64,000 nt of DNA, taken from NCBI RefSeq assembly GCF_034372165.1, contig NZ_CP139698.1, positions 1,240,001 to 1,304,000 on the forward strand, given 5' to 3'. The stretch is from Christiangramia sp. OXR-203 (GTDB lineage: Bacteria; Bacteroidota; Bacteroidia; Flavobacteriales; Flavobacteriaceae). The position numbers were made by a program, and so were the translations under genes. This document shows positions 1 through 64,000 of the stretch, one piece after another. The notes under the pieces were generated by a model. The model was not told the origin of the DNA. It saw only the letters and a program-made list of their open reading frames with translations, and ran no database searches. Position 1 is the first letter of the stretch. Every line of letters begins with the position of its first letter.

Positions 1-752
1 TGATGTTGGCGGGGATCAAAGATATTTTATTCATAACTACTCCTGCTGATCAGGAAGTATTCAAAAAATTATTAGGTGACGGAACTCATTTGGGATGTAA
101 TTTTGAATACGCAGTCCAGGAAGAGCCTAATGGACTGGCTGAGGCTTTTATCATCGGGGAGAAATTTATAGGTGCTGAGAAGGTAGCTCTAGCCTTGGGA
201 GATAATATATTTCATGGAAATGGTCTCGTAAATTTATTAAGAAGTAAAACAAAAGTTGATGGTGCTTCGATTTTTGCTTATCCAGTAAAAGATCCACAGC
301 GGTATGGAGTCGTAGAATTTGATAAGGACAAAAAAGTTATAAGTATTGAAGAAAAACCTCGTTCGCCAAAATCTACATTTGCTGTACCTGGTTTATATTT
401 TTACGATAATAATGTGGTAGAATATGCCAAAAAAGTAGTTCCTTCCGATCGGGGTGAAAAAGAAATTAGCAGTATCAATCAAATGTATTTGGAGAACGAT
501 TCTCTTGAGGTAGGCGTTATGACGAGGGGAATGAGTTGGTTTGATACTGGCACGGTAGAATCTTTAGATGATGCTACAGAGTTTATAAGGGTTCTTCAGA
601 ATCGTCAGAGTACAATGATTGGTTGTATAGAAGAAGTAGCTTATTTAAGTAAATTTATTGATAAAGATTCACTAGCCAAGCTTTACAAGCAATATGGTAA
701 ATCTAAGTACGGTGCTTACCTTAAAGAAATAGGTGAAACTATTTTGCAGTAA
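1..752 (+). CDS. rfbA: Glucose-1-phosphate thymidylyltransferase, 5' end cut by window edge
   Basis: This enzyme makes dTDP-glucose from dTTP and glucose-1-phosphate, the first step to dTDP-deoxysugars in the cytoplasm. The reading frame is open to the left edge. The first visible residues, MLAGIKDIL, match the part of RfbA that normally lies about 40 residues in, so the N-terminal nucleotide-binding loop (GGxGTRL) is outside the window. Visible motifs, numbered from the first visible Met, are GDNIFHG near residue 66 (metal and nucleotide binding), EEKP near 116 and WFDTGT near 179, all typical of RfbA. The next gene starts 17 bases on and belongs to a deoxysugar pathway, which agrees with this role. 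The identification is firm; only the true start is unseen. Confidence 0.95.
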   Translation, partial: MLAGIKDILFITTPADQEVFKKLLGDGTHLGCNFEYAVQEEPNGLAEAFIIGEKFIGAEKVALALGDNIFHGNGLVNLLRSKTKVDGASIFAYPVKDPQRYGVVEFDKDKKVISIEEKPRSPKSTFAVPGLYFYDNNVVEYAKKVVPSDRGEKEISSINQMYLENDSLEVGVMTRGMSWFDTGTVESLDDATEFIRVLQNRQSTMIGCIEEVAYLSKFIDKDSLAKLYKQYGKSKYGAYLKEIGETILQ

Positions 753-769
753 TTCATGAAGAAATCCCA

Positions 770-2188
770 ATGGAGAGAAGATTAAATAAAATATTCTTAA
801 AAAGTCTTTTAGAAAAGAAAAATTCAATTGTTACAACTAATGAAGCTCTCAGGTGGATTAAGAGGCAGAATGAAATAATAAAAGTTGAGGTAGAACAAAT
901 TGCTTTCTCAGAATTAGAAAACTGGGGTTTTGACGACCTCTCTTTAAGGCATCATTCGGGGAAGTTTTTTTCTATAGATGGGCTTTCGGTAGCAACTAAC
1001 TACGGTGTTAAAGGTCACTGGAATCAACCAATAATTAATCAACCTGAAATAGGTTACCTCGGTTTTATCACCAAAGAGTTCCATGGTGTTTTGCATTTTT
1101 TAATGCAAGCTAAAGTTGAACCTGGCAATATCAACTATGTACAACTATCACCAACTTTACAAGCAACTAAAAGTAACTATTCCCGAGTTCATAAAGGTAA
1201 GTCACCAGCGTACTTAGAGTACTTTCAAAAAGCTGCAAGAGAAAATATTTTATTGGATCAATTGCAATCGGAACAAGGTGGTAGATTTCTCAAAAAAAGA
1301 AACAGAAATATTATAATTACTGTAGATGAGGAAATTGATGTTTTAGAGAATTTTATTTGGTTGACCTTAGCTCAGATAAAGGAGCTGATGCTAAAAGATA
1401 ATATTGTTAATATGGATACTAGAACGGTAATCTCTGGGATACCGTTAGGTGATTTTCAATACGAAAGTTTGAATCTGGTAAGTTCCATTTCTGAAATATC
1501 TTCTCACGAATTCACTAACGGTCTTTTAAAATCCTGTGCTTATGATGTTAAGACTAAAAATACTTTGAATGATATAATTCTCTTTATTACTAACCACAAA
1601 TGTAATTATGAGTTAGATGTGTCAAAAATTCCATTATCTGCTTTAAACGACTGGGTAATTGACGACACTAGTATTCGTCATATAGATCGTAAGTACTTCG
1701 AAATTATCGCTACCAAAATTAAGATTAGTAACCGAGAAGTTGTTGACTGGTCACAACCAATGGTGAAACCGACACAAGATGGTATTTGCGCGTTTATCTG
1801 CAAAAATATAGATGGTATTCTGCATTTTCTTGTTCAGGCAAAGTTAGAATGTGGAAATTTTGACGTCATAGAATTGGCGCCTACTGTACAATCCTTGACG
1901 GTAAAAGATAATGGAGAGTTTGAAAATACTGTTCCATATCTTAATTATGTGTGCGAAGTATCAGAAAATAAAATTTTATTTGACACATTTCAATCTGAAG
2001 AAGGAGGTAGATTTTACAGAGAGCAGAATCGAAATATGATAGTTTTTGCTGATGAAGATTTTCCTACCGAGACTCCGGACAATTTTATATGGATGACATA
2101 TAGCCAGTTGCAAACTTTCATAAAGCATAACAACTATATAAATATTCAGGCCAGGAGTCTTATGGCTGCATTATCATTTGATTTATGA
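770..2188 (+). CDS. dTDP-4-keto-6-deoxyhexose 2,3-dehydratase (EvaA/TylCVI family)
   Basis: The family removes the C2 hydroxyl of dTDP-4-keto-6-deoxyglucose and gives a 3,4-diketo-2,6-dideoxy intermediate. The 472-residue protein shows the family's internal duplication: LRHHSGKFF near residue 59 is repeated as IRHIDRKYF near 302, and QSEQGGRF near 166 as QSEEGGRF near 408, with 'NRN' following both. The length fits the usual 450-480. The family is best known from antibiotic deoxysugar clusters. Its place between RfbA and a Gfo/Idh reductase that overlaps it by 4 bases (ATGA) fits the order of reactions. The substrate is inferred from the family and neighbours. Confidence 0.93.
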   Translation: MERRLNKIFLKSLLEKKNSIVTTNEALRWIKRQNEIIKVEVEQIAFSELENWGFDDLSLRHHSGKFFSIDGLSVATNYGVKGHWNQPIINQPEIGYLGFITKEFHGVLHFLMQAKVEPGNINYVQLSPTLQATKSNYSRVHKGKSPAYLEYFQKAARENILLDQLQSEQGGRFLKKRNRNIIITVDEEIDVLENFIWLTLAQIKELMLKDNIVNMDTRTVISGIPLGDFQYESLNLVSSISEISSHEFTNGLLKSCAYDVKTKNTLNDIILFITNHKCNYELDVSKIPLSALNDWVIDDTSIRHIDRKYFEIIATKIKISNREVVDWSQPMVKPTQDGICAFICKNIDGILHFLVQAKLECGNFDVIELAPTVQSLTVKDNGEFENTVPYLNYVCEVSENKILFDTFQSEEGGRFYREQNRNMIVFADEDFPTETPDNFIWMTYSQLQTFIKHNNYINIQARSLMAALSFDL

Positions 2189-3174
2189 ATAAAAAAGTTT
2201 CAAAGATAAGAATTGGGGTTTTAGGTACGGCAAATATAGCCCTTAGATCATTAATACCCGAAATCCAGAATTTACCGGATAATTATGAATTTGTAGGAAT
2301 CGGAACAAGAAATATTCATGAGGCGGAAAATGTCCATTCTACGAATTTTCAATTTTATGATGGTTATGATTCAATTCTTGATAAGGATATTCTAGACGCT
2401 GTATACATTCCTCTTCCCAACTCACTTCACTACCCTTGGGTGAGGAAGGCACTGGAAAAAGGGTTACATGTATTGGTGGAGAAATCATTGGCTTGTAAAT
2501 ATGAAGAGGTTAAAGAGCTTAATGAAATCGCGAAAGAATCTAATTTAGCCCTGGTGGAGAATTTCCAGTTCAGATTTCATTCCCAATTGTCGGAAGTCTT
2601 GAATATTATCGATAACGATCTCATTGGAAACCTTAGAATTATCAGAAGCACATTTTGTTTTCCACCTTTTCCAGATCCAGATAATATTCGCTATAAAAAA
2701 GAACTTGGAGGTGGTGCCTTGTTGGATGCGGGAGCTTATCCCATAAAACTATCTCAAATTTTATTGGGTTCTGAAATTTATGTTTCTTCTGCTAAAAGCA
2801 ATTCTAATAATAAATTTGATGTAGATATTTGGGGAGGGGGCATGATACAGCAAGAGAACGGTGACTTGTTTACGCAGATTGCTTTTGGTTTTGATAATTT
2901 TTATCAGTGTAACTTGGAGATTATTGGTTCTAAGGGTAAACTATATACTAATAGAATTTTTACAGCTAAGGAATCCTTCAAACCACAGATTATATTAGAA
3001 ACTCATACTGACGGGATTAGAACAATTGAATTAGAGTCTGATAACCATTTTGAGAATATGCTCATTCATTTCTATGAGTTAGCAAATGGAATTAAGGATA
3101 AAAATATTGAATATTCGCAAAATATTAATCAGGCCCGCTTATTGGATGAATTTAAAATTAGGTCGAATGAATAA
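2185..3174 (+). CDS. dTDP-3,4-diketo-2,6-dideoxyhexose 3-ketoreductase (Gfo/Idh/MocA family)
   Basis: This is an NAD(P)-dependent Gfo/Idh/MocA oxidoreductase of 329 residues. An N-terminal Rossmann segment reads GVLGTANIA at residues 11-19. A VEKS motif sits at 98-101, where most family members have EKP, and GGGALLDAGAYPI follows in the C-terminal domain, as in NDP-hexose 3-ketoreductases such as TylCII/KijD10. 2,3-dehydratase products are unstable and need immediate C3 reduction, and this gene overlaps the dehydratase by 4 bases, so the role as its partner is well supported. The stereochemistry at C3 cannot be read from the sequence. Confidence 0.9.
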   Translation: MNKKVSKIRIGVLGTANIALRSLIPEIQNLPDNYEFVGIGTRNIHEAENVHSTNFQFYDGYDSILDKDILDAVYIPLPNSLHYPWVRKALEKGLHVLVEKSLACKYEEVKELNEIAKESNLALVENFQFRFHSQLSEVLNIIDNDLIGNLRIIRSTFCFPPFPDPDNIRYKKELGGGALLDAGAYPIKLSQILLGSEIYVSSAKSNSNNKFDVDIWGGGMIQQENGDLFTQIAFGFDNFYQCNLEIIGSKGKLYTNRIFTAKESFKPQIILETHTDGIRTIELESDNHFENMLIHFYELANGIKDKNIEYSQNINQARLLDEFKIRSNE

Positions 3175-4267
3175 TAAAAGAAAACCCATTTTTGTAACCC
3201 AACCTACATTGGCTCCATTGCAGGAATATACAAGTTTATTAGAAGAAGTTTGGACCTCTGGTATCCTTACACATAACGGCCCAAAAGTACAATCCTTAGA
3301 AGCAAAAATGAAGGAGAAGCTTGGTCTATTTAACTTTAGTTTGGTTTTAAACGGGACGGTAGCTATACAAATGGCTATAAAAGCATTACAATTGAAAGGG
3401 GATATTATCACAACACCTTTTACCTGGGTGGCAACCATAAGCGCTATACATTGGGAAGGCTGTAATCCTGTGTTCTGTGATATAGATGCCGAAACCCTAA
3501 ATATTGATGAAGATAAAATAGAGAGCCTTATTACAGAAGACACTGTAGCAATTATGCCTGTACATGTTTTTGGAACAGCTTGCAATGTTGAAAAAATTGA
3601 AGCTATTGCTAAAAAACATAATTTAAAAGTAATCTATGATGCGGCCCATGCCATTGGTAGTACTTACAAAGGTAAAAGTCTGTTACAGTACGGAGACATT
3701 TCTGCGACAAGCTTACATGCAACTAAATTATTTAATACTGGAGAAGGCGGAGCTTGTATAACAAATTCCTTAGAACTTCAAAGAAAGTTAGAGAGGATAC
3801 GTTTCTTCGGTCATAATGAAGATAAGGAAGTTGTTGAGGATGGGTTCAATGGAAAAATGACAGAAATTCACGCTGCACTGGGAATCGCTAATTTAAAATA
3901 TTTTGATGATGTATTGAAAGATAGGAAAGAAAAGTATTTGATGTATCTGGACCTTCTAGATAAATCAGAAAAATTAAAATTTCAAAAAATTAAAGAGAAT
4001 GAAACGAATTACTCTTATTTTCCAGTAATATTTTCTTCCGAAGAAGAACTTCTTAAGGTGGAAAAAGCTTTGAATGACAAAGATATCTTTCCTAGACGTT
4101 ATTTTTATCCTTCCGTTAATACGTATACAAAAATTTTAAATCATCAACCTACTCCTATATCAGAGGATATTTCCCAAAGAATTATGTGTCTTCCTCTTTT
4201 TTATGATCTAACCCCAGCAGAGATAAAATCTATTGCAGAAATTATCTTACAAAAACTTGAACATTAA
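3167..4267 (+). CDS. dTDP-4-keto-6-deoxyhexose C4 aminotransferase (DegT/DnrJ/EryC1/StrS, VioA-like)
   Basis: A PLP-dependent sugar aminotransferase of 366 residues. The likely start is the ATG at 3167, which gives MNNKRKPIF and overlaps the previous gene by 8 bases; the frame is open further upstream to 3086, but those residues lie inside the reductase gene and do not resemble the family. The PLP lysine is K187 in SLHATKLFNTGEGG, and the cofactor-binding aspartate is D158 in YDAAHAIGS. The LHATKLFN context is typical of VioA-type enzymes that aminate C4 of dTDP sugars. The next gene is an N-formyltransferase, so the amino group is probably formylated. The exact substrate is inferred. Confidence 0.9.
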   Translation: MNNKRKPIFVTQPTLAPLQEYTSLLEEVWTSGILTHNGPKVQSLEAKMKEKLGLFNFSLVLNGTVAIQMAIKALQLKGDIITTPFTWVATISAIHWEGCNPVFCDIDAETLNIDEDKIESLITEDTVAIMPVHVFGTACNVEKIEAIAKKHNLKVIYDAAHAIGSTYKGKSLLQYGDISATSLHATKLFNTGEGGACITNSLELQRKLERIRFFGHNEDKEVVEDGFNGKMTEIHAALGIANLKYFDDVLKDRKEKYLMYLDLLDKSEKLKFQKIKENETNYSYFPVIFSSEEELLKVEKALNDKDIFPRRYFYPSVNTYTKILNHQPTPISEDISQRIMCLPLFYDLTPAEIKSIAEIILQKLEH

Positions 4268-4269
4268 GC

Positions 4270-5004
4270 ATGAAAAGGATACTGGTTATTATAGATAATC
4301 TTCAGCAATATGAAAGGATCCAATCTTTAATTGATAAGGAAAATAGAACAAATTTAAATTTTGATTTTTATCATAGCAATATTCCTACTGCTATTTGGGA
4401 GCATGCAGATTTCAAAAATCAAAATAAAATTTTAGATGTAAACCAAAAGACTGATTGGATATTGGATAATTATCATATGGTTGTATCGGTTCATTGTTAT
4501 CAATTCTTTCCTGCTAAATTAGTTAATGGAGTTCGTTGTGTTAATATTCATCCTGGATATAATCCAGTGAATCGTGGTTGGTATCCTCAGGTATTTGCAA
4601 TTATCAAAGACCTTCAGATAGGAGCAACAATTCACGAAATGGATGAAAAATTAGATAATGGTCCCATTATATCCCGGAAATTTGTGAAGAAATTTTCGTG
4701 GGATACTTCTCTTACTCTATATAATCGTGTTTTAAATGCTGAAATGGAATTATTGGAAGAAAATTTTGATTGCATATTCGATGGCACTTGCTCAACTGAA
4801 AAACCAGAGGCTGGAGGTAATTTCTTTTCAAAGCGTGACTTTAATGAATTGTTGGAAATTGATTTGAATGAGACTGATTCTTATAGAAATATCATAAACA
4901 GACTTCGAGCTTTAACCCATGGTAGCTATAAAAATCTATATTATACTGATACAGAAACGGGTAAAAAGGTTTTCGTTAATTTATCTTTAACTCCCGAGGA
5001 TTAA
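4270..5004 (+). CDS. dTDP-4-amino-sugar N-formyltransferase (VioF/WlaRD-like)
   Basis: This is a 244-residue sugar N-formyltransferase that would use N10-formyltetrahydrofolate to formylate the 4-amino group made by the preceding enzyme. The formyl-transfer triad is visible: N92 and H94 in VNIHPGYNPVNRGWYPQVF and D129 in IHEMDEKLDNGP. The HPG-NP-NRGWYPQVF signature is that of dTDP-4-amino-4,6-dideoxyglucose formyltransferases (VioF, WlaRD) and not of methionyl-tRNA formyltransferase. It starts 2 bases after the aminotransferase stop. With the upstream 2,3-dehydratase, the predicted product is a dTDP-4-formamido-2,4,6-trideoxyhexose. Confidence 0.92.
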   Translation: MKRILVIIDNLQQYERIQSLIDKENRTNLNFDFYHSNIPTAIWEHADFKNQNKILDVNQKTDWILDNYHMVVSVHCYQFFPAKLVNGVRCVNIHPGYNPVNRGWYPQVFAIIKDLQIGATIHEMDEKLDNGPIISRKFVKKFSWDTSLTLYNRVLNAEMELLEENFDCIFDGTCSTEKPEAGGNFFSKRDFNELLEIDLNETDSYRNIINRLRALTHGSYKNLYYTDTETGKKVFVNLSLTPED

Positions 5005-5005
5005 A

Positions 5006-5857
5006 ATGAAAAAAATTAAGGTTTCTGCTTGTATTATTACGTATAATCACGAGAAATTCATAGAAGATTGTTTGGAAGCGGCCATTAGTCAGAAGCTGGA
5101 TTTTGATTATGAAATAATTATTGGCGAAGATAAATCTACAGATAACACGTTAGCTATTTGCAAAGAGTATGAACGTAAATATCCTCAACTTATAAGGGTC
5201 ATCGAGCGAGATCAAAATCTAGGAATGGTTGGGAATTGGTTATCAACCTTAGAAGAATGCGATGGGGATTACATTGCACTCTGTGAAGGAGATGATTTTT
5301 GGACGGACAGACATAAATTGGAGAAGCAGGTGAATATACTTTTGAGAAATAAGGATTATACAATTTGTGGGTCTAAAGTGCAAAGTTTAAATGAGTCTAA
5401 GGTTCAAAAAGAAAGTGAAGGTAAAGCTTATGGAGAAATCAATTTAGATCAGGTTTTAAGAAAAAATCAATTTACTACCTGCACGGCTGTAATAAAAAAA
5501 TCAGCATTAGATCTACCACCATGGCAAAATTTCAATAATTTTTTCACTGTAGATTGGCCAATATGGTGCAGTTTATTGCGATATGGAAAAGGATTTAATT
5601 TAGAGAGTGTGACTGCTCAATATAATATCCATGGAGCGGGGGCAACTTCTGGTAGGGATAGAGTTAACACTTTAAAAAATAAGCTAGAAGACAGAATCCT
5701 TATGATGGAAAATTTTCCAAATAAGAAAGATATCATTAAAAGGTATGGACTGAAAATTATTTTCCATTACACGTGGAAATCTTTATTAGGTAGAAAGGCT
5801 TTTTACAATGCGCTTTTGAAAAATAAGAAATTAGTAAAGTCTTATATTTTAAAGTAA
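5006..5857 (+). CDS. Glycosyltransferase family 2
   Basis: A GT-A fold family 2 glycosyltransferase of 283 residues. The N-terminal strand reads VSACIITYNHEKF, followed by GEDKSTDNT near residue 40 and the metal-binding EGDDFW at 94-99. It starts 1 base after the formyltransferase, so it is a good candidate to transfer the formamido-trideoxyhexose or the next sugar of the repeat unit. There are no membrane segments. Donor and acceptor cannot be told from the sequence. Confidence 0.9.
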   Translation: MKKIKVSACIITYNHEKFIEDCLEAAISQKLDFDYEIIIGEDKSTDNTLAICKEYERKYPQLIRVIERDQNLGMVGNWLSTLEECDGDYIALCEGDDFWTDRHKLEKQVNILLRNKDYTICGSKVQSLNESKVQKESEGKAYGEINLDQVLRKNQFTTCTAVIKKSALDLPPWQNFNNFFTVDWPIWCSLLRYGKGFNLESVTAQYNIHGAGATSGRDRVNTLKNKLEDRILMMENFPNKKDIIKRYGLKIIFHYTWKSLLGRKAFYNALLKNKKLVKSYILK

Positions 5858-5906
5858 ATCCCAGTTACTGGTCCTAAGGGGATTAGAATTAATTTAAAAC
5901 AAACTT

Positions 5907-6722
5907 ATGAAACCGGATGTTGGAGTAGTAATTGTGACCTACAATCGCATAAATCTGCTTAAGATCACTTTATGCAAGGTGCTGGCACAAACTTTCCCCA
6001 ATATGGAAGTTCTAGTAGTGGATAATTGTTCTACTGATGGCACTGAGGATTTTTTAAATTCATTGGATAATGTTTCTATTTTACCCTTACCGGAAAATCT
6101 GGGTCCTGCAGGTGGATTCCATGAAGGTATCAAGCATTTTGCTGAAAAATCTAATGTTGAATATGTTTGGCTAATGGATGATGATTTCTTCCCCTTTGAA
6201 TCCTGTCTTGAAAACTTACTAACCATTGCAAATAATAATACTATGGTTTTTCCATATATAAGAGAAAAAGATTTTATATCCAGAAGAGACCCTGGATGGT
6301 GGGGTGTTCTTATTCCAATTTCAATTATAAAGAAAGTAGGTTATCCAATGAAAGAATTGTTCTTCTGGACGGAAGATTCTGAATACCTTCTGCATAGAAT
6401 TAGAGCAAAATATAAATATAAAGCTGAGTGGGTACCTGCGGCGAAAGGAGTACACTTTACCAAGCGAGAGACAAATCATCGTCCACCCTGGAAATTTTAT
6501 TACGAAACTAGAAATATGCTCTATATGCGTTTGTATGAGAGGGATATTACCATACAAAGATCATCAAAACTGGTTAAAAGTTGGGTGAAACTATTGGGTA
6601 GCATTCTTTTAAAGGAAAATAACAAAATTGAAAAGTTAAAAATGTTTTTCCGTGGAACCAAAGACGGAATTCAGCAAAAACTTGGGAAAAAAGTAGATCC
6701 TATTACAGGACTGTATTCTTAA
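5907..6722 (+). CDS. Glycosyltransferase family 2 (GlfT2/rhamnosyltransferase-like)
   Basis: A 271-residue GT-A glycosyltransferase. It begins VGVVIVTYNR, has VVDNCSTDGT near residue 37 and NLGPAGGFHEG near 64, and the DxD-type metal site WLMDDDFFP at 88-96. The NLGxxGGF signature and the later FFWTEDSEYLLHRI segment are common to the GlfT2/rhamnosyltransferase subgroup, which often uses deoxy or furanose sugars. It follows the previous glycosyltransferase after 49 bases. Donor specificity is unknown. Confidence 0.88.
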   Translation: MKPDVGVVIVTYNRINLLKITLCKVLAQTFPNMEVLVVDNCSTDGTEDFLNSLDNVSILPLPENLGPAGGFHEGIKHFAEKSNVEYVWLMDDDFFPFESCLENLLTIANNNTMVFPYIREKDFISRRDPGWWGVLIPISIIKKVGYPMKELFFWTEDSEYLLHRIRAKYKYKAEWVPAAKGVHFTKRETNHRPPWKFYYETRNMLYMRLYERDITIQRSSKLVKSWVKLLGSILLKENNKIEKLKMFFRGTKDGIQQKLGKKVDPITGLYS

Positions 6723-6794
6723 ACTGCAGTATTGGTCTCTCAAACTGTATGTACTATACTTATAAAGTTTACAAAATGAATAAATAAACTTGTT

Positions 6795-8585
6795 TTGATA
6801 AAAAAAATTATTAAAAAATATTTTACCAGTTTCGCATATTTTTATTCCTATTTAGGCTATAGGGTTTTCATCTTGGTTGGACTAAGCATTTTTGTAGGTA
6901 TATTAGATGGACTTGGTTTGACCATGTTTCTTCCTCTGTTGCAAATGGTAAACGATTCTTCTGAAGTGGATCCTGAGGCTTTAGGGAAATTACAATTCAT
7001 AGTCGATTTTATCAATGATATTGGTTTTAGCCTAAATCTGGTTTCCATCTTAGCATTTATGGCCATTTTCTTTCTTGCTAAAGGTTTGGTACAATATGCA
7101 TCAGGAATTTATTCAGTAAATGTTCGAGAGTGGTTTATCAAGAACTTGAGACTAAACAATATTAAATGGCTGAATAGCCTAAAGTATAAGTACTTTGTAA
7201 TGTCTGATGTTGGTAGAATTCAAAATACTTTGACGGGGGAAGTAGACAGAGTTGCAGCTTCTTATTTCAATTATTTCAAAGCTTTGGAATTTGGGGTGCT
7301 AGTGTTTGTTTATATGACCTTTGCTTTTCGAATTGATTCACAGTTTGCAATTCTGGTTACAGTAGGAGGTGTTTTAACAAATTTCCTCTATAAATCTCTT
7401 TATAAAAACACAAAAAATGTTTCCCGAACGCTTACGGGAGAAAATAATGTATTTCAAAGTTTGGTAATCCAAAATGTCGCCAATTACAAATATTTAAAGG
7501 CCACCGGTTCTCTGGAATCCTACGGAAATAAATTGAGAGAATCTGTAAATAAAATTAAATCAAGTAATAAGCAAATAGGAAAATTGGATGCATTGTTATT
7601 TGCGGGAAAAGAGCCAATTCTAATATTCGTTCTGGTTACGGTAATTTATATTCAAACATCCTTTTTTGGATCAGATCTTGGACCTATTTTAATTAGTTTA
7701 ATATTTTTTTACAGGGCATTGACCAATTTAATGCAAATGCAGACTAGATGGAATAAATTTTTAGCCGTCTCAGGATCTCTGGAGAACATGACGGCGTTTG
7801 GTAAAGAACTTCGATCTAATAAGGAAAAGAGAGGAACTCTTAAACTTGAAGTACAAATTGAGAAGATGGAGCTCTCAAAAGTAAATTTCTACTATAATGA
7901 AACTGCGATTCTTAAGAATATTTCTTTAAATATCCAAAAGCATGAAAGTATTGCTTTTGTAGGAGAAAGCGGGAGCGGCAAAACCACCTTAGTAAATATT
8001 ATTGCGGGATTACTGCCTATAGATAATGGGAATTACTTTCTTAATGGAGAAAGTATAGAGAAAATTGATAAACGAAGTATTCAGAAAAAGATTGGGTATA
8101 TCACTCAAGATCCTGTGATTTTCAACGACACCGTTTTTAATAATATTAGTTTTTGGGATGAGGATAATGAATCCAATAGAGAGCGATTTTGGTTGGCTGT
8201 CAAACAGGCATCCATTTTAGGCTTCATTAATGAGCTTACGGATAAAGAAAATACTATATTGGAGAATAATGGAGTTAATCTTAGTGGGGGACAACGACAA
8301 AGAATTTCCATTGCTAGGGAATTATATAAAAACGTCGAAATTTTAATATTGGATGAGGCGACTTCCGCTTTAGATTCAGAAACTGAAAAAGCAATTCAGG
8401 AGAATATAGATGAACTCAAAGGAAACTATACTATTTTAATTGTAGCCCATAGAATTGCTACAATTAAAAATGCAGATAGAATAGTAGTTATGAAGAAAGG
8501 AGAAATTTCAAATGTAAATACATTTTCTAATTTAATAGATGAATCTCCATACTTTAAGAAATTGGTCGAACTACAAGAAATTTAA
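6795..8585 (+). CDS. ABC transporter, PglK/MsbA-like lipid-linked oligosaccharide flippase
   Basis: A half-size exporter of 596 residues with an N-terminal transmembrane domain (about residues 20-330) fused to an ATPase domain. Walker A is GESGSGKTT at 390-398, the ABC signature LSGGQRQRI starts at 496, Walker B is ILILDEATSALD from 516, and an H-loop VAHR follows. No upstream ATG is usable, so a TTG start at 6795 is chosen; it gives MIKKIIKKYF. In a glycan locus with no Wzx-type gene in view, a PglK-like role in flipping the undecaprenyl-linked repeat unit is the best reading. Lipid A or other lipid export cannot be excluded. Confidence 0.85.
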   Translation: MIKKIIKKYFTSFAYFYSYLGYRVFILVGLSIFVGILDGLGLTMFLPLLQMVNDSSEVDPEALGKLQFIVDFINDIGFSLNLVSILAFMAIFFLAKGLVQYASGIYSVNVREWFIKNLRLNNIKWLNSLKYKYFVMSDVGRIQNTLTGEVDRVAASYFNYFKALEFGVLVFVYMTFAFRIDSQFAILVTVGGVLTNFLYKSLYKNTKNVSRTLTGENNVFQSLVIQNVANYKYLKATGSLESYGNKLRESVNKIKSSNKQIGKLDALLFAGKEPILIFVLVTVIYIQTSFFGSDLGPILISLIFFYRALTNLMQMQTRWNKFLAVSGSLENMTAFGKELRSNKEKRGTLKLEVQIEKMELSKVNFYYNETAILKNISLNIQKHESIAFVGESGSGKTTLVNIIAGLLPIDNGNYFLNGESIEKIDKRSIQKKIGYITQDPVIFNDTVFNNISFWDEDNESNRERFWLAVKQASILGFINELTDKENTILENNGVNLSGGQRQRISIARELYKNVEILILDEATSALDSETEKAIQENIDELKGNYTILIVAHRIATIKNADRIVVMKKGEISNVNTFSNLIDESPYFKKLVELQEI

Positions 8586-8689
8586 ATGCAAACTATCAAA
8601 ATACTTCAGAAATTATAGCCGTTAAAAATTCATTATAGTTTTCTGAATAACCTAAGTAGTTTTATTCACTTCTAACATTCAGTCAAAAT

Positions 8690-8716
8690 TTGTTTGGTAA
8701 CAGGTTTCTATCTTTG
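8690..8716 (+). promoter_or_regulatory. Putative Bacteroidota-type promoter for the pseudaminic acid operon
   Basis: TATCTTTG at 8709-8716 matches the Bacteroidota -7 consensus TAnnTTTG exactly. A TTG lies 16 bases upstream at 8690-8692, within an overlapping TTTG pair. The element sits in the 214-base gap before pseB and would give an untranslated leader of about 75 bases. No ribosome binding site is evident at pseB. Confidence 0.5.
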
Positions 8717-8799
8717 TTAAATTTAATTTAAAAAAAAACTAGTGAACCTGTAACCACTTTAATCTCTTTACTTTTAAAGTTTTAAAAATAATTAAAAAT

Positions 8800-9816
8800 A
8801 TGTTCGATTTAACTGGTAAATCTATTTTAATAACCGGCGGAACAGGTTCCTTAGGAAAAGCCTTAACTGCTCATATTCTTAACAAACATTCAAATCTCAA
8901 AAAGCTAGTCATTTTTTCTCGTGATGAACAAAAACAATTTGAGATGGCACAGGATTATCCTGTTAATGAATACCCACAAGTAAGATTCTTTATAGGTGAT
9001 GTGCGAGACGAAGCTAGAGTAAAACGAGCATTAAAAGGCATCGATTATGTAATTCACGCAGCCGCAATGAAACATGTGCCCATTGCAGAATACAATCCCA
9101 TGGAATGCGTTAAGACCAATATAATGGGCGCTGAAAATATTATTAATGCATCTTTAGAAACCAGCGTTGAACGTGTAGTAGCACTTTCAACTGATAAAGC
9201 TGCTGCACCTATTAATTTATATGGTGCAACTAAATTGGCGTCTGATAAGTTATTTGTGGCGGCAAATAATATTACAGGATGGAATCCGATTAAATTTTCA
9301 GTGGTTCGGTATGGGAATGTAATGGGTTCCAATGGATCGGTGATCCCATTTTTCCTTAAAAAGAGGAATGAAGGGGTTTTACCAATTACTGATCCTACCA
9401 TGACCAGATTTAATATTTCCCTGCAAGGTGGGGTAGATATGGTGATGCATGCATTAGAACATGCATGGGGTGGTGAAATCTTTGTTCCGAAAATTCCTTC
9501 GTATAAAATTACTGATATCGCAGAAGCTATAGGTCCTAATTGTGAAAAACCTGTTGTAGGAATTCGGCCAGGGGAGAAAATTCACGAGGAAATGATAACC
9601 GATTCAGACTCTTACTATACTTACGATCTAGGTAAATATTATACTATACTACCTGCTACTCATAAATGGAAATTAGAGGAATTCATCGAAAAATTTGATG
9701 CGAGTAAAGTAGCGCCCGGGTTTCAATATAATTCTGGCGAAAATGATGAATGGGAATCTGTAGATAACCTTAGAGATTTAATTAAAGAACACGTAGATCC
9801 AACATTTGAAGTATAA
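8800..9816 (+). CDS. pseB: UDP-GlcNAc 4,6-dehydratase (inverting), pseudaminic acid step 1
   Basis: PseB converts UDP-GlcNAc to UDP-2-acetamido-2,6-dideoxy-beta-L-arabino-hexos-4-ulose. The 338-residue soluble protein has the Rossmann motif TGGTGSLG at 12-19, a STDKAAAPINLYGATK block with T131, D132 and K133 plus the SDR Y141/K145 pair, and RYGNVMGSNGSVIPFF downstream. It lacks the membrane domain of the PglF-type enzyme encoded at 40980. It is the first gene of the pse operon, and pseC starts 1 base after its stop. Confidence 0.96.
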   Translation: MFDLTGKSILITGGTGSLGKALTAHILNKHSNLKKLVIFSRDEQKQFEMAQDYPVNEYPQVRFFIGDVRDEARVKRALKGIDYVIHAAAMKHVPIAEYNPMECVKTNIMGAENIINASLETSVERVVALSTDKAAAPINLYGATKLASDKLFVAANNITGWNPIKFSVVRYGNVMGSNGSVIPFFLKKRNEGVLPITDPTMTRFNISLQGGVDMVMHALEHAWGGEIFVPKIPSYKITDIAEAIGPNCEKPVVGIRPGEKIHEEMITDSDSYYTYDLGKYYTILPATHKWKLEEFIEKFDASKVAPGFQYNSGENDEWESVDNLRDLIKEHVDPTFEV

Positions 9817-9817
9817 T

Positions 9818-11011
9818 ATGAATCATCCTATTCCATACGGCCGACAAAATATTACAGAAGAAGATATTGAAGTTGTAATTGAAACTCTAAAATCAGATTA
9901 TCTTACCCAAGGGCCTAGAATAGCTGAATTTGAAGAATCCTTTGCCGCTTATGTAGAAAGTAAATATGCAGTTGCGGTTTCTAATGGGACTGCAGCTCTT
10001 CATCTTTGTGCCATGTCTCTAAACATTCAAACAGGAGATAAAGTCATAACTACACCAATAACTTTTGCTGCCTCAGCAAATTGTATAAGATATTGTGGCG
10101 GCGAAGTAGTATTTGCAGATATAAATCCAGAAACATATTTACTGGATATAAATAATGTTAGGGATTTATTGGAAAGTGCCCCTAAAGGTACTTATAAAGG
10201 AATAATACCTGTCGATTTTGCCGGTAGAGCAGTTAATTTAGAGGGATTTAAGAAGCTTGCAAATGAGCATGATCTATGGATCATTGAAGATTCATGTCAT
10301 GCGCCTGGAGGGTTCTTTGTGGATTCCAAAGGAAATAAACAGTTATGTGGTAATGGGAAATTTGCCGATCTGGCTATCTTCTCCTTCCATCCGGTAAAAC
10401 ATATTGCCTGTGGAGAAGGTGGGATGATTACTACAAACGATAAGGATTTATATGAAAAACTTTTAAAATTACGAACTCATGGTATTACCAAGAATGAAGA
10501 TGCTTTCGAGAATTCTATAGAATTTGCAGGAGGTACTGCAGAGGACAACACTTTTCCAAACTGGTATATGGAAATGCAGGAATTGGGATACAATTATAGA
10601 TTAACCGATTTTCAGGCAGCACTCGGAAGCAGTCAGTTAAAACGTGCTGATGAGGGACTTGAGAAGCGTAGATTTCTGGCTGATAGATATAATAAAGCTT
10701 TTGCTGATAAAAATTTCATCAAAGGACAATCTGGTGTAATAGAGGGGCATGCATACCATTTATATGTTCTTGAAGTAATTGATAGACTTGGTTTATATAA
10801 CTACCTGAGAGAAAATAAAATTTTTGCGCAAATTCATTATATCCCTTGTCATTTAATGCCGTATTACCGTGATTTAGGTTGGAAAACAGGAGATTTGGCT
10901 AAATCTGAAGAATATTATCGAAATTGTATTAGTTTGCCTATGTATCCAACTCTAACAGAGAATGAACAGAATTTTGTGATAGATAAGATCAACAAGTTTT
11001 ATGAAGCTTAA
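9818..11011 (+). CDS. pseC: UDP-4-amino-4,6-dideoxy-N-acetyl-beta-L-altrosamine transaminase
   Basis: A PLP-dependent DegT-family aminotransferase of 397 residues that aminates C4 of the PseB product. The chosen ATG at 9818 lies 1 base past the pseB stop; an in-frame TTG at 9806 is inside pseB and is less likely. The PLP lysine is K194 in FSFHPVKHIACGEGG, with the cofactor aspartate D158 in IIEDSCHAPGG. The FHPVKHI context is characteristic of PseC. The aldo/keto reductase gene overlaps its end by 11 bases. Confidence 0.95.
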   Translation: MNHPIPYGRQNITEEDIEVVIETLKSDYLTQGPRIAEFEESFAAYVESKYAVAVSNGTAALHLCAMSLNIQTGDKVITTPITFAASANCIRYCGGEVVFADINPETYLLDINNVRDLLESAPKGTYKGIIPVDFAGRAVNLEGFKKLANEHDLWIIEDSCHAPGGFFVDSKGNKQLCGNGKFADLAIFSFHPVKHIACGEGGMITTNDKDLYEKLLKLRTHGITKNEDAFENSIEFAGGTAEDNTFPNWYMEMQELGYNYRLTDFQAALGSSQLKRADEGLEKRRFLADRYNKAFADKNFIKGQSGVIEGHAYHLYVLEVIDRLGLYNYLRENKIFAQIHYIPCHLMPYYRDLGWKTGDLAKSEEYYRNCISLPMYPTLTENEQNFVIDKINKFYEA

Positions 11012-11834
11012 TGAAAAGGTAGGTTTAGGAACAGTTCAATTTGGTTTGCCTTATGGCATTTCGAATAAAGCAGGTCAAACCGATTCTATAGAAGTTACAA
11101 AGATTTTAAAAACGGCTAAAACTTATAAAATCCAGGTTTTAGATTCGGCAAGCGCTTATGGGAATTCAGAGGATGTCTTGGGACAAAATGATTTGTCTTC
11201 CTTTAAAATGGTATCCAAATTTATGCCAGATAGTTTGGAAGATATTTCCGACCAACTCGAGACCAGCTTAGAAAAGCTTGGTATTCAAAAGTTGCATGGT
11301 TATCTTGCTCACCGTCCTTTAAATATATTAGAGAACCCAGCGCAATGGGACAAATTGCTAGAGTTCAAAAGTAAATCTAAAGTAGATAAGATTGGTTTTT
11401 CCTTAAATGAACCTATGGAGCTGGAACAATTAATTGATAAGGGTTATATCCCAGATCTCATTCAGGTTCCTTATAATTATTTTGACAGAAGGTTTGAACC
11501 TTATATAAAAGATCTCAAAAAAGAGGGTTGTGAAATTCATACAAGATCAGCTTTTTTACAAGGTTTATTTTTCATGAACCCAAATAGATTAGATGATTTC
11601 TTTGAAGAAGTAAAATTGCCTATAAGTCAGTTGCAGAAAAAAGAGTTTTTAAATGGAGCCCTCTTAAAATTTGCCGTACAACAACCATTTATTGACAGGG
11701 TAATTATTGGTGTTGAAACTAACAAGCAGCTTGTAGAAAACCTTACTAATTTAGAATTAGCTTCAATACTTCCAGAGTTGCAATATAAGATAAACGAGAA
11801 TATTTTAATTCCTTCACGATGGCCAAAAAATTAA
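11001..11834 (+). CDS. Aldo/keto reductase, pseudaminic-locus accessory
   Basis: A 277-residue NAD(P)H-dependent aldo/keto reductase. The catalytic tetrad is visible: D48 in VLDSASAYGNSE, Y53, K73 in MVSKFMP and H104 in YLAHRP. The C-terminal cofactor region contains RVIIGVETNKQL. It overlaps pseC and the next oxidoreductase gene, so translation is probably coupled. It is not needed for the standard six-step Pse pathway. A role in making a modified nonulosonate or its substituent is inferred from position only. Confidence 0.85.
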   Translation: MKLNEKVGLGTVQFGLPYGISNKAGQTDSIEVTKILKTAKTYKIQVLDSASAYGNSEDVLGQNDLSSFKMVSKFMPDSLEDISDQLETSLEKLGIQKLHGYLAHRPLNILENPAQWDKLLEFKSKSKVDKIGFSLNEPMELEQLIDKGYIPDLIQVPYNYFDRRFEPYIKDLKKEGCEIHTRSAFLQGLFFMNPNRLDDFFEEVKLPISQLQKKEFLNGALLKFAVQQPFIDRVIIGVETNKQLVENLTNLELASILPELQYKINENILIPSRWPKN

Positions 11835-12715
11835 AGTTAGGTGTTATTGGAATGAGTGAAGGGAACGGGCATCCCTACTCCTGGAGTGCTATTTTTAACG
11901 GCTATGGAGAAGAGGATATGCGAAAATGTCCATTTCCGGCTATACCAGAGTATCTTTCTAAGCAAAATTTTCCAGAGGATAGTTTGGGGGATTTCGGTGA
12001 AGTCACACATATATGGACTCAGGAGATTGCCACCTCAAAGCATATTGCAGCTGCTACTAATATTAAATACATAGTTGAAAATTTAGAAAACATGGTTGGT
12101 GCGGTAGATGCAGTTCTTCTGGCTAGGGATGATGCAGAAAATCATTACAGCATGGCACTTCCATTTTTGAAAGCTGGAATACCTATTTTTATCGATAAAC
12201 CTTTGGCTTTATCTGTATTTGAAGCTAACAAGATTTTAAATGAACAGCAATTTGAAGATCAGGTTTTTACCTGTTCTTCAATACGTTTTGCTGATGAATT
12301 AAAGTTAACCGAGAAGGAAAAGGACAGTATTGGGGAAATAGTTCATGTAGAAGCAGCTATTCCAAAAAAATGGGATACGTATGCCATACATTTAATAGAA
12401 CCGATTGTTTCCCGCCTTCCTGAGAGAGGTAAACTAATAGATGTTAATATCATTCAAAAAAAACATTTTATAAATTGTATGATTGAATGGGAAAATACTA
12501 CAGCCTATATTAAAGTTACTGGGGATACTTTGGTGCCTATTAAATTATCTTATTACGGATCGAAGGGGGTAATAGAAAAGGATTTCAAGGATTCTTTCGC
12601 ATGTTTCAAAAATTCTTTGAAAAAATTTGTGGATGTCCTAAGTGGAAAAGAAAAGAATATTCAAAGAGGAGAAACTTTGGAAATAATTCAAATTTTGGAA
12701 AAAGGTAGGATATGA
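11819..12715 (+). CDS. Gfo/Idh/MocA-family oxidoreductase, pseudaminic-locus accessory
   Basis: A 298-residue protein of the Gfo/Idh/MocA type. An N-terminal nucleotide-binding strand reads LKLGVIGMSEGNGH, which departs from the usual GxGxxA pattern because SEGNGH replaces the glycine loop. The family's EKP motif appears as IDKPLA from residue 125. The protein is shorter than usual (330-400). It overlaps its neighbours by 16 and 4 bases. The substrate is unknown. The changed glycine loop suggests unusual cofactor binding. Confidence 0.78.
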   Translation: MAKKLKLGVIGMSEGNGHPYSWSAIFNGYGEEDMRKCPFPAIPEYLSKQNFPEDSLGDFGEVTHIWTQEIATSKHIAAATNIKYIVENLENMVGAVDAVLLARDDAENHYSMALPFLKAGIPIFIDKPLALSVFEANKILNEQQFEDQVFTCSSIRFADELKLTEKEKDSIGEIVHVEAAIPKKWDTYAIHLIEPIVSRLPERGKLIDVNIIQKKHFINCMIEWENTTAYIKVTGDTLVPIKLSYYGSKGVIEKDFKDSFACFKNSLKKFVDVLSGKEKNIQRGETLEIIQILEKGRI

Positions 12716-13470
12716 AAAGTATTTTAATAACAGGGGGAAGTGGTAAAGTAGGATTTCAACTTGTAAAACACTTTTTGAATAATGGGTTTGAGGTAATAAC
12801 CACCTCTACTAATAGAGAACGTTTTTTAGATAAAAAACAACCTGAGTTATCAGGCTATGATCTGGATAATTTTAAAGTGATTGAGGTGGACTTTACAAAG
12901 GTCGATGCCTTGAATTTAATTAGAACATATATTCAATCTAATAAAATAATCTTAACGCATGTCATCCATAATGCACGATCACTTGGCTTCTTAAAATTAG
13001 AAGAAGATAAAACTATTTCTGCGGAGAATTTTTCGGGAGAATTATATATGGATGTTGTTTTTCCATATCGACTATCTATGGGATTAATTAATAATACGTC
13101 TCATAAACTTGAAAATATAATTTTCATCTCATCAATGTATGGAGTAGTGGCACCCACTCCATCTTTGTATGATAACTTCGAAGAATCGTCTGCAGTTCAT
13201 TACGGCGTTTCTAAAGCAGCCCAAATTCATTTAACTAAAGAACTGGCAGTTCGTTTAGCTCCTAAAATTAGAGTTAATTGCGTTAGTTTTGGAGGTATAA
13301 AAGGCAGAACAGATGAAAATTTTGAAAACCGCTATAAAAATTTAACGCCACTGCAAAGGATGCTAGAGGAAGAGGATGTAGTAGGACCGATTGATTTTCT
13401 GGTTTCTGATAATTCCACTAATATGACTGGGCAAAATATAAAAGTTGATGGAGGATGGACAATTTGGTAG
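12712..13470 (+). CDS. Short-chain dehydrogenase/reductase (PtmA-like), pseudaminic-locus accessory
   Basis: A classical SDR of 252 residues. The cofactor motif is TGGSGKVG at 7-14, catalytic serine is in FISSMYG (S140/S141), the YxxxK pair is Y164/K168 in VHYGVSKAA, and the C-terminus reads NMTGQNIKVDGGWTIW. It resembles PtmA-type SDRs that sit beside nonulosonate cytidylyltransferase genes. It overlaps pseF by 16 bases. Its reaction is unknown. Confidence 0.85.
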   Translation: MKSILITGGSGKVGFQLVKHFLNNGFEVITTSTNRERFLDKKQPELSGYDLDNFKVIEVDFTKVDALNLIRTYIQSNKIILTHVIHNARSLGFLKLEEDKTISAENFSGELYMDVVFPYRLSMGLINNTSHKLENIIFISSMYGVVAPTPSLYDNFEESSAVHYGVSKAAQIHLTKELAVRLAPKIRVNCVSFGGIKGRTDENFENRYKNLTPLQRMLEEEDVVGPIDFLVSDNSTNMTGQNIKVDGGWTIW

Positions 13471-14168
13471 ATCAAAAAATTATTGCAGTAATTCCTGCAA
13501 GAGGCGGTTCTAAAAGAATACCTAAAAAGAATATTATAGAAATTTGTGGAAAACCAATGCTAGCCTGGACAATAGAGGCTGCACTCCAATCTAAATATAT
13601 CGATGAGGTTTTATTGAGTACAGATGATGAAGAGATTGCAGAAGTAGGACGAAAATTTGGTGCTAAAGTACCATTTTTACGCGATACGAATGCAGATGAT
13701 CATTCTCCTATAAGTTTAGCAACGATTAGGGCGGTAAGCCAGTGGGAGGAAGGTGGACATGGAGAACCGGAGATTGTCATTCAATTAATGGCCAATTGTC
13801 CAATCCGGGATTCTGAAGATATTGATGCAGCGATTGAAAATTTTGTCGACAAAGGTATTCAGTACCAGATTAGCTGTTTTAAATATGGATGGATGAATCC
13901 TTGGTGGGCTCATAAATTAGAGTCCAAAGGAAAAGCCACTCCAGTGTTTAAAAATGAAGAAAGGATAAAAAGATCTCAGGATCAACCAGACCTTTACTGT
14001 CCTACCGGTGCAATTTGGATAGCAAATAGAGAGAGTCTTCTTCATGCAAACAGTTTTTATGGTCCAGAATACAGCTTTTATCCCATGCACTGGATAAAGG
14101 CTATAGATATAGATGAATATGAAGATTTAGAAATGGCAGAATATTTTTTGAAACTTCATGAAAAATAG
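13455..14168 (+). CDS. pseF: Pseudaminic acid cytidylyltransferase (CMP-Pse synthetase)
   Basis: PseF activates pseudaminic acid with CTP to CMP-Pse. The 237-residue protein has the acylneuraminate cytidylyltransferase signature IPARGGSKRIPKKN at residues 13-26, then LSTDDEEIAEVG and QLMANCPIRDSEDID, and ends with a HWIKAIDIDEYEDLEMAE segment typical of PseF. It overlaps the SDR by 16 bases and pseG by 11, as expected for one operon. PseF is preferred over a Leg or Neu synthetase because of the flanking pse genes. Confidence 0.93.
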   Translation: MDNLVDQKIIAVIPARGGSKRIPKKNIIEICGKPMLAWTIEAALQSKYIDEVLLSTDDEEIAEVGRKFGAKVPFLRDTNADDHSPISLATIRAVSQWEEGGHGEPEIVIQLMANCPIRDSEDIDAAIENFVDKGIQYQISCFKYGWMNPWWAHKLESKGKATPVFKNEERIKRSQDQPDLYCPTGAIWIANRESLLHANSFYGPEYSFYPMHWIKAIDIDEYEDLEMAEYFLKLHEK

Positions 14169-15153
14169 GGTATATATAAGAGCTGATGGAAACCCAAAGA
14201 TTGGATTGGGACATATTGTAAGATGCCATGCATTAGCAAAAATGCTAGAAGGTTCCTTTGATGTATCATTCGTAACTAAATCCATTCCAACTGATATTGA
14301 AGCCACTTTTATTACCGAAGGTTTTTCAGTAATTAGAATCGCAAAAGAAGCTGAGTTTTTCAATCTTCTCACAGGTGATGAAATTGTAGTACTGGATCAT
14401 TACGATTTGGATTCTACTTATCAGAAAAGAATTAAAAAAGCTGGTAGCAAATTGGTCTGTATAGACGATTTGCATGATAAAGAATTTTATGCTGATTTAA
14501 TAATAAATCATTCACCAGGAATTACTCCAGATAATTATCTAGCACAACCATACACGAAATTTGCTTTAGGCCCGGCATATGCTTTACTACGGCCAGCCTT
14601 TCTTCAAGCTACTAGAATTGAAAAAAAAATTGAACAAGTTAAACATGTATTAATTTGTTTTGGAGGTTCAGATTTTAAAAATCTTACAAAATCTGTTTTG
14701 GAAGTAATTGCTGAAAATGTTTTGGTAAAAACGATTACGGTAATATTAGGTTCTGCCTATATTCACCGGGAATCATTAAAGGATGTGAGGCAGAAGAACC
14801 CGAATATTAATATTTTGTCTTCATTGAGTGAGAAAGAAATGCTTTATGAAATAAGAAAAGCCGATCTTGCCATAATACCATCTAGTGGTATATTACTGGA
14901 GGTGCTTGCAGGAGGTGCAATTCCTTTAATTTGCTATTATGCAGAAAATCAAAAAAAATTATTTGATTATTTCGAGTGTAGAGATCTCTTGCCGACGTTT
15001 GAGGCTGGCAAATTTGACGGAAATGAATTAAGTACTGTTATTGCAGACATTCAAAACAATAAGATTAAATTAGATGAAATACCATTTCGTAAGGAAATCA
15101 GAAATGCTGCTGATAACAATTTAAAAAAAATTAAAAATTTGGTCGATGAGTGA
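14158..15153 (+). CDS. pseG: UDP-2,4-diacetamido-2,4,6-trideoxy-beta-L-altropyranose hydrolase
   Basis: PseG removes UDP from the altrose derivative before condensation with phosphoenolpyruvate. The 331-residue GT-B-like protein has the N-terminal signature RADGNPKIGLGHIVRCHAL, where H19 is the likely catalytic histidine, then DHYDLD near residue 79, CFGGSDFKN near 168 and an IIPSSGILLEVLAGG segment near the C-terminus. It has no acetyltransferase fusion; the acetyltransferase is the next gene, overlapping by 8 bases. Confidence 0.94.
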   Translation: MKNRVYIRADGNPKIGLGHIVRCHALAKMLEGSFDVSFVTKSIPTDIEATFITEGFSVIRIAKEAEFFNLLTGDEIVVLDHYDLDSTYQKRIKKAGSKLVCIDDLHDKEFYADLIINHSPGITPDNYLAQPYTKFALGPAYALLRPAFLQATRIEKKIEQVKHVLICFGGSDFKNLTKSVLEVIAENVLVKTITVILGSAYIHRESLKDVRQKNPNINILSSLSEKEMLYEIRKADLAIIPSSGILLEVLAGGAIPLICYYAENQKKLFDYFECRDLLPTFEAGKFDGNELSTVIADIQNNKIKLDEIPFRKEIRNAADNNLKKIKNLVDE

Positions 15154-15697
15154 TGTTAATTTTATTGAAATAAATGAAGGAGATCTTGAAACAATTAGAA
15201 AGTGGAGAAATTCTTCTGAGGTAGGCAAATATATGTACACCGATAATGTAATATCTTCAGATCAGCAAAAGAACTGGTTCGAAAAAATTTCTTTAGAAGA
15301 AAATAGCAGATATTGGATGATTGAATATCAGGGGAAAAAACTTGGATTGGTATATATTATTGATATTGATACTTATAACAGCAAATGCTATTGGGGCTTT
15401 TACCTTGGAGATACATCTATAAGGGGTGAAGGTATAGGAAAAAAAGTAGAATTTAAACTGCTTAATTATGTATTTGATGACTTAGAGTTGAATAAACTCT
15501 GTGGAGAAGTATTAAATTTTAATAAAAGAGTTCTGGAAATGCATTCTAAATTTGGTTTCAAGGAGGAGGGGCTCTTAAGGCAGCATGTCAAAAAAAATAG
15601 TGAATTTATAGATGTTACCACAATTGGACTTCTGAAAGATGAATGGAAAGATATTAAAGATGATATCTATCATAAGATTTATAGACCAATTTTATAG
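15146..15697 (+). CDS. pseH: UDP-4-amino-4,6-dideoxy-N-acetyl-altrosamine N-acetyltransferase
   Basis: A GNAT acetyltransferase of 183 residues with PseH character: an IRKWRNSSEVGKYMYTDN segment near residue 18, a GxGIGKKVEFKLL acetyl-CoA loop near 95, and a C-terminal HSKFGFKEEGLLRQHV motif. In the standard pathway it acetylates the 4-amino group made by PseC. A second GNAT lies two genes on (16137), so either could do this step. PseH is assigned here because of adjacency to pseG and the better overall pattern. Confidence 0.85.
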   Translation: MSDVNFIEINEGDLETIRKWRNSSEVGKYMYTDNVISSDQQKNWFEKISLEENSRYWMIEYQGKKLGLVYIIDIDTYNSKCYWGFYLGDTSIRGEGIGKKVEFKLLNYVFDDLELNKLCGEVLNFNKRVLEMHSKFGFKEEGLLRQHVKKNSEFIDVTTIGLLKDEWKDIKDDIYHKIYRPIL

Positions 15698-15712
15698 ATT
15701 AAAATTAGTAAT

Positions 15713-16120
15713 ATGAAATTTAAATTAGGAGATAAAGCTTGTTTATCTAAAAAATTTTCAGAACGTGACGTTTTAAATTTTTCATCTACCTCGGGGGATG
15801 AAAATCCTATCCATTTTGATGAGGATTATGCCGCAAGAAGTAGGTTTGGACAGAGAATTGTTCAAGGCCCTATGGTGACTTCACTAATTGGAGGAATCCT
15901 AGGCAGTAAAATTCCTGGACCGGGAACCATTTATTTGAGCCAGGAGACTTCTTTTAAGCAAGCTGTATTTATAGATCAGGAAGTAACGGCATGGGCGGAG
16001 ATAATTAATATCAGAGAGGATAAACCAATCATAACCTTGAGAACATGGGTAGAGAATGATAAGAATGATGTTGTGATAGATGGTAAGGCTGTGGTCTTTT
16101 TTTTAGAGAAAATTGATTAA
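15713..16120 (+). CDS. MaoC-like (R)-specific enoyl-CoA hydratase domain protein
   Basis: A single hot-dog domain of 135 residues with the hydratase-2 motif SGDENPIHFD, giving the catalytic D29, N31 and H34, and a YAARSRFGQRIVQGPM segment after it. Members hydrate enoyl-CoA to (R)-3-hydroxyacyl-CoA. A hydratase is not part of the core Pse pathway. Because it sits between two GNAT acyltransferase genes, it may supply a 3-hydroxyacyl (for example 3-hydroxybutyryl) group for an N-acyl substituent. That role is inference from position. Confidence 0.85.
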   Translation: MKFKLGDKACLSKKFSERDVLNFSSTSGDENPIHFDEDYAARSRFGQRIVQGPMVTSLIGGILGSKIPGPGTIYLSQETSFKQAVFIDQEVTAWAEIINIREDKPIITLRTWVENDKNDVVIDGKAVVFFLEKID

Positions 16121-16136
16121 AATGTAGAATTAGTAA

Positions 16137-16571
16137 ATGGTGCAAAATTTGAGACCAATAAAGGATGAGGATTGTACTTTGTTATTTAAATGGGCTAACG
16201 ACGAGGATGTCCGAGAAAACTCGCTAGATAGCCGAAAAATAAAATGGAAGCAGCACAAATCCTGGTTTAATCAAAAACTTACTAGTTCTTTTTCTAAAAT
16301 CTTTATACTTGAATACAATGATTTACCTGTAGGTCAAATTCGATATGACTTAAACGCTAACGGAATTTGGGATATAGATTATTCAATTGATAAAAATTAT
16401 AGAGGCCTAGGTTTCGGTAGGAAGATGGTTGAACTTAGTTTACATAAAATTACCGGCGAAAAAAGAGCAGTGGTGCAATCAAACAATATTGCTTCCCGTA
16501 AAGTTTTTGAACACTTGGGGTTTGAAATTAGTAAAAGTGATGATGAAATAATTGAATACCTTTATAAATGA
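16137..16571 (+). CDS. Second GNAT N-acyltransferase of the pse operon
   Basis: A small GNAT protein of 144 residues. The acetyl-CoA loop is YRGLGFGRKMVELSL near residue 88, followed by NNIASRKVFEHLGFE, and the N-terminus has a KWANDEDVRENSLDSRKI segment like the acyltransferase domains often fused to or found beside PseG. It overlaps the next gene by 4 bases. It may add the alternative acyl group implied by the MaoC gene, or it may be the true PseH. Confidence 0.82.
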   Translation: MVQNLRPIKDEDCTLLFKWANDEDVRENSLDSRKIKWKQHKSWFNQKLTSSFSKIFILEYNDLPVGQIRYDLNANGIWDIDYSIDKNYRGLGFGRKMVELSLHKITGEKRAVVQSNNIASRKVFEHLGFEISKSDDEIIEYLYK

Positions 16572-17248
16572 AAAATTTTATTGTTCTTTCTGAAAAAAAC
16601 TGGCATAAAGAAATTTACTATAAACTCATAACTAATTTTCCTGACTTTAACTGGACTTTAATTGATGATAAAAATAACTTTTCTTACGAAGAGTTAAAAA
16701 AAATAAATCCTGAAAAAATTTTTATTCCGCATTGGTCCTATATTATTCCGGCTAAAATCTTTGAAAATTTTGAATGTGTAGTCTTTCATATGACCGATCT
16801 GCCTTATGGAAGAGGTGGAAGTCCTCTTCAGAATTTAATAATTAAAGGGCATACTCATACAAAAATTTCTGCCCTAAGGGTGGAAGAAGGCCTTGATACA
16901 GGTCCTGTATACTTGAAAAAGGATTTGCAATTATTAGGTACTGCTCAGGAAATCTTTTTAAGGACTACCACGATAGTGGAAAAAATGATTAATGAAATTA
17001 TAGAGAGAGATTTAATTCCAAAGAAACAGGATGGAGAAATAGTGGAATTCAAACGACGTAAGCCCGAGCAGGGCGATATTAGCAAACTTCAAGAAATTTT
17101 GGAAATTTATGACCATATAAGAATGCTTGATTGTGATGGTTATCCTCTAGCATTCATAGAATCAGAAAATTTTCGTTTTGAATTTTCACGAGCTTCTTTG
17201 AAATCCAAAAAAGAAATAATAGCAGATGTTAGAATCATTAAGAAATAA
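16568..17248 (+). CDS. Methionyl-tRNA formyltransferase-like protein of nonulosonate loci
   Basis: A 226-residue formyltransferase-fold protein. The core reads VVFHMTDLPYGRGGSPLQNLI from residue 71, and EEGLDTGPVYLKK from 106 holds the expected aspartate D110. H74 matches the catalytic histidine. The triad asparagine normally two residues before it is a valine (V72) here, as in the divergent formyltransferase-like proteins found in pseudaminic acid clusters. It could formylate an amino group of the Pse precursor. It overlaps the PIG-L deacetylase gene by 23 bases, which suggests the two work together. Confidence 0.83.
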   Translation: MKNFIVLSEKNWHKEIYYKLITNFPDFNWTLIDDKNNFSYEELKKINPEKIFIPHWSYIIPAKIFENFECVVFHMTDLPYGRGGSPLQNLIIKGHTHTKISALRVEEGLDTGPVYLKKDLQLLGTAQEIFLRTTTIVEKMINEIIERDLIPKKQDGEIVEFKRRKPEQGDISKLQEILEIYDHIRMLDCDGYPLAFIESENFRFEFSRASLKSKKEIIADVRIIKK

Positions 17249-17936
17249 AAGAATATTAGTTTTTGTTGCACATCCCGATGACGAATTATTAGGTGTTGGA
17301 GCAACAATGCATAAGCTAATTCATGAGTATGATTGCAAAGTAAGAGCAGTTATTTTAGGGGAAGGGATTACTTCAAGATCTGATAGTAGAGATGCCGCTA
17401 AGTGGTCGGATGAGTTGAAAATTCATAGGGATAATATTGAGAGTGCGCGTTCTGCTATAGGTTATGAATCAGTAGGGATATACGATTTTCCGGATAATAG
17501 ATTTGATACGGTGGCTTTATTGGATATAATTAAAGTGGTTGAGAAAGAAAAAACAGCTTTCCAGCCTGAAATTGTATTTACCCATCATTTGGGAGATGTA
17601 AATATTGATCATCAAAGAACTTTTGAGGCTGTATTAACAGCAATAAGACCTCTTAAAGAAGAAAAAGTTCATACACTAATTTCTTTTGAGACACCTTCAG
17701 GTACTGAATGGAGAGCACCTACAGATCCAAAGCATTTTGTGCCAAATATGTTTATTGAAGTCTCCAAGAGTAATCTGGAAGCCAAAATAAAAGGAATGGA
17801 GAGCTACGAATTTGAAAAAAGGAAATACCCTCATCCCAGATCACCTGAAGCTCTAAAAATTCTGGCTCAACGCTGGGGTATAGTTGCGGGTAAAGAATTT
17901 GCCGAAGCTTTTTCCATTGTGAGATTAATTAATTAA
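17226..17936 (+). CDS. PIG-L/LmbE family N-deacetylase
   Basis: A zinc-dependent N-deacetylase of 236 residues with the family motif AHPDDE at 15-20 (zinc ligands H16 and D19) and a third ligand in HHLGDVNIDHQ (H129). Such enzymes remove N-acetyl groups from sugars or sugar conjugates. Next to a formyltransferase-like gene and an extra GNAT, it may strip an acetamido group of the Pse intermediate so another acyl group can be installed. That order of events is inferred. It has no signal peptide, so it is cytoplasmic. Confidence 0.88.
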   Translation: MLESLRNKRILVFVAHPDDELLGVGATMHKLIHEYDCKVRAVILGEGITSRSDSRDAAKWSDELKIHRDNIESARSAIGYESVGIYDFPDNRFDTVALLDIIKVVEKEKTAFQPEIVFTHHLGDVNIDHQRTFEAVLTAIRPLKEEKVHTLISFETPSGTEWRAPTDPKHFVPNMFIEVSKSNLEAKIKGMESYEFEKRKYPHPRSPEALKILAQRWGIVAGKEFAEAFSIVRLIN

Positions 17937-17984
17937 AACAATTAGATTTTATTTTTTTAAATAGTTCTGATAATAAAATACCAT

Positions 17985-19025
17985 ATGAAAATTAAAAATT
18001 TTAATATCGATCATAAAAGTCCTGTATTCATTATAGCAGAACTTTCTGCTAATCATAATGGTAGTCTTAATACGGCTATAGAAACTATAAGGGCTGCAAA
18101 AAGGGCAGGTGCAGATGCTATTAAACTTCAGACATATACCGCAGATACAATGACCCTTGATGTGCATAAACCAGATTTCATGTTAAGCCAGGGGACTATT
18201 TGGGATGGTAAATATCTCCACGATCTTTATAAAGAGGCTTATACACCCTGGGAATGGCACAAGCGTTTGTTTGAAGTTGCTGAGGAAGAAGATTTAATTT
18301 GCTTTTCCTCACCATTCGATTCTACGGCAGTAGAATTGCTTGAAGAACTGAATGTGCCAGCCTACAAAATAGCGTCCTTTGAAATAACAGATATTCCATT
18401 AATAGAACTTGTAGCTTCAAAAGGAAAACCGGTTATTATATCCACAGGTATAGCAGATTCTAAAGATATCGAGTTGGCTTTGGATGCCTGTAAAAGAAGG
18501 GGAAATGACCAGATAATACTTTTAAAATGTACCTCATCCTACCCTGCTCCTATAGAAGAAGCCAATATGATTATGGTAAAAGATCTCGCTCAGCGGTATA
18601 ATGTCCTTTCTGGTTTGTCTGACCATACAATGGGGTCTACTGTCCCTATTGTTTCTACAGTGATGGGAGCTAAAGTAATTGAAAAGCACTTTATATTAGA
18701 TAAAAGCATTGGGGGTCCTGATGCTTCTTTTTCCATGGATGAAAAAGAATTTACAGAAATGGTGAAAGGTGTTAGAGAAGCTGAAAAGGCAATAGGTAAG
18801 GTAGATTATAGTTTAACAGAGAAACAGAAAAAAGGTAGGGAATTTTCTCGTTCCCTTTATGTCGCTGAGGATATTGCCAAAGGCGAAAAAATAACTGAAA
18901 AAAATATAAGAGCGATAAGACCTGGGTACGGATTACATCCGAAGTATTATAGTGACATTCTTGGGAAATCAGTTATGGAAGATCTTGAAAAAGGAACAGC
19001 ATTATCATTAAATCATTTCGCTTAG
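17985..19025 (+). CDS. pseI: Pseudaminic acid synthase
   Basis: PseI condenses the free 2,4-diacetamido-trideoxy-altrose with phosphoenolpyruvate to give pseudaminic acid. The 346-residue protein has the NeuB-type barrel with FIIAELSANHNGS near residue 15, AIKLQTYTADTMT near 46, LSGLSDHTMGS near 210 and EKHFILDKSIGGPDASFSMD near 228. A C-terminal SAF antifreeze-like domain (about 285-345) carries SLYVAEDIAKGEKIT and IRPGYGLHPKY. The QTYTADTMT and GPDASFS patterns favour PseI over NeuB or LegI. Confidence 0.95.
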   Translation: MKIKNFNIDHKSPVFIIAELSANHNGSLNTAIETIRAAKRAGADAIKLQTYTADTMTLDVHKPDFMLSQGTIWDGKYLHDLYKEAYTPWEWHKRLFEVAEEEDLICFSSPFDSTAVELLEELNVPAYKIASFEITDIPLIELVASKGKPVIISTGIADSKDIELALDACKRRGNDQIILLKCTSSYPAPIEEANMIMVKDLAQRYNVLSGLSDHTMGSTVPIVSTVMGAKVIEKHFILDKSIGGPDASFSMDEKEFTEMVKGVREAEKAIGKVDYSLTEKQKKGREFSRSLYVAEDIAKGEKITEKNIRAIRPGYGLHPKYYSDILGKSVMEDLEKGTALSLNHFA

Positions 19026-19034
19026 AATTATCAT

Positions 19035-20210
19035 ATGAAAGTTATATTTTTCTCTCCAAATATTTTAAGAGACGCTCATAAACAAATTTTTCAATTAGAT
19101 CGACTTGTTAAAGAGGGATTTGATGTTGTTATGCTTGATGCTACAAGATTCTATGGAAATAAATCGACAGCTACAGAAGAGATTATATTAAATAACAAAA
19201 TTGAATGTTCTACCGAAGAAGATTTTTATAACTTTAAGCAAAGCTTAGGTAAAGACCCAGTATTGTACGTGGCATTTGATCAGTATATGAATTTTGCGGC
19301 TCCTATACTTCGAATTCTAGTAAGGAAACAAGATAAGGTTCTTTCGTATCATACAAAGAGATTTTCTACAGCTCAATTTCCTACTAATAAGCTTAGGATT
19401 ATATTTGATAAGGTTGTTAAGAAAGCGGATAAAATGTTACCTCTTCATCTCTTTGCACCCATTTATAGATGGAAATATAAGATTTTCATCCCAGATTATT
19501 ATTTATGTAGTACTAATTACGTAATTCCAACGAAAGCTTATTTAACTATCAAAAAGGATAATAGAATTGTTGTGCATGCAGATGATATAAATAATATTAT
19601 TAAAGAAAAATCTTCAACTTTTTCAGAAGGTTTGAAAATTGGAGTATTCTTGGATCAGGTATTACCATTTCAGGATCGATTACATCCCAAGATAACTCCT
19701 CCAATTCCACATGAATACATAGAATTGTACTATAAGAATTTAGAAAAAACTTTGTGGAAACTTAAAGAGGAATTGCATCTTGATAAAGTAATTATCGCAC
19801 TTCATCCTGATGCAGTTAAATTGGAGCAGGAACTAGCAGATAAATTCAAAGGATTTGATACTAGGATAGGAGCTACTAATGAACTTATAAAGAATGCTGA
19901 GATAGTATTTGGGCATAGTAGTACAGCTCTAGGATTTGCAGTTTTTTACAGAAAACCGGTAATTTTATTTAAAGATGAATTTCTGATGAAAGATTTTGAT
20001 CTGATTCAAAAATTCACATCGTTCTTCGAAAATGCATTAGGATTCAAACAAATTTATATGGATAAAACCTTTAAGTTGCCAGAAAAACCTTTTCAAATCG
20101 ATGAGGCAAAGTATGATGATTACATTCATAAGTTTTTAAAAGATAATACTATTCAGGAAAATTCATATTATTATGCAATAAACAAGATCAAAAGCGATTT
20201 GAATACCTAA
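19035..20210 (+). CDS. Candidate nonulosonate (pseudaminyl) glycosyltransferase, family not recognised
   Basis: I do not recognise a named family. The 391-residue soluble protein looks like a GT-B enzyme. Its C-terminal half has ALHPDA at 255-260 and, about 35 residues on, FGHSSTALG at 292-300 followed by FYRKPVILFKDE. An HP motif followed by an S-S/T motif is the pattern shared by bacterial sialyltransferase families that use CMP-activated donors. It starts 9 bases after pseI and is the last gene of the operon, where a CMP-Pse transferase would be expected. The usual D/E-D/E-G motif is not clear, so the assignment is tentative. Confidence 0.55.
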   Translation: MKVIFFSPNILRDAHKQIFQLDRLVKEGFDVVMLDATRFYGNKSTATEEIILNNKIECSTEEDFYNFKQSLGKDPVLYVAFDQYMNFAAPILRILVRKQDKVLSYHTKRFSTAQFPTNKLRIIFDKVVKKADKMLPLHLFAPIYRWKYKIFIPDYYLCSTNYVIPTKAYLTIKKDNRIVVHADDINNIIKEKSSTFSEGLKIGVFLDQVLPFQDRLHPKITPPIPHEYIELYYKNLEKTLWKLKEELHLDKVIIALHPDAVKLEQELADKFKGFDTRIGATNELIKNAEIVFGHSSTALGFAVFYRKPVILFKDEFLMKDFDLIQKFTSFFENALGFKQIYMDKTFKLPEKPFQIDEAKYDDYIHKFLKDNTIQENSYYYAINKIKSDLNT

Positions 20211-20489
20211 GTTAAATTAAATAGGATTCTTAGAAATTTACTTTATTAAACAAAGTGCTTAAAGTTAAAAGAATAAGATGGGTTAATTCCAAATCTAACT
20301 ATTTCTTTTCTAAATAAATACAAAGATGCTTTTAGGTGATATGTGATTTCTTATAAGCGCTGAACTCCTATTGATTTTTCATATGTTCAGTAATATCGAG
20401 GTATAAATTGCTTAGCTTTAACGCGCAAGATTTGATTACTTCTCCAATTTAAGGACAGTAAATTAAGATCAAAAATAACTTCTTACTGT

Positions 20490-21577
20490 ATGGAGATACG
20501 AAGAAGATTCACCTCAAAGTTTAGTATTATAGTAGTTTTAAAGATCAGGGGATTAGTACAGAAAATCGAAACCGCCCAGCACAAGATCACTACCTGATAA
20601 CAGGAAAATTCAAAAAATGCCCCTTTTTTCTCAAAAAATAGCACGTCCTAGAAATCGAAAGTTGGAGAGGAAAAGGTCCGTACTTAAAATGATCTGTTAG
20701 CCTTGAGTAAAGTAGATATTTTATAATACTCCTTTCTTTAAAACCTCTATTAGTACAGAACAATGTCAAAAGGGTTCCAATTCGACAACGTAACCTTTTC
20801 ATATTCATAGAGGTGGACTATATATGTAATCGCGTGTAGAAGGCTAACGCAATTGAGAGCCGAGGCTACTCATGTATTAACATTATTACCCTCACATTTT
20901 CAAGAATGCATAAGTTTGACTTACCTAGCTCACCCGGATACTAATATAAGATCAGCGCAAATAATGTTGATCACTTGAAATACAAGGCTTCAGACCATTA
21001 TGTTCAGAAAATAAACCTCTATATAAGACAAAGAACAGTATGGTTATACCTAATCATTCCACAACCTGAGATTAAATCATAATTATCAGTCATGGGTAAT
21101 TGATATTACCAACAATCCTAAGCGGAAGGTTTTCATGTGCTAGTAGCGAAGAGAGTCTTGCACAACCTCTTTATCTAATTAGTCCTTGTCGATCTATGGA
21201 TTTTCATTGATGTAAAGAAATAGTCTAGGAAGCTATCGGTAAGCATAATCAGCCTGAAATTATTAATATGGATAAGGAAGTAAGTTAGTTTACCTCGAAG
21301 GTTTTCATCCCTAGTTATGCTCTAGAGAAATAATTAACTCAAAATGAACGAGAAAGAAAAGCATTGTACTAATATAGCAAGAAAAGTGTACGTTATGGAA
21401 GCATCCATCCCAATTTACCAGAATCTGGAATAGAACCATACAAGCAACTCAAAAACATCTTCTGATTATTATAACCATCAAGGAAGGCATCAGGGTATAG
21501 AAAATGAAATACCTTATAACCAATATTGAAAACCAGAACAAAGCTGCTTGACAAATGAAAAATGGAAATTTATTTAG
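20490..21577 (+). mobile_element. Decayed IS3-family insertion sequence (orfA and orfB relics)
   Basis: The 1550-base gap after 20210 has no intact gene but holds a broken IS3-family element. An orfA relic begins at ATG 20490 and reads MEIRRRFTSKF, with AQHKITT at about 20570; it stops soon after, and pieces such as LSKVDIL (about 20700) match the orfA leucine-zipper end. The orfB relic shows WVIDIT at 21093-21110 (first DDE aspartate), LVA near 21140, PEIIN at 21253-21267 followed by MD (second aspartate) and FTSK at 21289-21300, and the C-terminal YYNHQGRHQGIENEIP at 21467-21514. These pieces lie in different frames with many stops, so the element is long dead. No terminal inverted repeats or target duplication could be fixed. 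The flanks 20211-20489 and 21578-21686 show nothing else. Confidence 0.82.
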
Positions 21578-21686
21578 CAGCGAACCGAATAAATGGGTTC
21601 TTCATAATATCCTGGTCAAAATTTATATTGCTTTAAAATCAAAACTTGTTGAACCATTATATTTAATTGCATCAGATTATAGTATA

Positions 21687-21722
21687 AAAAAATAGCGGGG
21701 ATAATAATCCTCGCTATTTTTA
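21687..21722 (-). terminator. Hairpin terminator of the repeat lipoprotein gene, probably bidirectional
   Basis: An inverted repeat with arms AAAAATAGCGGGGA and TCCTCGCTATTTTT around a TAATAA loop, with one G-T wobble. Read on the minus strand it ends in a run of seven T, and it lies about 40 bases past the stop of the lipoprotein gene. The plus strand also ends in T5, so it can stop transcription both ways. Confidence 0.8.
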
Positions 21723-21763
21723 AATGGCTAACCTAAATTAGCCAGTCTCAAAAGAAACTTGCT

Positions 21764-22717
21764 CTACTGAGTCACCATTATAGAAATATCTGCAGAATCT
21801 GAACACTCACCTTCTGTCAAAGTGTAAGTGCTGGTATATATTCCAGTTTTATCACTGGCATTTACATATCTATTGGCAAGTTGCTCAATTGTAGGATTCC
21901 AGGTTCCTTGTCTACTAACGCCATCCCCTAAAAGTTTACTATATAGAACTTTCAATCTCGAAACGCTATTATAATTAGCCGAGATTTGAGAGGTTGTTAG
22001 GTTAATTGAATTGTCTGGGCCCGCGTTTACAGTACATATAGGTTCAGTAGCTTGATCCTTCACTACAGTTATAGCTAATTCAGCTGAATCAATACAGTTG
22101 CCGGAACCAACAGTGTAAATAGTAGAATAATACCCGGTTTTATCCTGAGCATTGGTATATCTCGAGGCAATTTGCGCTATGGTAGGATTAAAAGTTCCAT
22201 TCGTACTAACTCCTTCAGCTATTAAAGTTTTATACAGAACTTCCAATCGAGAAAGAGAATTGTAATTTTCTTCAACCTGCGAAATAGTCAAAACCGTCGA
22301 GGTATTATCAGCACCTGCATTTACATTACAAACGGGAACTACATTAACGGTTATTTCTGCAGAATCAGTGCAATCTCCACTATTTACTGTATAAACTGAA
22401 GTATAAGCTCCAAATTTATCGGAAGAATTTACATACCTTCCAGCTAAGTCTTGGATAGATGGGGACCATGCTCCAGTACCTCTAACACTTTTAGTTAGTA
22501 GGCTGTTGTATAATACCTGTAATCTAGAAACGCTATTATAATTAGCTTCAATCTGGGCAGGTGTCAAATCGATTGAATTATCTGGCCCTGCAAGAGTTGA
22601 ACAGTCATTTGCGCTAGCATTCACTTCTTGAACTTGCTGATAATCTGTTTCTATGCTCTCTGTAGAGCATGACAATAATGTAGTGCCTAAAAAGGCAATT
22701 AGTAAGAACTTTTTCAT
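21764..22717 (-). CDS. Repeat-containing outer-membrane/surface lipoprotein, function unknown
   Basis: A 317-residue lipoprotein not recognised by function. The N-terminus MKKFLLIAFLGTTLLSC ends in a lipobox with lipid cysteine C17. The rest is three copies of a unit of about 90 residues (about 39-129, 130-227 and 228-317). Each carries AGPDNS or AGADNT, NYNSVSRL (or NYNSLSRL), VLY, GTW/GTF-P, RYVN/RYTN, DKxGxY and a CxDSA ending. The cysteines at unit ends are conserved. AGPD-type segments are common in Bacteroidota surface proteins. The gene is on the minus strand between the dead IS and two AsnB-like genes and may not belong to glycan synthesis. Confidence 0.8.
   Translation of the reverse strand: MKKFLLIAFLGTTLLSCSTESIETDYQQVQEVNASANDCSTLAGPDNSIDLTPAQIEANYNSVSRLQVLYNSLLTKSVRGTGAWSPSIQDLAGRYVNSSDKFGAYTSVYTVNSGDCTDSAEITVNVVPVCNVNAGADNTSTVLTISQVEENYNSLSRLEVLYKTLIAEGVSTNGTFNPTIAQIASRYTNAQDKTGYYSTIYTVGSGNCIDSAELAITVVKDQATEPICTVNAGPDNSINLTTSQISANYNSVSRLKVLYSKLLGDGVSRQGTWNPTIEQLANRYVNASDKTGIYTSTYTLTEGECSDSADISIMVTQ
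21767..22603 (-). repeat. Three tandem ~90-residue coding repeats within the lipoprotein
   Basis: The three units differ by many substitutions but share the spacing of NYNS-SRL, VLY, P-[ST]-I, RY[VT]N and C-x-DSA. Units 1 and 3 are closer to each other than to unit 2, which has GTFNPTIAQIASRYTN. This points to an old internal duplication and not a recent DNA repeat. Confidence 0.8.
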
Positions 22718-22969
22718 ATTTAAGTATTTAGATTTTAGACAGTAAATGTAAGAGAGAAAAATTAATCAAAGTTGCCGTTTCGAAATAATTAACATATAAA
22801 TTTAGAATAATAGTTCGATTAATCCGATAATCTGTGTTTTTGTATTTGATGGAATTTCTTTCTCTTTTAGTAAAGGTTTATTTCAAATCTTAGTGGTAAA
22901 GTAGATCATACTACTTTTACTTTTTTTTATTTTCAATTTAATTGTAATAATCCTTCTCATTTTTCTAAT

Positions 22970-24688
22970 CTATTCAACAGTCTTACTAACCACATTACTC
23001 AACTTTTTATGCATTCTACAGATAATTAGAACCCTAAATCCCAAAACATTATCATCTAACATTAAAGTGTTTCTTCTTTGAGAGAGGAATCTTTTAAAAT
23101 TAGTAGGAATAGATTGCTTAACTAGCTTTAAAAAAGACTTATTTTTAATTTTCTTCTCTTTATTTTCAATTCTTAGATTTTGAATTACTTGGTTAAGAAA
23201 ATCTTCTGGAAATATAGCTTTTGCATCGGCAGATGAGAGCTCCTCTTTAATTAAACTAACCATACTTCGTTGTTTTACAATATTTATCACTAAGCCATTC
23301 GAGTCGCGCTTGGCATATGGTATATTAATATCGATTTTAGTCATGATTTGTTTAAATAATCTTTTGTCTGTCCTAAGATCGTCAGGCAGCTCTCTCATTA
23401 CCTTAACAATCTTCTTTGAGAGAAAAGGGTTTATCTGCTCTACATACGGAAATTTCAAATCTGCTAATGCAGATTGGATGTATGGAATTCTATACTGATG
23501 GAAGATGCGATCTCTCCAGGTATGAATAGATTCATTTTTTCGTTGAATTAGATAATTGGGTTTTTTTTGTTCCAAGTTTTGAATAAACTCATATTTTTTT
23601 AGATTTGAAAAGTCTGAGCAAAGGGTAAGTCCCATAAAACTATTCACAATAAGCGGTGAGAGAATTTTATTATACCCGAAAACTTCATCACCTCGTATAA
23701 TTCCTTGAACCCCATTTTCATAAAGGTTTTTCCAAATAAAAAATCCATCTAGATACCCGGCTATATGATCGATTCTCCCCTCACCATGTTTCAGGAATTT
23801 TTCTATTATTTCGTTAGTGTTTTCTTTGGAAGATTCAGTTGGAAAATATTTATGACATGTATTTAATTTTTCTGCGACTCTTTGTGCAATTATAACATCC
23901 CCATTACTATCCTTCATCGCTGCTTTTTCTCCCCATGTGACAGTCTTGAAGGTTTCTTTTATATTTCCAAATTTTTTCAATAAAAGTAAGATAGCTCTGC
24001 TGTCATGTCCCCCAGATAGTGTTATATTCCAATTTTGAATTTTGTCTAAATTTTTAAACGTAGTAGCTAACGCATCAAATAATTTTTTTTCTTGTTTTTC
24101 AATAGGTAATATTTGAGGATTAAAATTAACTGGATTTGATTTGGTATGTAGCGTCCACAAATTTTTATCTATAACGACAGAGCCATCTGCAGGAACTTTT
24201 TCAATTCTTTTATCCCAGGCATGCGAGGGTCCTAGGGAGCCTGTGGAAATAATCCATGGAATTACTAAACGATCAAACTGAAAATTTCCGAGAAATTCTA
24301 TTATACCTTTTTGGGAAGTTGAAGCAATAAATAAATCATCATCAAAATAGTACCACACGCATCTGGTTCCAAGATTGTCACATACAACCTCAATCTTGTT
24401 TTTATTAGATCTGAAAATAGCATAATTTCCATCTGGATAATCAATTTCTGTCTTACGCCAATCTTCATTCTTATGGAAAAGTTTACCTAATAAAACATTT
24501 GTACCGTTTTTTTTTAAGTTAGCTGTAGGATTACTTATTCCGTATACATTATTTTTATCACTGAAGAGGAAAGTAGGAGCAGGGCTAATATTATCAGGAT
24601 TAAAACTATCGCAAATATTTTTGACTTTTCTTTTTTGAAAAGAGTTTTCACAGGGCTTCCTAAAATATACATACAATATTTTTGACAT
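22970..24688 (-). CDS. Asparagine-synthetase-like ATP-dependent amide ligase, glutaminase-dead (paralogue 1)
   Basis: A 572-residue asparagine-synthetase-like protein. The start is set at 24688 (MSKILYVYFRKP) because it matches the start of the neighbour paralogue (MSKIIYITYRDE); the frame is open 63 bases further upstream. The N-terminal glutaminase-like domain (to about 200) lacks the catalytic Cys2 but keeps the DYPDGNYAIFRS core. The synthetase domain has the PP-loop LSGGHDSR at 224-231, then HGEGRIDH, IIRGDEVFG and RDRIFHQYRIPYIQSAL. Family members without Cys2 (such as beta-lactam synthetase or lasso cyclase) form amides by adenylation without glutamine. Its substrate is unknown. It lies 66 bases after the paralogue on the same strand. 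Confidence 0.85.
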   Translation of the reverse strand: MSKILYVYFRKPCENSFQKRKVKNICDSFNPDNISPAPTFLFSDKNNVYGISNPTANLKKNGTNVLLGKLFHKNEDWRKTEIDYPDGNYAIFRSNKNKIEVVCDNLGTRCVWYYFDDDLFIASTSQKGIIEFLGNFQFDRLVIPWIISTGSLGPSHAWDKRIEKVPADGSVVIDKNLWTLHTKSNPVNFNPQILPIEKQEKKLFDALATTFKNLDKIQNWNITLSGGHDSRAILLLLKKFGNIKETFKTVTWGEKAAMKDSNGDVIIAQRVAEKLNTCHKYFPTESSKENTNEIIEKFLKHGEGRIDHIAGYLDGFFIWKNLYENGVQGIIRGDEVFGYNKILSPLIVNSFMGLTLCSDFSNLKKYEFIQNLEQKKPNYLIQRKNESIHTWRDRIFHQYRIPYIQSALADLKFPYVEQINPFLSKKIVKVMRELPDDLRTDKRLFKQIMTKIDINIPYAKRDSNGLVINIVKQRSMVSLIKEELSSADAKAIFPEDFLNQVIQNLRIENKEKKIKNKSFLKLVKQSIPTNFKRFLSQRRNTLMLDDNVLGFRVLIICRMHKKLSNVVSKTVE

Positions 24689-24754
24689 AGAGCATAGGTT
24701 TAGTAACTTATAGTTTGGTATTTCGGAGATACCAACTTTGCAATTATACAAACT

Positions 24755-26479
24755 TTATGGGAGCTTGTAGAAAGTATTATTTCCATCTGCATCTTCATTT
24801 AAGATCCGGTTCATTTTAGTTATGACAAGTATTCTAAAACCTAAAGTGAATGGATTTAAATTTGAAGTTTGAAAAGATTTAACTAACTTTTTTTTAAGTT
24901 TGAGTGGGAGAATACTTGACAAAATTCTTTTAAATAAATTCATAGGTTTAGTAGGTCGGGAATTCTTTCGTTTTTCAAGTATGTTTTTTACATCCTTAAG
25001 AAAAGTTTCGGGGAAAATCCTTTGTGCAGTCATAGACTCTAGTTCTTTTAAGATTTCCGTCACCATTTTTTCTTGCTGAAATAATTCTTCCTTAGGTTTT
25101 GTCGCGTCTATTTTAGCAAATTCAATCTCGTTGTCCAATGCTCTTAACAGTTCTTTCATTATTTTCTTTTCATTGCGCTGTTTATCTGGAGTATTTTTTA
25201 TTTCTTCAACAATAGAATTAACTAATAATGGATCAAACTGTTCTACATAGGGGAATTTGAGATCTGATAGTGCGGCCTGAATAATCGGTATTCTGTAATC
25301 TGCTAAAATTCGATCTCGATACTGACGAAGATTTTCAGTTTTTTGGCGTTCTAGCTTTCCTGGAACATATTGATCAAAAGAATTTAGAAAATCATGTTTC
25401 TTTAAGTTTTCAAAATCTGAAATTAGCGAGAGCCCCATAAATCTGCGTATATCTAATTCGGATACCGGTTTAAGTCCGCTAAAAAGCTGGTTTCCTCGCA
25501 AAATCCCTTCGTATTTATTCTCAAATAAATATTTCCAAATATCAAATCCATTCATGTATGATGAAACATGGTCTATTCTTCCTTCACCATTCTTTAGAAA
25601 TCTATTTAAAAGCATTTCAATGGGTTCTTGAGAAATTTTAGTAGAGAAAAAGGAATGATCGGTGTTATAATTTAAAGCTAGTTTTTCAGCTATGTATGCG
25701 TCAGTCCCGTTTTCGTCATGCGAAACTTTAGTCCCCCAGGTAATGGTTCTTAGTTGCTTATCTTTAGGTTTAAATTTGTTTAAGAGCAGTAGAATTAATC
25801 TTGAGTCATGACCTCCTGACAGCGATAATGCCCATTTATTAAGATTAATTTGATGGTTATTTAAGGCATGATAAATTTTTTCCTTCAATCCCAAAGTTTT
25901 GAAATTATTTTGTTGATCGTATGAAACAGAATGTAATTTCAATTTCCATTTAGAAATGTCCAAAACCAAGCTAGTTGCGGCAGGGATTCTCTTTATTCTT
26001 TGATCCCAACTATATAAAGGTCCCAATGAACCAGTGGAGATTATCCATGGAATTACTTTTTCGTTAAAGCTGAAATTTGATAAAAATTTGATTATTGCTC
26101 TCTGGGAAGTTGAACAAATAAAAATTTTATCATCTTTATAGTACCATACTGTTCTTGTACTCAAGATATCTGTGACTACTTCAACTAATTGAGTGTTACT
26201 TCTAAAAATAGCATAATTTCCATCTGGATAATATTCTAATGGGTTTTTCCAATTCTTTTGATTATTCAAAATATTTCCTAGGAGGACATTTGTTCCTTCT
26301 GTTTGGATAATACTTAAGGGGTTGGATAAACCGCAAATATTGGATCCACTTTGAAAGCAGTATGATGGGTTTGCTTGAATATTATCCGGATTAAGTTCAG
26401 AAGTTATTTGTTCTACTCGTTCTTTCGAGTTATCGGGGATCTTTTCATCCCGATAAGTGATATATATAATTTTGGACAT
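24755..26479 (-). CDS. Asparagine-synthetase-like ATP-dependent amide ligase, glutaminase-dead (paralogue 2)
   Basis: A 574-residue paralogue of the downstream gene. It begins MSKIIYITYRD with no Cys at position 2, so glutamine hydrolysis is not expected. YYPDGNYAIFRS, TVWYYKDD and WIISTGSLGP are shared with the paralogue. The PP-loop LSGGHDSR is at 220-227, followed by NGEGRIDH, ILRGNQLFSG and DYRIPIIQAALSDLKFPYVEQ. The tandem pair probably arose by duplication. The promoter should lie in the divergent 229-base gap before the deacetylase at 26709. A role in amidating a sugar acid or attaching an amino compound to the glycan is possible but not shown. Confidence 0.85.
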   Translation of the reverse strand: MSKIIYITYRDEKIPDNSKERVEQITSELNPDNIQANPSYCFQSGSNICGLSNPLSIIQTEGTNVLLGNILNNQKNWKNPLEYYPDGNYAIFRSNTQLVEVVTDILSTRTVWYYKDDKIFICSTSQRAIIKFLSNFSFNEKVIPWIISTGSLGPLYSWDQRIKRIPAATSLVLDISKWKLKLHSVSYDQQNNFKTLGLKEKIYHALNNHQINLNKWALSLSGGHDSRLILLLLNKFKPKDKQLRTITWGTKVSHDENGTDAYIAEKLALNYNTDHSFFSTKISQEPIEMLLNRFLKNGEGRIDHVSSYMNGFDIWKYLFENKYEGILRGNQLFSGLKPVSELDIRRFMGLSLISDFENLKKHDFLNSFDQYVPGKLERQKTENLRQYRDRILADYRIPIIQAALSDLKFPYVEQFDPLLVNSIVEEIKNTPDKQRNEKKIMKELLRALDNEIEFAKIDATKPKEELFQQEKMVTEILKELESMTAQRIFPETFLKDVKNILEKRKNSRPTKPMNLFKRILSSILPLKLKKKLVKSFQTSNLNPFTLGFRILVITKMNRILNEDADGNNTFYKLP

Positions 26480-26603
26480 TTTTAATTTTTTGGTCGATAA
26501 TCCTTTTTCAGGCTATAGTATTTCTCTTAGCATACCCAATACTAACTTTTCAGGTTGTGTTTTATTACGGTAAGCTTCTTAATAAAGCTGTAAATGTTTT
26601 AGC

Positions 26604-26638
26604 TTGGTTATGGTATTGGGCGCAATTTAATATATTTG
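26604..26638 (+). promoter_or_regulatory. Weak candidate promoter for the 26709 gene cluster
   Basis: TATATTTG at 26631-26638 matches TAnnTTTG exactly, about 70 bases before the deacetylase start in the divergent 229-base gap. The nearest usable TTG (26604-26606) is 24 bases upstream, slightly longer than the usual 17-23, so the -33 element is doubtful. Confidence 0.3.
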
Positions 26639-26708
26639 CTCAAAGATAAGCCGGCACAAATATTTTCTCGCGCATGGAGGTGAATCAATATCCCATATTA
26701 TCAAATTC

Positions 26709-27584
26709 ATGAGATCAAAATTATACAATTTTTTAAATCATTTTTCTTCTATTTATCTTGAACGTTCTTCCTCACCCCTTCGAGTTCTAGCATATCATAC
26801 GGTGCCTGATAGAGGCAAATTTGAAACCCAGATTCGGTATTTGAAATCTGAGTTTAAAATTATTGATATTAATACACTGCAACTTGCGGCCCAGGGTAAA
26901 ACAGAACTGTCAAAAAAGTCTTTACTAATAACTTTTGATGACGGCGATTTTTCAGTATATGAAAATGGATTACCAGTATTAAAAAAATATGAATTACCGG
27001 CTATACTTTTTGTTATTTCGGGCTTAATAGATACTTATGAAGGTTTTTGGTGGAAGCAAATAGAAAAGTATTATGAGAATGAAGGTGAAACATACACAAG
27101 AGCCCGCCAGAAAGTTAATTTATTAAAACAAGTTCCGGAAATAGAAAGACAGAAATACTTAAGTAAAATTCCAACTTTAGATTGTCGCCAATTGAATACT
27201 AAAGAACTTGAAGAATTAAGTGTCAACAAAGTTGCAATTGCCAATCATACCCATACTCACCCTATGTTGAATAACTGTTCAGATGAGGAGATAGAAGAAG
27301 AATTAAACCAAGTTCAAAAGAGATTTGAAAAGTTGCCGTTTGCTTATTTCAACGTGTTCGCCTATCCTAATGGCAACTGGGATCATCGTACTGAAAAATT
27401 AATCCAGAACAAAGGTATTTCAGTAGCTTTTTTATTTAATCATGAATTGAATAAAAAAAGTTTGAATCCTTTAAGGATTTCCCGTATAGCAGTTAATACA
27501 AATGATGATTTACCAGAATTCAAAGTGAAAGTCTCGGGTCTTCATTCCAGAATATTGTCTTTAAAAAAATCCTTATCTACTTGA
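26709..27584 (+). CDS. Polysaccharide deacetylase (NodB domain)
   Basis: A 291-residue NodB-domain protein. The metal-binding aspartates are D77/D78 in LITFDDGD, the HxxxH motif is H180/H184 in ANHTHTHP, and FAYPNGNWD follows near residue 218. Such enzymes remove N- or O-acetyl groups from glycans. No signal peptide is evident, so it may act on lipid-linked intermediates at the inner face. It opens a + strand group that continues 4 bases on with a GNAT gene. Confidence 0.87.
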   Translation: MRSKLYNFLNHFSSIYLERSSSPLRVLAYHTVPDRGKFETQIRYLKSEFKIIDINTLQLAAQGKTELSKKSLLITFDDGDFSVYENGLPVLKKYELPAILFVISGLIDTYEGFWWKQIEKYYENEGETYTRARQKVNLLKQVPEIERQKYLSKIPTLDCRQLNTKELEELSVNKVAIANHTHTHPMLNNCSDEEIEEELNQVQKRFEKLPFAYFNVFAYPNGNWDHRTEKLIQNKGISVAFLFNHELNKKSLNPLRISRIAVNTNDDLPEFKVKVSGLHSRILSLKKSLST

Positions 27585-27588
27585 ATTT

Positions 27589-28464
27589 ATGAATTTAAAT
27601 CCGATCAATTATTCAAATGACGTACCTGAGATAGTTGCACTTCTCCGCACCAGTTTAAGTGATAATCATACTACTGAAAATTTTATGTGGAAGCATTATG
27701 ATAATCCTTTCGGAAAATCCTATGGTTTATTAGCGAGGGATAAGAATATAATTGTTGGTGCGAGAATGTTCATGTTCTGGGAATTTCGCAAAGCGAACAG
27801 GGTATTAAGAGCCATACGTCCTGTAGATACCATCACGCATCCAGAATATAGAGGAAAAGGGATTTTTAAAAAACTAACCTTACAAGGGCTTGATGACTGT
27901 AAGGGAGAGTATGATTTTGTATTCAACACACCTAATATTAATAGCTTTCCCGGTTATATCAAAATGGGTTGGAATAAATACGATAAGGATTTAAATTTCA
28001 AAATTGCATTAACATTTAATCTGAAAAGAAAAGGGTCTATAAAACTTTTGGAACAGAAAGAGTTTGACTTACAAAATATAAATCTAGCATCTCCAGACTT
28101 CAGAACTAATTTCTCCGGTAACTATCTGCGATGGCGTTATCTGGATAAATTATATAAGGTAGCTAAATTTGAAAAAGATTCTATACAGGTGTTATTGTTT
28201 TACAAATTAGAGAAAATTAAAGGTGTTAAAACTCTAATTATTCAAGATATACTTGGAGATTACCAAATGCATAAATCTGCGGTAACGGCCTTAGCAAATT
28301 ATATAAATGTATATATTGTTTTTTATCTAAATACGCCATTGCTTAACCTTAATTTTTATATTTCAAAAAAGAGGCACAATTCAATTGTAGTTGTTAAGGG
28401 TGATAAAGAAAAGATACCTGCTTCTTTAAGTTTCTCGGCTGGAGATCTCGACGGAAGGCTGTAA
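27589..28464 (+). CDS. GNAT family acyltransferase (paralogue A)
   Basis: A 291-residue GNAT protein. The acyl-CoA loop is HPEYRGKGIFKKL near residue 85, preceded by RPVDTITH, with NTPNINSFPGYIKMGW downstream. The N-terminal KHYDNPFGKSYGLLA segment is shared with the protein at 32164 (KHLENPFGKSIVLIA), so the two are paralogues. Position beside a deacetylase and glycosyltransferases suggests acylation of a glycan sugar. The substrate is unknown. Confidence 0.82.
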   Translation: MNLNPINYSNDVPEIVALLRTSLSDNHTTENFMWKHYDNPFGKSYGLLARDKNIIVGARMFMFWEFRKANRVLRAIRPVDTITHPEYRGKGIFKKLTLQGLDDCKGEYDFVFNTPNINSFPGYIKMGWNKYDKDLNFKIALTFNLKRKGSIKLLEQKEFDLQNINLASPDFRTNFSGNYLRWRYLDKLYKVAKFEKDSIQVLLFYKLEKIKGVKTLIIQDILGDYQMHKSAVTALANYINVYIVFYLNTPLLNLNFYISKKRHNSIVVVKGDKEKIPASLSFSAGDLDGRL

Positions 28465-28489
28465 TTTATAAGCTCAAGAAAAAAAATCT

Positions 28490-29617
28490 ATGAAAGTTTT
28501 ACTACTAATGAATTCGTTAGGTGCAGGAGGAGCTGAGAGGTCGATGGTTGAATTTGCCAAATTTCTTCATGGCAAACCAGATATTTCAGTTTCCTTTGTA
28601 TGCCTAGAGCGTCGTAAAATTGGCTTGGAAGAAGAAGTTGAAGATTCTGGAGTAAGAACATTATACTACTGGGGTAAGAAGGGTTATAAAACTAAAAGTC
28701 AATTTCTCCTGAAAATTCTAAGATCAGAAAGACCGGATATCATTCATTCTGTTCTGGTAGACTCGAATATTGTGTTACGCTTTGCCCGGCTATTTTACAA
28801 AAGTGGCAGTGTAGTGCAGAGTCTGGTTAATACACCTTATTCGCACGAACGTAAGAAAGATAACCAACTGCCGTGGCATAAATTTTTATTAGCAAAACAA
28901 TTGGATAAATGGACGGCAAGAATGATTCCTGACATTTTTTATCACTCAATTACTAAGGAGGTCTTAAACCATTATATACCTATATACGGGATAAAGAATA
29001 ATTTTAGGGTAATTTATAGGGGTAGGTATGAGAATAAATTCTTGGGGGTAAAATCAGAAAATAAAAATTTCACTCTTATAAATGCTGGAAGACAGGAGTT
29101 TGCCAAAGCTCAAATAGATATACTAAAAGCTCTCAAGTATCTACGTAGTAAATATCAGTTGACAGATATAAAATTTCAATTGCTAGGTAGACCCGGCCAT
29201 TATACAAAAAAGATAAATGACTTTATTGCTGAAAATGATCTGGAAGATCAGGTAGAGATCCCGGGATTTGTAAAAAATGTGGAAGAAAGATTGGTGAAAG
29301 CTGATGTATTCGTTTTTCCATCCTATTATGAAGGTCTTGGCGGAGCACTTATTGAAGCTTTTGCTGCAAAACTTCCCTGCATTTGTTCAAACATACCAGT
29401 ATTAAAAGAGGTGGTAGGAAGTGAAAAAGGTGCGCTATTTTGTGATCCTGGCGATTATCAGAAGCTTGGAGATAATATTTATCAATTATATAATGATGAA
29501 AACTTGAGAAAAGAGCTCAGTGAATATTCCTATACAAATTTTGAAAAAAAATATAAGTTAGAAAAAATTAATACTGAAATGTTACAAATGTATAGGGATT
29601 TAATAAAGTCAAAATGA
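28490..29617 (+). CDS. Glycosyltransferase family 4
   Basis: A GT-B glycosyltransferase of 375 residues. The acceptor-side glycine loop reads MNSLGAGGAERSM at residues 7-19, and the donor site has the EX7E pattern in SYYEGLGGALIEAFAAKLP. No membrane segments or signal peptide are seen. It overlaps the next glycosyltransferase gene by 4 bases (ATGA), so the two are probably translated together. Linkage is unknown. Confidence 0.9.
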   Translation: MKVLLLMNSLGAGGAERSMVEFAKFLHGKPDISVSFVCLERRKIGLEEEVEDSGVRTLYYWGKKGYKTKSQFLLKILRSERPDIIHSVLVDSNIVLRFARLFYKSGSVVQSLVNTPYSHERKKDNQLPWHKFLLAKQLDKWTARMIPDIFYHSITKEVLNHYIPIYGIKNNFRVIYRGRYENKFLGVKSENKNFTLINAGRQEFAKAQIDILKALKYLRSKYQLTDIKFQLLGRPGHYTKKINDFIAENDLEDQVEIPGFVKNVEERLVKADVFVFPSYYEGLGGALIEAFAAKLPCICSNIPVLKEVVGSEKGALFCDPGDYQKLGDNIYQLYNDENLRKELSEYSYTNFEKKYKLEKINTEMLQMYRDLIKSK

Positions 29618-30735
29618 AAATACTCCAGTTGGTAACAAAAAGACAGTATCGTGGCGCCGAAGTATTCGCTGCAAACCTAAGTAAAGAATTGCTTTTACTA
29701 GGACATGATATAATTTTTGTAGGCTTATATCGAAACGACAGTAATGTGTTGGAGGTTTCTGGCGCTCATCATGAAGATTTGGTTGAAGCGGAAAGAACAT
29801 TTTCTGCTACGTTGATTAAGAATCTCGTAAAATTGATAAGGAGAGAACGCCCGGATGTTATACAGTGTAATGGTTCAGATACATTGAAATATATGGTTGC
29901 GGCTTCTTATTTTACTTCCTCCATTCCTATTACATATCGAAATATAAGTATGATAAGCGTCTGGTTAAACGGTTCTTTAAAAACCTTTGTTTATAGAAAG
30001 ATGTTTGAACGCATAGAGCATGTAACTTCCGTAGGGTCAGAGGCGGCTGAAGATTTTGTAGTAGCTTTGCAATATCCTAGGAAACAGATTTCAGTAATAA
30101 GAAGAGGGATACCGTTAAAAAAAATTGAGCAATCAAGTATAGCTCCTATAAAGGAGGATTTTGGAATGAAATCTGAAGATAGGATCGCTGTGCATATTGG
30201 CAATTTTAGTTTAGAGAAAAACCATGAGTTTTTACTGGAAGTTTTTAAAGAGATCAAAAAAATCAATAATCGCTTAAAATTAGTAATGGTAGGGAATGGC
30301 GTGCATTTTGAAAATATTAGAAACAGAATTCAGGAATTTAATCTTCAGGAAACAGTTTTTGTGACAGGTTTTAGAAGTGATATTCCAGAAATTCTTGCCG
30401 CTGCACACTGTTTTGTATTATCCAGTAAAGTAGAAGGGGTGCCGGGAGTAATTCTTGAAGCAGCCGCTCAAAAAGTTCCTACGGTGGCCACCAATGTAGG
30501 TGGTGTTAAAGAAGTTTTAATTGATAATCAAACCGGTTTTATTATAGATGACTTTAATAAAGAAAAATTTGCAGAGAAAGTAATAGAAATTCTAACTAAT
30601 GAAACTTTGCAGTTAAAACTTGGTTCTAATGCTTATAATATGGTTGAAATGGATTTTAATCCGGTTAAGAATGCCATCAAATTTGAAGATCTATACAGAG
30701 ACCTAATGAAGGGCTCTCAAACGACTTATCCTTAA
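29614..30735 (+). CDS. Glycosyltransferase family 4
   Basis: A 373-residue GT-B glycosyltransferase. The N-terminal loop reads VTKRQYRGAEVFAANL, the domain linker region has VHIGNFSLEKNHEFLLEVF, and the donor site is SSKVEGVPGVILEAAAQKVP followed by ATNVGGVKEVL. It overlaps the preceding gene by 4 bases. The 115 bases after it hold no gene. Confidence 0.9.
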   Translation: MKILQLVTKRQYRGAEVFAANLSKELLLLGHDIIFVGLYRNDSNVLEVSGAHHEDLVEAERTFSATLIKNLVKLIRRERPDVIQCNGSDTLKYMVAASYFTSSIPITYRNISMISVWLNGSLKTFVYRKMFERIEHVTSVGSEAAEDFVVALQYPRKQISVIRRGIPLKKIEQSSIAPIKEDFGMKSEDRIAVHIGNFSLEKNHEFLLEVFKEIKKINNRLKLVMVGNGVHFENIRNRIQEFNLQETVFVTGFRSDIPEILAAAHCFVLSSKVEGVPGVILEAAAQKVPTVATNVGGVKEVLIDNQTGFIIDDFNKEKFAEKVIEILTNETLQLKLGSNAYNMVEMDFNPVKNAIKFEDLYRDLMKGSQTTYP

Positions 30736-30850
30736 TTTGAAGATTCCTGAGAGATGTTAAAGTCTTATCAAATCTCGGGTTATACGCTGAACTCCTTCTT
30801 TTAATAATTAATTTTGAAGCTGGGTCAATCAAACAACCAATTTCTATCAA

Positions 30851-31969
30851 ATGAGAAAGATAAAAGTACTCCACATTATCAAATCATTGGGTCGTGGAGG
30901 AGCAGAGATGTTGTTGCCAGAAACACTAAGACTTCATAATAAAGAAAAATTTGAGTTCGATTACGTTTATTTCCTTCCCTGGAAGAACCAGATGGTTAAG
31001 GAAATTAGCGAACAGGGAGGGAAAGTTATATGTATAGAGGCAAATAATAATCTCAGTTTACTCTCAAAGTATAATGAAGTTGCTAAATACTGTAAGAAAA
31101 ATAATATAGATATTATTCATTCTCATTTACCCTGGTCTGGTTTTCTCTCAAGGCTTGTTTATAAACAAACTGGCATACCTCTTATTTATACCGAACATAA
31201 TATTCAGGAGCGCTATCACGTAGCAACTAAAAAATTAAATGCCTTTACATTTAATTGGCAAAGTAAAGCTATTGGTGTTTCTGCTGATGTTAGTAAATCT
31301 ATATCGGAAAATATCAACCCGGATATTTCAGTACAAACCCTATTAAATGGCGTAAATACCCAGAAATTTTTTAGGGATGAAAAAGCTGCAAATAATATAA
31401 AAAGGAAATATAAAATCCCCAAGAATGCATTAGTGGTTGGAAATTTAGCGGTTTTCAGAGAACAAAAAGATCTGGTTTCTTGGGTCAAAGCTTTTAAGGT
31501 CATTAATGAATCAATGCCGGCCGTATATGCTTTAATAGTTGGTGCTGGCCCAAAACAATCTGAAATTCAAGAGCTTATAAAAGCACTTGATCTCGAAGGA
31601 AAAATTATTCTTCCGGGATTACAAACTAATACCGTTGCCTATCTATCTGCTATGGATATATTCATGATGAGTTCCCAGTTTGAGGGATTGCCCATAGCCT
31701 TACTGGAGGCCATGAGTATTGGTTGCGCTATTGTTTCAACCAAAGCCGGGGGAGTGGTGGAAGTCATAGAACATAACAAAAATGGACTATTGAGTGAGGT
31801 TGGAGATTCAAAAATGCTTGCAGAGAATTGTACTAAAATATTAAATAATACTTCTTTAAGGAAGATGCTACAAGCAGCAGCGCGAGAAAGAGTAGTAGAT
31901 GCCTTTAGCCTGGAAAATATGGTAGATGAATTAGAGAGGTGCTATATGGAGCTAGCACCAAAAAATTAA
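30851..31969 (+). CDS. Glycosyltransferase family 4
   Basis: A 372-residue GT-B glycosyltransferase. Signatures are IKSLGRGGAEMLLPE at the N-terminus, IIHSHLPWSGFLSRL near residue 94, LLNGVNTQKFF near 160 and the EX7E donor motif SSQFEGLPIALLEAMSIG. The GGAE and EHN motifs point to the common family 4 subgroup of capsule loci. It is preceded by a 115-base gap and followed by 194 bases without a recognisable gene. Confidence 0.9.
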   Translation: MRKIKVLHIIKSLGRGGAEMLLPETLRLHNKEKFEFDYVYFLPWKNQMVKEISEQGGKVICIEANNNLSLLSKYNEVAKYCKKNNIDIIHSHLPWSGFLSRLVYKQTGIPLIYTEHNIQERYHVATKKLNAFTFNWQSKAIGVSADVSKSISENINPDISVQTLLNGVNTQKFFRDEKAANNIKRKYKIPKNALVVGNLAVFREQKDLVSWVKAFKVINESMPAVYALIVGAGPKQSEIQELIKALDLEGKIILPGLQTNTVAYLSAMDIFMMSSQFEGLPIALLEAMSIGCAIVSTKAGGVVEVIEHNKNGLLSEVGDSKMLAENCTKILNNTSLRKMLQAAARERVVDAFSLENMVDELERCYMELAPKN

Positions 31970-32163
31970 TAGTTGGTAAAATTTCGCATATCTATTGATT
32001 CTCGATATGAAAAGCTTATTATTTACTGGCTTTATGAATCTCTTAAATTTTTTTTAAAAACCTATAGGTAAGTTTAAGACTCCAGTTCATATCAGGTTTC
32101 TTTTTAAAACTGTATTTGAAATTCTAATATTCAAGTGAAATTATAATATAGAAATTGTTACTT

Positions 32164-33105
32164 ATGGAAATTCGGGAAGCTGATGAATATGATATTCCTA
32201 AAATTGTCAAGGTTTTAAAAGCCAGCTTGGGAGAAGATCAACTAGAACTTTCAGAAAAAGTATGGAAATACAAGCATCTAGAGAATCCATTTGGAAAATC
32301 TATTGTTTTAATTGCTGATGAAAATAAAGAAACTATAGGAGTTCGTGCATTTATGCGTTGGGAATGGCAATTCGGGAAAGAAAAATTTCAAGCATTGAGA
32401 GCGGTAGATACTGCTACTCATCCAAGCCATCAAGGGAAGGGAGTTTTTAAAAAATTAACTTTGAAAGCTGTTGAAAACTCAAAAGCAAATGATTATCATT
32501 TTATATTTAATACTCCAAATGAGCAAAGCCGGCCGGGCTATTTAAAAATGGGATGGAAGGAGGTTGGTAAAATACATGTAGGAATAAAGCCTTCTTTCTC
32601 ATTTTTGAAATTTAAAAATACTGGCAAATCTTATGAAATTAGAAAAAATATTACCAATGAGCATTTAGATAGCTTATGTAGAGAATGGAATAATAAATTA
32701 GCAGCTAAACCTGGTTTATTTACTCCTAAATCTGCTGAGATGCTTAGGTGGCGTTATGAAGAAAACCCACTACAGTCTTATGAAGTTCTCGCTGATAACG
32801 GGTATTATTTAGCTGCTTATGTGAAAAAAAGAGGTAGTTTTAAGGAATTCAGGGTAGCGGAGTATATTTATGATGAAAAATTATTGAGTAAAAAGGAACT
32901 AAAAACAATTATAGATAGATTGGTAAGTAATTTTAGCTGCCAGATGGTTAGTTTTTCCCCAAATTTATTGAAAATGTCTGGTAAAAAAGGGCATTTTGGA
33001 CCAGTATTAACCCTTAATACTCTCAATGTAGAAGATATCCAAAATGAGGAATTTTTAAAACTTACTAATTGGAATAATAGCCTGGGAGACTTAGAATTAT
33101 TTTGA
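32164..33105 (+). CDS. GNAT family acyltransferase (paralogue B)
   Basis: A 313-residue GNAT protein and paralogue of the one at 27589. The ATG at 32164 (MEIREADEYD) is preferred over an in-frame TTG 9 bases upstream. The acyl-CoA loop is HPSHQGKGVFKKL, preceded by RAVDTATH, and NTPNEQSRPGYLKMGW follows, in the same order as in paralogue A. A C-terminal part with MLRWRYEENPL suggests a second GNAT-like half. It lies 1 base before the Wzy-like gene. The substrate is unknown. Confidence 0.82.
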   Translation: MEIREADEYDIPKIVKVLKASLGEDQLELSEKVWKYKHLENPFGKSIVLIADENKETIGVRAFMRWEWQFGKEKFQALRAVDTATHPSHQGKGVFKKLTLKAVENSKANDYHFIFNTPNEQSRPGYLKMGWKEVGKIHVGIKPSFSFLKFKNTGKSYEIRKNITNEHLDSLCREWNNKLAAKPGLFTPKSAEMLRWRYEENPLQSYEVLADNGYYLAAYVKKRGSFKEFRVAEYIYDEKLLSKKELKTIIDRLVSNFSCQMVSFSPNLLKMSGKKGHFGPVLTLNTLNVEDIQNEEFLKLTNWNNSLGDLELF

Positions 33106-33106
33106 T

Positions 33107-34309
33107 ATGCTAGGAGTTCTCTTCTTAATAATACTATTTTTCGCTATAAATCAGGTGATATTTAATATTTACCAGAAAAGGCATAGATTCTTGGATAAGA
33201 AGAAAATGAATCTTCTTTATTTTTATCATCTAATCTTTTTTGGCGTTTACCTATGGTATGCTTACAATAATCCTTCCGATTCAAAAGGATATTATGCCAA
33301 TGTTAATATTCATAATGGATCTTGGTTTGAATTGTTTGGAACTGATACCGATTTTATTGATTTTTTAGCTTATCCTCTCAATTCCATCGGTTTTAGCTAT
33401 GAGATGCAAATGCTGTCTTTCGCTTGGTTAGGGTATTTAGGTTTCTTCTATGCCTATCTATTCTTTAGGGAAAAAATACCAATCAAAATAAAAGCTTTTA
33501 AATCTATCGATCTTTTAACGCTTATACTGTTTTTGCCAAACATGCATTTCTGGACTGCTTCATTAGGTAAAGGTTCTACTATCTTTTTTGGATTAATGAT
33601 GTTTACTTATGGAATAGTAAAACCGGGATCCAGGATATTTTTACTCATTTTGAGCTCGTTCATTATATATCACATTAGACCACATGTTTTTATGTTTGTT
33701 GCTGTGGGAGCAGTAGCCGGATATATGAGTGGAAAAGAGCAGATCCCTTTTTGGCAGAAGGCCTCTGTTTTTGTAGTATTAATTGGAACATTACTTTTAG
33801 TACAGGATCAAATTTTAGCTGTAATGGGTTTACAGGGTTCTGAAAATTTAATCGAAGATTTCCAGGCACAATCTGAAGAACGTTCAGAAGATTTGAGTGA
33901 CGCCGGCTCTGGGGTGGATATGTCTTCTTACCCACTTCCACTCAAATTATTCACATTTTGGTTCAGACCTTTATTTATCGATGCGCCTAATGCATTGGGT
34001 CTGATAGTTTCAGTAGAAAATTTAATCTATCTTTTACTTTTTTTTAAAATTCTAAAAAAGGATTTTATCAAGTTCATTAAGAAGTCTCCGGCAGTGGTTA
34101 AGATGAGTTTCGTAATATTTTTTATGACCTCTTTCGCAATGACTTTCGTCATGTCTAATTTGGGGATTATTATGCGGCAGAAGTCTATGGTAATGTATTA
34201 TATTTTCTTTGTTATTTATTACTACCTGGCACAGAAAAAATATGAAAAGTTCATGAAGTTGAAACGTTTGAAAGAGAAAAGGAAAAACTCAAATTTGACA
34301 CCAGTTTAA
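33107..34309 (+). CDS. Wzy/EpsG-like polysaccharide polymerase (multi-pass membrane protein)
   Basis: A 400-residue integral membrane protein with about ten hydrophobic segments, for example residues 1-18, 36-52, 103-121, 162-188 and 203-225. A central hydrophilic loop of about 50 residues is rich in acidic side chains (around SEERSEDLSDAGSG). Conserved-looking polar motifs near membranes are LPNMHFWTASLGKGS and YHIRPHVFMF. An R-x-H pair and a large periplasmic loop are typical of Wzy-type polymerases, which vary greatly in sequence. It is the only such protein in the window. Substrate specificity is unknown. Confidence 0.65.
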   Translation: MLGVLFLIILFFAINQVIFNIYQKRHRFLDKKKMNLLYFYHLIFFGVYLWYAYNNPSDSKGYYANVNIHNGSWFELFGTDTDFIDFLAYPLNSIGFSYEMQMLSFAWLGYLGFFYAYLFFREKIPIKIKAFKSIDLLTLILFLPNMHFWTASLGKGSTIFFGLMMFTYGIVKPGSRIFLLILSSFIIYHIRPHVFMFVAVGAVAGYMSGKEQIPFWQKASVFVVLIGTLLLVQDQILAVMGLQGSENLIEDFQAQSEERSEDLSDAGSGVDMSSYPLPLKLFTFWFRPLFIDAPNALGLIVSVENLIYLLLFFKILKKDFIKFIKKSPAVVKMSFVIFFMTSFAMTFVMSNLGIIMRQKSMVMYYIFFVIYYYLAQKKYEKFMKLKRLKEKRKNSNLTPV

Positions 34310-34496
34310 GATGCTAGCGAGCAAGCAAATCTTCTTAATCAATGAAATTTAGATTTAATCTAGTATTTCTTTTACTCTTATTTTAGCCGATCTTGTATTA
34401 ATATTAAATAGAGCTATTTTCATTTAATAATATTTACGACTTTCTAACATTTACAATTTATAGCTAAATGATTTTAGGAAAAAATTTTAAATAACT

Positions 34497-35462
34497 ATGG
34501 GAAATGGATCTTTAGTAATTTCTTTAGATTTTGAATTATTATGGGGTGTCTTTGATAAAGTTAATTGGATGGAAAAAAAGGAGTATTTCCTTAATACCCG
34601 CAAAATTATACCTGAAATTCTCAAACTATTTGAAGATTATAATATTGCCTGCACCTGGGCAACTGTTGGCATGCTTTTTAATCAAAATTGGGAAGAATGG
34701 AATGCTAATATGCCTGAGGTATTACCAAATTATAAGAATCGGGCTCTTTCTGCATATAGTTATGGCAAGAAAATTCAATCTGAAGAAAACGAGGTATTGT
34801 GTTTCGCGCCAGATATTATAAAAAGTATTGTAAATACCCCCAGACAGGAAGTAGCCACCCATACCTATTCTCATTACTATTGCCTTGAACATGCCCAGAC
34901 TATTCATAGTTTTGAGACCGATCTTCAACAGTGTGTAGACATGGCAATACTATGTGGTGTGAATTTAACATCACTTGTTTTTCCCCGAAATCAATTTAAT
35001 AAAGAATATTTGAAAGTTTGCAAAAATTTGGGAATTGATAATGTACGTTCTAATCCTACCGATTGGTATTGGAGGAGTACAAAAAACAACTCTATTCTAA
35101 ATAAAATTTTTAGAACCGGTGATGCCTATGTAGGTCTTAATGATAAGTCCTACAAACAGCCTGAAGACCCTATTAATTTTAACCTACCAATATCTCAAAA
35201 AGCATCCAGATTTCTGAGACCTTATTCTACCAATAAAAGATTTAATGATTTAAAATTAAAAAGAATCAAAGGAGAAATGACTAAAGCTGCTCTCAACGGA
35301 GAAATTTATCATTTATGGTGGCATCCACATAATTTCGGGAATCACCCGGATGAAAGTCTGGAAGACCTGAAGCAGCTTCTAATTCATTTTGACAATTTGA
35401 GAAAAAAACATGGCTATTCATCACTAAATATGGATGATATAGGAAGGCTAGTCAAAAAATAA
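34497..35462 (+). CDS. Polysaccharide deacetylase-like protein (NodB fold)
   Basis: A 321-residue NodB-fold protein of the subgroup beginning SLDFELLWG, where the metal aspartate sits in a D-x-E context. ATHTYSHYY supplies the HxxxH metal pair, FPRNQFN is the third motif and HLWWHPHNF holds a C-terminal histidine. The catalytic pattern is not the classical TFDDG of the protein at 26709, so activity is less certain. It lies between the polymerase gene (187 bases away) and asnB. Confidence 0.78.
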   Translation: MGNGSLVISLDFELLWGVFDKVNWMEKKEYFLNTRKIIPEILKLFEDYNIACTWATVGMLFNQNWEEWNANMPEVLPNYKNRALSAYSYGKKIQSEENEVLCFAPDIIKSIVNTPRQEVATHTYSHYYCLEHAQTIHSFETDLQQCVDMAILCGVNLTSLVFPRNQFNKEYLKVCKNLGIDNVRSNPTDWYWRSTKNNSILNKIFRTGDAYVGLNDKSYKQPEDPINFNLPISQKASRFLRPYSTNKRFNDLKLKRIKGEMTKAALNGEIYHLWWHPHNFGNHPDESLEDLKQLLIHFDNLRKKHGYSSLNMDDIGRLVKK

Positions 35463-35485
35463 AATAAGAATAAGCTTTATACTTA

Positions 35486-35493
35486 TATATTTG
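35486..35493 (+). promoter_or_regulatory. Candidate -7 promoter element before asnB
   Basis: TATATTTG matches the TAnnTTTG consensus and lies 18 bases before the asnB ATG. No TTG is found at the expected -33 position, so only the -7 half is supported. Confidence 0.3.
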
Positions 35494-35511
35494 CAGATTT
35501 AAAAAATATCT

Positions 35512-37413
35512 ATGTGCGGAATTAACGGCTTTATTACTAGGGGCCATGTCAGTGAAGAAGGTCTTAGAGAGCAGCTTGAGGGAATGAATAATAAAATTAT
35601 CCATCGAGGACCAGACCAGGATGGGTTTTTTACTGAATCTAATTCGGATTATTCAGTGGCTATGGCTATGCGCAGACTATCGATTATTGATTTAGGTACG
35701 GGAGCTCAACCTATTTTCAGCAAGGATAAAAAAGCGCTCATTTTTTTTAACGGCGAGATTTATAATTACCGGGAATTAAAAGATGTTTTATTAGAAAAGA
35801 ATCACGAGTTTAAAACAACTTCAGATACAGAAGTGATTTTGAAAGCCTATGAGGAATGGGGTACAGAAAGTTTCGGGATGTTGGATGGTATGTTTGCTTT
35901 TAGTATTTATGATAAATCTAAAAATAAAATATTTATAGCCAGAGATTTTTTTGGAGAAAAGCCATTGTATTATACCAAAACTGATAGCCAGCTAATTTGG
36001 GGATCAGAATTAAAATCGCTCGTTAAAGAATTATCCCAAAAGCCTCAGATTTCAAAAGAAGGCCTAAATCTTTATTTCAGGTTAACCTATATTCCTGCGC
36101 CATATTCAATTTATGAAGGAGTTCATAAGCTGGAGGCCAATCACTATATGGAGATAACGCTTGAAAATTTCCAAGCGAAAACTTTTCCTATTAAAGATGA
36201 TAAGTTCCTTTCTATAGATCCTGAAATATCATTTAAAGAAGCGAAATCTAAAACACACGATCTGGTGCTTGAGAGTGTTAAAAGTAGATCTGTAGCCGAT
36301 GTTCCTTTGGGAACTTTTCTTTCTGGAGGTGTGGACTCATCTGTGGTTTCTCTGGCTCTTTCTAAACAAGTCAAAGATAAGATAGATACTTTTTCGGTAG
36401 GTTTCGAGAAAAAATCCTTTGATGAAACAGATAAATCCCGTACCGTAGCTAAGTTGATCAATAGTAATCACCATGAATTTATCATTTCTGTAAATGACTT
36501 AAAGGGTAATTTAGATGAGATATTGCTCAATTTTGATGAACCATTTGCAGATTCTTCTTCACTTCCTACTTATCTGGTAGCAAACAAAACCAGACAACAA
36601 GTTAAAGTAGCTCTGACCGGAGATGGTGGAGATGAAATTTTTGGAGGATATAATAAGTACTATATTGGTAAGATGAACCAGAAATACTCATCGGTTGTAC
36701 CAAAACCTATACATACTAAACTAAAAGCGGTAGCAAATACGGTGCTAAGTACAAAAGATGATAAGCGTGGAACTCGATTTAAATTGAGAAAATTGATGAA
36801 TGCGATCAATTATGAAGGTGATTTCTATTATAATATAATTTCACTCGCTTTTCAGGAAGAAGATGTAGCGCAATTGCTCAAAGATAAATGGGTGAAATCA
36901 AAAGTCTTTCAACCTTACAAAAACACTATCAATAATAAAGCTGAGAAGCTAACAGATTTTCGTAATATCGATAGGATTTTAAGTCTGGAAGGGGATATGC
37001 TGGTTAAAGTAGATCGTACGAGTATGCTGACTTCTTTGGAGTCACGGGCTCCTTTTTTAAATAAAAAGCTTTGGAACTTTACTGCTCAGTTACCAGAAGG
37101 TTATTTGATGAAGGGATGGAATAAGAAATATATTTTGAAAGAAGCTTTTAAAGAGTATTTCCCGAAAGATTTTTTAAATAAATCTAAAAAAGGTTTTGGC
37201 GTACCCGTAGGAGATTGGCTTAGAGGGTATTTGAAACCTGAGTTAAAATCTTATATAGATAATCACTTCTTGGAAGAACAGAATTTATTCGAGAAAGAGT
37301 TTGTACGGAATCTAGTGGAAAATCACATTAGCGGAAAACAGGACAATACTTTTAGAGTGTGGGCTTTCTTTTGTTTTCAAAAGTGGTATAAAGTAACTTA
37401 CTTGACTTTATAA
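35512..37413 (+). CDS. asnB: Asparagine synthetase (glutamine-hydrolysing)
   Basis: A full-length class II asparagine synthetase of 633 residues. MCGINGF supplies the catalytic Cys2 of the glutaminase domain, and FNGEIYNY (79-86) with RGPDQDG are its binding loops. The synthetase PP-loop is SGGVDSS at 271-277, followed by GDGGDEIFGGY. In contrast to the two minus-strand relatives at 22970 and 24755, all catalytic parts are present. In glycan loci such genes may amidate uronic acids, or this may be the cell's ordinary AsnB. The next gene starts 1 base after its stop. Confidence 0.92.
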   Translation: MCGINGFITRGHVSEEGLREQLEGMNNKIIHRGPDQDGFFTESNSDYSVAMAMRRLSIIDLGTGAQPIFSKDKKALIFFNGEIYNYRELKDVLLEKNHEFKTTSDTEVILKAYEEWGTESFGMLDGMFAFSIYDKSKNKIFIARDFFGEKPLYYTKTDSQLIWGSELKSLVKELSQKPQISKEGLNLYFRLTYIPAPYSIYEGVHKLEANHYMEITLENFQAKTFPIKDDKFLSIDPEISFKEAKSKTHDLVLESVKSRSVADVPLGTFLSGGVDSSVVSLALSKQVKDKIDTFSVGFEKKSFDETDKSRTVAKLINSNHHEFIISVNDLKGNLDEILLNFDEPFADSSSLPTYLVANKTRQQVKVALTGDGGDEIFGGYNKYYIGKMNQKYSSVVPKPIHTKLKAVANTVLSTKDDKRGTRFKLRKLMNAINYEGDFYYNIISLAFQEEDVAQLLKDKWVKSKVFQPYKNTINNKAEKLTDFRNIDRILSLEGDMLVKVDRTSMLTSLESRAPFLNKKLWNFTAQLPEGYLMKGWNKKYILKEAFKEYFPKDFLNKSKKGFGVPVGDWLRGYLKPELKSYIDNHFLEEQNLFEKEFVRNLVENHISGKQDNTFRVWAFFCFQKWYKVTYLTL

Positions 37414-37414
37414 G

Positions 37415-38578
37415 ATGCAAAAGCTTGTTCGTGTCACCACTATACCATTGTCTCTGGAAAAACTTCTTGAAGGACAACTTACGTTCATGAGTCAGCATTA
37501 CCAGGTTATAGCCGTTGCTGCAGATGAAAAGAGACTCGAAAAATATGGAGTTGATAATAATGTAGAAACCTACGCTGTAGAATTGACTAGAGCAATAACT
37601 CCTATTGCTGACCTTAAAGCTGTATTTAAACTCACTAGTTATTTACGCAAAGAAAAACCTTTGATTATTCATAGTCATACTCCTAAAGCAGGTATCATTA
37701 GTATGCTAGCTGGTTGGCTCGCAGGTGTTCCAATAAGGCTACATACAGTTGCAGGTTTACCATTGCTAGAAGTAAAGGGTTTCAAAAGAAGAATTTTAGA
37801 CTTTGTAGAGAAGCTTACTTATAAGCTAGCTCATAAAGTATTTCCAAATTCTTTTGAATTAAAGAAAATCATTCTTGATTTAAATTATGCAAATGAATCT
37901 AAATTGAAGGTGTTAGGGAATGGAAGCTCAAATGGGATAGATACGACGTATTTTGATCCTCAACGATTTACAGAAGACTTCAAATCAGATTTAAGGTCAA
38001 AATTTGGTATTCCACAGGAAGATATTGTTTTTGTCTTTGTAGGGAGATTGGTGAAAGAGAAGGGTATTGAAGAACTTGTGCGTGCTTTCAATGAACTTAG
38101 AGTTAGTTCACCGAAATGTAGTTTGCTGCTAATTGGCCCCTATGAGCAGGATCTGGACCCAATTTCCGAAGAAATAATTCAGGAAATTGAAAAAAATCCG
38201 AAAATCATAACTACTGGTTACGAGCTGGATGTTCGACCATATTTTGCAATTGCAAATATTCTAACTTTTCCATCGTATCGAGAAGGTTTTCCAAATGTAG
38301 TTTTACAGGCGGGAGCCATGTCATTACCAGCAATCGTTTCTAATATTAATGGTTGTAATGAAATCATCCAGAATGGTGAGAACGGAATTATCATACCGGT
38401 AAAGTCGGAAGAAGCGCTGAAGGTTGCTATGAAAAAATTAGTCGATGATATAGATTTAAGAAGTCAGCTAACATTAAATGCTCGGCAAGTAATTCAAAAA
38501 AAATATGAGAGAGAGTACTTTTGGCAAATTCTGTTAAAAGAATACAAAGAGTTAGAAAGCTCTCTGAAACATGATTAA
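37415..38578 (+). CDS. Glycosyltransferase family 4
   Basis: A 387-residue GT-B glycosyltransferase. It shows IHSHTPKAGIISMLAG near residue 83, LHTVAGLPLLE near 108, LGNGSSNGIDTTYF near 166, FVGRLVKEKG near 208 and PSYREGFPNVVLQAGAMS near the C-terminus, where the second acidic residue of EX7E is a glutamine. This profile is typical of the enzyme that acts soon after the initiating PglC-type transferase; the pglC gene lies 37 bases downstream. A second-sugar role is inferred. Confidence 0.9.
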   Translation: MQKLVRVTTIPLSLEKLLEGQLTFMSQHYQVIAVAADEKRLEKYGVDNNVETYAVELTRAITPIADLKAVFKLTSYLRKEKPLIIHSHTPKAGIISMLAGWLAGVPIRLHTVAGLPLLEVKGFKRRILDFVEKLTYKLAHKVFPNSFELKKIILDLNYANESKLKVLGNGSSNGIDTTYFDPQRFTEDFKSDLRSKFGIPQEDIVFVFVGRLVKEKGIEELVRAFNELRVSSPKCSLLLIGPYEQDLDPISEEIIQEIEKNPKIITTGYELDVRPYFAIANILTFPSYREGFPNVVLQAGAMSLPAIVSNINGCNEIIQNGENGIIIPVKSEEALKVAMKKLVDDIDLRSQLTLNARQVIQKKYEREYFWQILLKEYKELESSLKHD

Positions 38579-38615
38579 ATTCGCGCCCTAGCTGAAGTAT
38601 GTCTGAATTAACTGA

Positions 38616-39221
38616 ATGTATAGAAATTTAATTAAACCAATCTTTGATTTTTTAGCTGCTGTTATAGCGCTGGTACTTCTAAGTCCGGTTTTAATTGTCG
38701 TCACTATATTATTATATCGGGCAAACAACGGTAAGCCATTTTTTTATCAGGCGAGACCTGGTAGAAATGGGGATATTTTCAGAATAGTGAAGTATAAAAC
38801 CATGACTGATGAAAAGGATCCAACGGGCAATCTGTTACCGGATTCAGAACGATTAACCAAAATTGGTAGTTTTGTTCGAAAGACTTCAATTGATGAAATA
38901 CCACAATTGTTTAATGTTCTGAAAGGTGACATGAGTATTGTTGGTCCAAGACCATTACTTCCTCAGTATCTAGAGCTATATAATGCCGAACAACTAAAAC
39001 GGCATGAAGTTAAACCGGGAATTACAGGATGGGCGCAGGTAAACGGGAGGAATGCAATAAGCTGGCTCAAAAAATTCGAATATGATGTGTGGTACGTAGA
39101 GAAGCAATCATTTTTTCTGGATCTTCAAATATTATTAAAAACTATCAAAAAAGTTGTAATTTCTGAAGGAATAAATGCGGATAACATGGCTACCACAGAA
39201 CCTTTTAACGGTAACAATTAA
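38616..39221 (+). CDS. pglC: Initiating phosphoglycosyl transferase (PglC-type)
   Basis: A small monotopic phosphoglycosyl transferase of 201 residues that loads a sugar-1-phosphate on undecaprenyl phosphate. One N-terminal re-entrant helix (about 8-34) carries the Ser-Pro break in LLSPVLIV. The catalytic Asp-Glu pair is D93/E94 in SIDEIPQLFNVLKGDMSIVGPRP. The C-terminus has GITGWAQVNGRN. The size matches PglC and not the larger WcaJ/WbaP. With pglD, pglE and pglF following directly, the sugar is probably diNAc-bacillosamine. Its stop and the pglD start share TAATG. Confidence 0.9.
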   Translation: MYRNLIKPIFDFLAAVIALVLLSPVLIVVTILLYRANNGKPFFYQARPGRNGDIFRIVKYKTMTDEKDPTGNLLPDSERLTKIGSFVRKTSIDEIPQLFNVLKGDMSIVGPRPLLPQYLELYNAEQLKRHEVKPGITGWAQVNGRNAISWLKKFEYDVWYVEKQSFFLDLQILLKTIKKVVISEGINADNMATTEPFNGNN

Positions 39222-39829
39222 TGATTTTATTTGGGGCAAGCGGACATGCAAAAGTAATTCTTGATATTATCAATTCAGGAACTGGTGATACCGTAGATTA
39301 TATATTAGATGATAATTCTGAAATATTTGATTTAGCTGGTTTTCAGGTCGATCATGCAGTTGATAGAAACATCCTTCAGACGAACAATACAATTGTTGCT
39401 ATTGGAGATAACAAGATTCGGAAGAATATTTGTGTAAAATATAATATAAAGCTACATGAGGCATTGATTCACAAAACTGCAACTGTTTCAAAAGCAGCGA
39501 CTGTGTCAAAAGGATCTGTTGTCATGGCTGGAGCTGTAATAAACCACTCAGCGAAAATAGGCGAAAACAGCATTATTAATTCGAATGCTATCATTGAACA
39601 CGATGTAAGCATCGCTAAATTTGTACATGTATCGCCAAGTGCAAGTGTGACTGGAGGAGTAAGTATTGGAGAAGGCTCCCACATTGGGGCTGGAGCTTCA
39701 ATTATTCCAGGAATAAAAATTGGCAAATGGGTTACAATTGGTGCAGGCGCCGTTATATTGAAGGATGTTCCAGATCATGCCGTTGTGGTTGGGAATCCAG
39801 GCCGAATAATTAAATACAATAAGAATTAA
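39221..39829 (+). CDS. pglD: UDP-4-amino-sugar N-acetyltransferase (PglD-type)
   Basis: A left-handed beta-helix acetyltransferase of 202 residues. The N-terminal sugar-binding Rossmann part starts ILFGASGHAKV. Hexapeptide repeats run from about 85 to 195, and the catalytic histidine is H127 in SNAIIEHDVSI, as in PglD. It would acetylate the 4-amino group of the PglE product to give UDP-2,4-diacetamido-2,4,6-trideoxyhexose. It overlaps pglC by one base and is followed 1 base on by pglE. Confidence 0.9.
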   Translation: MILFGASGHAKVILDIINSGTGDTVDYILDDNSEIFDLAGFQVDHAVDRNILQTNNTIVAIGDNKIRKNICVKYNIKLHEALIHKTATVSKAATVSKGSVVMAGAVINHSAKIGENSIINSNAIIEHDVSIAKFVHVSPSASVTGGVSIGEGSHIGAGASIIPGIKIGKWVTIGAGAVILKDVPDHAVVVGNPGRIIKYNKN

Positions 39830-39830
39830 T

Positions 39831-40976
39831 ATGGCAAACGATAAGATCTGGTTATCCTCCCCGCATATGGGTGGTAATGAGTTAAAATATATTCACGATG
39901 CATTCGATGAAAACTGGATAGCACCTTTGGGTCCAAACGTTACTGGATTCGAAAGTGATATTAAAAAATATCTTGGTGGAAATGTTGAAGTTGCTGCATT
40001 AAGTTCTGGTACGGCTGCCTTGCATCTTGCTCTAATTATGCTTGGTGTTTCGAATGGAGATGAAGTGATATGTCAAAGTATGACCTTTGCAGCTTCTGCC
40101 AATCCTATAAAGTACCTGGGTGCCACTCCAATATTTATTGATAGTGAATCTAAAACTTTGAATATCTGTCCTGATCAGCTGGAGATGGCTATAGAAGATA
40201 GAATAAAAAGAGGAAAAACGCCGAAAGCTATTATTGCAGTTCACTTATATGGAATGCCATATCATGTAGATCGAATTAATACCATTGCAGATAAATATAA
40301 CATTCCAGTCATTGAAGATGCGGCAGAAGCACTTGGGAGTACATACCGTGGTAAGAATTGTGGCACCTTCGGCGAATTGGCTATTTTGTCATTTAACGGT
40401 AATAAGATCATCACAACGTCTGGTGGTGGCGCCTTGGTTACTAAGACTGAGAAAATGAAACAAAAAGCTGTTTTTCTCGCAACTCAGGCGAGGGATGATG
40501 CTCCGCATTACCAGCATAGCGAAATTGGTTACAATTATAGATTGAGTAATATTTCTGCAGGAATTGGTCGTGGACAAATGGAGGTTTTGGATGAAAGAGT
40601 AAGTGCAAGACGTGAAATGTTTGAATTTTACGTAAATTTATTCCGGGATGTTGAAGGTGTTAGGTTGTTTTCTGAACCATCTACAGATTATTTCAGTAAT
40701 CATTGGTTAAGCGTTTTAACTATTGATAGTGAGATTACTGGGTTCACTAGAGAAGACTTAAGAGAATCACTTGCTGCTTTGAATATTGAATGTCGACCAC
40801 TTTGGAAGCCTATGCACATGCAACCTGTTTTTGAGGATAGTCCGTTTTACGGCACGGGAGTTGCTGAAACCATGTTCGACAATGGACTCTGTTTGCCAAG
40901 TGGTAGCAATCTGTCGGATAATGATAGATCCAGAATCAGTAATGCAATTAAAAGTCATTTGAAAAAAGACCAATAG
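39831..40976 (+). CDS. pglE: UDP-4-keto-6-deoxy-GlcNAc C4 aminotransferase (PglE-type)
   Basis: A DegT-family aminotransferase of 381 residues. The PLP lysine is K192 in LSFNGNKIITTSGGGA, and the cofactor aspartate is in VIEDAAEALGS (D163). The SFNGNKIITTSGGG motif separates this PglE/LegC-type enzyme from the PseC-type enzyme at 9818 (FHPVKHI). It acts between PglF and PglD. It is followed 3 bases on by pglF. Confidence 0.91.
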   Translation: MANDKIWLSSPHMGGNELKYIHDAFDENWIAPLGPNVTGFESDIKKYLGGNVEVAALSSGTAALHLALIMLGVSNGDEVICQSMTFAASANPIKYLGATPIFIDSESKTLNICPDQLEMAIEDRIKRGKTPKAIIAVHLYGMPYHVDRINTIADKYNIPVIEDAAEALGSTYRGKNCGTFGELAILSFNGNKIITTSGGGALVTKTEKMKQKAVFLATQARDDAPHYQHSEIGYNYRLSNISAGIGRGQMEVLDERVSARREMFEFYVNLFRDVEGVRLFSEPSTDYFSNHWLSVLTIDSEITGFTREDLRESLAALNIECRPLWKPMHMQPVFEDSPFYGTGVAETMFDNGLCLPSGSNLSDNDRSRISNAIKSHLKKDQ

Positions 40977-40979
40977 ACT

Positions 40980-42953
40980 ATGGGGAGCATAAGAAAAGCC
41001 CTTTCCAACATAATATCAGGTCCTGATAATTCTTTAGATATCCGAAATCTCAGATATCTTCCTAGGTGGGCAATTTTGATGATCGATATAGGTCTGGTTA
41101 CTATCTCAACGATTTTAACCATTTTTATACTTTTAGATCTATCTCCTTTCCAGTATACATTATTAAATTTTTATGAGAAAGCACTTCTGGTGATCACCAT
41201 GAACGTCGGTTTCTTTTTTGTCTTTAAAACTTATGCCGGAATTATAAGATATTCTTCAAATGTGGATGCTTTGAAATTGCTACTTTCCACTTGTAGTGCT
41301 TTCATCGGTTTGGTTGTGATTAATTATGCATCTTACTTTTTAATAGGTCAGAAAATCTTTTTAATTGGTGGACTACTGATCAATTTATGGATATCATTTT
41401 CGCTATTATTCCTTTTCAGACTTAGTGTCAAGCAATTCTACGAATATTTTAAAATTCTTCAGAAAAATGAGTCTCTCATTAATGCTGTTATCTTAGGGGT
41501 TGATGAAAATGCGATCTCTATAGCAGGTGCGCTTGAAATTGAACATCCCCGTCGATTCCGAATTGTGGGATTTCTAACACAGGATTCACACAAAAGACTT
41601 CGAGTACTGGATAAGCCAGTTTTAAAGCATACCAAAAAAATTCATGAAGAACTAAATTCTCTTGGAGCTGAAGCAATCATATTTTCAGAACACACACTTT
41701 CTTCTGAAGAAAAATTTAAATTAGTAGAAGAGTGTTTGGAACACGACATTGCAATTTATAATGCTCCATTAGTTTCCACCTGGGGCGGTGAACCGATAGC
41801 CAATAAGGTAAAAACGTTGCAGATTGAAGATCTTCTGGATAGAGAACCTATTAATCTAGAAACTCAGAACAAAATTGAGCAATTAACCAACAGAACAATC
41901 CTGGTTACTGGTGCAGCAGGTTCTATTGGTAGCGAGATCGTGAGACAGGTTGCTAAATATGATCCAAAACGTTTGATAATATTGGATCAGGCCGAAACAC
42001 CTCTTCATAATTTACAATTGGAGGTGGAATCCAAGTTTCCTGACCTAAACTTCAAAGTAATTGTTTGCGACGTAGGGAACCAAAAGAGATTGGAACTTAT
42101 GTTCCAGAATCAAGACATTGATGTGGTTTATCATGCAGCAGCATATAAACATGTACCGTTGATGGAAAGTAATCCCCATGAAGCTGTGTTCGTTAATATC
42201 CATGGAACCAAAAATCTCGCGGATCTTGCCGTGAAGTACAATGTAGGACACTTCGTTATGGTTTCAACAGATAAAGCGGTTAATCCGAGTAATGTAATGG
42301 GCGCTTCTAAAAGAGCTGCTGAAATGTACGTTCAATCCTTATTTCATAATCAGCTTCAAACTGGTATAGGATCTACAAAATTTATAACCACTCGTTTCGG
42401 TAACGTTCTAGGTTCTAATGGTTCGGTTGTACCGCTTTTCAAGAAACAAATAGAGAAAGGCGGCCCTGTAACTATTACTCATCCTGATATCATTCGATAT
42501 TTCATGACCATTCCTGAAGCTTGCCAGTTAGTTCTGGAAGCGGGAGCCATGGGTAAAGGGGGCGAAATATTTGTTTTCGATATGGGTGAGCCAGTGAAAA
42601 TTATGGACTTAGCCATCAAAATGATAAAACTTGCAGGTTATCAACCAAACAAGCATATTAAGATTAGAATTACTGGACTAAGACCAGGTGAGAAATTATA
42701 TGAAGAGCTATTGAATGATGATAGTCAAACGCTTCCAACGCATCATAAAAAAATCATGATTGGGCAGGAGGTTGTAAGAGATTACGAAGGTATCAACGAG
42801 AATATTCTCAAGATAATAAAATCTGCTACTAAGTTGAAAAATGATAAAGTAGTTGCTAAACTTAAAGAGTTAATACCGGAATTTAAGAGCAATAATTCAT
42901 CTTACGAAAAACTGGATAATTTAAATCAAACCAAAAAATCAGGAATTAATTAA
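40980..42953 (+). CDS. pglF: Membrane UDP-GlcNAc 4,6-dehydratase (PglF/CapD-type)
   Basis: A 657-residue dehydratase. The N-terminal part has about four membrane helices (roughly 31-52, 66-84, 100-120 and 125-146), then a CoA-binding-like domain (about 165-285), then the catalytic SDR domain with TGAAGSIGSE from 310. The catalytic block reads STDKAVNPSNVMGASKR from residue 429: the SDR tyrosine is replaced by M440 with K444 kept, as is normal in the retaining PglF/CapD group. It retains C5 configuration, unlike PseB. It overlaps the Wza gene by one base (TAATG). Confidence 0.93.
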   Translation: MGSIRKALSNIISGPDNSLDIRNLRYLPRWAILMIDIGLVTISTILTIFILLDLSPFQYTLLNFYEKALLVITMNVGFFFVFKTYAGIIRYSSNVDALKLLLSTCSAFIGLVVINYASYFLIGQKIFLIGGLLINLWISFSLLFLFRLSVKQFYEYFKILQKNESLINAVILGVDENAISIAGALEIEHPRRFRIVGFLTQDSHKRLRVLDKPVLKHTKKIHEELNSLGAEAIIFSEHTLSSEEKFKLVEECLEHDIAIYNAPLVSTWGGEPIANKVKTLQIEDLLDREPINLETQNKIEQLTNRTILVTGAAGSIGSEIVRQVAKYDPKRLIILDQAETPLHNLQLEVESKFPDLNFKVIVCDVGNQKRLELMFQNQDIDVVYHAAAYKHVPLMESNPHEAVFVNIHGTKNLADLAVKYNVGHFVMVSTDKAVNPSNVMGASKRAAEMYVQSLFHNQLQTGIGSTKFITTRFGNVLGSNGSVVPLFKKQIEKGGPVTITHPDIIRYFMTIPEACQLVLEAGAMGKGGEIFVFDMGEPVKIMDLAIKMIKLAGYQPNKHIKIRITGLRPGEKLYEELLNDDSQTLPTHHKKIMIGQEVVRDYEGINENILKIIKSATKLKNDKVVAKLKELIPEFKSNNSSYEKLDNLNQTKKSGIN

Positions 42954-43720
42954 TGAAGAAATTATTAATCATTGCAGTTATATCTAGCTGTTTATTCAGC
43001 TGCGCTACTAAAGACCAGGTAGTCTATTTTAATAATGTCAAATCATTAAATGGTCAGCGCAACTTATTAGAATATGAACCGAAAATTGAAAAAAATGATG
43101 TTCTAAGAATAAATGTTTCTTCATCCTCAATTAACCCTGAAATTGTAGCACCCTTTCAAATGAACCAGCAAGGTGGGCAATCTTCAGGAGGCGGAGGTCA
43201 AAGTCAATCTCTAACTGGTTATTTAGTTAGTCCTAAAGGAACTATTAATTTCCCGGTACTGGGTACTATTGACGTAGAAGGTTTAACCAGAACTGAGATA
43301 CAGCAAGATTTAGAAACGAAAATAGCGGATTATGTAATTGATCCTGTTGTTGACGTGAGGATAGTTAATTTCAGTATTACAGTTTTAGGAGAAGTGGGCA
43401 ATCCAGGAAGGGTTCAAATTAATGACGGTAGAGTTACGATGCCAGAACTTCTCGCGATGAGTGGCGATATTAATTATACTGGGAAACGTCAAAATATAAG
43501 AATTATTAGAGAAAGCAATGGTGTGAAATCTGTTGGATTTATTAATATGACAGAAACAGATTTATTTAGTAGCCCATACTACTATCTCAAGCAGAATGAC
43601 ATAGTATATGTAGAGCCTACTTACGCAAGAATGAAGTCTGCTGGTTTCTTTGGTAATCCAGGAGCAATTATAGGCCTTATAAGTTCAATTATTGGTTTAG
43701 TGTTTATATTTACAAGATAA
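42953..43720 (+). CDS. wza: Polysaccharide export lipoprotein (Wza/BexD family)
   Basis: An outer-membrane export protein of 255 residues with a lipobox in SSCLFSC (lipid cysteine C17). A polysaccharide export domain holds KNDVLRINVSS near residue 47 and YLVSPKGTINFPVLGTIDVEG near 90, then a SLBB-type domain with VTVLGEVGNPGRVQI-like sequence. A glycine/glutamine-rich insert lies at about 71-86. A hydrophobic C-terminal helix (IIGLISSIIGLVFIF) replaces the amphipathic helix of E. coli Wza. The wzc gene starts with no gap. Confidence 0.92.
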   Translation: MKKLLIIAVISSCLFSCATKDQVVYFNNVKSLNGQRNLLEYEPKIEKNDVLRINVSSSSINPEIVAPFQMNQQGGQSSGGGGQSQSLTGYLVSPKGTINFPVLGTIDVEGLTRTEIQQDLETKIADYVIDPVVDVRIVNFSITVLGEVGNPGRVQINDGRVTMPELLAMSGDINYTGKRQNIRIIRESNGVKSVGFINMTETDLFSSPYYYLKQNDIVYVEPTYARMKSAGFFGNPGAIIGLISSIIGLVFIFTR

Positions 43721-46129
43721 ATGGAAGAATTCAACGATTTTACTGTAGAAGCAGAGGAGTCAAATTTTGACCTAAAAGCAGAACTATACAAATATTTAGC
43801 TCATTGGAAATGGATAATTTTTGGCCTCATAATTGGAGTTGTATTTGCTTATTTATATAATAGGTACACTATTCCTAAATATAATACACAAGCTACAATG
43901 ATTATTGTAGATGATGAGAAGAAAAATGCTATGAATGCTACGCCATCGGGCGGTGGAGCTATTTTTTCACTTGAAGACGATGGAATACAGAATCACATAG
44001 AGAAATTAAAATCAAAGCAACTGGTTGAAAGTGTTGTTGATGAACTGGATCATAATGTAAGTTATTTTATAGAAGGTAATGTAATTACTGTTGAAGCATA
44101 TCGATCTAGTCCTGTTTTGATCAAATTTATCACAAATGATAGTGTAGTAAATACTATTTCAAGAGATTTTGTTGTGACACCTACTTCAGAGACATCATTT
44201 AGACTTGAGGATGAAAGTCTGGAGTACAATGCTGATCATAAAATTGGTGAAATAATTGATCTGTCTGGCCTTAAGTTTGTTATTTTGCCTAAATCAAGTA
44301 AGGAGCAAGATAGTTTTGGAAAAACAAGGTCAATAAATATTGTGATGGAACCTGTGAGGGACGTTGCTGCAGAATATATATCTAAATTACAAATTACTCA
44401 AAAAGGACAGGCTAAGGACATTTTATCACTTAGCTTGGTTCAAAACACTCCGGAGAAATCCCAGGATTTTCTTAGTAAATTAATGGAGCGCTTTAACGAG
44501 GAGGGAGTTAAGAATAACCAAGAAGTCGCGGAAAATACTACTAAATTTATCCAGGATAGGTTAGAAATGATTACCACAGAGTTAGATTCTGTAGAAGTCA
44601 ATATTGCTGATTTCAAGAGAGATAATCGAATCATGGACGTTAGTAGTGGTGCGTCTGAATTTCAATCGAAATTTTCTACTGCTGAACAGGAGATTTTCAA
44701 CTTGGAAACTCAATTGGAACTCTTGACATCTGTAGAAGAATTGTTAAGAAGCCAGGGCGAATATGAGTTACTGCCGGAGATTGGAATAAATAAAGGTGGA
44801 GTATCTGGCTTGGTGGCTTCTTATAACTCTTTAGTAGTAGAACGGAATGTATATCTAGAGGGTGGAACTGAAAAAAACCCTATAGTGAAGACCTTGAGTG
44901 AACAACTCGATGGTTTGAGAAATAACCTCTTCGAGAATATTCAAAGTACAAGAAATTCCTTAAATATACAATTACGAGAACTTTCTAAAAGGGAAAATGT
45001 TGCCCAAGGACAATTTAGCGCCTTTCCAGGATTAGAGAAAGGTATGCGAAATATAGAACGTCAGCAACAAATTAAAGAACAATTATACCTCTTTCTGTTA
45101 CAACGTAGAGAAGAGGCAGCAATATCTTCTGCTGCGACAGCAGCAGTTGCACGCATTATTGACCAACCGTATACCAATAATGATCCTGTGGATCCAGCAC
45201 CATGGCTAATATTAACTGTTGGTTTTTTAATTGGTCTAATTATTCCAATTCTAATAATATTCGTGAAGAACTTCCTAGATACGAAAGTACATCATAAGGG
45301 TGATTTGAATACGTTACTGAAACATGTTCCGTTTTTAGCTGAACTGCCAAGAATTAAAGCTGAGGACGTAGATATCATTCAGTTAAATGATAGATCTCCT
45401 TTGGCAGAGTCTTTCAGGATCCTGCGCACCAATTTAGCGTATCTTGTGCAAAACAAAGATAAAACAAGAGGTGACGTAATATTTGTGACCTCTACTATCA
45501 AAGGTGAAGGTAAAACATTTGTTTCATACAATTTATCCAGGACACTAGCTAGTAGCAGTAAAAAGGTTCTCTTAATTGGAGCAGATATAAGAAACCCTAA
45601 ACTTCATAGATATACGCAAAACACAATTGGTGCTAAGGAAAAAGGATTATCAGATTTTTTATATGACTATGATGTAAATTCTGCTGATGTCATTTCTTCA
45701 ACAAATGATGGGGATATTCCAGTAGATGTAATCCTATCTGGACCTATTCCTCCAAATCCAGCAGAACTTTTAATGAATGATCGCTTGGAATTTTTAATTG
45801 AAGAGTCGAAGGTGAAGTATAATTATATTATAGTGGATACCGCACCTGCAATGATTGTGACCGACACTTTGTTAATTAGTCAATTAGCTGATTATACACT
45901 TTACGTTACAAGAGCAGATTACACCGAGAAAGCACTTCTGGATTTCCCGAAAGATTTAAAGAAACAAGGTAAGCTTAACGGTCTTGCTGTAATACTCAAC
46001 GATATAGACTATTCAAAATTTAGTTATGGCGCACAATATGGTTATTCCTATGGATATGGATATGGATATGGTGAAGAAAATGTATCTAGATGGGGTCGAA
46101 TTAAAAAGCGTATTTCTAACTCTAGCTAG
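43721..46129 (+). CDS. wzc: Capsule chain-length regulator and BY-type tyrosine kinase
   Basis: A fused Wzz/BY-kinase of 802 residues. Transmembrane helices lie at about 31-47 and 494-516, with a coiled-coil-rich periplasmic domain between. The kinase domain has Walker A IKGEGKT near 593, the Walker A' region LLIGADIRNPKL near 617 and Walker B IIVDTAPA near 703. The C-terminal tail has seven tyrosines alternating mainly with glycine (769-784), the autophosphorylation cluster. It ends directly against the convergent phosphatase gene. Confidence 0.94.
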   Translation: MEEFNDFTVEAEESNFDLKAELYKYLAHWKWIIFGLIIGVVFAYLYNRYTIPKYNTQATMIIVDDEKKNAMNATPSGGGAIFSLEDDGIQNHIEKLKSKQLVESVVDELDHNVSYFIEGNVITVEAYRSSPVLIKFITNDSVVNTISRDFVVTPTSETSFRLEDESLEYNADHKIGEIIDLSGLKFVILPKSSKEQDSFGKTRSINIVMEPVRDVAAEYISKLQITQKGQAKDILSLSLVQNTPEKSQDFLSKLMERFNEEGVKNNQEVAENTTKFIQDRLEMITTELDSVEVNIADFKRDNRIMDVSSGASEFQSKFSTAEQEIFNLETQLELLTSVEELLRSQGEYELLPEIGINKGGVSGLVASYNSLVVERNVYLEGGTEKNPIVKTLSEQLDGLRNNLFENIQSTRNSLNIQLRELSKRENVAQGQFSAFPGLEKGMRNIERQQQIKEQLYLFLLQRREEAAISSAATAAVARIIDQPYTNNDPVDPAPWLILTVGFLIGLIIPILIIFVKNFLDTKVHHKGDLNTLLKHVPFLAELPRIKAEDVDIIQLNDRSPLAESFRILRTNLAYLVQNKDKTRGDVIFVTSTIKGEGKTFVSYNLSRTLASSSKKVLLIGADIRNPKLHRYTQNTIGAKEKGLSDFLYDYDVNSADVISSTNDGDIPVDVILSGPIPPNPAELLMNDRLEFLIEESKVKYNYIIVDTAPAMIVTDTLLISQLADYTLYVTRADYTEKALLDFPKDLKKQGKLNGLAVILNDIDYSKFSYGAQYGYSYGYGYGYGEENVSRWGRIKKRISNSS
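46049..46071 (+). repeat. TATGGA hexanucleotide tandem repeat in the Wzc tyrosine tail
   Basis: Three full TATGGA units and a partial fourth encode the YG repeats of the kinase tail. Gain or loss of one unit would keep the frame and change the tyrosine number by one. Confidence 0.85.
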
Positions 46130-46864
46130 CTAATGCTGCAGAAGTTCGCGATTATTATCGCAAATTCGTAGGATGTTTTGAGTATATTTATTCGGAACTT
46201 TGATTTCTTTAATTTTCTCGAGATGCGTGAGTTTATGAACATCACTACAAATGTATTCAATTAATCCGTTTTCAATTAACTGGTATGCCATCTTCTGTAT
46301 ACCTTTCCCATAATGATTGGATAAGGATAACATATTTATTTGCATTAGACATCCTCTCGTTTTTAGCTCTTTGTATTTACTAAGATCTTTAGAATGCATG
46401 TAAGTATATCTTTCAGGATGGGCTAGTATTGGAATTTTAGAGTTATTCTGTACTTTAAAAAGAATTTGAGTCAGGTTAATTGGAGCTTGAAAGTAGGACA
46501 TCTCCACCAGAACCTTATTTTCAGTTATTGTAAGTAGGTCGTTACTTTTTAAAATTTCTAGGAAGTGCTGATCCATCATATATTCAGCAGCATAGGTTAG
46601 TCGTTTTGGCCCCGCCTTTTCTTGTAGAATTTTGTTATAAGCTTCTTCGATGGTGAAGGGCGTATTTGGATAATATTCACCGATAATATGTGGCGTAGCA
46701 ACAATTTGATTGATTCCTATCTCTGAGAAGCTATTAAATATTTTTCGTGAGGTTTCCACGCTGTCAGAACCGTCATCAATACCCGGTAACGTATGATTAT
46801 GAAAGTCTGGAATTCCTTCAATTAAGTCAATTAAGAATTTACTTCTATTAAATATTGATAACAT
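46130..46864 (-). CDS. cpsB: PHP-type tyrosine-protein phosphatase (CpsB/YwqE family)
   Basis: A 244-residue metal-dependent phosphatase. Metal ligands are visible in PDFHNHTLPGIDDGS (H22, H24), in VATPHIIGEYYPN, in LAHPERYTYM and in ICSDVHKL near the C-terminus. The family dephosphorylates the tyrosine tail of Wzc-type kinases. It is on the minus strand and meets wzc end to end with no spacer, and it is read from a promoter in the 71-base gap shared with the Wzi gene. Confidence 0.93.
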   Translation of the reverse strand: MLSIFNRSKFLIDLIEGIPDFHNHTLPGIDDGSDSVETSRKIFNSFSEIGINQIVATPHIIGEYYPNTPFTIEEAYNKILQEKAGPKRLTYAAEYMMDQHFLEILKSNDLLTITENKVLVEMSYFQAPINLTQILFKVQNNSKIPILAHPERYTYMHSKDLSKYKELKTRGCLMQINMLSLSNHYGKGIQKMAYQLIENGLIEYICSDVHKLTHLEKIKEIKVPNKYTQNILRICDNNRELLQH

Positions 46865-46890
46865 TTGAATTATTTTACTGTTTAAAATTA

Positions 46891-46922
46891 CAAATTTAAG
46901 TTCTAAATAGTAATATTTGCAA
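46891..46922 (-). promoter_or_regulatory. Putative promoter of the CpsB phosphatase gene
   Basis: On the minus strand TAAATTTG (46898-46891) matches TAnnTTTG, with TTG 21 bases upstream (46922-46920). It gives a short leader to the start codon at 46864. A weaker element, AATATTTG at 46912-46919, could serve the divergent Wzi gene. Confidence 0.45.
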
Positions 46923-46935
46923 CCTAAGTAGAAGT

Positions 46936-48294
46936 ATGAAGTATCCTTTTATTCTTTACATTTTATTAATCCTTAGCTTAAGCTCATCTGGTCAGGATTA
47001 TATCAATCTTGAGGCTAAAGGAACTGCAGGAATTTATAGTAGTTCGGAATCTCCATTTTGGATGCATTCTAATCGAAGAGGAAGAGTAGATGAGAAAACT
47101 TTTTATAGCGGATTATTATCGGGTTCGGTTATCTTTAATAAAGATAATTCAAGTTCGTTTCAGTTTGGAGGTGGACTTCTATATAAGGATGGATATGATG
47201 ATGGATTTAAAATTGACGAGGCATATTTCAGTTACGTTTCTCCAAAGATTAGAGTCGATATTGGTAAACGACAGCGAACAGATCTTTACCAGGGTTTAAG
47301 TGTTAGCAATGAAAGTATTCTATGGTCGCTGAATGCGTCGCCGTTTCCAGGAATATCTATTGAAACAGTTGAACCAGTCTTTTTTAATTTTAAGGATTAC
47401 GGACTGGGGTTTAAATTTTCCATTGGAGAATACCTATTAGATGATGAGCGATTTATTGATAATACAAGGTTGCATCATAAAAGTGGACATTTAGTTTATA
47501 GAACTCAGAAAGATTTCGAAGTCAGTCTCGGGTTACAACAATTCGTGCAATGGGCAGGTGTTTCAGAGGAATTTGGAAGACTACCAAAGACCCTAGAAGA
47601 CTATGGACGTGTAATCACAGGTAGAGCTGGAGTCGATGACGTGGGAGGTGAGGAAGTGAACGCTCTTGGAAATCAGATGGGGAGCTATGAATTGAAGATC
47701 AGGACCAGAATCAATGATTTGGATGTTGAATTGTTTTACAACCATATCTTTGAAGACGGGTCCGGTTTGAAATTAGGAAATTTCCCTGATGGCCGTTATG
47801 GAGTCTACATTGAAGATAATAGAGATACCTTCTGGGGTAAAGACTGGATAAGATATTTTATATACGAATTTTACTATACTAAGAATCAAAGCAGAGACCG
47901 GAAGAGTTCGGCCATCGATGGCGCTGATAATTATTTTAATAATAATCTTTACCAATCAGGTTGGACATACCAAAATAGGGTCATTGGGGTGCCATTGATA
48001 TTACTGAATGATGATCGTTTTAGAATAGGGACTAATATTCTTACGGTTCATCACCTCGGGTTAAAGGGGGCTTTATTAAAGAATAATTCTTACCAATTTT
48101 TACTGAGTTATAGAGTAAATTATGGTCTTAAAGATTCGTTCTACAAACCAACTGCACGTGTAGTTTCATCCTACCTGGAAGTTGAGTTAATGAAGGGCGA
48201 TTATAACCTGTCTGCCTTTGTCGCTTCAGATATTAAAAACGTAGATCAATCTAATTTTGGTGCAGGCCTCATATTCTCCAGATCCTTATTTTAG
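46936..48294 (+). CDS. wzi: Capsule assembly protein, Wzi family
   Basis: A 452-residue predicted outer-membrane beta-barrel with an N-terminal signal peptide (MKYPFILYILLILSLSSSGQ). The Wzi-like start of the mature part reads KGTAGIYSSSESPFWMHSNRRGR, followed by alternating strands and WSLNASPFPGISIE near residue 131. A GKDWIRYFIYEFYYTKNQS segment sits near 295. Wzi proteins anchor or organise capsule polysaccharide at the surface. It is divergent from the phosphatase gene and adjacent to wza/wzc, which supports this role. Sequence similarity within the family is low. Confidence 0.83.
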   Translation: MKYPFILYILLILSLSSSGQDYINLEAKGTAGIYSSSESPFWMHSNRRGRVDEKTFYSGLLSGSVIFNKDNSSSFQFGGGLLYKDGYDDGFKIDEAYFSYVSPKIRVDIGKRQRTDLYQGLSVSNESILWSLNASPFPGISIETVEPVFFNFKDYGLGFKFSIGEYLLDDERFIDNTRLHHKSGHLVYRTQKDFEVSLGLQQFVQWAGVSEEFGRLPKTLEDYGRVITGRAGVDDVGGEEVNALGNQMGSYELKIRTRINDLDVELFYNHIFEDGSGLKLGNFPDGRYGVYIEDNRDTFWGKDWIRYFIYEFYYTKNQSRDRKSSAIDGADNYFNNNLYQSGWTYQNRVIGVPLILLNDDRFRIGTNILTVHHLGLKGALLKNNSYQFLLSYRVNYGLKDSFYKPTARVVSSYLEVELMKGDYNLSAFVASDIKNVDQSNFGAGLIFSRSLF

Positions 48295-48346
48295 GTCAAG
48301 CTCAAATTTTTTTGTATTTTCCTAAACCCAAACCTACTATCGTATC

Positions 48347-51286
48347 TTGAATTACGTTTCTATAAATTCTATTACAGAAACAGTGATTACCTTAAGTTAT
48401 GCTAAGGGTGTCATTGCGTTTGATAATTCTGCAGCACAATTTTTCGAGGAAAACTTTTCTTCGGAAATTAGTCTGCGATGTACGCTATTTGCCCTTTTTC
48501 CTTCAGAACTTGCCGCACAGATCAATGAAAAAATGACCTTTTGTAAGAAAGGTCGCTTTCAAACCCATTCGTACCAGAAGGATTACAACTCGTCTGTCTT
48601 TAGTTTTTATATAGCACCAATTATAGGTGATGACAGTAAAATTAGTAGTGTTTCTTTGTCAATAGAAAAGAATGACAAGACCTATAGAAAGAAGGAAGAC
48701 CTGTTATTGAGAGAATTAAATTACAGTTCACAATTTTATACAAATCTTTTTTATCACAATCCAGATGCGGTTTTTCTCTTTGATCAAGAGGGAAAGTTCA
48801 TAAATGTAAATGCACAATCTGCACAATTAGCCGAAACTACCGAAGAAAAACTGTTACAAATGCACTTTTTACCGTTCATTCCTGAAGCAGAGAAGGACCA
48901 GGTTTTAAATTACTTCGGAAGAGCTCTACACGGCGAGTCTCTTGATTATCAGTGTAGTTTTGTTACGGCTAAAGGTAACCATAGAGTACTGGAGGTTAAA
49001 AACTTTCCAATTATATTTCAGCAAGAAATTATCGGGGTATACGGAGTTGCAAAAGATATTACAGAGAAGCTTGAAATTGAGCGTAAGCGACGTGCAGATA
49101 AACAAATGTTGCGGGCTATAATCGATAATATTCCAGATTATATTTTTGTAAAGGATCGGAATAACCGTTCTATCCTCACCAACAAAAAATTTGCGAATAT
49201 TATATTAGGAATGAATGATCTACAAGCCAACTCAAATATCACTCCGCTAGACTATTTAGAGGAAACCAAAGCTAAAAAAATCATTGCCGATAATGATTTG
49301 GTAATGAATTCAGGTAAAGCAGTTTACAATCGCCAGGATATTGTTGAAAAAGGTGATGGCAGTCAGGAAATGGTACTACTAACAAAAGTTCCTTTGAAAG
49401 ATGCGGAAGGTAATGTAATTGGTTTAGTAGGGATAGCAAGAAACAACACAGATGCTTTTCTGCAGAATAAAAGAAAGGATCTAATTCTCAAAACATTGAA
49501 GGCTTTTGGGGATAAAAGAACATTTCAGGATGCAACGATCAAAACCCTTGAGATATTCAGTAGTGAATTAGGCTTTGACTATGCAGAAGCCTATAAACTA
49601 AGTGCAAATAAAATAGAATTGATTCGAACAGCTTACTGGCCTGAAAATATAGATCTTCAGAAAGGAGATTCTGAGAGCGTTCGTTATAAAAAAGATGAAG
49701 GTCTGCCAGGTAAAGTATGGGCTTCTATGAGTATCGAAATTATTCATAAGGAGGATAATACAGGTCTGCTCAAAAATATGATGCTAAATGAATCTGAATC
49801 AATACAAACTGCGGTTGGAATACCTATAATATTGCAAGGACGTTTGATCAGTATTCTTTGTTTTGGTTCTAAAGTTCACCGAAAAAAAATAGAACAATCT
49901 ATATACACAGATGTTAGTATTCAGATAGCCTCGGCTATGGAAAGAAAACTGAGTCAGAATCAATTGTCAGACTTCTTTGAATATTCTCCAAACTTAATAG
50001 CGGTGATTGGGCTGGATGGATTTATTAAAATGGCGAATCCTGCTTTCGTGAAAACTTTTAATTATAGCACAGCTGAAATTTTATCACAACCATTTTCCAC
50101 TTTCATTCATCCTGATGACCTGGATAAAACTTTCGAAGCTATCAATCTAATTTCTATTGGAGGAGAAGATTTCGAAATTCGCTGCAGGCAAAAGAATGGA
50201 GATTATATCTGGATATCCTGGCGTTTTTCAAGATTTTTTGAGAACGAAAATATAGTATACATCTATGGAACTAATGTCACCGCTATCAAAGATCATGAAT
50301 CCTTACTAAGAAATAGTGAGAAGCGATTTAAGGCCCTGGTTCAGGAAGGTTCAGATCATATTGCAATTCTGGACCGTGAATGGAAATTTATTTATAATAG
50401 CCCAGGTACAGAGCAACTCTACGGCTTGTCTATAGATCAATTATTTCACACTTCTTTCGAACATAGCGTATGTCATGATGATTGGCATAACATTGCCGGT
50501 ATTCTGGAAGGTCTCAAAGATGGACAAAGATTGCAACTGCCAAGTTATAGAGTTAAGGATCAGGATGATAATATCCATTGGATCGAAACTATTGCAACAA
50601 ATCTTTCTAACGATGATGCAGTTGGCGGAATTGTACTCAATTCGAGGGATATTACAGAATTTATACTTCAGGAACGCCAGCTAATTGAAAGTCTTAAGCG
50701 TTATGATATAGTGGCCAAAGCTACAAGTGATATTATTACCGATTATCATATAGCGACTGGAATTATGAAAGTTAGTGACACCCTGGAAAAGGTTTTTGGT
50801 TGGACTTCTGAAGAGGGTACTTTTACTTCGGAATGGTGGAATGATAAAATTCATCCTGAAGATTATAAAGAGGTAAGAAACTCTGCACACGATCTTATTG
50901 AAAATAAGATTCAGAATCTAACTATTGAATATAGATTTCGATGCGCGGATGGTTCTTATAAATATGTCTTGGATCGAAGTCATTTGATGTTCGATGCTGA
51001 ACAGAGACCAATAAGGATCATCGGCTCACTGCAAGATATCACTGAAAGAAAGAGTCATTTAATTGCCATTCAAAACCATAATAAGCGATTAAAAGAGATA
51101 GCCTGGACTCAGTCACATGTAGTTCGTGCGCCACTCGCAAAGATCATGGGACTGGTAGATTTGATGATGAACTATCGAGAAGATTTAGATAACATCGATG
51201 AAATACTAGAAAATATATTAATTTCAGCGAATGAATTGGATGCTATCATCCGAGAAATTGCTGTGAAAACTGAAAACGAATTGTAG
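48347..51286 (+). CDS. Multi-PAS/GAF sensor ending in a histidine-kinase dimerisation helix, no ATPase domain
   Basis: A 979-residue soluble sensor read from a TTG start; the next in-frame Met is at residue 63, which would cut the first domain. Domains in rough order are an N-terminal PAS-like part, PAS (about 125-245, NPDAVFLFDQEGKF), PAS (255-375), GAF (380-530), three PAS/PAC domains (about 540-905) and a terminal helix pair. That last part reads IAWTQSHVVRAPLAKIMGLVDLM, a HisKA-type H-box with histidine, but the protein stops about 60 residues later with no N, G1 or G2 boxes. No membrane segment is seen. A single-domain receiver gene follows after 24 bases. Confidence 0.88.
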   Translation: MNYVSINSITETVITLSYAKGVIAFDNSAAQFFEENFSSEISLRCTLFALFPSELAAQINEKMTFCKKGRFQTHSYQKDYNSSVFSFYIAPIIGDDSKISSVSLSIEKNDKTYRKKEDLLLRELNYSSQFYTNLFYHNPDAVFLFDQEGKFINVNAQSAQLAETTEEKLLQMHFLPFIPEAEKDQVLNYFGRALHGESLDYQCSFVTAKGNHRVLEVKNFPIIFQQEIIGVYGVAKDITEKLEIERKRRADKQMLRAIIDNIPDYIFVKDRNNRSILTNKKFANIILGMNDLQANSNITPLDYLEETKAKKIIADNDLVMNSGKAVYNRQDIVEKGDGSQEMVLLTKVPLKDAEGNVIGLVGIARNNTDAFLQNKRKDLILKTLKAFGDKRTFQDATIKTLEIFSSELGFDYAEAYKLSANKIELIRTAYWPENIDLQKGDSESVRYKKDEGLPGKVWASMSIEIIHKEDNTGLLKNMMLNESESIQTAVGIPIILQGRLISILCFGSKVHRKKIEQSIYTDVSIQIASAMERKLSQNQLSDFFEYSPNLIAVIGLDGFIKMANPAFVKTFNYSTAEILSQPFSTFIHPDDLDKTFEAINLISIGGEDFEIRCRQKNGDYIWISWRFSRFFENENIVYIYGTNVTAIKDHESLLRNSEKRFKALVQEGSDHIAILDREWKFIYNSPGTEQLYGLSIDQLFHTSFEHSVCHDDWHNIAGILEGLKDGQRLQLPSYRVKDQDDNIHWIETIATNLSNDDAVGGIVLNSRDITEFILQERQLIESLKRYDIVAKATSDIITDYHIATGIMKVSDTLEKVFGWTSEEGTFTSEWWNDKIHPEDYKEVRNSAHDLIENKIQNLTIEYRFRCADGSYKYVLDRSHLMFDAEQRPIRIIGSLQDITERKSHLIAIQNHNKRLKEIAWTQSHVVRAPLAKIMGLVDLMMNYREDLDNIDEILENILISANELDAIIREIAVKTENEL

Positions 51287-51310
51287 CAATCCCCAAAATT
51301 ACCCTAATAT

Positions 51311-51715
51311 ATGTTACGTACTATAATCATTGACGATGATGATATTGTCACCTTCCTACAAAAAAAGATTGTATCTAAAAGTGGACTGGATACTGATCCC
51401 TTAGTGTTTAAAGATGCGCATAAAGCTTTAGAATTTCTGGAATATGAAGCCAGTGAAGATCAGGAATACTTGATTATGCTTGATATAAATATGCCTGCTA
51501 TGTCTGGATGGGAATTTTTAGACCACATCAAAAAATTGCCTTCAGATGAACGCTTGCATGTAGTGATGGCAACTTCCTCTATAGATCGCAAAGACAAACG
51601 TGAAGCGGCAAATGATCCACATGTAGTGGATTTTATCGAAAAACCTCTTTCAGCCAGACATTGTGAAAAGTTAAAGGGAATCTCTAAGCTTGCACCCTAT
51701 TTCCAATTGAGCTAA
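51311..51715 (+). CDS. Single-domain response regulator (CheY-like)
   Basis: A receiver domain of 134 residues with no output domain. The acidic pocket is in IIIDDDDIVTF, the phosphoacceptor is D58 in MLDINMPAMSG, T88 lies in VVMATSS, and the conserved lysine is K111 in FIEKPL. It lies 24 bases after the multi-PAS sensor and is its likely partner. Its last 32 bases overlap the convergent EEP-family gene. Confidence 0.92.
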   Translation: MLRTIIIDDDDIVTFLQKKIVSKSGLDTDPLVFKDAHKALEFLEYEASEDQEYLIMLDINMPAMSGWEFLDHIKKLPSDERLHVVMATSSIDRKDKREAANDPHVVDFIEKPLSARHCEKLKGISKLAPYFQLS

Positions 51716-52796
51716 AGGGAATCTTCTCGATTAGAGGATTTGCAGTTTTAATTTTTTCTTCGGCCCAATCCTTTTCCTCTTCATCAGGTGCATCAGTGTC
51801 CTCATTGATCGCGCCCGCAATAGGTTCATGATTTAGCTTAATATACATAGGGAAGTGGTCTGAACCAATACTTTTCTCCCGTGCGATCTCTATAAGTGTA
51901 AAGTCTCTTGTATGAAATACGTGATCCAGAGGCCATCTTAATAATGGATAATCTGCGTGAAAAGTATTGAAGAAGCCTCTCCCAATCCTTGGATCCATGA
52001 GTCCGCTCAACTTCTGAAAAAGTCTTGTTGTTCTTGACCAGGCTACATCATTCAGATCACCAAATACTAGAGTAGTATGTTTTTCACTGTCGATATCACG
52101 ACCTAACATCAAAAGTTCGGCATCTCGGTTAGTACTGGTATCACTTTCCGTAGGGCTGGGCGGCATTGGGTGTAAACAGTGAATGTTCACTTTCTTGCCA
52201 CTTCTAAGTACTACCATTCCATGTATGGAAGGAATATCGTGCTGTACCAGATATCTTACTTTAATATCTTCCAATTTAAGTTTGGAATATAAGTGCATTC
52301 CATAAAGATTATCCATTGGAATTTTGACAGTATACTTATAGTCTTTTTCAATTACCGACATTTCATCTTCCCAGCGTTGGTCAGATTCCAGAGTAAGTAG
52401 AACATCCGGATTTCGCTCCTTTACCAATTCGATAAGCTTATCGCTGCGCTTATTGGGAGTTAGTACATTACTAACTAATATAGAAATAGAAGCATCCGGA
52501 TCGCTGCCTTTAAATTTCATAACCTGCTTCTTAGAAAGATAGGTATATGGATAAATTTTCACGAATTGATAAAGCAGACTAATGAAAAGCGCAGCTATGG
52601 CAATTAAATGCCAATCTTTACTGAAGTCGTAAACAAAGACAGAAGCAATAATTACACAAATGATCAGGAAGCTTATCTGAATCCTTGGGAAATCAAATCC
52701 ACGAATCCACCATTGATCAAATCTGGTCGCTGATGCTATCGTGGGAATACACATAACTACTGTAAAAAAGATCAAGATAATCTCTCCTATGCTCAT
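51684..52796 (-). CDS. Membrane-anchored endonuclease/exonuclease/phosphatase family protein
   Basis: A 370-residue protein with three N-terminal hydrophobic segments (about 4-22, 41-56 and 63-80) and a C-terminal EEP-fold domain. Catalytic motifs are LTLESDQRW (metal glutamate), NIHCLHPMPP, FGDLNDVAWS (246-254) and GSDHFP at 311-316. A long acidic tail follows from about 330. EEP proteins of this membrane type are common in Bacteroidota; whether they cut nucleic acid or a phosphoester is not known. It overlaps the receiver gene tail to tail. Confidence 0.86.
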   Translation of the reverse strand: MSIGEIILIFFTVVMCIPTIASATRFDQWWIRGFDFPRIQISFLIICVIIASVFVYDFSKDWHLIAIAALFISLLYQFVKIYPYTYLSKKQVMKFKGSDPDASISILVSNVLTPNKRSDKLIELVKERNPDVLLTLESDQRWEDEMSVIEKDYKYTVKIPMDNLYGMHLYSKLKLEDIKVRYLVQHDIPSIHGMVVLRSGKKVNIHCLHPMPPSPTESDTSTNRDAELLMLGRDIDSEKHTTLVFGDLNDVAWSRTTRLFQKLSGLMDPRIGRGFFNTFHADYPLLRWPLDHVFHTRDFTLIEIAREKSIGSDHFPMYIKLNHEPIAGAINEDTDAPDEEEKDWAEEKIKTANPLIEKIPFSSIGNRVQA

Positions 52797-53173
52797 ACTG
52801 GTCGTTTATGGTTGGTTATTAAGTGTAGGTTAATTCATTAGAGAATCATCCTTTCCCTGTTATGCAGTGTAAAATTGTACTACAGGCCTCTAAGATAGTA
52901 TTTGCATCGCAACTGTAAAAGAGAGCCTGAGTGCCGGAAGAATCGGGACGCTTTAAACTAATTATGATCATATTCCAGAACCCTTGTGAATACGAGCCTC
53001 CAAAGAATAATTTCAATTAACTTACTTGTAAACACCACAGCATAGGCATTGGAATTTGTGACAAAAATAACATCCGAAGTTGAGAAAGTAACTTATCTAA
53101 GTTAACATAACTTTAGTCTCTGTGCATCTTCAGGTGTTTTTAGATTCTTCCGAAAAGCATTAATTTTATTATT
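52797..53173 (+). other. Intergenic region, no gene seen
   Basis: These 377 bases separate divergent genes. No coding sequence beyond very short frames was found. TAACTTTA at 53108-53115 is a 7 of 8 match to the -7 consensus, 58 bases before the vWA gene, but the nearest TTG is 25 bases upstream, so this is only a weak promoter candidate. Confidence 0.4.
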
Positions 53174-54301
53174 ATGAAAAAGAAGGAGAAAGAAGTAAGG
53201 GGCTTCGTTTTTAATAAATTCGAAGAACCTGAAAAGTCTGTATTCGACAGGCTTTTCGATATCTTTAAAGAGATTATTACCCACACCTCAGGAGATCTCG
53301 AAGAGGCTTTAGACTGGCTTAGACAATTGGATGAAGAGTATCAACTTACAACTGATGATTATACGATCGATGATTTCGTTGAAGAGCTGAAGCAGAAAGG
53401 TTACATTAAGGAAGAGATAGAACCAGATGGCAGCGGAGGAATGAGCATTACGGCGAAAACCGAACGCGCTATAAGAAAGCAAGCGCTGGAGCAGATCTTC
53501 GGAAGATTAAAAAAAGGTGGCGCAGGAAATCACAGAACTAACAAAACAGGTCGGGGAGATGAGCACACGGGTGACTTCCGGCAATACCAGTTTGGAGATT
53601 CTTTAAGTAGAATTTCTGTGACAGAAAGTCTTCGGAATGCACAGATAAACAATGGAATTGGTGAATTCAGCATGTCTGAAGAAGATCTGGTGGTAGAGGA
53701 AACTCATTTCAAATCACAAATGAGCACTGTACTTATGATCGATATTAGTCACAGTATGATCCTGTACGGCGAAGATCGTATCACTCCGGCAAAGAAGGTA
53801 GCAATGGCACTTTCAGAATTAATAACTACCCGATATCCTAAAGATACCCTGGATATCCTGGTCTTTGGAAATGATGCCTGGCCGATTTCCATTGCAGAAT
53901 TACCATATTTAAAGGTTGGTCCTTATCACACCAATACCGTGGCAGGACTTGAATTAGCTATGGATCTTCTACGCCGAAAGAGAAATACCAACAAACAGAT
54001 CTTTATGATCACCGATGGGAAGCCTAGTTGCATCAGGGAAAAGGATGGAACATACTACAAGAATAGTGTTGGACTGGATCCTTATGTAATCGATAAATGT
54101 TATAATAAAGCGAGGCAAGCAAGAAAGCTCAGAATTCCTATTACAACATTTATGATCGCCCAGGATCCATACCTTACCAGGTTTGTACAGGAATTTACCG
54201 CTGCTAATCAAGGGAAAGCATTCTATACTGGGCTTAAAGGTTTGGGTGAAATGATCTTTGAAGATTATGAATCGAACAGAAAAAAAAGAATTAGAGGATA
54301 A
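53174..54301 (+). CDS. von Willebrand factor A domain protein, partner of MoxR-like ATPase
   Basis: A 375-residue soluble protein. The N-terminal half (about 1-175) is charged and helical with a glycine-rich stretch near 115-135. The C-terminal half is a vWA domain with the MIDAS motif DISHS at 190-194 and the later metal residues T254 or nearby and ITDGKP. It lacks signal peptide and membrane segments, unlike the BatA/BatB group. It stands 4 bases before an AAA+ ATPase gene, the classic MoxR-vWA pairing of metal-insertion or complex-remodelling systems. The target is unknown. Confidence 0.85.
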   Translation: MKKKEKEVRGFVFNKFEEPEKSVFDRLFDIFKEIITHTSGDLEEALDWLRQLDEEYQLTTDDYTIDDFVEELKQKGYIKEEIEPDGSGGMSITAKTERAIRKQALEQIFGRLKKGGAGNHRTNKTGRGDEHTGDFRQYQFGDSLSRISVTESLRNAQINNGIGEFSMSEEDLVVEETHFKSQMSTVLMIDISHSMILYGEDRITPAKKVAMALSELITTRYPKDTLDILVFGNDAWPISIAELPYLKVGPYHTNTVAGLELAMDLLRRKRNTNKQIFMITDGKPSCIREKDGTYYKNSVGLDPYVIDKCYNKARQARKLRIPITTFMIAQDPYLTRFVQEFTAANQGKAFYTGLKGLGEMIFEDYESNRKKRIRG

Positions 54302-54305
54302 AGCT

Positions 54306-55769
54306 ATGAATACAAACGATATCAAGACACTTGGAGCATTAAAATCTTCAGGTTACCAGACTAAGAGTATTAAAGACGAACTTAGAGATAACTTAAAAGT
54401 CAGAATAAAAGAAGGTAAAAAAGCTTTTGAAGGAATACACGGGTATGATTATACGGTGATCCCGGAGCTTGAGCGTGCCATTCTATCAAAACATAATATT
54501 AATTTACTAGGATTACGCGGACAGGCAAAAACAAGGCTGGCCAGGCTTATGGTGAATTTACTGGACGAATGGATTCCGGTAGTTGCAGGTTCAGAGATCA
54601 ACGATGATCCTTTAAAACCAATTAGCCGTTATGCTCAGGAAAAGATCGATGAGGAAGGTGATGAAACACGAATAGAATGGATGCATCGTGAAGATCGGTT
54701 TTTTGAGAAGCTGGCGACTCCAGATGTTACCGTAGCAGATCTGATTGGTGATGTAGATCCAATCAAGGCTGCTAATTTGAGACTGAGTTATGCTGACGAT
54801 CGTGTGATTCACTACGGAATGATTCCCCGGGCGAACAGAAGTATTTTTGTAATCAATGAGCTGCCAGATCTACAGGCTAGAATTCAGGTTGCTTTATTTA
54901 ATATTCTTCAGGAAGGTGATATCCAGATTAGAGGGTTCAAATTACGTTTACCATTAGATATGCAATTTGTATTTACAGCCAACCCTGAAGATTATACCAA
55001 CAGAGGAAGTATTGTAACTCCGCTGAAGGACAGGATAGGATCTCAAATTCTAACCCATTATCCACAGAATATCGATATCGCCAAAACCATTACGGCACAG
55101 GAAGCAAAAAAAGACTGTAGACAGGAAGATACAATTAAAGTTCCCGAGCTTGCGAAAGATCTTTTAGAACAAATTAGTTTTGAAGCCAGGGACAGTGAAT
55201 ATATAGATCATAAAAGCGGTGTTAGTGCAAGGATGAGTATTACCGCATTTGAAAATTTACTGAGTACTGCCGAGAGACGCATCTTAAAAACCGGAAGTGA
55301 AGAAACTACTTTACGATTTGGTGATTTTCTCGGAGTGATTCCTGCGATCACTGGAAAAGTGGAACTCGTTTATGAAGGAGAGCAAGAAGGTGCAGCATTT
55401 GTAGCCATGGAACTTATTGGTGCAGCGGTAAAAACATTGTTCCCGGAGTATTTTCCGAAGATCGAAAAGCTTCAGAAGCCAGACGCAACTACACCATATG
55501 ATGATCTGGTAGAATGGTTTTTTGAAAGTTCAGGTTTCGAATTGCCAGATGATCTAAGTGATTCAGAATATAAAGAACAACTAGATTCTATTGAACCTCT
55601 AAATGAACTTATTCAGAAGTATCAACCGAATATTGAAAATTCAGATAAATATTTTATGAAAGAGTTCTTATTATGGGCTTTGGTCGAACATAAAAAGTTA
55701 AGTAAACAGCGTTTTTCTAAAGGTCTTAAGTTTAAGGATCTCTACGGAAGTTACATTAGCGGATTATAA
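54306..55769 (+). CDS. MoxR/magnesium-chelatase-like AAA+ ATPase
   Basis: A AAA+ ATPase of 488 residues when started at ATG 54306, just past the stop of the vWA gene; in-frame ATGs at 54258 and 54267 would overlap that gene. Walker A is GLRGQAKT at 69-76, and Walker B is IFVINELPDL from 180. FTANPEDYTNRGSIVTPLKDRIG follows, the sensor 1 and arginine-finger region typical of Mg-chelatase subunit I relatives. A C-terminal helical lid extends to the end. It is followed by a strong terminator at 55796. Confidence 0.87.
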   Translation: MNTNDIKTLGALKSSGYQTKSIKDELRDNLKVRIKEGKKAFEGIHGYDYTVIPELERAILSKHNINLLGLRGQAKTRLARLMVNLLDEWIPVVAGSEINDDPLKPISRYAQEKIDEEGDETRIEWMHREDRFFEKLATPDVTVADLIGDVDPIKAANLRLSYADDRVIHYGMIPRANRSIFVINELPDLQARIQVALFNILQEGDIQIRGFKLRLPLDMQFVFTANPEDYTNRGSIVTPLKDRIGSQILTHYPQNIDIAKTITAQEAKKDCRQEDTIKVPELAKDLLEQISFEARDSEYIDHKSGVSARMSITAFENLLSTAERRILKTGSEETTLRFGDFLGVIPAITGKVELVYEGEQEGAAFVAMELIGAAVKTLFPEYFPKIEKLQKPDATTPYDDLVEWFFESSGFELPDDLSDSEYKEQLDSIEPLNELIQKYQPNIENSDKYFMKEFLLWALVEHKKLSKQRFSKGLKFKDLYGSYISGL

Positions 55770-55795
55770 TCTGTATTTTTAAATAATTAATAATC

Positions 55796-55826
55796 AGCCT
55801 GATAATTTGAATTATCAGGCTTTTTT
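55796..55826 (+). terminator. Rho-independent terminator after the vWA-MoxR pair
   Basis: A perfect 10-base stem, AGCCTGATAA and TTATCAGGCT, around a six-base loop is followed directly by six T. It separates the vWA-MoxR operon from the thr operon. Confidence 0.9.
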
Positions 55827-55877
55827 CTGTTCTATTTTGAGAATTCCATAAATCTTCAATTCATTAAGGTTTAAAAT

Positions 55878-55907
55878 TTTGTCATGTAGAATTATTAAAT
55901 ACCTTTA
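55878..55907 (+). promoter_or_regulatory. Putative promoter of the thr operon
   Basis: TTTG at 55878-55881 and TACCTTTA at 55900-55907 (7 of 8 to TAnnTTTG) are spaced by 18 bases. Transcription from here would start about 40 bases before the leader peptide and include it. Confidence 0.5.
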
Positions 55908-55954
55908 AAATAAATAAGACCAGAATCGTGAATTTTTCAACTTCATTTATTGAC

Positions 55955-56041
55955 ATGATCCAGGAAGAAATCTACTCTTCTGCAGTGACTATGTTTATCA
56001 CGATTACAGGTATTACCCCTTGTGGGGTCCTAGCTATATAA
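55955..56041 (+). CDS. Putative Thr/Ile-rich leader peptide of the thr operon
   Basis: A 28-codon frame from ATG 55955 (or a 16-codon frame from ATG 55991) ends in TAA 49 bases before thrA. Within it the run TMFITITGITP holds four threonine and three isoleucine codons in eleven. This matches the logic of the enteric thr leader, which responds to Thr and Ile supply. The codons for T-P lie in a small hairpin, ACCCC-TTGT-GGGGT (56015-56028). No terminator hairpin with a T run follows, so transcription attenuation is not proven. Neither start has a clear ribosome binding site. Confidence 0.6.
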   Translation: MIQEEIYSSAVTMFITITGITPCGVLAI

Positions 56042-56089
56042 TACTCGTCCATACCTAATTTTATTTTAATCATTTAAATAATTTCAGCC

Positions 56090-58537
56090 ATGCAAATCCT
56101 GAAATTTGGGGGGTCATCTGTATCCTCTCCAGAGAGAATCAAGTCATTATCCAGGTTAGTTCAACAGTATAGTAAGAATGAAAAAGTCGTTGTTGTTTTT
56201 TCAGCATTTGGAGGTGTAACCAATGATCTTCTAAGTGTAGCTACACTTGCCCGGGAGCGCGATGATTCCTATAAAGAACTTCTGACTTCTATAGAAAAAA
56301 GACATTTGGATGCGGTTCGGGAATTGTTGCCTGTCGACCAGCAGAGTGCTGTCTTAAGTAAGGTGAAATCATTTATAAATCATCTGGAAACGCTCTGTGA
56401 AGGGGTTTTTCTGTTAAGTGAACTCTCAGATAAAACGACTCATGTGATCTCCGGTTTCGGAGAAATGCTTAGTACCGAAATCATTTCGGCTTATCTTAAG
56501 TTGAGCGAAAAGAATACATTATTGGTAGATGCACGAGAACTTATTGTTTGCCGCAACTTTAAGGAAAAAGTGCAGGTAAGCTACGAACCGTCGAACACTA
56601 AGATTCGTCAATATTTTAATAATCATGATGCTCAGATCTATGTAGTTCCTGGTTTTATTTCGAAAAATTCTGAAGGCGTTCCCAGTACTTTGGGAAGAGG
56701 TGGATCAGATTTTACTGCGGCGATCCTCGGTGCAGCCCTCAATCTTAAAAAAGTGTATATCTATACAGATGTGAACGGAATGTACACCGCAAATCCAAAT
56801 TTGGTTTCACAGGCCTATCCATTGGAACATATCTCGTATGAAGAGGCCATGGAGCTTTCTCATTTTGGTGCCAAAGTACTTTATCCTCCAACTTTGCAAC
56901 CGCTTATCAATCAGAATATTGAAATCCATATAAAATCTACGTTCGATCCTGAAAATCATGGAACAGTAATTTCCCGGTCCAGTAAAAAGAACTTTAGATG
57001 GGTTACCGGTATCACCCATATCGATGCGATCAGTCTGCTGAACGTGGAGGGTAGTGGCATGGTTGGTATCCCAGGGTTTTCTAAAAGACTTTTTGAAGCG
57101 CTTTATTTATCAGGGATTAATGTTGTGCTTATCACTCAGGCTTCTTCGGAACATAGTATTTGTATCGCAGTAAGGGATGAAGAAGCTTTGGAAGCTAGAA
57201 ATGTATTGAATGATGCATTTGAAGCTGAAGTTTCTTCCGGTAAGATCAAAGCCGTAAAAATTGAAGATGATGTTGCGATTATTGCTCTGGTAGGTGATCG
57301 TATGAAAAGTCATCATGGTCTTAGTGGTAACATGTTTAGTGCTTTAGGACATAATAATATCAACATCAGGGCAATTGCCCAGGGTGCTTCAGAGAGAAAT
57401 ATTTCAGCTGTCATTGCGAAAAAGGATGTAACTAAAGCTCTAAATCTATTGCATGAAGAGTTTTTTGAAGTGCCTTCTAAAGAATTGAATTTGTTCATTA
57501 CCGGAGTAGGAAACGTGGGTGGTAAACTTTTACAGCAACTTCAGAAGCAGGAAGCATATTTACTTCAGAAGTTAAGATTGAAAGTTCGGGTTCTGGGAAT
57601 CTCAAATTCCCGAAAAATGCTCTTTTCTGAAAATGGTATCGACCTGAACTCCTGGCAGAATGATCTAGCTAACGCTGATGAATGCTCACCAGAAGCTTTT
57701 TTTGAATCTATTAAAAACTTAAACCTGCGAAACAGCATATTTGTAGATAATACTGCGAGTGTAGTAATTGCCGGGTGGTACAAACATTACCTCAGAAACT
57801 CGATTTCGGTAGTTACCTGTAATAAGATCGCCTGCGCAGATTCTTTTGAAAACTATCAGGAATTGCAGGATCTTGCCAGGGAATATGGAGCTTCCTTTCT
57901 TTATGAGACTAATGTTGGTGCAGGGTTGCCAATTATAGATACACTACAAAATCTAATGGCTTCCGGAGATCAAATCAGGAAGATCCAAGCGGTACTCTCC
58001 GGGAGTTTGAATTTTGTCTTCAATAATTATAAAGCTGAAGAGCCTTTCCATAGTATTGTACGTCAGGCGATGGAAGAAGGGTTTACCGAGCCAGATCCAA
58101 GAATTGATCTTAGCGGAGTAGATGTAGCTCGAAAGATTTTAATTCTGGCCAGAGAATCGGGACTTAGCCTTGAACTGGAGGATATTGAAAAAGATAGTTT
58201 CTTATCTGAAGCCAGCCTGAATGCGGCAGATAATGCTGAATTTTTTGAGATCATTGAGAAAGATGAAGCAAGCTTTCAGAAAATGTATCTTGAAGCAGAA
58301 GCTGAAGGTGCCGAACTTAAATATGTAGCTCAATTAGAGAACGGAAAGGCAAAAGTCGGGTTGCAAAAAGTTCATGCGCAACATCCTTTTGCGAATTTGA
58401 GTGGGAGTGATAACATTGTACTGTTCTTTACAGAACGATATCCTGAGCAGCCATTAATTGTAAAAGGAGCAGGTGCGGGGGCAGATGTAACTGCCTCGGG
58501 AATATTTGCAGATGTGATAAGAATCGGTAAACGATAG
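56090..58537 (+). CDS. thrA: Bifunctional aspartate kinase/homoserine dehydrogenase I
   Basis: An 815-residue fusion that catalyses the first and third steps from aspartate to threonine. The kinase domain starts MQILKFGGSSVSS and has TLGRGGSDFTAA near residue 205. Two ACT-type regulatory regions lie at about 305-460 (NVEGSGMVGIPG, ALVGDRMKSHHG). Homoserine dehydrogenase starts near 465 with the Rossmann GVGNVGGK and has VLSGSLNFVFNNY and EGFTEPDPRIDLSGVDVARK near the middle. It opens the thrABC operon and probably is regulated by the leader peptide upstream. Confidence 0.96.
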   Translation: MQILKFGGSSVSSPERIKSLSRLVQQYSKNEKVVVVFSAFGGVTNDLLSVATLARERDDSYKELLTSIEKRHLDAVRELLPVDQQSAVLSKVKSFINHLETLCEGVFLLSELSDKTTHVISGFGEMLSTEIISAYLKLSEKNTLLVDARELIVCRNFKEKVQVSYEPSNTKIRQYFNNHDAQIYVVPGFISKNSEGVPSTLGRGGSDFTAAILGAALNLKKVYIYTDVNGMYTANPNLVSQAYPLEHISYEEAMELSHFGAKVLYPPTLQPLINQNIEIHIKSTFDPENHGTVISRSSKKNFRWVTGITHIDAISLLNVEGSGMVGIPGFSKRLFEALYLSGINVVLITQASSEHSICIAVRDEEALEARNVLNDAFEAEVSSGKIKAVKIEDDVAIIALVGDRMKSHHGLSGNMFSALGHNNINIRAIAQGASERNISAVIAKKDVTKALNLLHEEFFEVPSKELNLFITGVGNVGGKLLQQLQKQEAYLLQKLRLKVRVLGISNSRKMLFSENGIDLNSWQNDLANADECSPEAFFESIKNLNLRNSIFVDNTASVVIAGWYKHYLRNSISVVTCNKIACADSFENYQELQDLAREYGASFLYETNVGAGLPIIDTLQNLMASGDQIRKIQAVLSGSLNFVFNNYKAEEPFHSIVRQAMEEGFTEPDPRIDLSGVDVARKILILARESGLSLELEDIEKDSFLSEASLNAADNAEFFEIIEKDEASFQKMYLEAEAEGAELKYVAQLENGKAKVGLQKVHAQHPFANLSGSDNIVLFFTERYPEQPLIVKGAGAGADVTASGIFADVIRIGKR

Positions 58538-58539
58538 TT

Positions 58540-59460
58540 ATGGAAGAAATTAAAATATTCGCTCCGGCTACGGTCGCTAATTTATCCTGTGGTTTTGATG
58601 TACTTGGATGTTGCCTGCAGAACGTAGGTGATGAGATGCTGGTAAAAAAGAATGATCTAAATGAGCTTCGTATTACTAAAATTACTGGCGCAGATCTTCC
58701 AATGGAAATTCATAAGAACGTTGCTGGTGTTGCCGTTCTCGCTCTTCTGGAAAGACTTGGTTCGAAGCAGGGTTTTGATATCGAGATCGATAAAAAGATT
58801 CGGTCTGGAAGCGGAATTGGGAGTAGCGCTGCAAGTTCTGCAGGAGCGGTTTATGCAGTTAATAAACTTCTTGACGATCCTTTTACTAGCAAGGAGTTGA
58901 TCGAGTTTGCGATGCAGGGTGAATTACTTGCCAGTGGAAATGCTCATGCAGATAACGTTGCTCCGGCTTTACTAGGTGGCTTCAGTCTGGTTAGAAGTTA
59001 TGATCCACTGGAAATTCTTGGACTACCTGCACCTTCCGAGATAAGAATGGTCGTTCTTCATCCAATGATAGAAATTAAAACCCGGGATTCTCGAGCGATC
59101 ATAAAACAGAATGTTACCCTGGCATCGGCCATTGCTCAATGGGGAAATCTGGGAGCTTTTGTCAGTGCGCTTTATACTAATGATTACGAGCTTATGGGAA
59201 GAAGTCTACACGACGCTATTGTAGAACCTGTTCGTTCCATTTTGATCCCATACTTCGATGACTTGAAAAAACATGCTTTAGATAAAGGAGCCCTGGGCTT
59301 TGGAATCTCGGGTTCAGGACCTTCAGTTTTTGCTATGTGTAAAGGTGATACTGCCGCAGAAGAAGTGAGGTCAGGTTTCATCACTTTTCTTAAGGATAAG
59401 GATATGGGATTTGAACTGCATGTTTCAGAAATTAATAAATCAGGAATCAGAATATTATGA
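58540..59460 (+). CDS. thrB: Homoserine kinase
   Basis: A GHMP kinase of 306 residues that phosphorylates homoserine. It begins with the family strand IKIFAPATVANLSCGFDVLG, has the ATP loop SGSGIGSSAASSAG from residue 89 and the C-terminal glycine motif GFGISGSGPSVFA. It starts 2 bases after thrA and overlaps thrC by 4 bases. Confidence 0.96.
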   Translation: MEEIKIFAPATVANLSCGFDVLGCCLQNVGDEMLVKKNDLNELRITKITGADLPMEIHKNVAGVAVLALLERLGSKQGFDIEIDKKIRSGSGIGSSAASSAGAVYAVNKLLDDPFTSKELIEFAMQGELLASGNAHADNVAPALLGGFSLVRSYDPLEILGLPAPSEIRMVVLHPMIEIKTRDSRAIIKQNVTLASAIAQWGNLGAFVSALYTNDYELMGRSLHDAIVEPVRSILIPYFDDLKKHALDKGALGFGISGSGPSVFAMCKGDTAAEEVRSGFITFLKDKDMGFELHVSEINKSGIRIL

Positions 59461-60755
59461 AGTACTATAGTCTTAACAATAAAGAACATCATAGCGATTT
59501 TGAAAATGCGGTGGTACGCGGACTTGCACCCGACAAAGGACTTTATTTTCCAGAGAGGATTCCGCAGTTATCGAGCGAATTCATAAGCAACCTGAAGAGC
59601 CTGAATTCCACAGAAATTGGGATGCATGTCATTTCTCCATTCGTTAGCAATGAAATTCCTGAGACTGAGCTTCAAAAAATCCTGGAAGAAACGCTTTCCT
59701 TCAATTTTCCGGTGAAAAAGATTGAGCCAGATGTTTCAGTGCTGGAATTATTTCACGGTCCAACCCTGGCCTTCAAGGATGTAGGAGCACGATTTATGGC
59801 GGGTAGTCTTGGCTATTTTATTAAGAAGGGAAATTTAGGAAAGGTCACCGTATTAGTAGCAACTTCAGGTGATACCGGTGGTGCTGTAGCCAATGGATTT
59901 CTGGGTGTTGATGGGATTGATGTAGTTATTCTTTACCCTAAAGGAAAAGTGAGTGAAATCCAGGAGAAGCAATTAACTACTCTGGGAGAAAACATACAGG
60001 CGATCGAAGTTGATGGAAATTTCGATGATTGCCAGGGAATGGTAAAAAAAGCTTTTCTCGATAGTGAAATCACAGATCGCCGGCAACTTACCTCAGCGAA
60101 CTCGATCAACCTGGCTAGATGGTTACCTCAAATGTTCTATTACTTCCTTGCCTACAGGCAGTTAGAAACAAAAAATAAGGTAGCTTTTTCAGTGCCAAGT
60201 GGAAATTTTGGAAATATTTGTGCAGGACTACTGGCAAAAAAGATGGGGTTACCTATAGATACATTTGTCGCGGCTAATAATGCCAATGATACGGTAACCA
60301 GGTTTATGGAATCTCAGGATTACCAGGCTAAACAAAGTGTCCAGACCATTTCGAATGCTATGGATGTGGGTGATCCCAGCAACTTTGTGCGTATCCTGGA
60401 ATTATTTGGACATCACTTTAAAGATCTCAAAAAACATTTGATGGCTATGAGCTATACCGACTCCGAGACTAACACAGCCATTAGATCGGTTTACGAAAAA
60501 CACAATTATTTGATGGATCCTCATGGAGCTGTTGGTTATCTTGGTCTTAAGGACTTTTTGAAGATAAATTCTGAATATAACGGCGTGTTTTTAGAAACAG
60601 CGCATCCAGTCAAATTTCTGAAAACTGTAGAAAAAGCTTCTGGAGCAAAAGTAAGTATACCCGAGTCTATAGCAGGAATTCTGAATAAAAAGAAGAAATC
60701 CTTTCAGTTAAGCACGTATGGCGAGTTGAAAGAATTTCTTCTGGAAGATTATTAA
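59457..60755 (+). CDS. thrC: Threonine synthase
   Basis: A PLP enzyme of 432 residues that turns O-phosphohomoserine into threonine. The PLP lysine is K107 in FHGPTLAFKDVGARFM, the phosphate-binding loop is ATSGDTGGAV near residue 140, and RGLAPDKGLYFPE is the N-terminal family signature. It is the last gene of the operon and converges on the small lipoprotein gene, 22 bases away. Confidence 0.96.
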   Translation: MKYYSLNNKEHHSDFENAVVRGLAPDKGLYFPERIPQLSSEFISNLKSLNSTEIGMHVISPFVSNEIPETELQKILEETLSFNFPVKKIEPDVSVLELFHGPTLAFKDVGARFMAGSLGYFIKKGNLGKVTVLVATSGDTGGAVANGFLGVDGIDVVILYPKGKVSEIQEKQLTTLGENIQAIEVDGNFDDCQGMVKKAFLDSEITDRRQLTSANSINLARWLPQMFYYFLAYRQLETKNKVAFSVPSGNFGNICAGLLAKKMGLPIDTFVAANNANDTVTRFMESQDYQAKQSVQTISNAMDVGDPSNFVRILELFGHHFKDLKKHLMAMSYTDSETNTAIRSVYEKHNYLMDPHGAVGYLGLKDFLKINSEYNGVFLETAHPVKFLKTVEKASGAKVSIPESIAGILNKKKKSFQLSTYGELKEFLLEDY

Positions 60756-60777
60756 TAATAGAATGTAAGATGACTTA

Positions 60778-61269
60778 CTATTTGACCTTGTTCAGGGTAA
60801 TACTTCCTATACAATTCTCAGCAGCTCCGCAGGGATCAAAATTAAATGTGAGAGTATTTTGTTCCAATTTAAAATTGAAACTCCATTCTACTTCTTGTTC
60901 ATTTAAACTTAATTCCTGCAGAGATTGAAGAGCTCCAGAATCATTTTGAGAAATCCATCTGTCTGATACTAAGGAAAGTCGGTTGTTGCTGATTGTAAAA
61001 GTTCCGAGTTCCTTGAACATATACCCGGCAATATCTGAACTTTCCGTAGCTCGAATGAAAGTATAACTTTCGAATTTATTGTTATTCAGGAATTTATACT
61101 GAATCACATACTCGTAGTTCAAATTTTCATCCAATTCATCAAACTCAATAGGATCTAACGGGGAAGTCTTTTCCCAGATGCCTTCGATTGCAGTGTCTGA
61201 TATAGTTTCGTCATCACTAGAGCATCCAGTAAGAAATAAAACGGAGAATAATATCAATAAATTCTTCAT
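60778..61269 (-). CDS. Small lipoprotein, lipocalin-like, function unknown
   Basis: A 163-residue lipoprotein not recognised by function. The signal MKNLLILFSVLFLTGC ends in a lipobox with lipid cysteine C16, followed by SSDDE, a frequent Bacteroidota pattern for surface export. The mature part (GIWEKTSPLDP, then alternating strands such as YKFLNNNKFESYTF and LTFNFDPCGAAENCIGSITL) resembles the lipocalin-like domains common in this phylum. A cysteine pair lies near the C-terminus. It is monocistronic on the minus strand. Confidence 0.75.
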   Translation of the reverse strand: MKNLLILFSVLFLTGCSSDDETISDTAIEGIWEKTSPLDPIEFDELDENLNYEYVIQYKFLNNNKFESYTFIRATESSDIAGYMFKELGTFTISNNRLSLVSDRWISQNDSGALQSLQELSLNEQEVEWSFNFKLEQNTLTFNFDPCGAAENCIGSITLNKVK

Positions 61270-61324
61270 GAGATATACTTGTTTCTTATTAGATGCTTCA
61301 ACATGAATATAGTTGCGTTAGAAA

Positions 61325-62815
61325 TTAATATTTAGCCGACTGCTCCTTTACTGGCAGCGTATTATTGATAAAATCGCGAAGATCATCATTCGCTTTTTGG
61401 AGATCCTCGCTTCTCAGGTACATCATATGTCCGCTTCGGTAACCTTTAAAACTAAGACGATCTTTCATTCTACCACTTTGATCAAGTTGCCACATGCTGT
61501 ATTTCGCATTGAAATAGGTGGTAGCCCCATCAAAGTAACCAGATTGAATTAGAACATCCAGATTAGGGTTTTGCGCCATAGCCTGTCTTAGCATCTCTCC
61601 GGAATTATTTCCACTACGATCCCATGGGTGAACAGGGCCGAACATAAAGTACTTAAGATCACTATTGAACTGAAGATCATTTCGTAAATAATGATTGATC
61701 GCAGGAGTAAAAGAGTGTAACCATGAAGTCAACTCTGAGTTGTAATCTGGAGAATCCCCTGAGTTCCTGGCGTCGAGACCTTTGTAACGAGAATCCAATC
61801 GGCCAACGGTGTAACCCTCTTTATCTCTTAATAGTTCTTTCCAGAAATACTGAAAAGGTACTTCCATATTATTCTGAAGAATGACCTCCTTTTTAATACC
61901 GGAATATTCAGCCATTTTTTCTGCGACTTCGTTCTTTTTTTCAGCGTCTACAAAACCACCTTTCATAAGAACCGGCAAAAGTTCATTGATCGCATAAGAC
62001 TCTACTTCCGGTAACAGCTCTTCAAGATCTTTTTGTTGTAGTGTTGAAGGTAGCATTTTATGGTACCACGCAGCCGCGGCAAAGTAAGGAAGCCTGTTGG
62101 CTACCTCAACCGGACCTTCCCGATCTATACCAATTTCAGTAGGAGAAACGAGAATTACGCCGTTTAAATACATCCACTGACTATTTTGCAATTCCAGAGC
62201 CAATCCAGAAACACGGGTGGTTCCATAGCTTTCACCAATGAGGTATTTTGGTGATAGCCATCTATTTTTTCTGGTTACAAAAGTACTTAGCCATTCAGCC
62301 AGATACGTGATATCTGCCTGCACTCCAAAAAACCTCTCTTTGTCAACATTACCTTCAGCATCTGGGATAGGTCTTGAAAACCCTGTATTTACGGGGTTCA
62401 CATAAACGATATCTGCCACGTCCAGAATAGAGTGCGGATTTTCTTTAATTCCGTAAGGTTGCACAGGAAAACCTTCATCATCGATCTTCAAAACCCTTGG
62501 ACCAGTATAGGCAATATGCATCCAAACGGAAGCAGAACCGGGTCCACCATTAAAGGAAATGACCAATGGGCGGTCTTCAGTATTATTTATATTTTTACGC
62601 TTATAATAGGTGTAAAATAGACTGGCAATTGGAGTTCCGCTTTCATTCCAGAGCGGCATCATACCAGTTTCCGCAGTATAGTCAATAGATTTCCCATTTA
62701 TTTTTACTGAATGACTGGTACTCACCATAGTGTCCTTTGGAATCTCAACTTTTTGTGCCACGGCACTGGAAGAGAAGAAAGTAAATGCGAGAATGAGTAA
62801 ATGTATTTTTTTCAT
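61325..62815 (-). CDS. Peptidase S10 family protein (serine carboxypeptidase-like), exported
   Basis: A 496-residue exported peptidase. The start at 62815 is chosen because it gives a clean signal peptide, MKKIHLLILAFTFFSSSAVAQ; the frame is open upstream by 60 bases into the antiporter gene. The oxyanion region is SFNGGPGSASVW, the catalytic serine is in LIGESYGTTR, and the aspartate and histidine lie in QSGYFDGATTYF and YRSGHMMYL. Members act on peptides in the periplasm or outside. It probably is not linked in function to the flanking genes. Confidence 0.92.
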   Translation of the reverse strand: MKKIHLLILAFTFFSSSAVAQKVEIPKDTMVSTSHSVKINGKSIDYTAETGMMPLWNESGTPIASLFYTYYKRKNINNTEDRPLVISFNGGPGSASVWMHIAYTGPRVLKIDDEGFPVQPYGIKENPHSILDVADIVYVNPVNTGFSRPIPDAEGNVDKERFFGVQADITYLAEWLSTFVTRKNRWLSPKYLIGESYGTTRVSGLALELQNSQWMYLNGVILVSPTEIGIDREGPVEVANRLPYFAAAAWYHKMLPSTLQQKDLEELLPEVESYAINELLPVLMKGGFVDAEKKNEVAEKMAEYSGIKKEVILQNNMEVPFQYFWKELLRDKEGYTVGRLDSRYKGLDARNSGDSPDYNSELTSWLHSFTPAINHYLRNDLQFNSDLKYFMFGPVHPWDRSGNNSGEMLRQAMAQNPNLDVLIQSGYFDGATTYFNAKYSMWQLDQSGRMKDRLSFKGYRSGHMMYLRSEDLQKANDDLRDFINNTLPVKEQSAKY

Positions 62816-62852
62816 ATTTGGTTTAAGTATTATTGCTGAAGAGCATATTAAT

Positions 62853-64000
62853 TTACTTGAAAGAAAGTTGGTCATTTAGATGGTTGATATTACTTGGATG
62901 ACCAAACAGGTATAATAAATCACCTTGTTCAATAATTGTTTTTGGTGAGATCTCAGTTAAATACCTGCGATCTCTCTGTATCGCAAGCAAGGTGACCTGG
63001 AAGTTCTTTCCAATACCAGAATCTTCGATGGATTTTCCTACGATCTGCCGGTTGTCCCGATTCACTTTTAGAGTAACGATCTCCCTGTTCGGAATGTTCA
63101 GGTGTTGCAGGGCAGGGGAGTGCGGTCTTTTCTTCATGGAAGTCAGCATCTCATAATCTGAAGATCTAATCTGGTTGATAAACTCCTGGATTTCATCAAA
63201 GGGCACAAGATATTTCTTTAGAACCCTGGTAAAGATTTCGATGGAAGTTTCAAATTCTTCCGGGATCACTTCGTCTGCTCCCAATCTCAGGACTTCTTCC
63301 ATTTCTTTGACATACTTGGTACGAACAATAATAGTAGCGGTTTTGGTTAATTGTCTTATCGAAGTAAGCATTTTCCTGGTCGCACCAGCATCTGATATTG
63401 CAATTACGATAACCCTGGCTTCCTGCACATGCGCATGTTTCAGGATCGTTGTATTGATCGCGTCCCCGAATATTACAGGTTCTTTAAGCTCTTTTGCTTT
63501 ATCAAATGCTTCCGGATTTGCATCAATGATCACATATGGAATTTCAGCCTTTTGTGCAGCTTTGGATATGTTGGAACCATTGATCCCGTATCCAATAAGT
63601 ACAAGATGATCCTTCAGATTCTCTTCGGAAAATTCCTCATCAGCCTTAGTGCTTCTCTTAATGTTTTCCAGTCTTTTTCTAACTGCTGGAGGAATCGGTG
63701 CCTTCAGAAGTGCATAGGTGATCCTTGGAGCAGATTCAATCAGGAAAGGAGTAATACCCATCGTAATAATAGAAATGGCGAGGAAGTACTGATAAATATT
63801 TTCAGGAATAATACCACTTTCTTTTCCTACTCCAGAAAGTAACAGGGAGAATTCACCAACCTGGAAGAGACTAAATATAGCCAGGAACATGGTTCTAGCT
63901 GGAAACTTCAGAATAAGTACTGTAACTCCAATAACAAGCATTTTTAATAATACAACCGCGAGTACAAGACCAATAATGATCAGAATATTTTCAGCAAAGA
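62853..64000 (-). CDS. Cation/proton antiporter of CPA2/Kef type, C-terminal part; gene runs off right edge
   Basis: The frame is open to the right edge, so the start and most membrane helices are outside the window; about 381 residues are visible. The visible part starts with antiporter helices (ENILIIIGLVLAVV, FQVGEFSLLLSGVG and FLAISIITMGITPFLIE), then a linker, an RCK/TrkA-N domain (VLIGYGINGSNISKAA, IIDANPEAFDKAKE, IFGDAINTTIL) and a TrkA-C domain near the end (GKSIEDSGIGKNF, IEQGDLLYLFG). These are typical of K+/Na+:H+ antiporters of the KefB/C type, regulated by nucleotide binding. It ends 37 bases before the start of the S10 gene. Confidence 0.9.
   Translation of the reverse strand, partial: FAENILIIIGLVLAVVLLKMLVIGVTVLILKFPARTMFLAIFSLFQVGEFSLLLSGVGKESGIIPENIYQYFLAISIITMGITPFLIESAPRITYALLKAPIPPAVRKRLENIKRSTKADEEFSEENLKDHLVLIGYGINGSNISKAAQKAEIPYVIIDANPEAFDKAKELKEPVIFGDAINTTILKHAHVQEARVIVIAISDAGATRKMLTSIRQLTKTATIIVRTKYVKEMEEVLRLGADEVIPEEFETSIEIFTRVLKKYLVPFDEIQEFINQIRSSDYEMLTSMKKRPHSPALQHLNIPNREIVTLKVNRDNRQIVGKSIEDSGIGKNFQVTLLAIQRDRRYLTEISPKTIIEQGDLLYLFGHPSNINHLNDQLSFK

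Follow-up and report, generated by a model that had tools for sequence, protein, structure and literature searches.

The window, a stretch of 64,000 nucleotides from Christiangramia sp. OXR-203, harbors a single run of plus-strand genes between positions 8800 and 20210. Every gene named there in an earlier, sequence-only reading was confirmed in its coordinates and family. The run comprises the following genes:

8800 to 9816, + strand: PseB, UDP-GlcNAc 4,6-dehydratase (inverting); TIGR03589, 505.9 bits, above the NCBIfam cut-off
9806 to 11011, + strand: PseC, aminotransferase; TIGR03588, 444.1 bits, above the NCBIfam cut-off
11001 to 11834, + strand: aldo/keto reductase (AKR); PF00248, 65.5 bits
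11819 to 12715, + strand: Gfo/Idh/MocA oxidoreductase; PF01408, 46.7 bits
12712 to 13470, + strand: SDR oxidoreductase; PF13561, 82.5 bits
13455 to 14168, + strand: PseF-like CMP-sugar synthetase; TIGR03584, 167.8 bits against a cut-off of 205.7; PF02348
14158 to 15153, + strand: PseG, UDP-sugar hydrolase; TIGR03590, 198.9 bits, above the NCBIfam cut-off
15146 to 15697, + strand: PseH-family GNAT beside MaoC; TIGR03585, 149.8 bits, above the NCBIfam cut-off
15713 to 16120, + strand: MaoC / PhaJ-like (R)-enoyl-CoA hydratase; PF01575, 58.5 bits, above the Pfam cut-off; 1iq6, E 2.3e-29
16137 to 16571, + strand: GNAT2; PF13302, 49.8 bits, above the Pfam cut-off; TIGR03585, 45 bits against a cut-off of 93
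16568 to 17248, + strand: FMT, formyltransferase-superfamily protein of 1ZGH type; PF00551, 34.0 bits (cut-off 26.1); PF21553, 84 bits; 1zgh profile, E 1.1e-92
17226 to 17936, + strand: PIG-L/LmbE-type N-deacetylase; PF02585, 74.6 bits, above the Pfam cut-off
17985 to 19025, + strand: PseI, pseudaminic acid synthase; TIGR03586, 516.5 bits, above the NCBIfam cut-off; Ala310
19035 to 20210, + strand: unnamed protein directly 3' of pseI; 84% identical gene in locus L026

The six core families of the CMP-pseudaminic acid (CMP-Pse) pathway, PseB-C-H-G-I-F, are found with one enzyme per step, as originally claimed. PseB, PseC, PseG, PseH and PseI pass their NCBIfam cut-offs; PseF is the top NCBIfam match of its gene, yet stays under its cut-off. 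Seven genes go beyond the needs of Pse5Ac7Ac. Four of them (MaoC, GNAT2, FMT and PIG-L, all above Pfam cut-offs) are placed between pseH and pseI and had been recognised from the start, while AKR, Gfo/Idh and SDR, placed between pseC and pseF, had been missed. Counted from the first listed start codons, seven gene junctions in the stretch from pseB to pseH overlap by 4–16 bases. One further species of the genus (genome G006, locus L026) shares this gene order, its proteins being 73–96% identical; hence, the operon is not a chance array. The last gene of the run gave zero Pfam matches at E ≤ 0.01 and zero NCBIfam matches at E ≤ 0.001, and its position makes a glycosyltransferase a possible guess. 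A second amino-sugar pathway lies at 3–5857 of the window, with its own classical N-formyltransferase at 4270–5004.

The presence of all six core families would fit synthesis of ordinary Pse5Ac7Ac, the extra genes being silent or active solely under special conditions. We regard this explanation as quite improbable: the seven extra genes are open, belong to one gene run and are 73–91% identical to their G006 counterparts, and the motifs of MaoC, PIG-L, AKR and SDR are retained.

Assignment of the deacetylase is supported by its PF02585 score and by the invariance, in 7 sequences, of the motif A15-H-P-D-D-E20 (including H16, D18 and D19) and of H120, H121, D124, N126, D128 and H129; the AHPDDE and HxxDH-type motifs are presumably the metal motifs of PIG-L/LmbE N-deacetylases. 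FMT passes the Pfam cut-off of PF00551, and its His74 and Asp110 are invariant in the 7 sequences aligned. However, the catalytic triad of sugar N-formyltransferases (PF00551), which we take to be Asn-x-His plus Asp, is incomplete: V, I, C or M occupies the Asn position in the 15 FMT-type proteins compared. Because Asn is replaced, the chemistry of FMT may differ from ordinary 10-formyl-THF transfer. FMT is also rare, as it was found in 5/395 genomes of the phylum and 3/299 of the family.

When FMT loci were compared, PIG-L (at least 180 bits) was found in 15 of the 19 that carry an FMT-type gene (at least 142 bits). This set is made of the 15 loci of the locus comparison table plus four near-identical phage contigs (L048–L051); the latter are the four without PIG-L, and there FMT lies next to a ribonucleotide-reductase-like gene. 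In the window, FMT and PIG-L overlap by 23 bases, and a 23-nt overlap with an ATG start is repeated in L026, L028, L052, L025, L040 and L039. Judged from sequence, the operon contains the six core enzyme families, and its PIG-L gene is coupled to FMT by a conserved overlap. Coupling had initially been read from two overlaps, of 4 bases (GNAT2/FMT) and 23 bases (FMT/PIG-L). Both lengths are correct and the longer one is kept in relatives, but the 4-base overlap is nothing special because overlaps of 4–16 bases occur at seven other junctions. In a PseI-based sample of 24 family genomes with PseI above the cut-off, FMT was found in two (G000 and G702), both with PIG-L; around the other 22 PseI genes no PIG-L was detected, the top score being 32 bits, for an L067 protein that Pfam does not class as PIG-L. 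Counting against the FMT/PIG-L link, L030–L033, which carry weaker formyltransferase relatives, gave zero PIG-L matches. In the stretches examined, L039 shows zero core pse genes and L040 no PseI.

FMT and PIG-L might instead serve a different amino sugar that belongs to the same polysaccharide, a GlcNAc-type residue that would be deacetylated and formylated without any relation to Pse. The nearby pathway with its own N-formyltransferase suggests that further formylated sugars are probably produced; viral contig L046 carries FMT and PIG-L but zero recognised pse genes in the stretch examined, and L122 and L123 have a formyltransferase-like gene near PIG-L where PseI is not recognised. That other amino sugar, however, is already served by the formyltransferase at 4270–5004, and pse genes surround FMT and PIG-L in the phylum of the window as well as in Fodinibius roseus (L025) and a Synechococcus plasmid (L034). 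Furthermore, tree distances of FMT and PIG-L track those of PseI (r 0.91 and 0.84) above those of PseB (0.40 and 0.51), although PseI and PseB distances agree only moderately with each other (0.54), so that the closer agreement with PseI may partly reflect neighborhood. Altogether, we consider an unrelated sugar an unlikely substrate.

PseJ (PDB 6ci2/6ci4) is, we assume, the formyltransferase of a Pse pathway. Profile searches gave no match between FMT and PseJ at E ≤ 1e-3, which rules out that FMT is PseJ: FMT is of the 1ZGH type, with PF21553, and accompanies PIG-L. A weak match to PseJ (28 bits) was seen for the second formyltransferase of L025. The FMTp model used in the locus comparison pools two motif types, the classical N-I-H-G-S-L-L-P (L054, L055, L056, L060, L066) and H-E-S-[DA]-L-P (L025, L039, L040, L041). 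One may still imagine that FMT, like PseJ, acts on N7, formylating the 4-amine that PseC produces, and that PIG-L clears a wrong or alternative N7 acetyl or leaves a free amine. The available part of one report describes a Pseudoalteromonas distincta polysaccharide with 5-acetamido-7-formamido Pse (PMC3210612), and classical formyltransferases occupy the usual place of PseH in five loci. Those five Pse loci, which have a classical formyltransferase only (PseG-fused in one), are nevertheless devoid of PIG-L, which is what direct formylation of N7 would predict. In addition, another acyltransferase (GNAT, PseG::GNAT or second formyltransferase) accompanies FMT in 13/13 cellular FMT loci, four of them with a second formyltransferase; therefore, the N7 step does not require FMT, and we find it doubtful that FMT acts there.

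In Pse, the N5 acyl group is inherited from UDP-GlcNAc, and the enzymes of the standard pathway are therefore unable to vary it. The reading we prefer is that PIG-L, acting after PseC and probably after the N7 acyltransferase, would strip the acetyl derived from UDP-GlcNAc (hexose C2-N, product N5), that FMT would formylate the freed amine, and that PseI would condense the altered hexose with PEP. We give roughly even chances to the view that the operon yields a variant of CMP-pseudaminic acid whose N5 acyl is exchanged by PIG-L and FMT. The product family would likely be 5-N-formyl Pse bearing either acetyl or 3-hydroxybutyryl on N7, possibly as the 8-epimer. Such an acetyl-to-formyl swap would explain bacterial variation at a position that is fixed in the standard pathway of this sialic-acid-like surface sugar. 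Three papers, in the sections available, report N-formyl and N-hydroxybutyryl variants at C5 or C7 (PMC6388019, PMC6137143, PMC9037385). In Halorubrum sp. PV6, 5-N-formyl-legionaminic acid is described, and a gene predicted to encode a formyltransferase lies close to that of the synthase (PMC6137143), an arrangement like that proposed for the window. The likeness is by description, and the Halorubrum system differs in its legionaminic series and in a formyltransferase PCR product of 953 bp; the parts of that account covered here contain no deacetylase.

Exchange before condensation is also consistent with the sequence of PseI. Residue 310 lies two positions ahead of the Arg that aligns with R314 of meningococcal NeuB. 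All 26 PIG-L-free loci have Ser/Thr there, while 9/14 PIG-L loci show another residue and the counted PseI copy of the remaining 5/14 retains Ser310. This count takes the best PseI per locus (>430 bits) and omits L039, L040, L046, L047, L053, L078, L109 and L112–L114. Outside it, Leu is found in L112–L114, Phe in L109 and L053, and an unsure Thr in L078; the residue is not readable in L047, and L027 has a second PseI with Ala besides the counted copy with Ser. A permutation that ignores kinship gave 2/2000. Residue 310 may set acyl specificity. Remodelling of the N-acyl group before condensation, as first suggested, hence gains support for the deacetylase and the formyltransferase, from the 15/19 loci and from the departures at PseI 310.

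PIG-L and FMT are not strictly reciprocal. At E ≤ 1e-40, PIG-L was found in 28/395 genomes and FMT in 5/395, so PIG-L does not depend on FMT; the 23 further genomes with PIG-L and without FMT rule out reciprocity. Loci from 18 of these 23 were compared (G261, G063, G378, G091 and G435 were left out). Eight FMT-free PIG-L loci carry a PseI-like synthase, four of them with another candidate acyl- or carbamoyl-transferring enzyme or ligase nearby; L109 and L112–L114, some of whose neighbors were put to Pfam, showed no clear acyl partner, and no GNAT was found in L078, L107, L109 and L112–L114. The scheme therefore does not cover every locus. In the tree, PIG-Ls from FMT-free loci nest among the FMT-linked ones. 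A more tentative speculation is that Pse loci of several phyla contain a swappable N5 acyl-exchange module, made of one PIG-L and an interchangeable partner acting before PseI (1ZGH-type formyltransferase, GNAT, hexapeptide acyltransferase, carbamoyltransferase or ATP-grasp ligase); the window would then yield 5-N-formyl, 7-N-(3-hydroxybutyryl or acetyl), 8-epi-Pse, with the Asn-less FMT having an altered catalytic center. If true, PIG-L and its exchangeable acyl-transferring partner would be the missing step for N5 variation, N5 chemistry would be predictable from gene content, and the exchange would be directly checkable with purified enzymes.

Acylation of N7 would be a separate matter, carried out by GNAT2 (with acetyl, as for PseG-fused GNATs), by PseH, or by both. 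GNAT2 falls in a clade of mostly PseG-fused GNATs (support 0.82–0.90), several from loci without PIG-L, and matches the GNAT domain of the L052 PseG::GNAT fusion at 126 bits; it is probably an ordinary N7 acetyltransferase. MaoC matches the PhaJ-type hydratase 1iq6 over residues 3–128, and its short domain keeps D29 and H34 aligned with the Asp and His of 1iq6, a pair that we take to be the catalytic dyad; it differs by its setting in a sugar operon beside PseH, and its substrate is putative. MaoC also lies beside PseH in L057, a locus without FMT or PIG-L. Window PseH shares a clade (support 0.91) with GNATs of L027, L057 and S. meliloti Rm41 (L076). Assignment of PseH as a 3-hydroxybutyryltransferase from the clade alone was dropped, as its TIGR03585 score is also that of an ordinary PseH; we infer either acetyl or 3-hydroxybutyryl as its acyl group. 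The PseH-MaoC pair may perhaps transfer 3-hydroxybutyryl, in which case the donor of PseH at N7 would be a 3-hydroxyacyl-CoA supplied by MaoC. Three acyltransferases are present in the window for two nitrogens, and the scheme leaves the surplus unaccounted for.

Alternatively, GNAT2, or PseH with MaoC, might re-acylate the N5 amine with 3-hydroxybutyryl, FMT acting at N7 or elsewhere. The S. meliloti Rm41 KPS carries N5-hydroxybutyryl, N7-acetyl Pse according to the available part of a review (PMC9037385), its locus L076 has one PseH-like GNAT, and GNAT2, FMT and PIG-L are contiguous in the window, L026, L028 (GNAT2 inside a fusion) and L034. Nonetheless, 13/15 FMT loci lack MaoC (phage contigs L048–L051 are outside this set), and GNAT2 groups with the PseG-fused GNATs mentioned above. 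We therefore hold 3-hydroxybutyrylation of N5 to have a small chance of being right, and N5 formylation stands as the preferred reading. The idea of a single four-gene acyl-remodelling set was rejected, given MaoC beside PseH in L057, the affinities of GNAT2 and the existence of FMT-free PIG-L: comparison of Pse loci with and without the four genes brought out the FMT/PIG-L link but no four-gene unit. What we find looks like separate modules (FMT with PIG-L, PseH-MaoC, GNAT2, AKR/SDR, and PIG-L also without FMT).

Epimerisation at C8 may be the task of AKR and SDR together with Gfo/Idh. D48, Y53, K73 and H104 of AKR, presumably its catalytic tetrad, are invariant in 13 AKRs from such loci, and S141, Y164 and K168 of SDR are invariant in 7 sequences. 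From these families, AKR is a candidate reductase in 8-epimerisation and SDR a candidate C8-OH oxidase acting as its partner. The epimerisation might possibly proceed as by EpaA/EpaB, which perform 8-epimerisation of Pse, EpaA being a cytidylyltransferase-AKR fusion according to the part of the report available (PMC12053666). The domain layout reported there resembles the window in combining an AKR and an adh_short_C2 SDR in a Pse context; it differs in that AKR in the window stands alone as a 277-aa protein and no fusion, the cytidylyltransferase is PseF-like, and Gfo/Idh is added. EpaA/EpaB were looked for in phages, plasmids and viral contigs, and none were found. In L112, a CTP_transf_3-AKR fusion of 543 aa and an SDR nearly reproduce that reported layout; window AKR is 29% identical to the AKR domain of this EpaA-like fusion, and window SDR 28% identical to the SDR adjoining it.

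The operon is real. Every gene named by the sequence-only reading was upheld by ORF listing and family scans; PseB, PseC, PseG, PseH and PseI score over their NCBIfam cut-offs, and PseF under its own. The inventory of extra genes was, however, incomplete, as it omitted three redox genes between pseC and pseF (AKR, Gfo/Idh and SDR). From pseB to pseH, neighbouring genes overlap by 4-16 bases at seven junctions, and the acyltransferase gene GNAT2 overlaps that of the formyltransferase-superfamily protein FMT by 4 bases. The window covers positions 1240001-1304000 of a one-contig, 3.395-Mb genome; an identical gene order is found in a second genome (G006, locus L026), with protein identities of 73-96%.

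FMT is rare, and PIG-L, a member of the LmbE-type N-deacetylase family, is its usual companion. Counting the window's genome each time, FMT is present in 5 of 395 genomes of the phylum, 4 of 24 of the genus and 3 of 299 of the family. When all six frames of 42 loci were scored (PIG-L, at least 180 bits; FMT, at least 142 bits), PIG-L was present in 16 and absent from 26. The latter were 22 loci drawn by PseI search and four plasmid loci, and their best match (32 bits, L067) was unsupported by Pfam. All 15 FMT loci (12 cellular loci, the viral contigs L046 and L047, and L053, whose synthase is more distant) fall within the 16, in a comparison where loci with and without FMT were collected by different routes. 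Within the stretches examined, no core pse gene was found in L039 and no PseI in L040. The sixteenth PIG-L locus, on a Mariluticola plasmid (L078), has a formyltransferase-like gene of divergent sequence (24.8 bits for PF00551; cut-off, 26.1). In the PseI-drawn sample of 24 genomes, where L059, L070 and L075 are short stretches, PIG-L is present in both FMT carriers and absent from the remaining 22 stretches.

Four near-identical phage contigs (L048-L051) carry FMT at 231 bits without PIG-L. There the FMT-family gene (L048, 5884-6588) is solitary, with no pse genes recognised, and in L048 it directly precedes a gene that by eye resembles ribonucleotide reductase. On the viral contigs FMT adjoins PIG-L (L046, 1906-3296; L047, 3567-4885), and L047 has PseB-like and NeuB-like genes as well.

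The sequence-only reading had joined MaoC, GNAT2, FMT and PIG-L into one N-acyl-remodelling set. Comparison of Pse loci bears out the association of FMT with PIG-L (15 of 19 FMT loci overall) but not that of MaoC with the pair: MaoC, present in four of the 42 loci (the window, L026, L057 and L074), adjoins PseH in the first three, and L057 has neither FMT nor PIG-L. The nearest solved structure to MaoC is an (R)-specific enoyl-CoA hydratase (1iq6), whose aligned Asp and His are kept. A tree built from 40 GNAT domains places GNAT2 with mostly PseG-fused GNATs (support 0.82-0.90) and the window PseH with GNATs of L027, L057 and Sinorhizobium meliloti Rm41 (0.91). The Rm41 KPS is described in a review (PMC9037385) as containing Pse with N5-hydroxybutyryl and N7-acetyl groups. 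Neither MaoC nor PIG-L was found at the Rm41 locus, and a PIG-L relative (132 bits) lies outside it on the plasmid. If that description is right, N5 exchange occurs in Rm41 without PIG-L at the locus; the case neither decides which nitrogen the window PseH serves nor favours the PIG-L/FMT scheme.

A second GNAT subfamily, GNATx, was seen in L028, L057, L061, L063, L066, L069, L071 and L073, and also in L027. It is nearly exclusive with PseG, which is absent from the stretch examined in eight of these nine loci. In the complete genomes behind these eight, a PseG search (TIGR03590) found nothing at E<=0.001 in five and only partial matches of 21-25 bits in three. GNATx may replace the UDP-sugar hydrolase reaction, or it may be a marker of a route that works without PseG.

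In the window, L026, L028, L052, L025, L040 and L039, FMT comes first and overlaps PIG-L by 23 nt, with an ATG start; these loci span the window's genus, family and phylum plus Fodinibius roseus (Balneolota per NCBI). The overlap is 4 nt in L034, L046 and L047; PseI separates the two genes in L027 and L029, together with PseH in L027. Tree distances agree for FMT and PIG-L (r 0.74, n=15), FMT and PseI (0.91, n=12) and PIG-L and PseI (0.84, n=12), each with 0 of 2000 permutations. Agreement with PseB is weaker (FMT 0.40, 155/2000; PIG-L 0.51, 91/2000; PseI 0.54, 144/2000).

A strict FMT/PIG-L pair was contradicted by the reciprocal test: PIG-L was found in 28 of 395 phylum genomes (profile search, E<=1e-40), and FMT was absent from 23 of these at the FMT-search threshold. 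Eighteen FMT-free PIG-L loci were retrieved from the 23. Eight have a PseI-like synthase (L106, L107, L109-L114), nine have no recognised PseI (L115-L123), and L108 is a 3.8-kb contig. Neither PseB nor PseC was found at L109, and L122 and L123 have a formyltransferase-like gene near PIG-L. Ten selected neighbours of PIG-L were put to Pfam. They include a GNAT_9 protein barely over the cut-off in L106 (26.0 vs 25), a carbamoyltransferase in L107, a hexapeptide acyltransferase in L110, and an ATP-grasp protein and a phosphoesterase in L111. No clear acyl partner appeared among those of L109 (amidohydrolase), L112 (EpaA-like fusion and SDR) and L113 (methyltransferase, WbqC and, further on, a hexapeptide-aminotransferase). 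The PIG-Ls of FMT-free loci nest among FMT-linked ones (support 0.89-0.93). Nesting and varied neighbours fit one deacetylase with changing partners, less well where no partner is visible. SDR, metallophosphoesterase and ATP-grasp genes are grouped in L069 (7228-9545) and L072 (10581-12931), the latter two kinds lying near PIG-L in L111; the group is perhaps another Pse-modifying module.

The closest solved chain to FMT, 1zgh, is labelled methionyl-tRNA formyltransferase. The Asn of the N-x-H motif is missing in all 15 FMT-type proteins compared, and His74 and Asp110 do not vary among seven aligned proteins. Formylation is the likeliest reaction predicted.

The window has three acyltransferases for two nitrogens. 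Classical formyltransferases without PIG-L occur in five loci (L054, L055, L056, L060 and L066), in four of which no GNAT was found; a sixth case, L061, has a weak formyltransferase match (77 bits) and a GNAT, again without PIG-L. PseG-GNAT fusions occur in nine of the 42 loci, and an FMT-PseG fusion in none of the 15 FMT loci. A further acyltransferase accompanies FMT in all 13 cellular FMT loci, and L025, L039, L040 and L041 have a second formyltransferase. Because of this gene content, the simplest reading is that PIG-L and FMT act on the future N5: they would serve the pre-acetylated nitrogen, the C2-N of UDP-GlcNAc. We put at about even the chance that the operon runs a modified pseudaminic pathway in which PIG-L and FMT exchange the N5 acyl group, and we are less confident of the exact product than of the exchange. 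In L060 (10330-12219), PseG is fused to a classical formyltransferase, a counterpart of the common PseG-GNAT fusion.

Among 89 PseI columns invariant in at least 25 of 26 PIG-L-free sequences, the one with the most departures in PIG-L loci is position 310. It is Ser in 25 and Thr in one of the former, and Ser in 5 of 14 of the latter, the rest having Ala, Val, Ile or Arg; at the next most divergent columns, 6 of 14 depart. The association was matched in 2 of 2000 permutations, a test that ignores kinship. Ser occupies the equivalent position of 8h2c, a pseudaminic acid synthase of solved structure. Two residues beyond position 310 stands R312, aligned to meningococcal NeuB R314, presumably a contact of the N-acetyl of ManNAc; chains 4ipj and 4ipi differ at the R314 place in the alignment match line. 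L027 has two PseI copies (11534-12571 and 15774-16814), one with Ser and the other with Ala at 310.

Regarding the redox genes, Pse is converted to 8-epi-Pse in A. baumannii by EpaA (cytidylyltransferase-AKR, 542 aa) and EpaB, an SDR (PMC12053666), and a Vibrio Pse cluster carries a comparable fusion with a dehydrogenase gene after it (PMC7371886). L112 has a 543-aa fusion (CTP_transf_3, 4-188; AKR, 236-523) plus an SDR; identity to these counterparts is 29% for the window AKR and 28% for the window SDR, and both retain putative catalytic residues. That the window redox genes carry out 8-epimerisation is possible but less likely than not.

In open full-text literature, which mostly leaves subscription papers outside, we found neither an LmbE/PIG-L deacetylase in a nonulosonic or pseudaminic acid context nor PseJ as a formyltransferase, and no title on pseudaminic biosynthesis with an N-acyl deacetylase. 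5-N-formyl-legionaminic acid is reported from Halorubrum sp. PV6, where the available text names a formyltransferase and mentions no deacetylase (PMC6137143).

A second amino-sugar pathway lies at 3-5857 of the window, with a nucleotidyltransferase, NDP-hexose 2,3-dehydratase, Gfo/Idh, aminotransferase, glycosyltransferase and the following gene:

4270-5004, classical N-formyltransferase of the second amino-sugar pathway (PF00551+PF18216)

Its product is probably a formamido-deoxyhexose.
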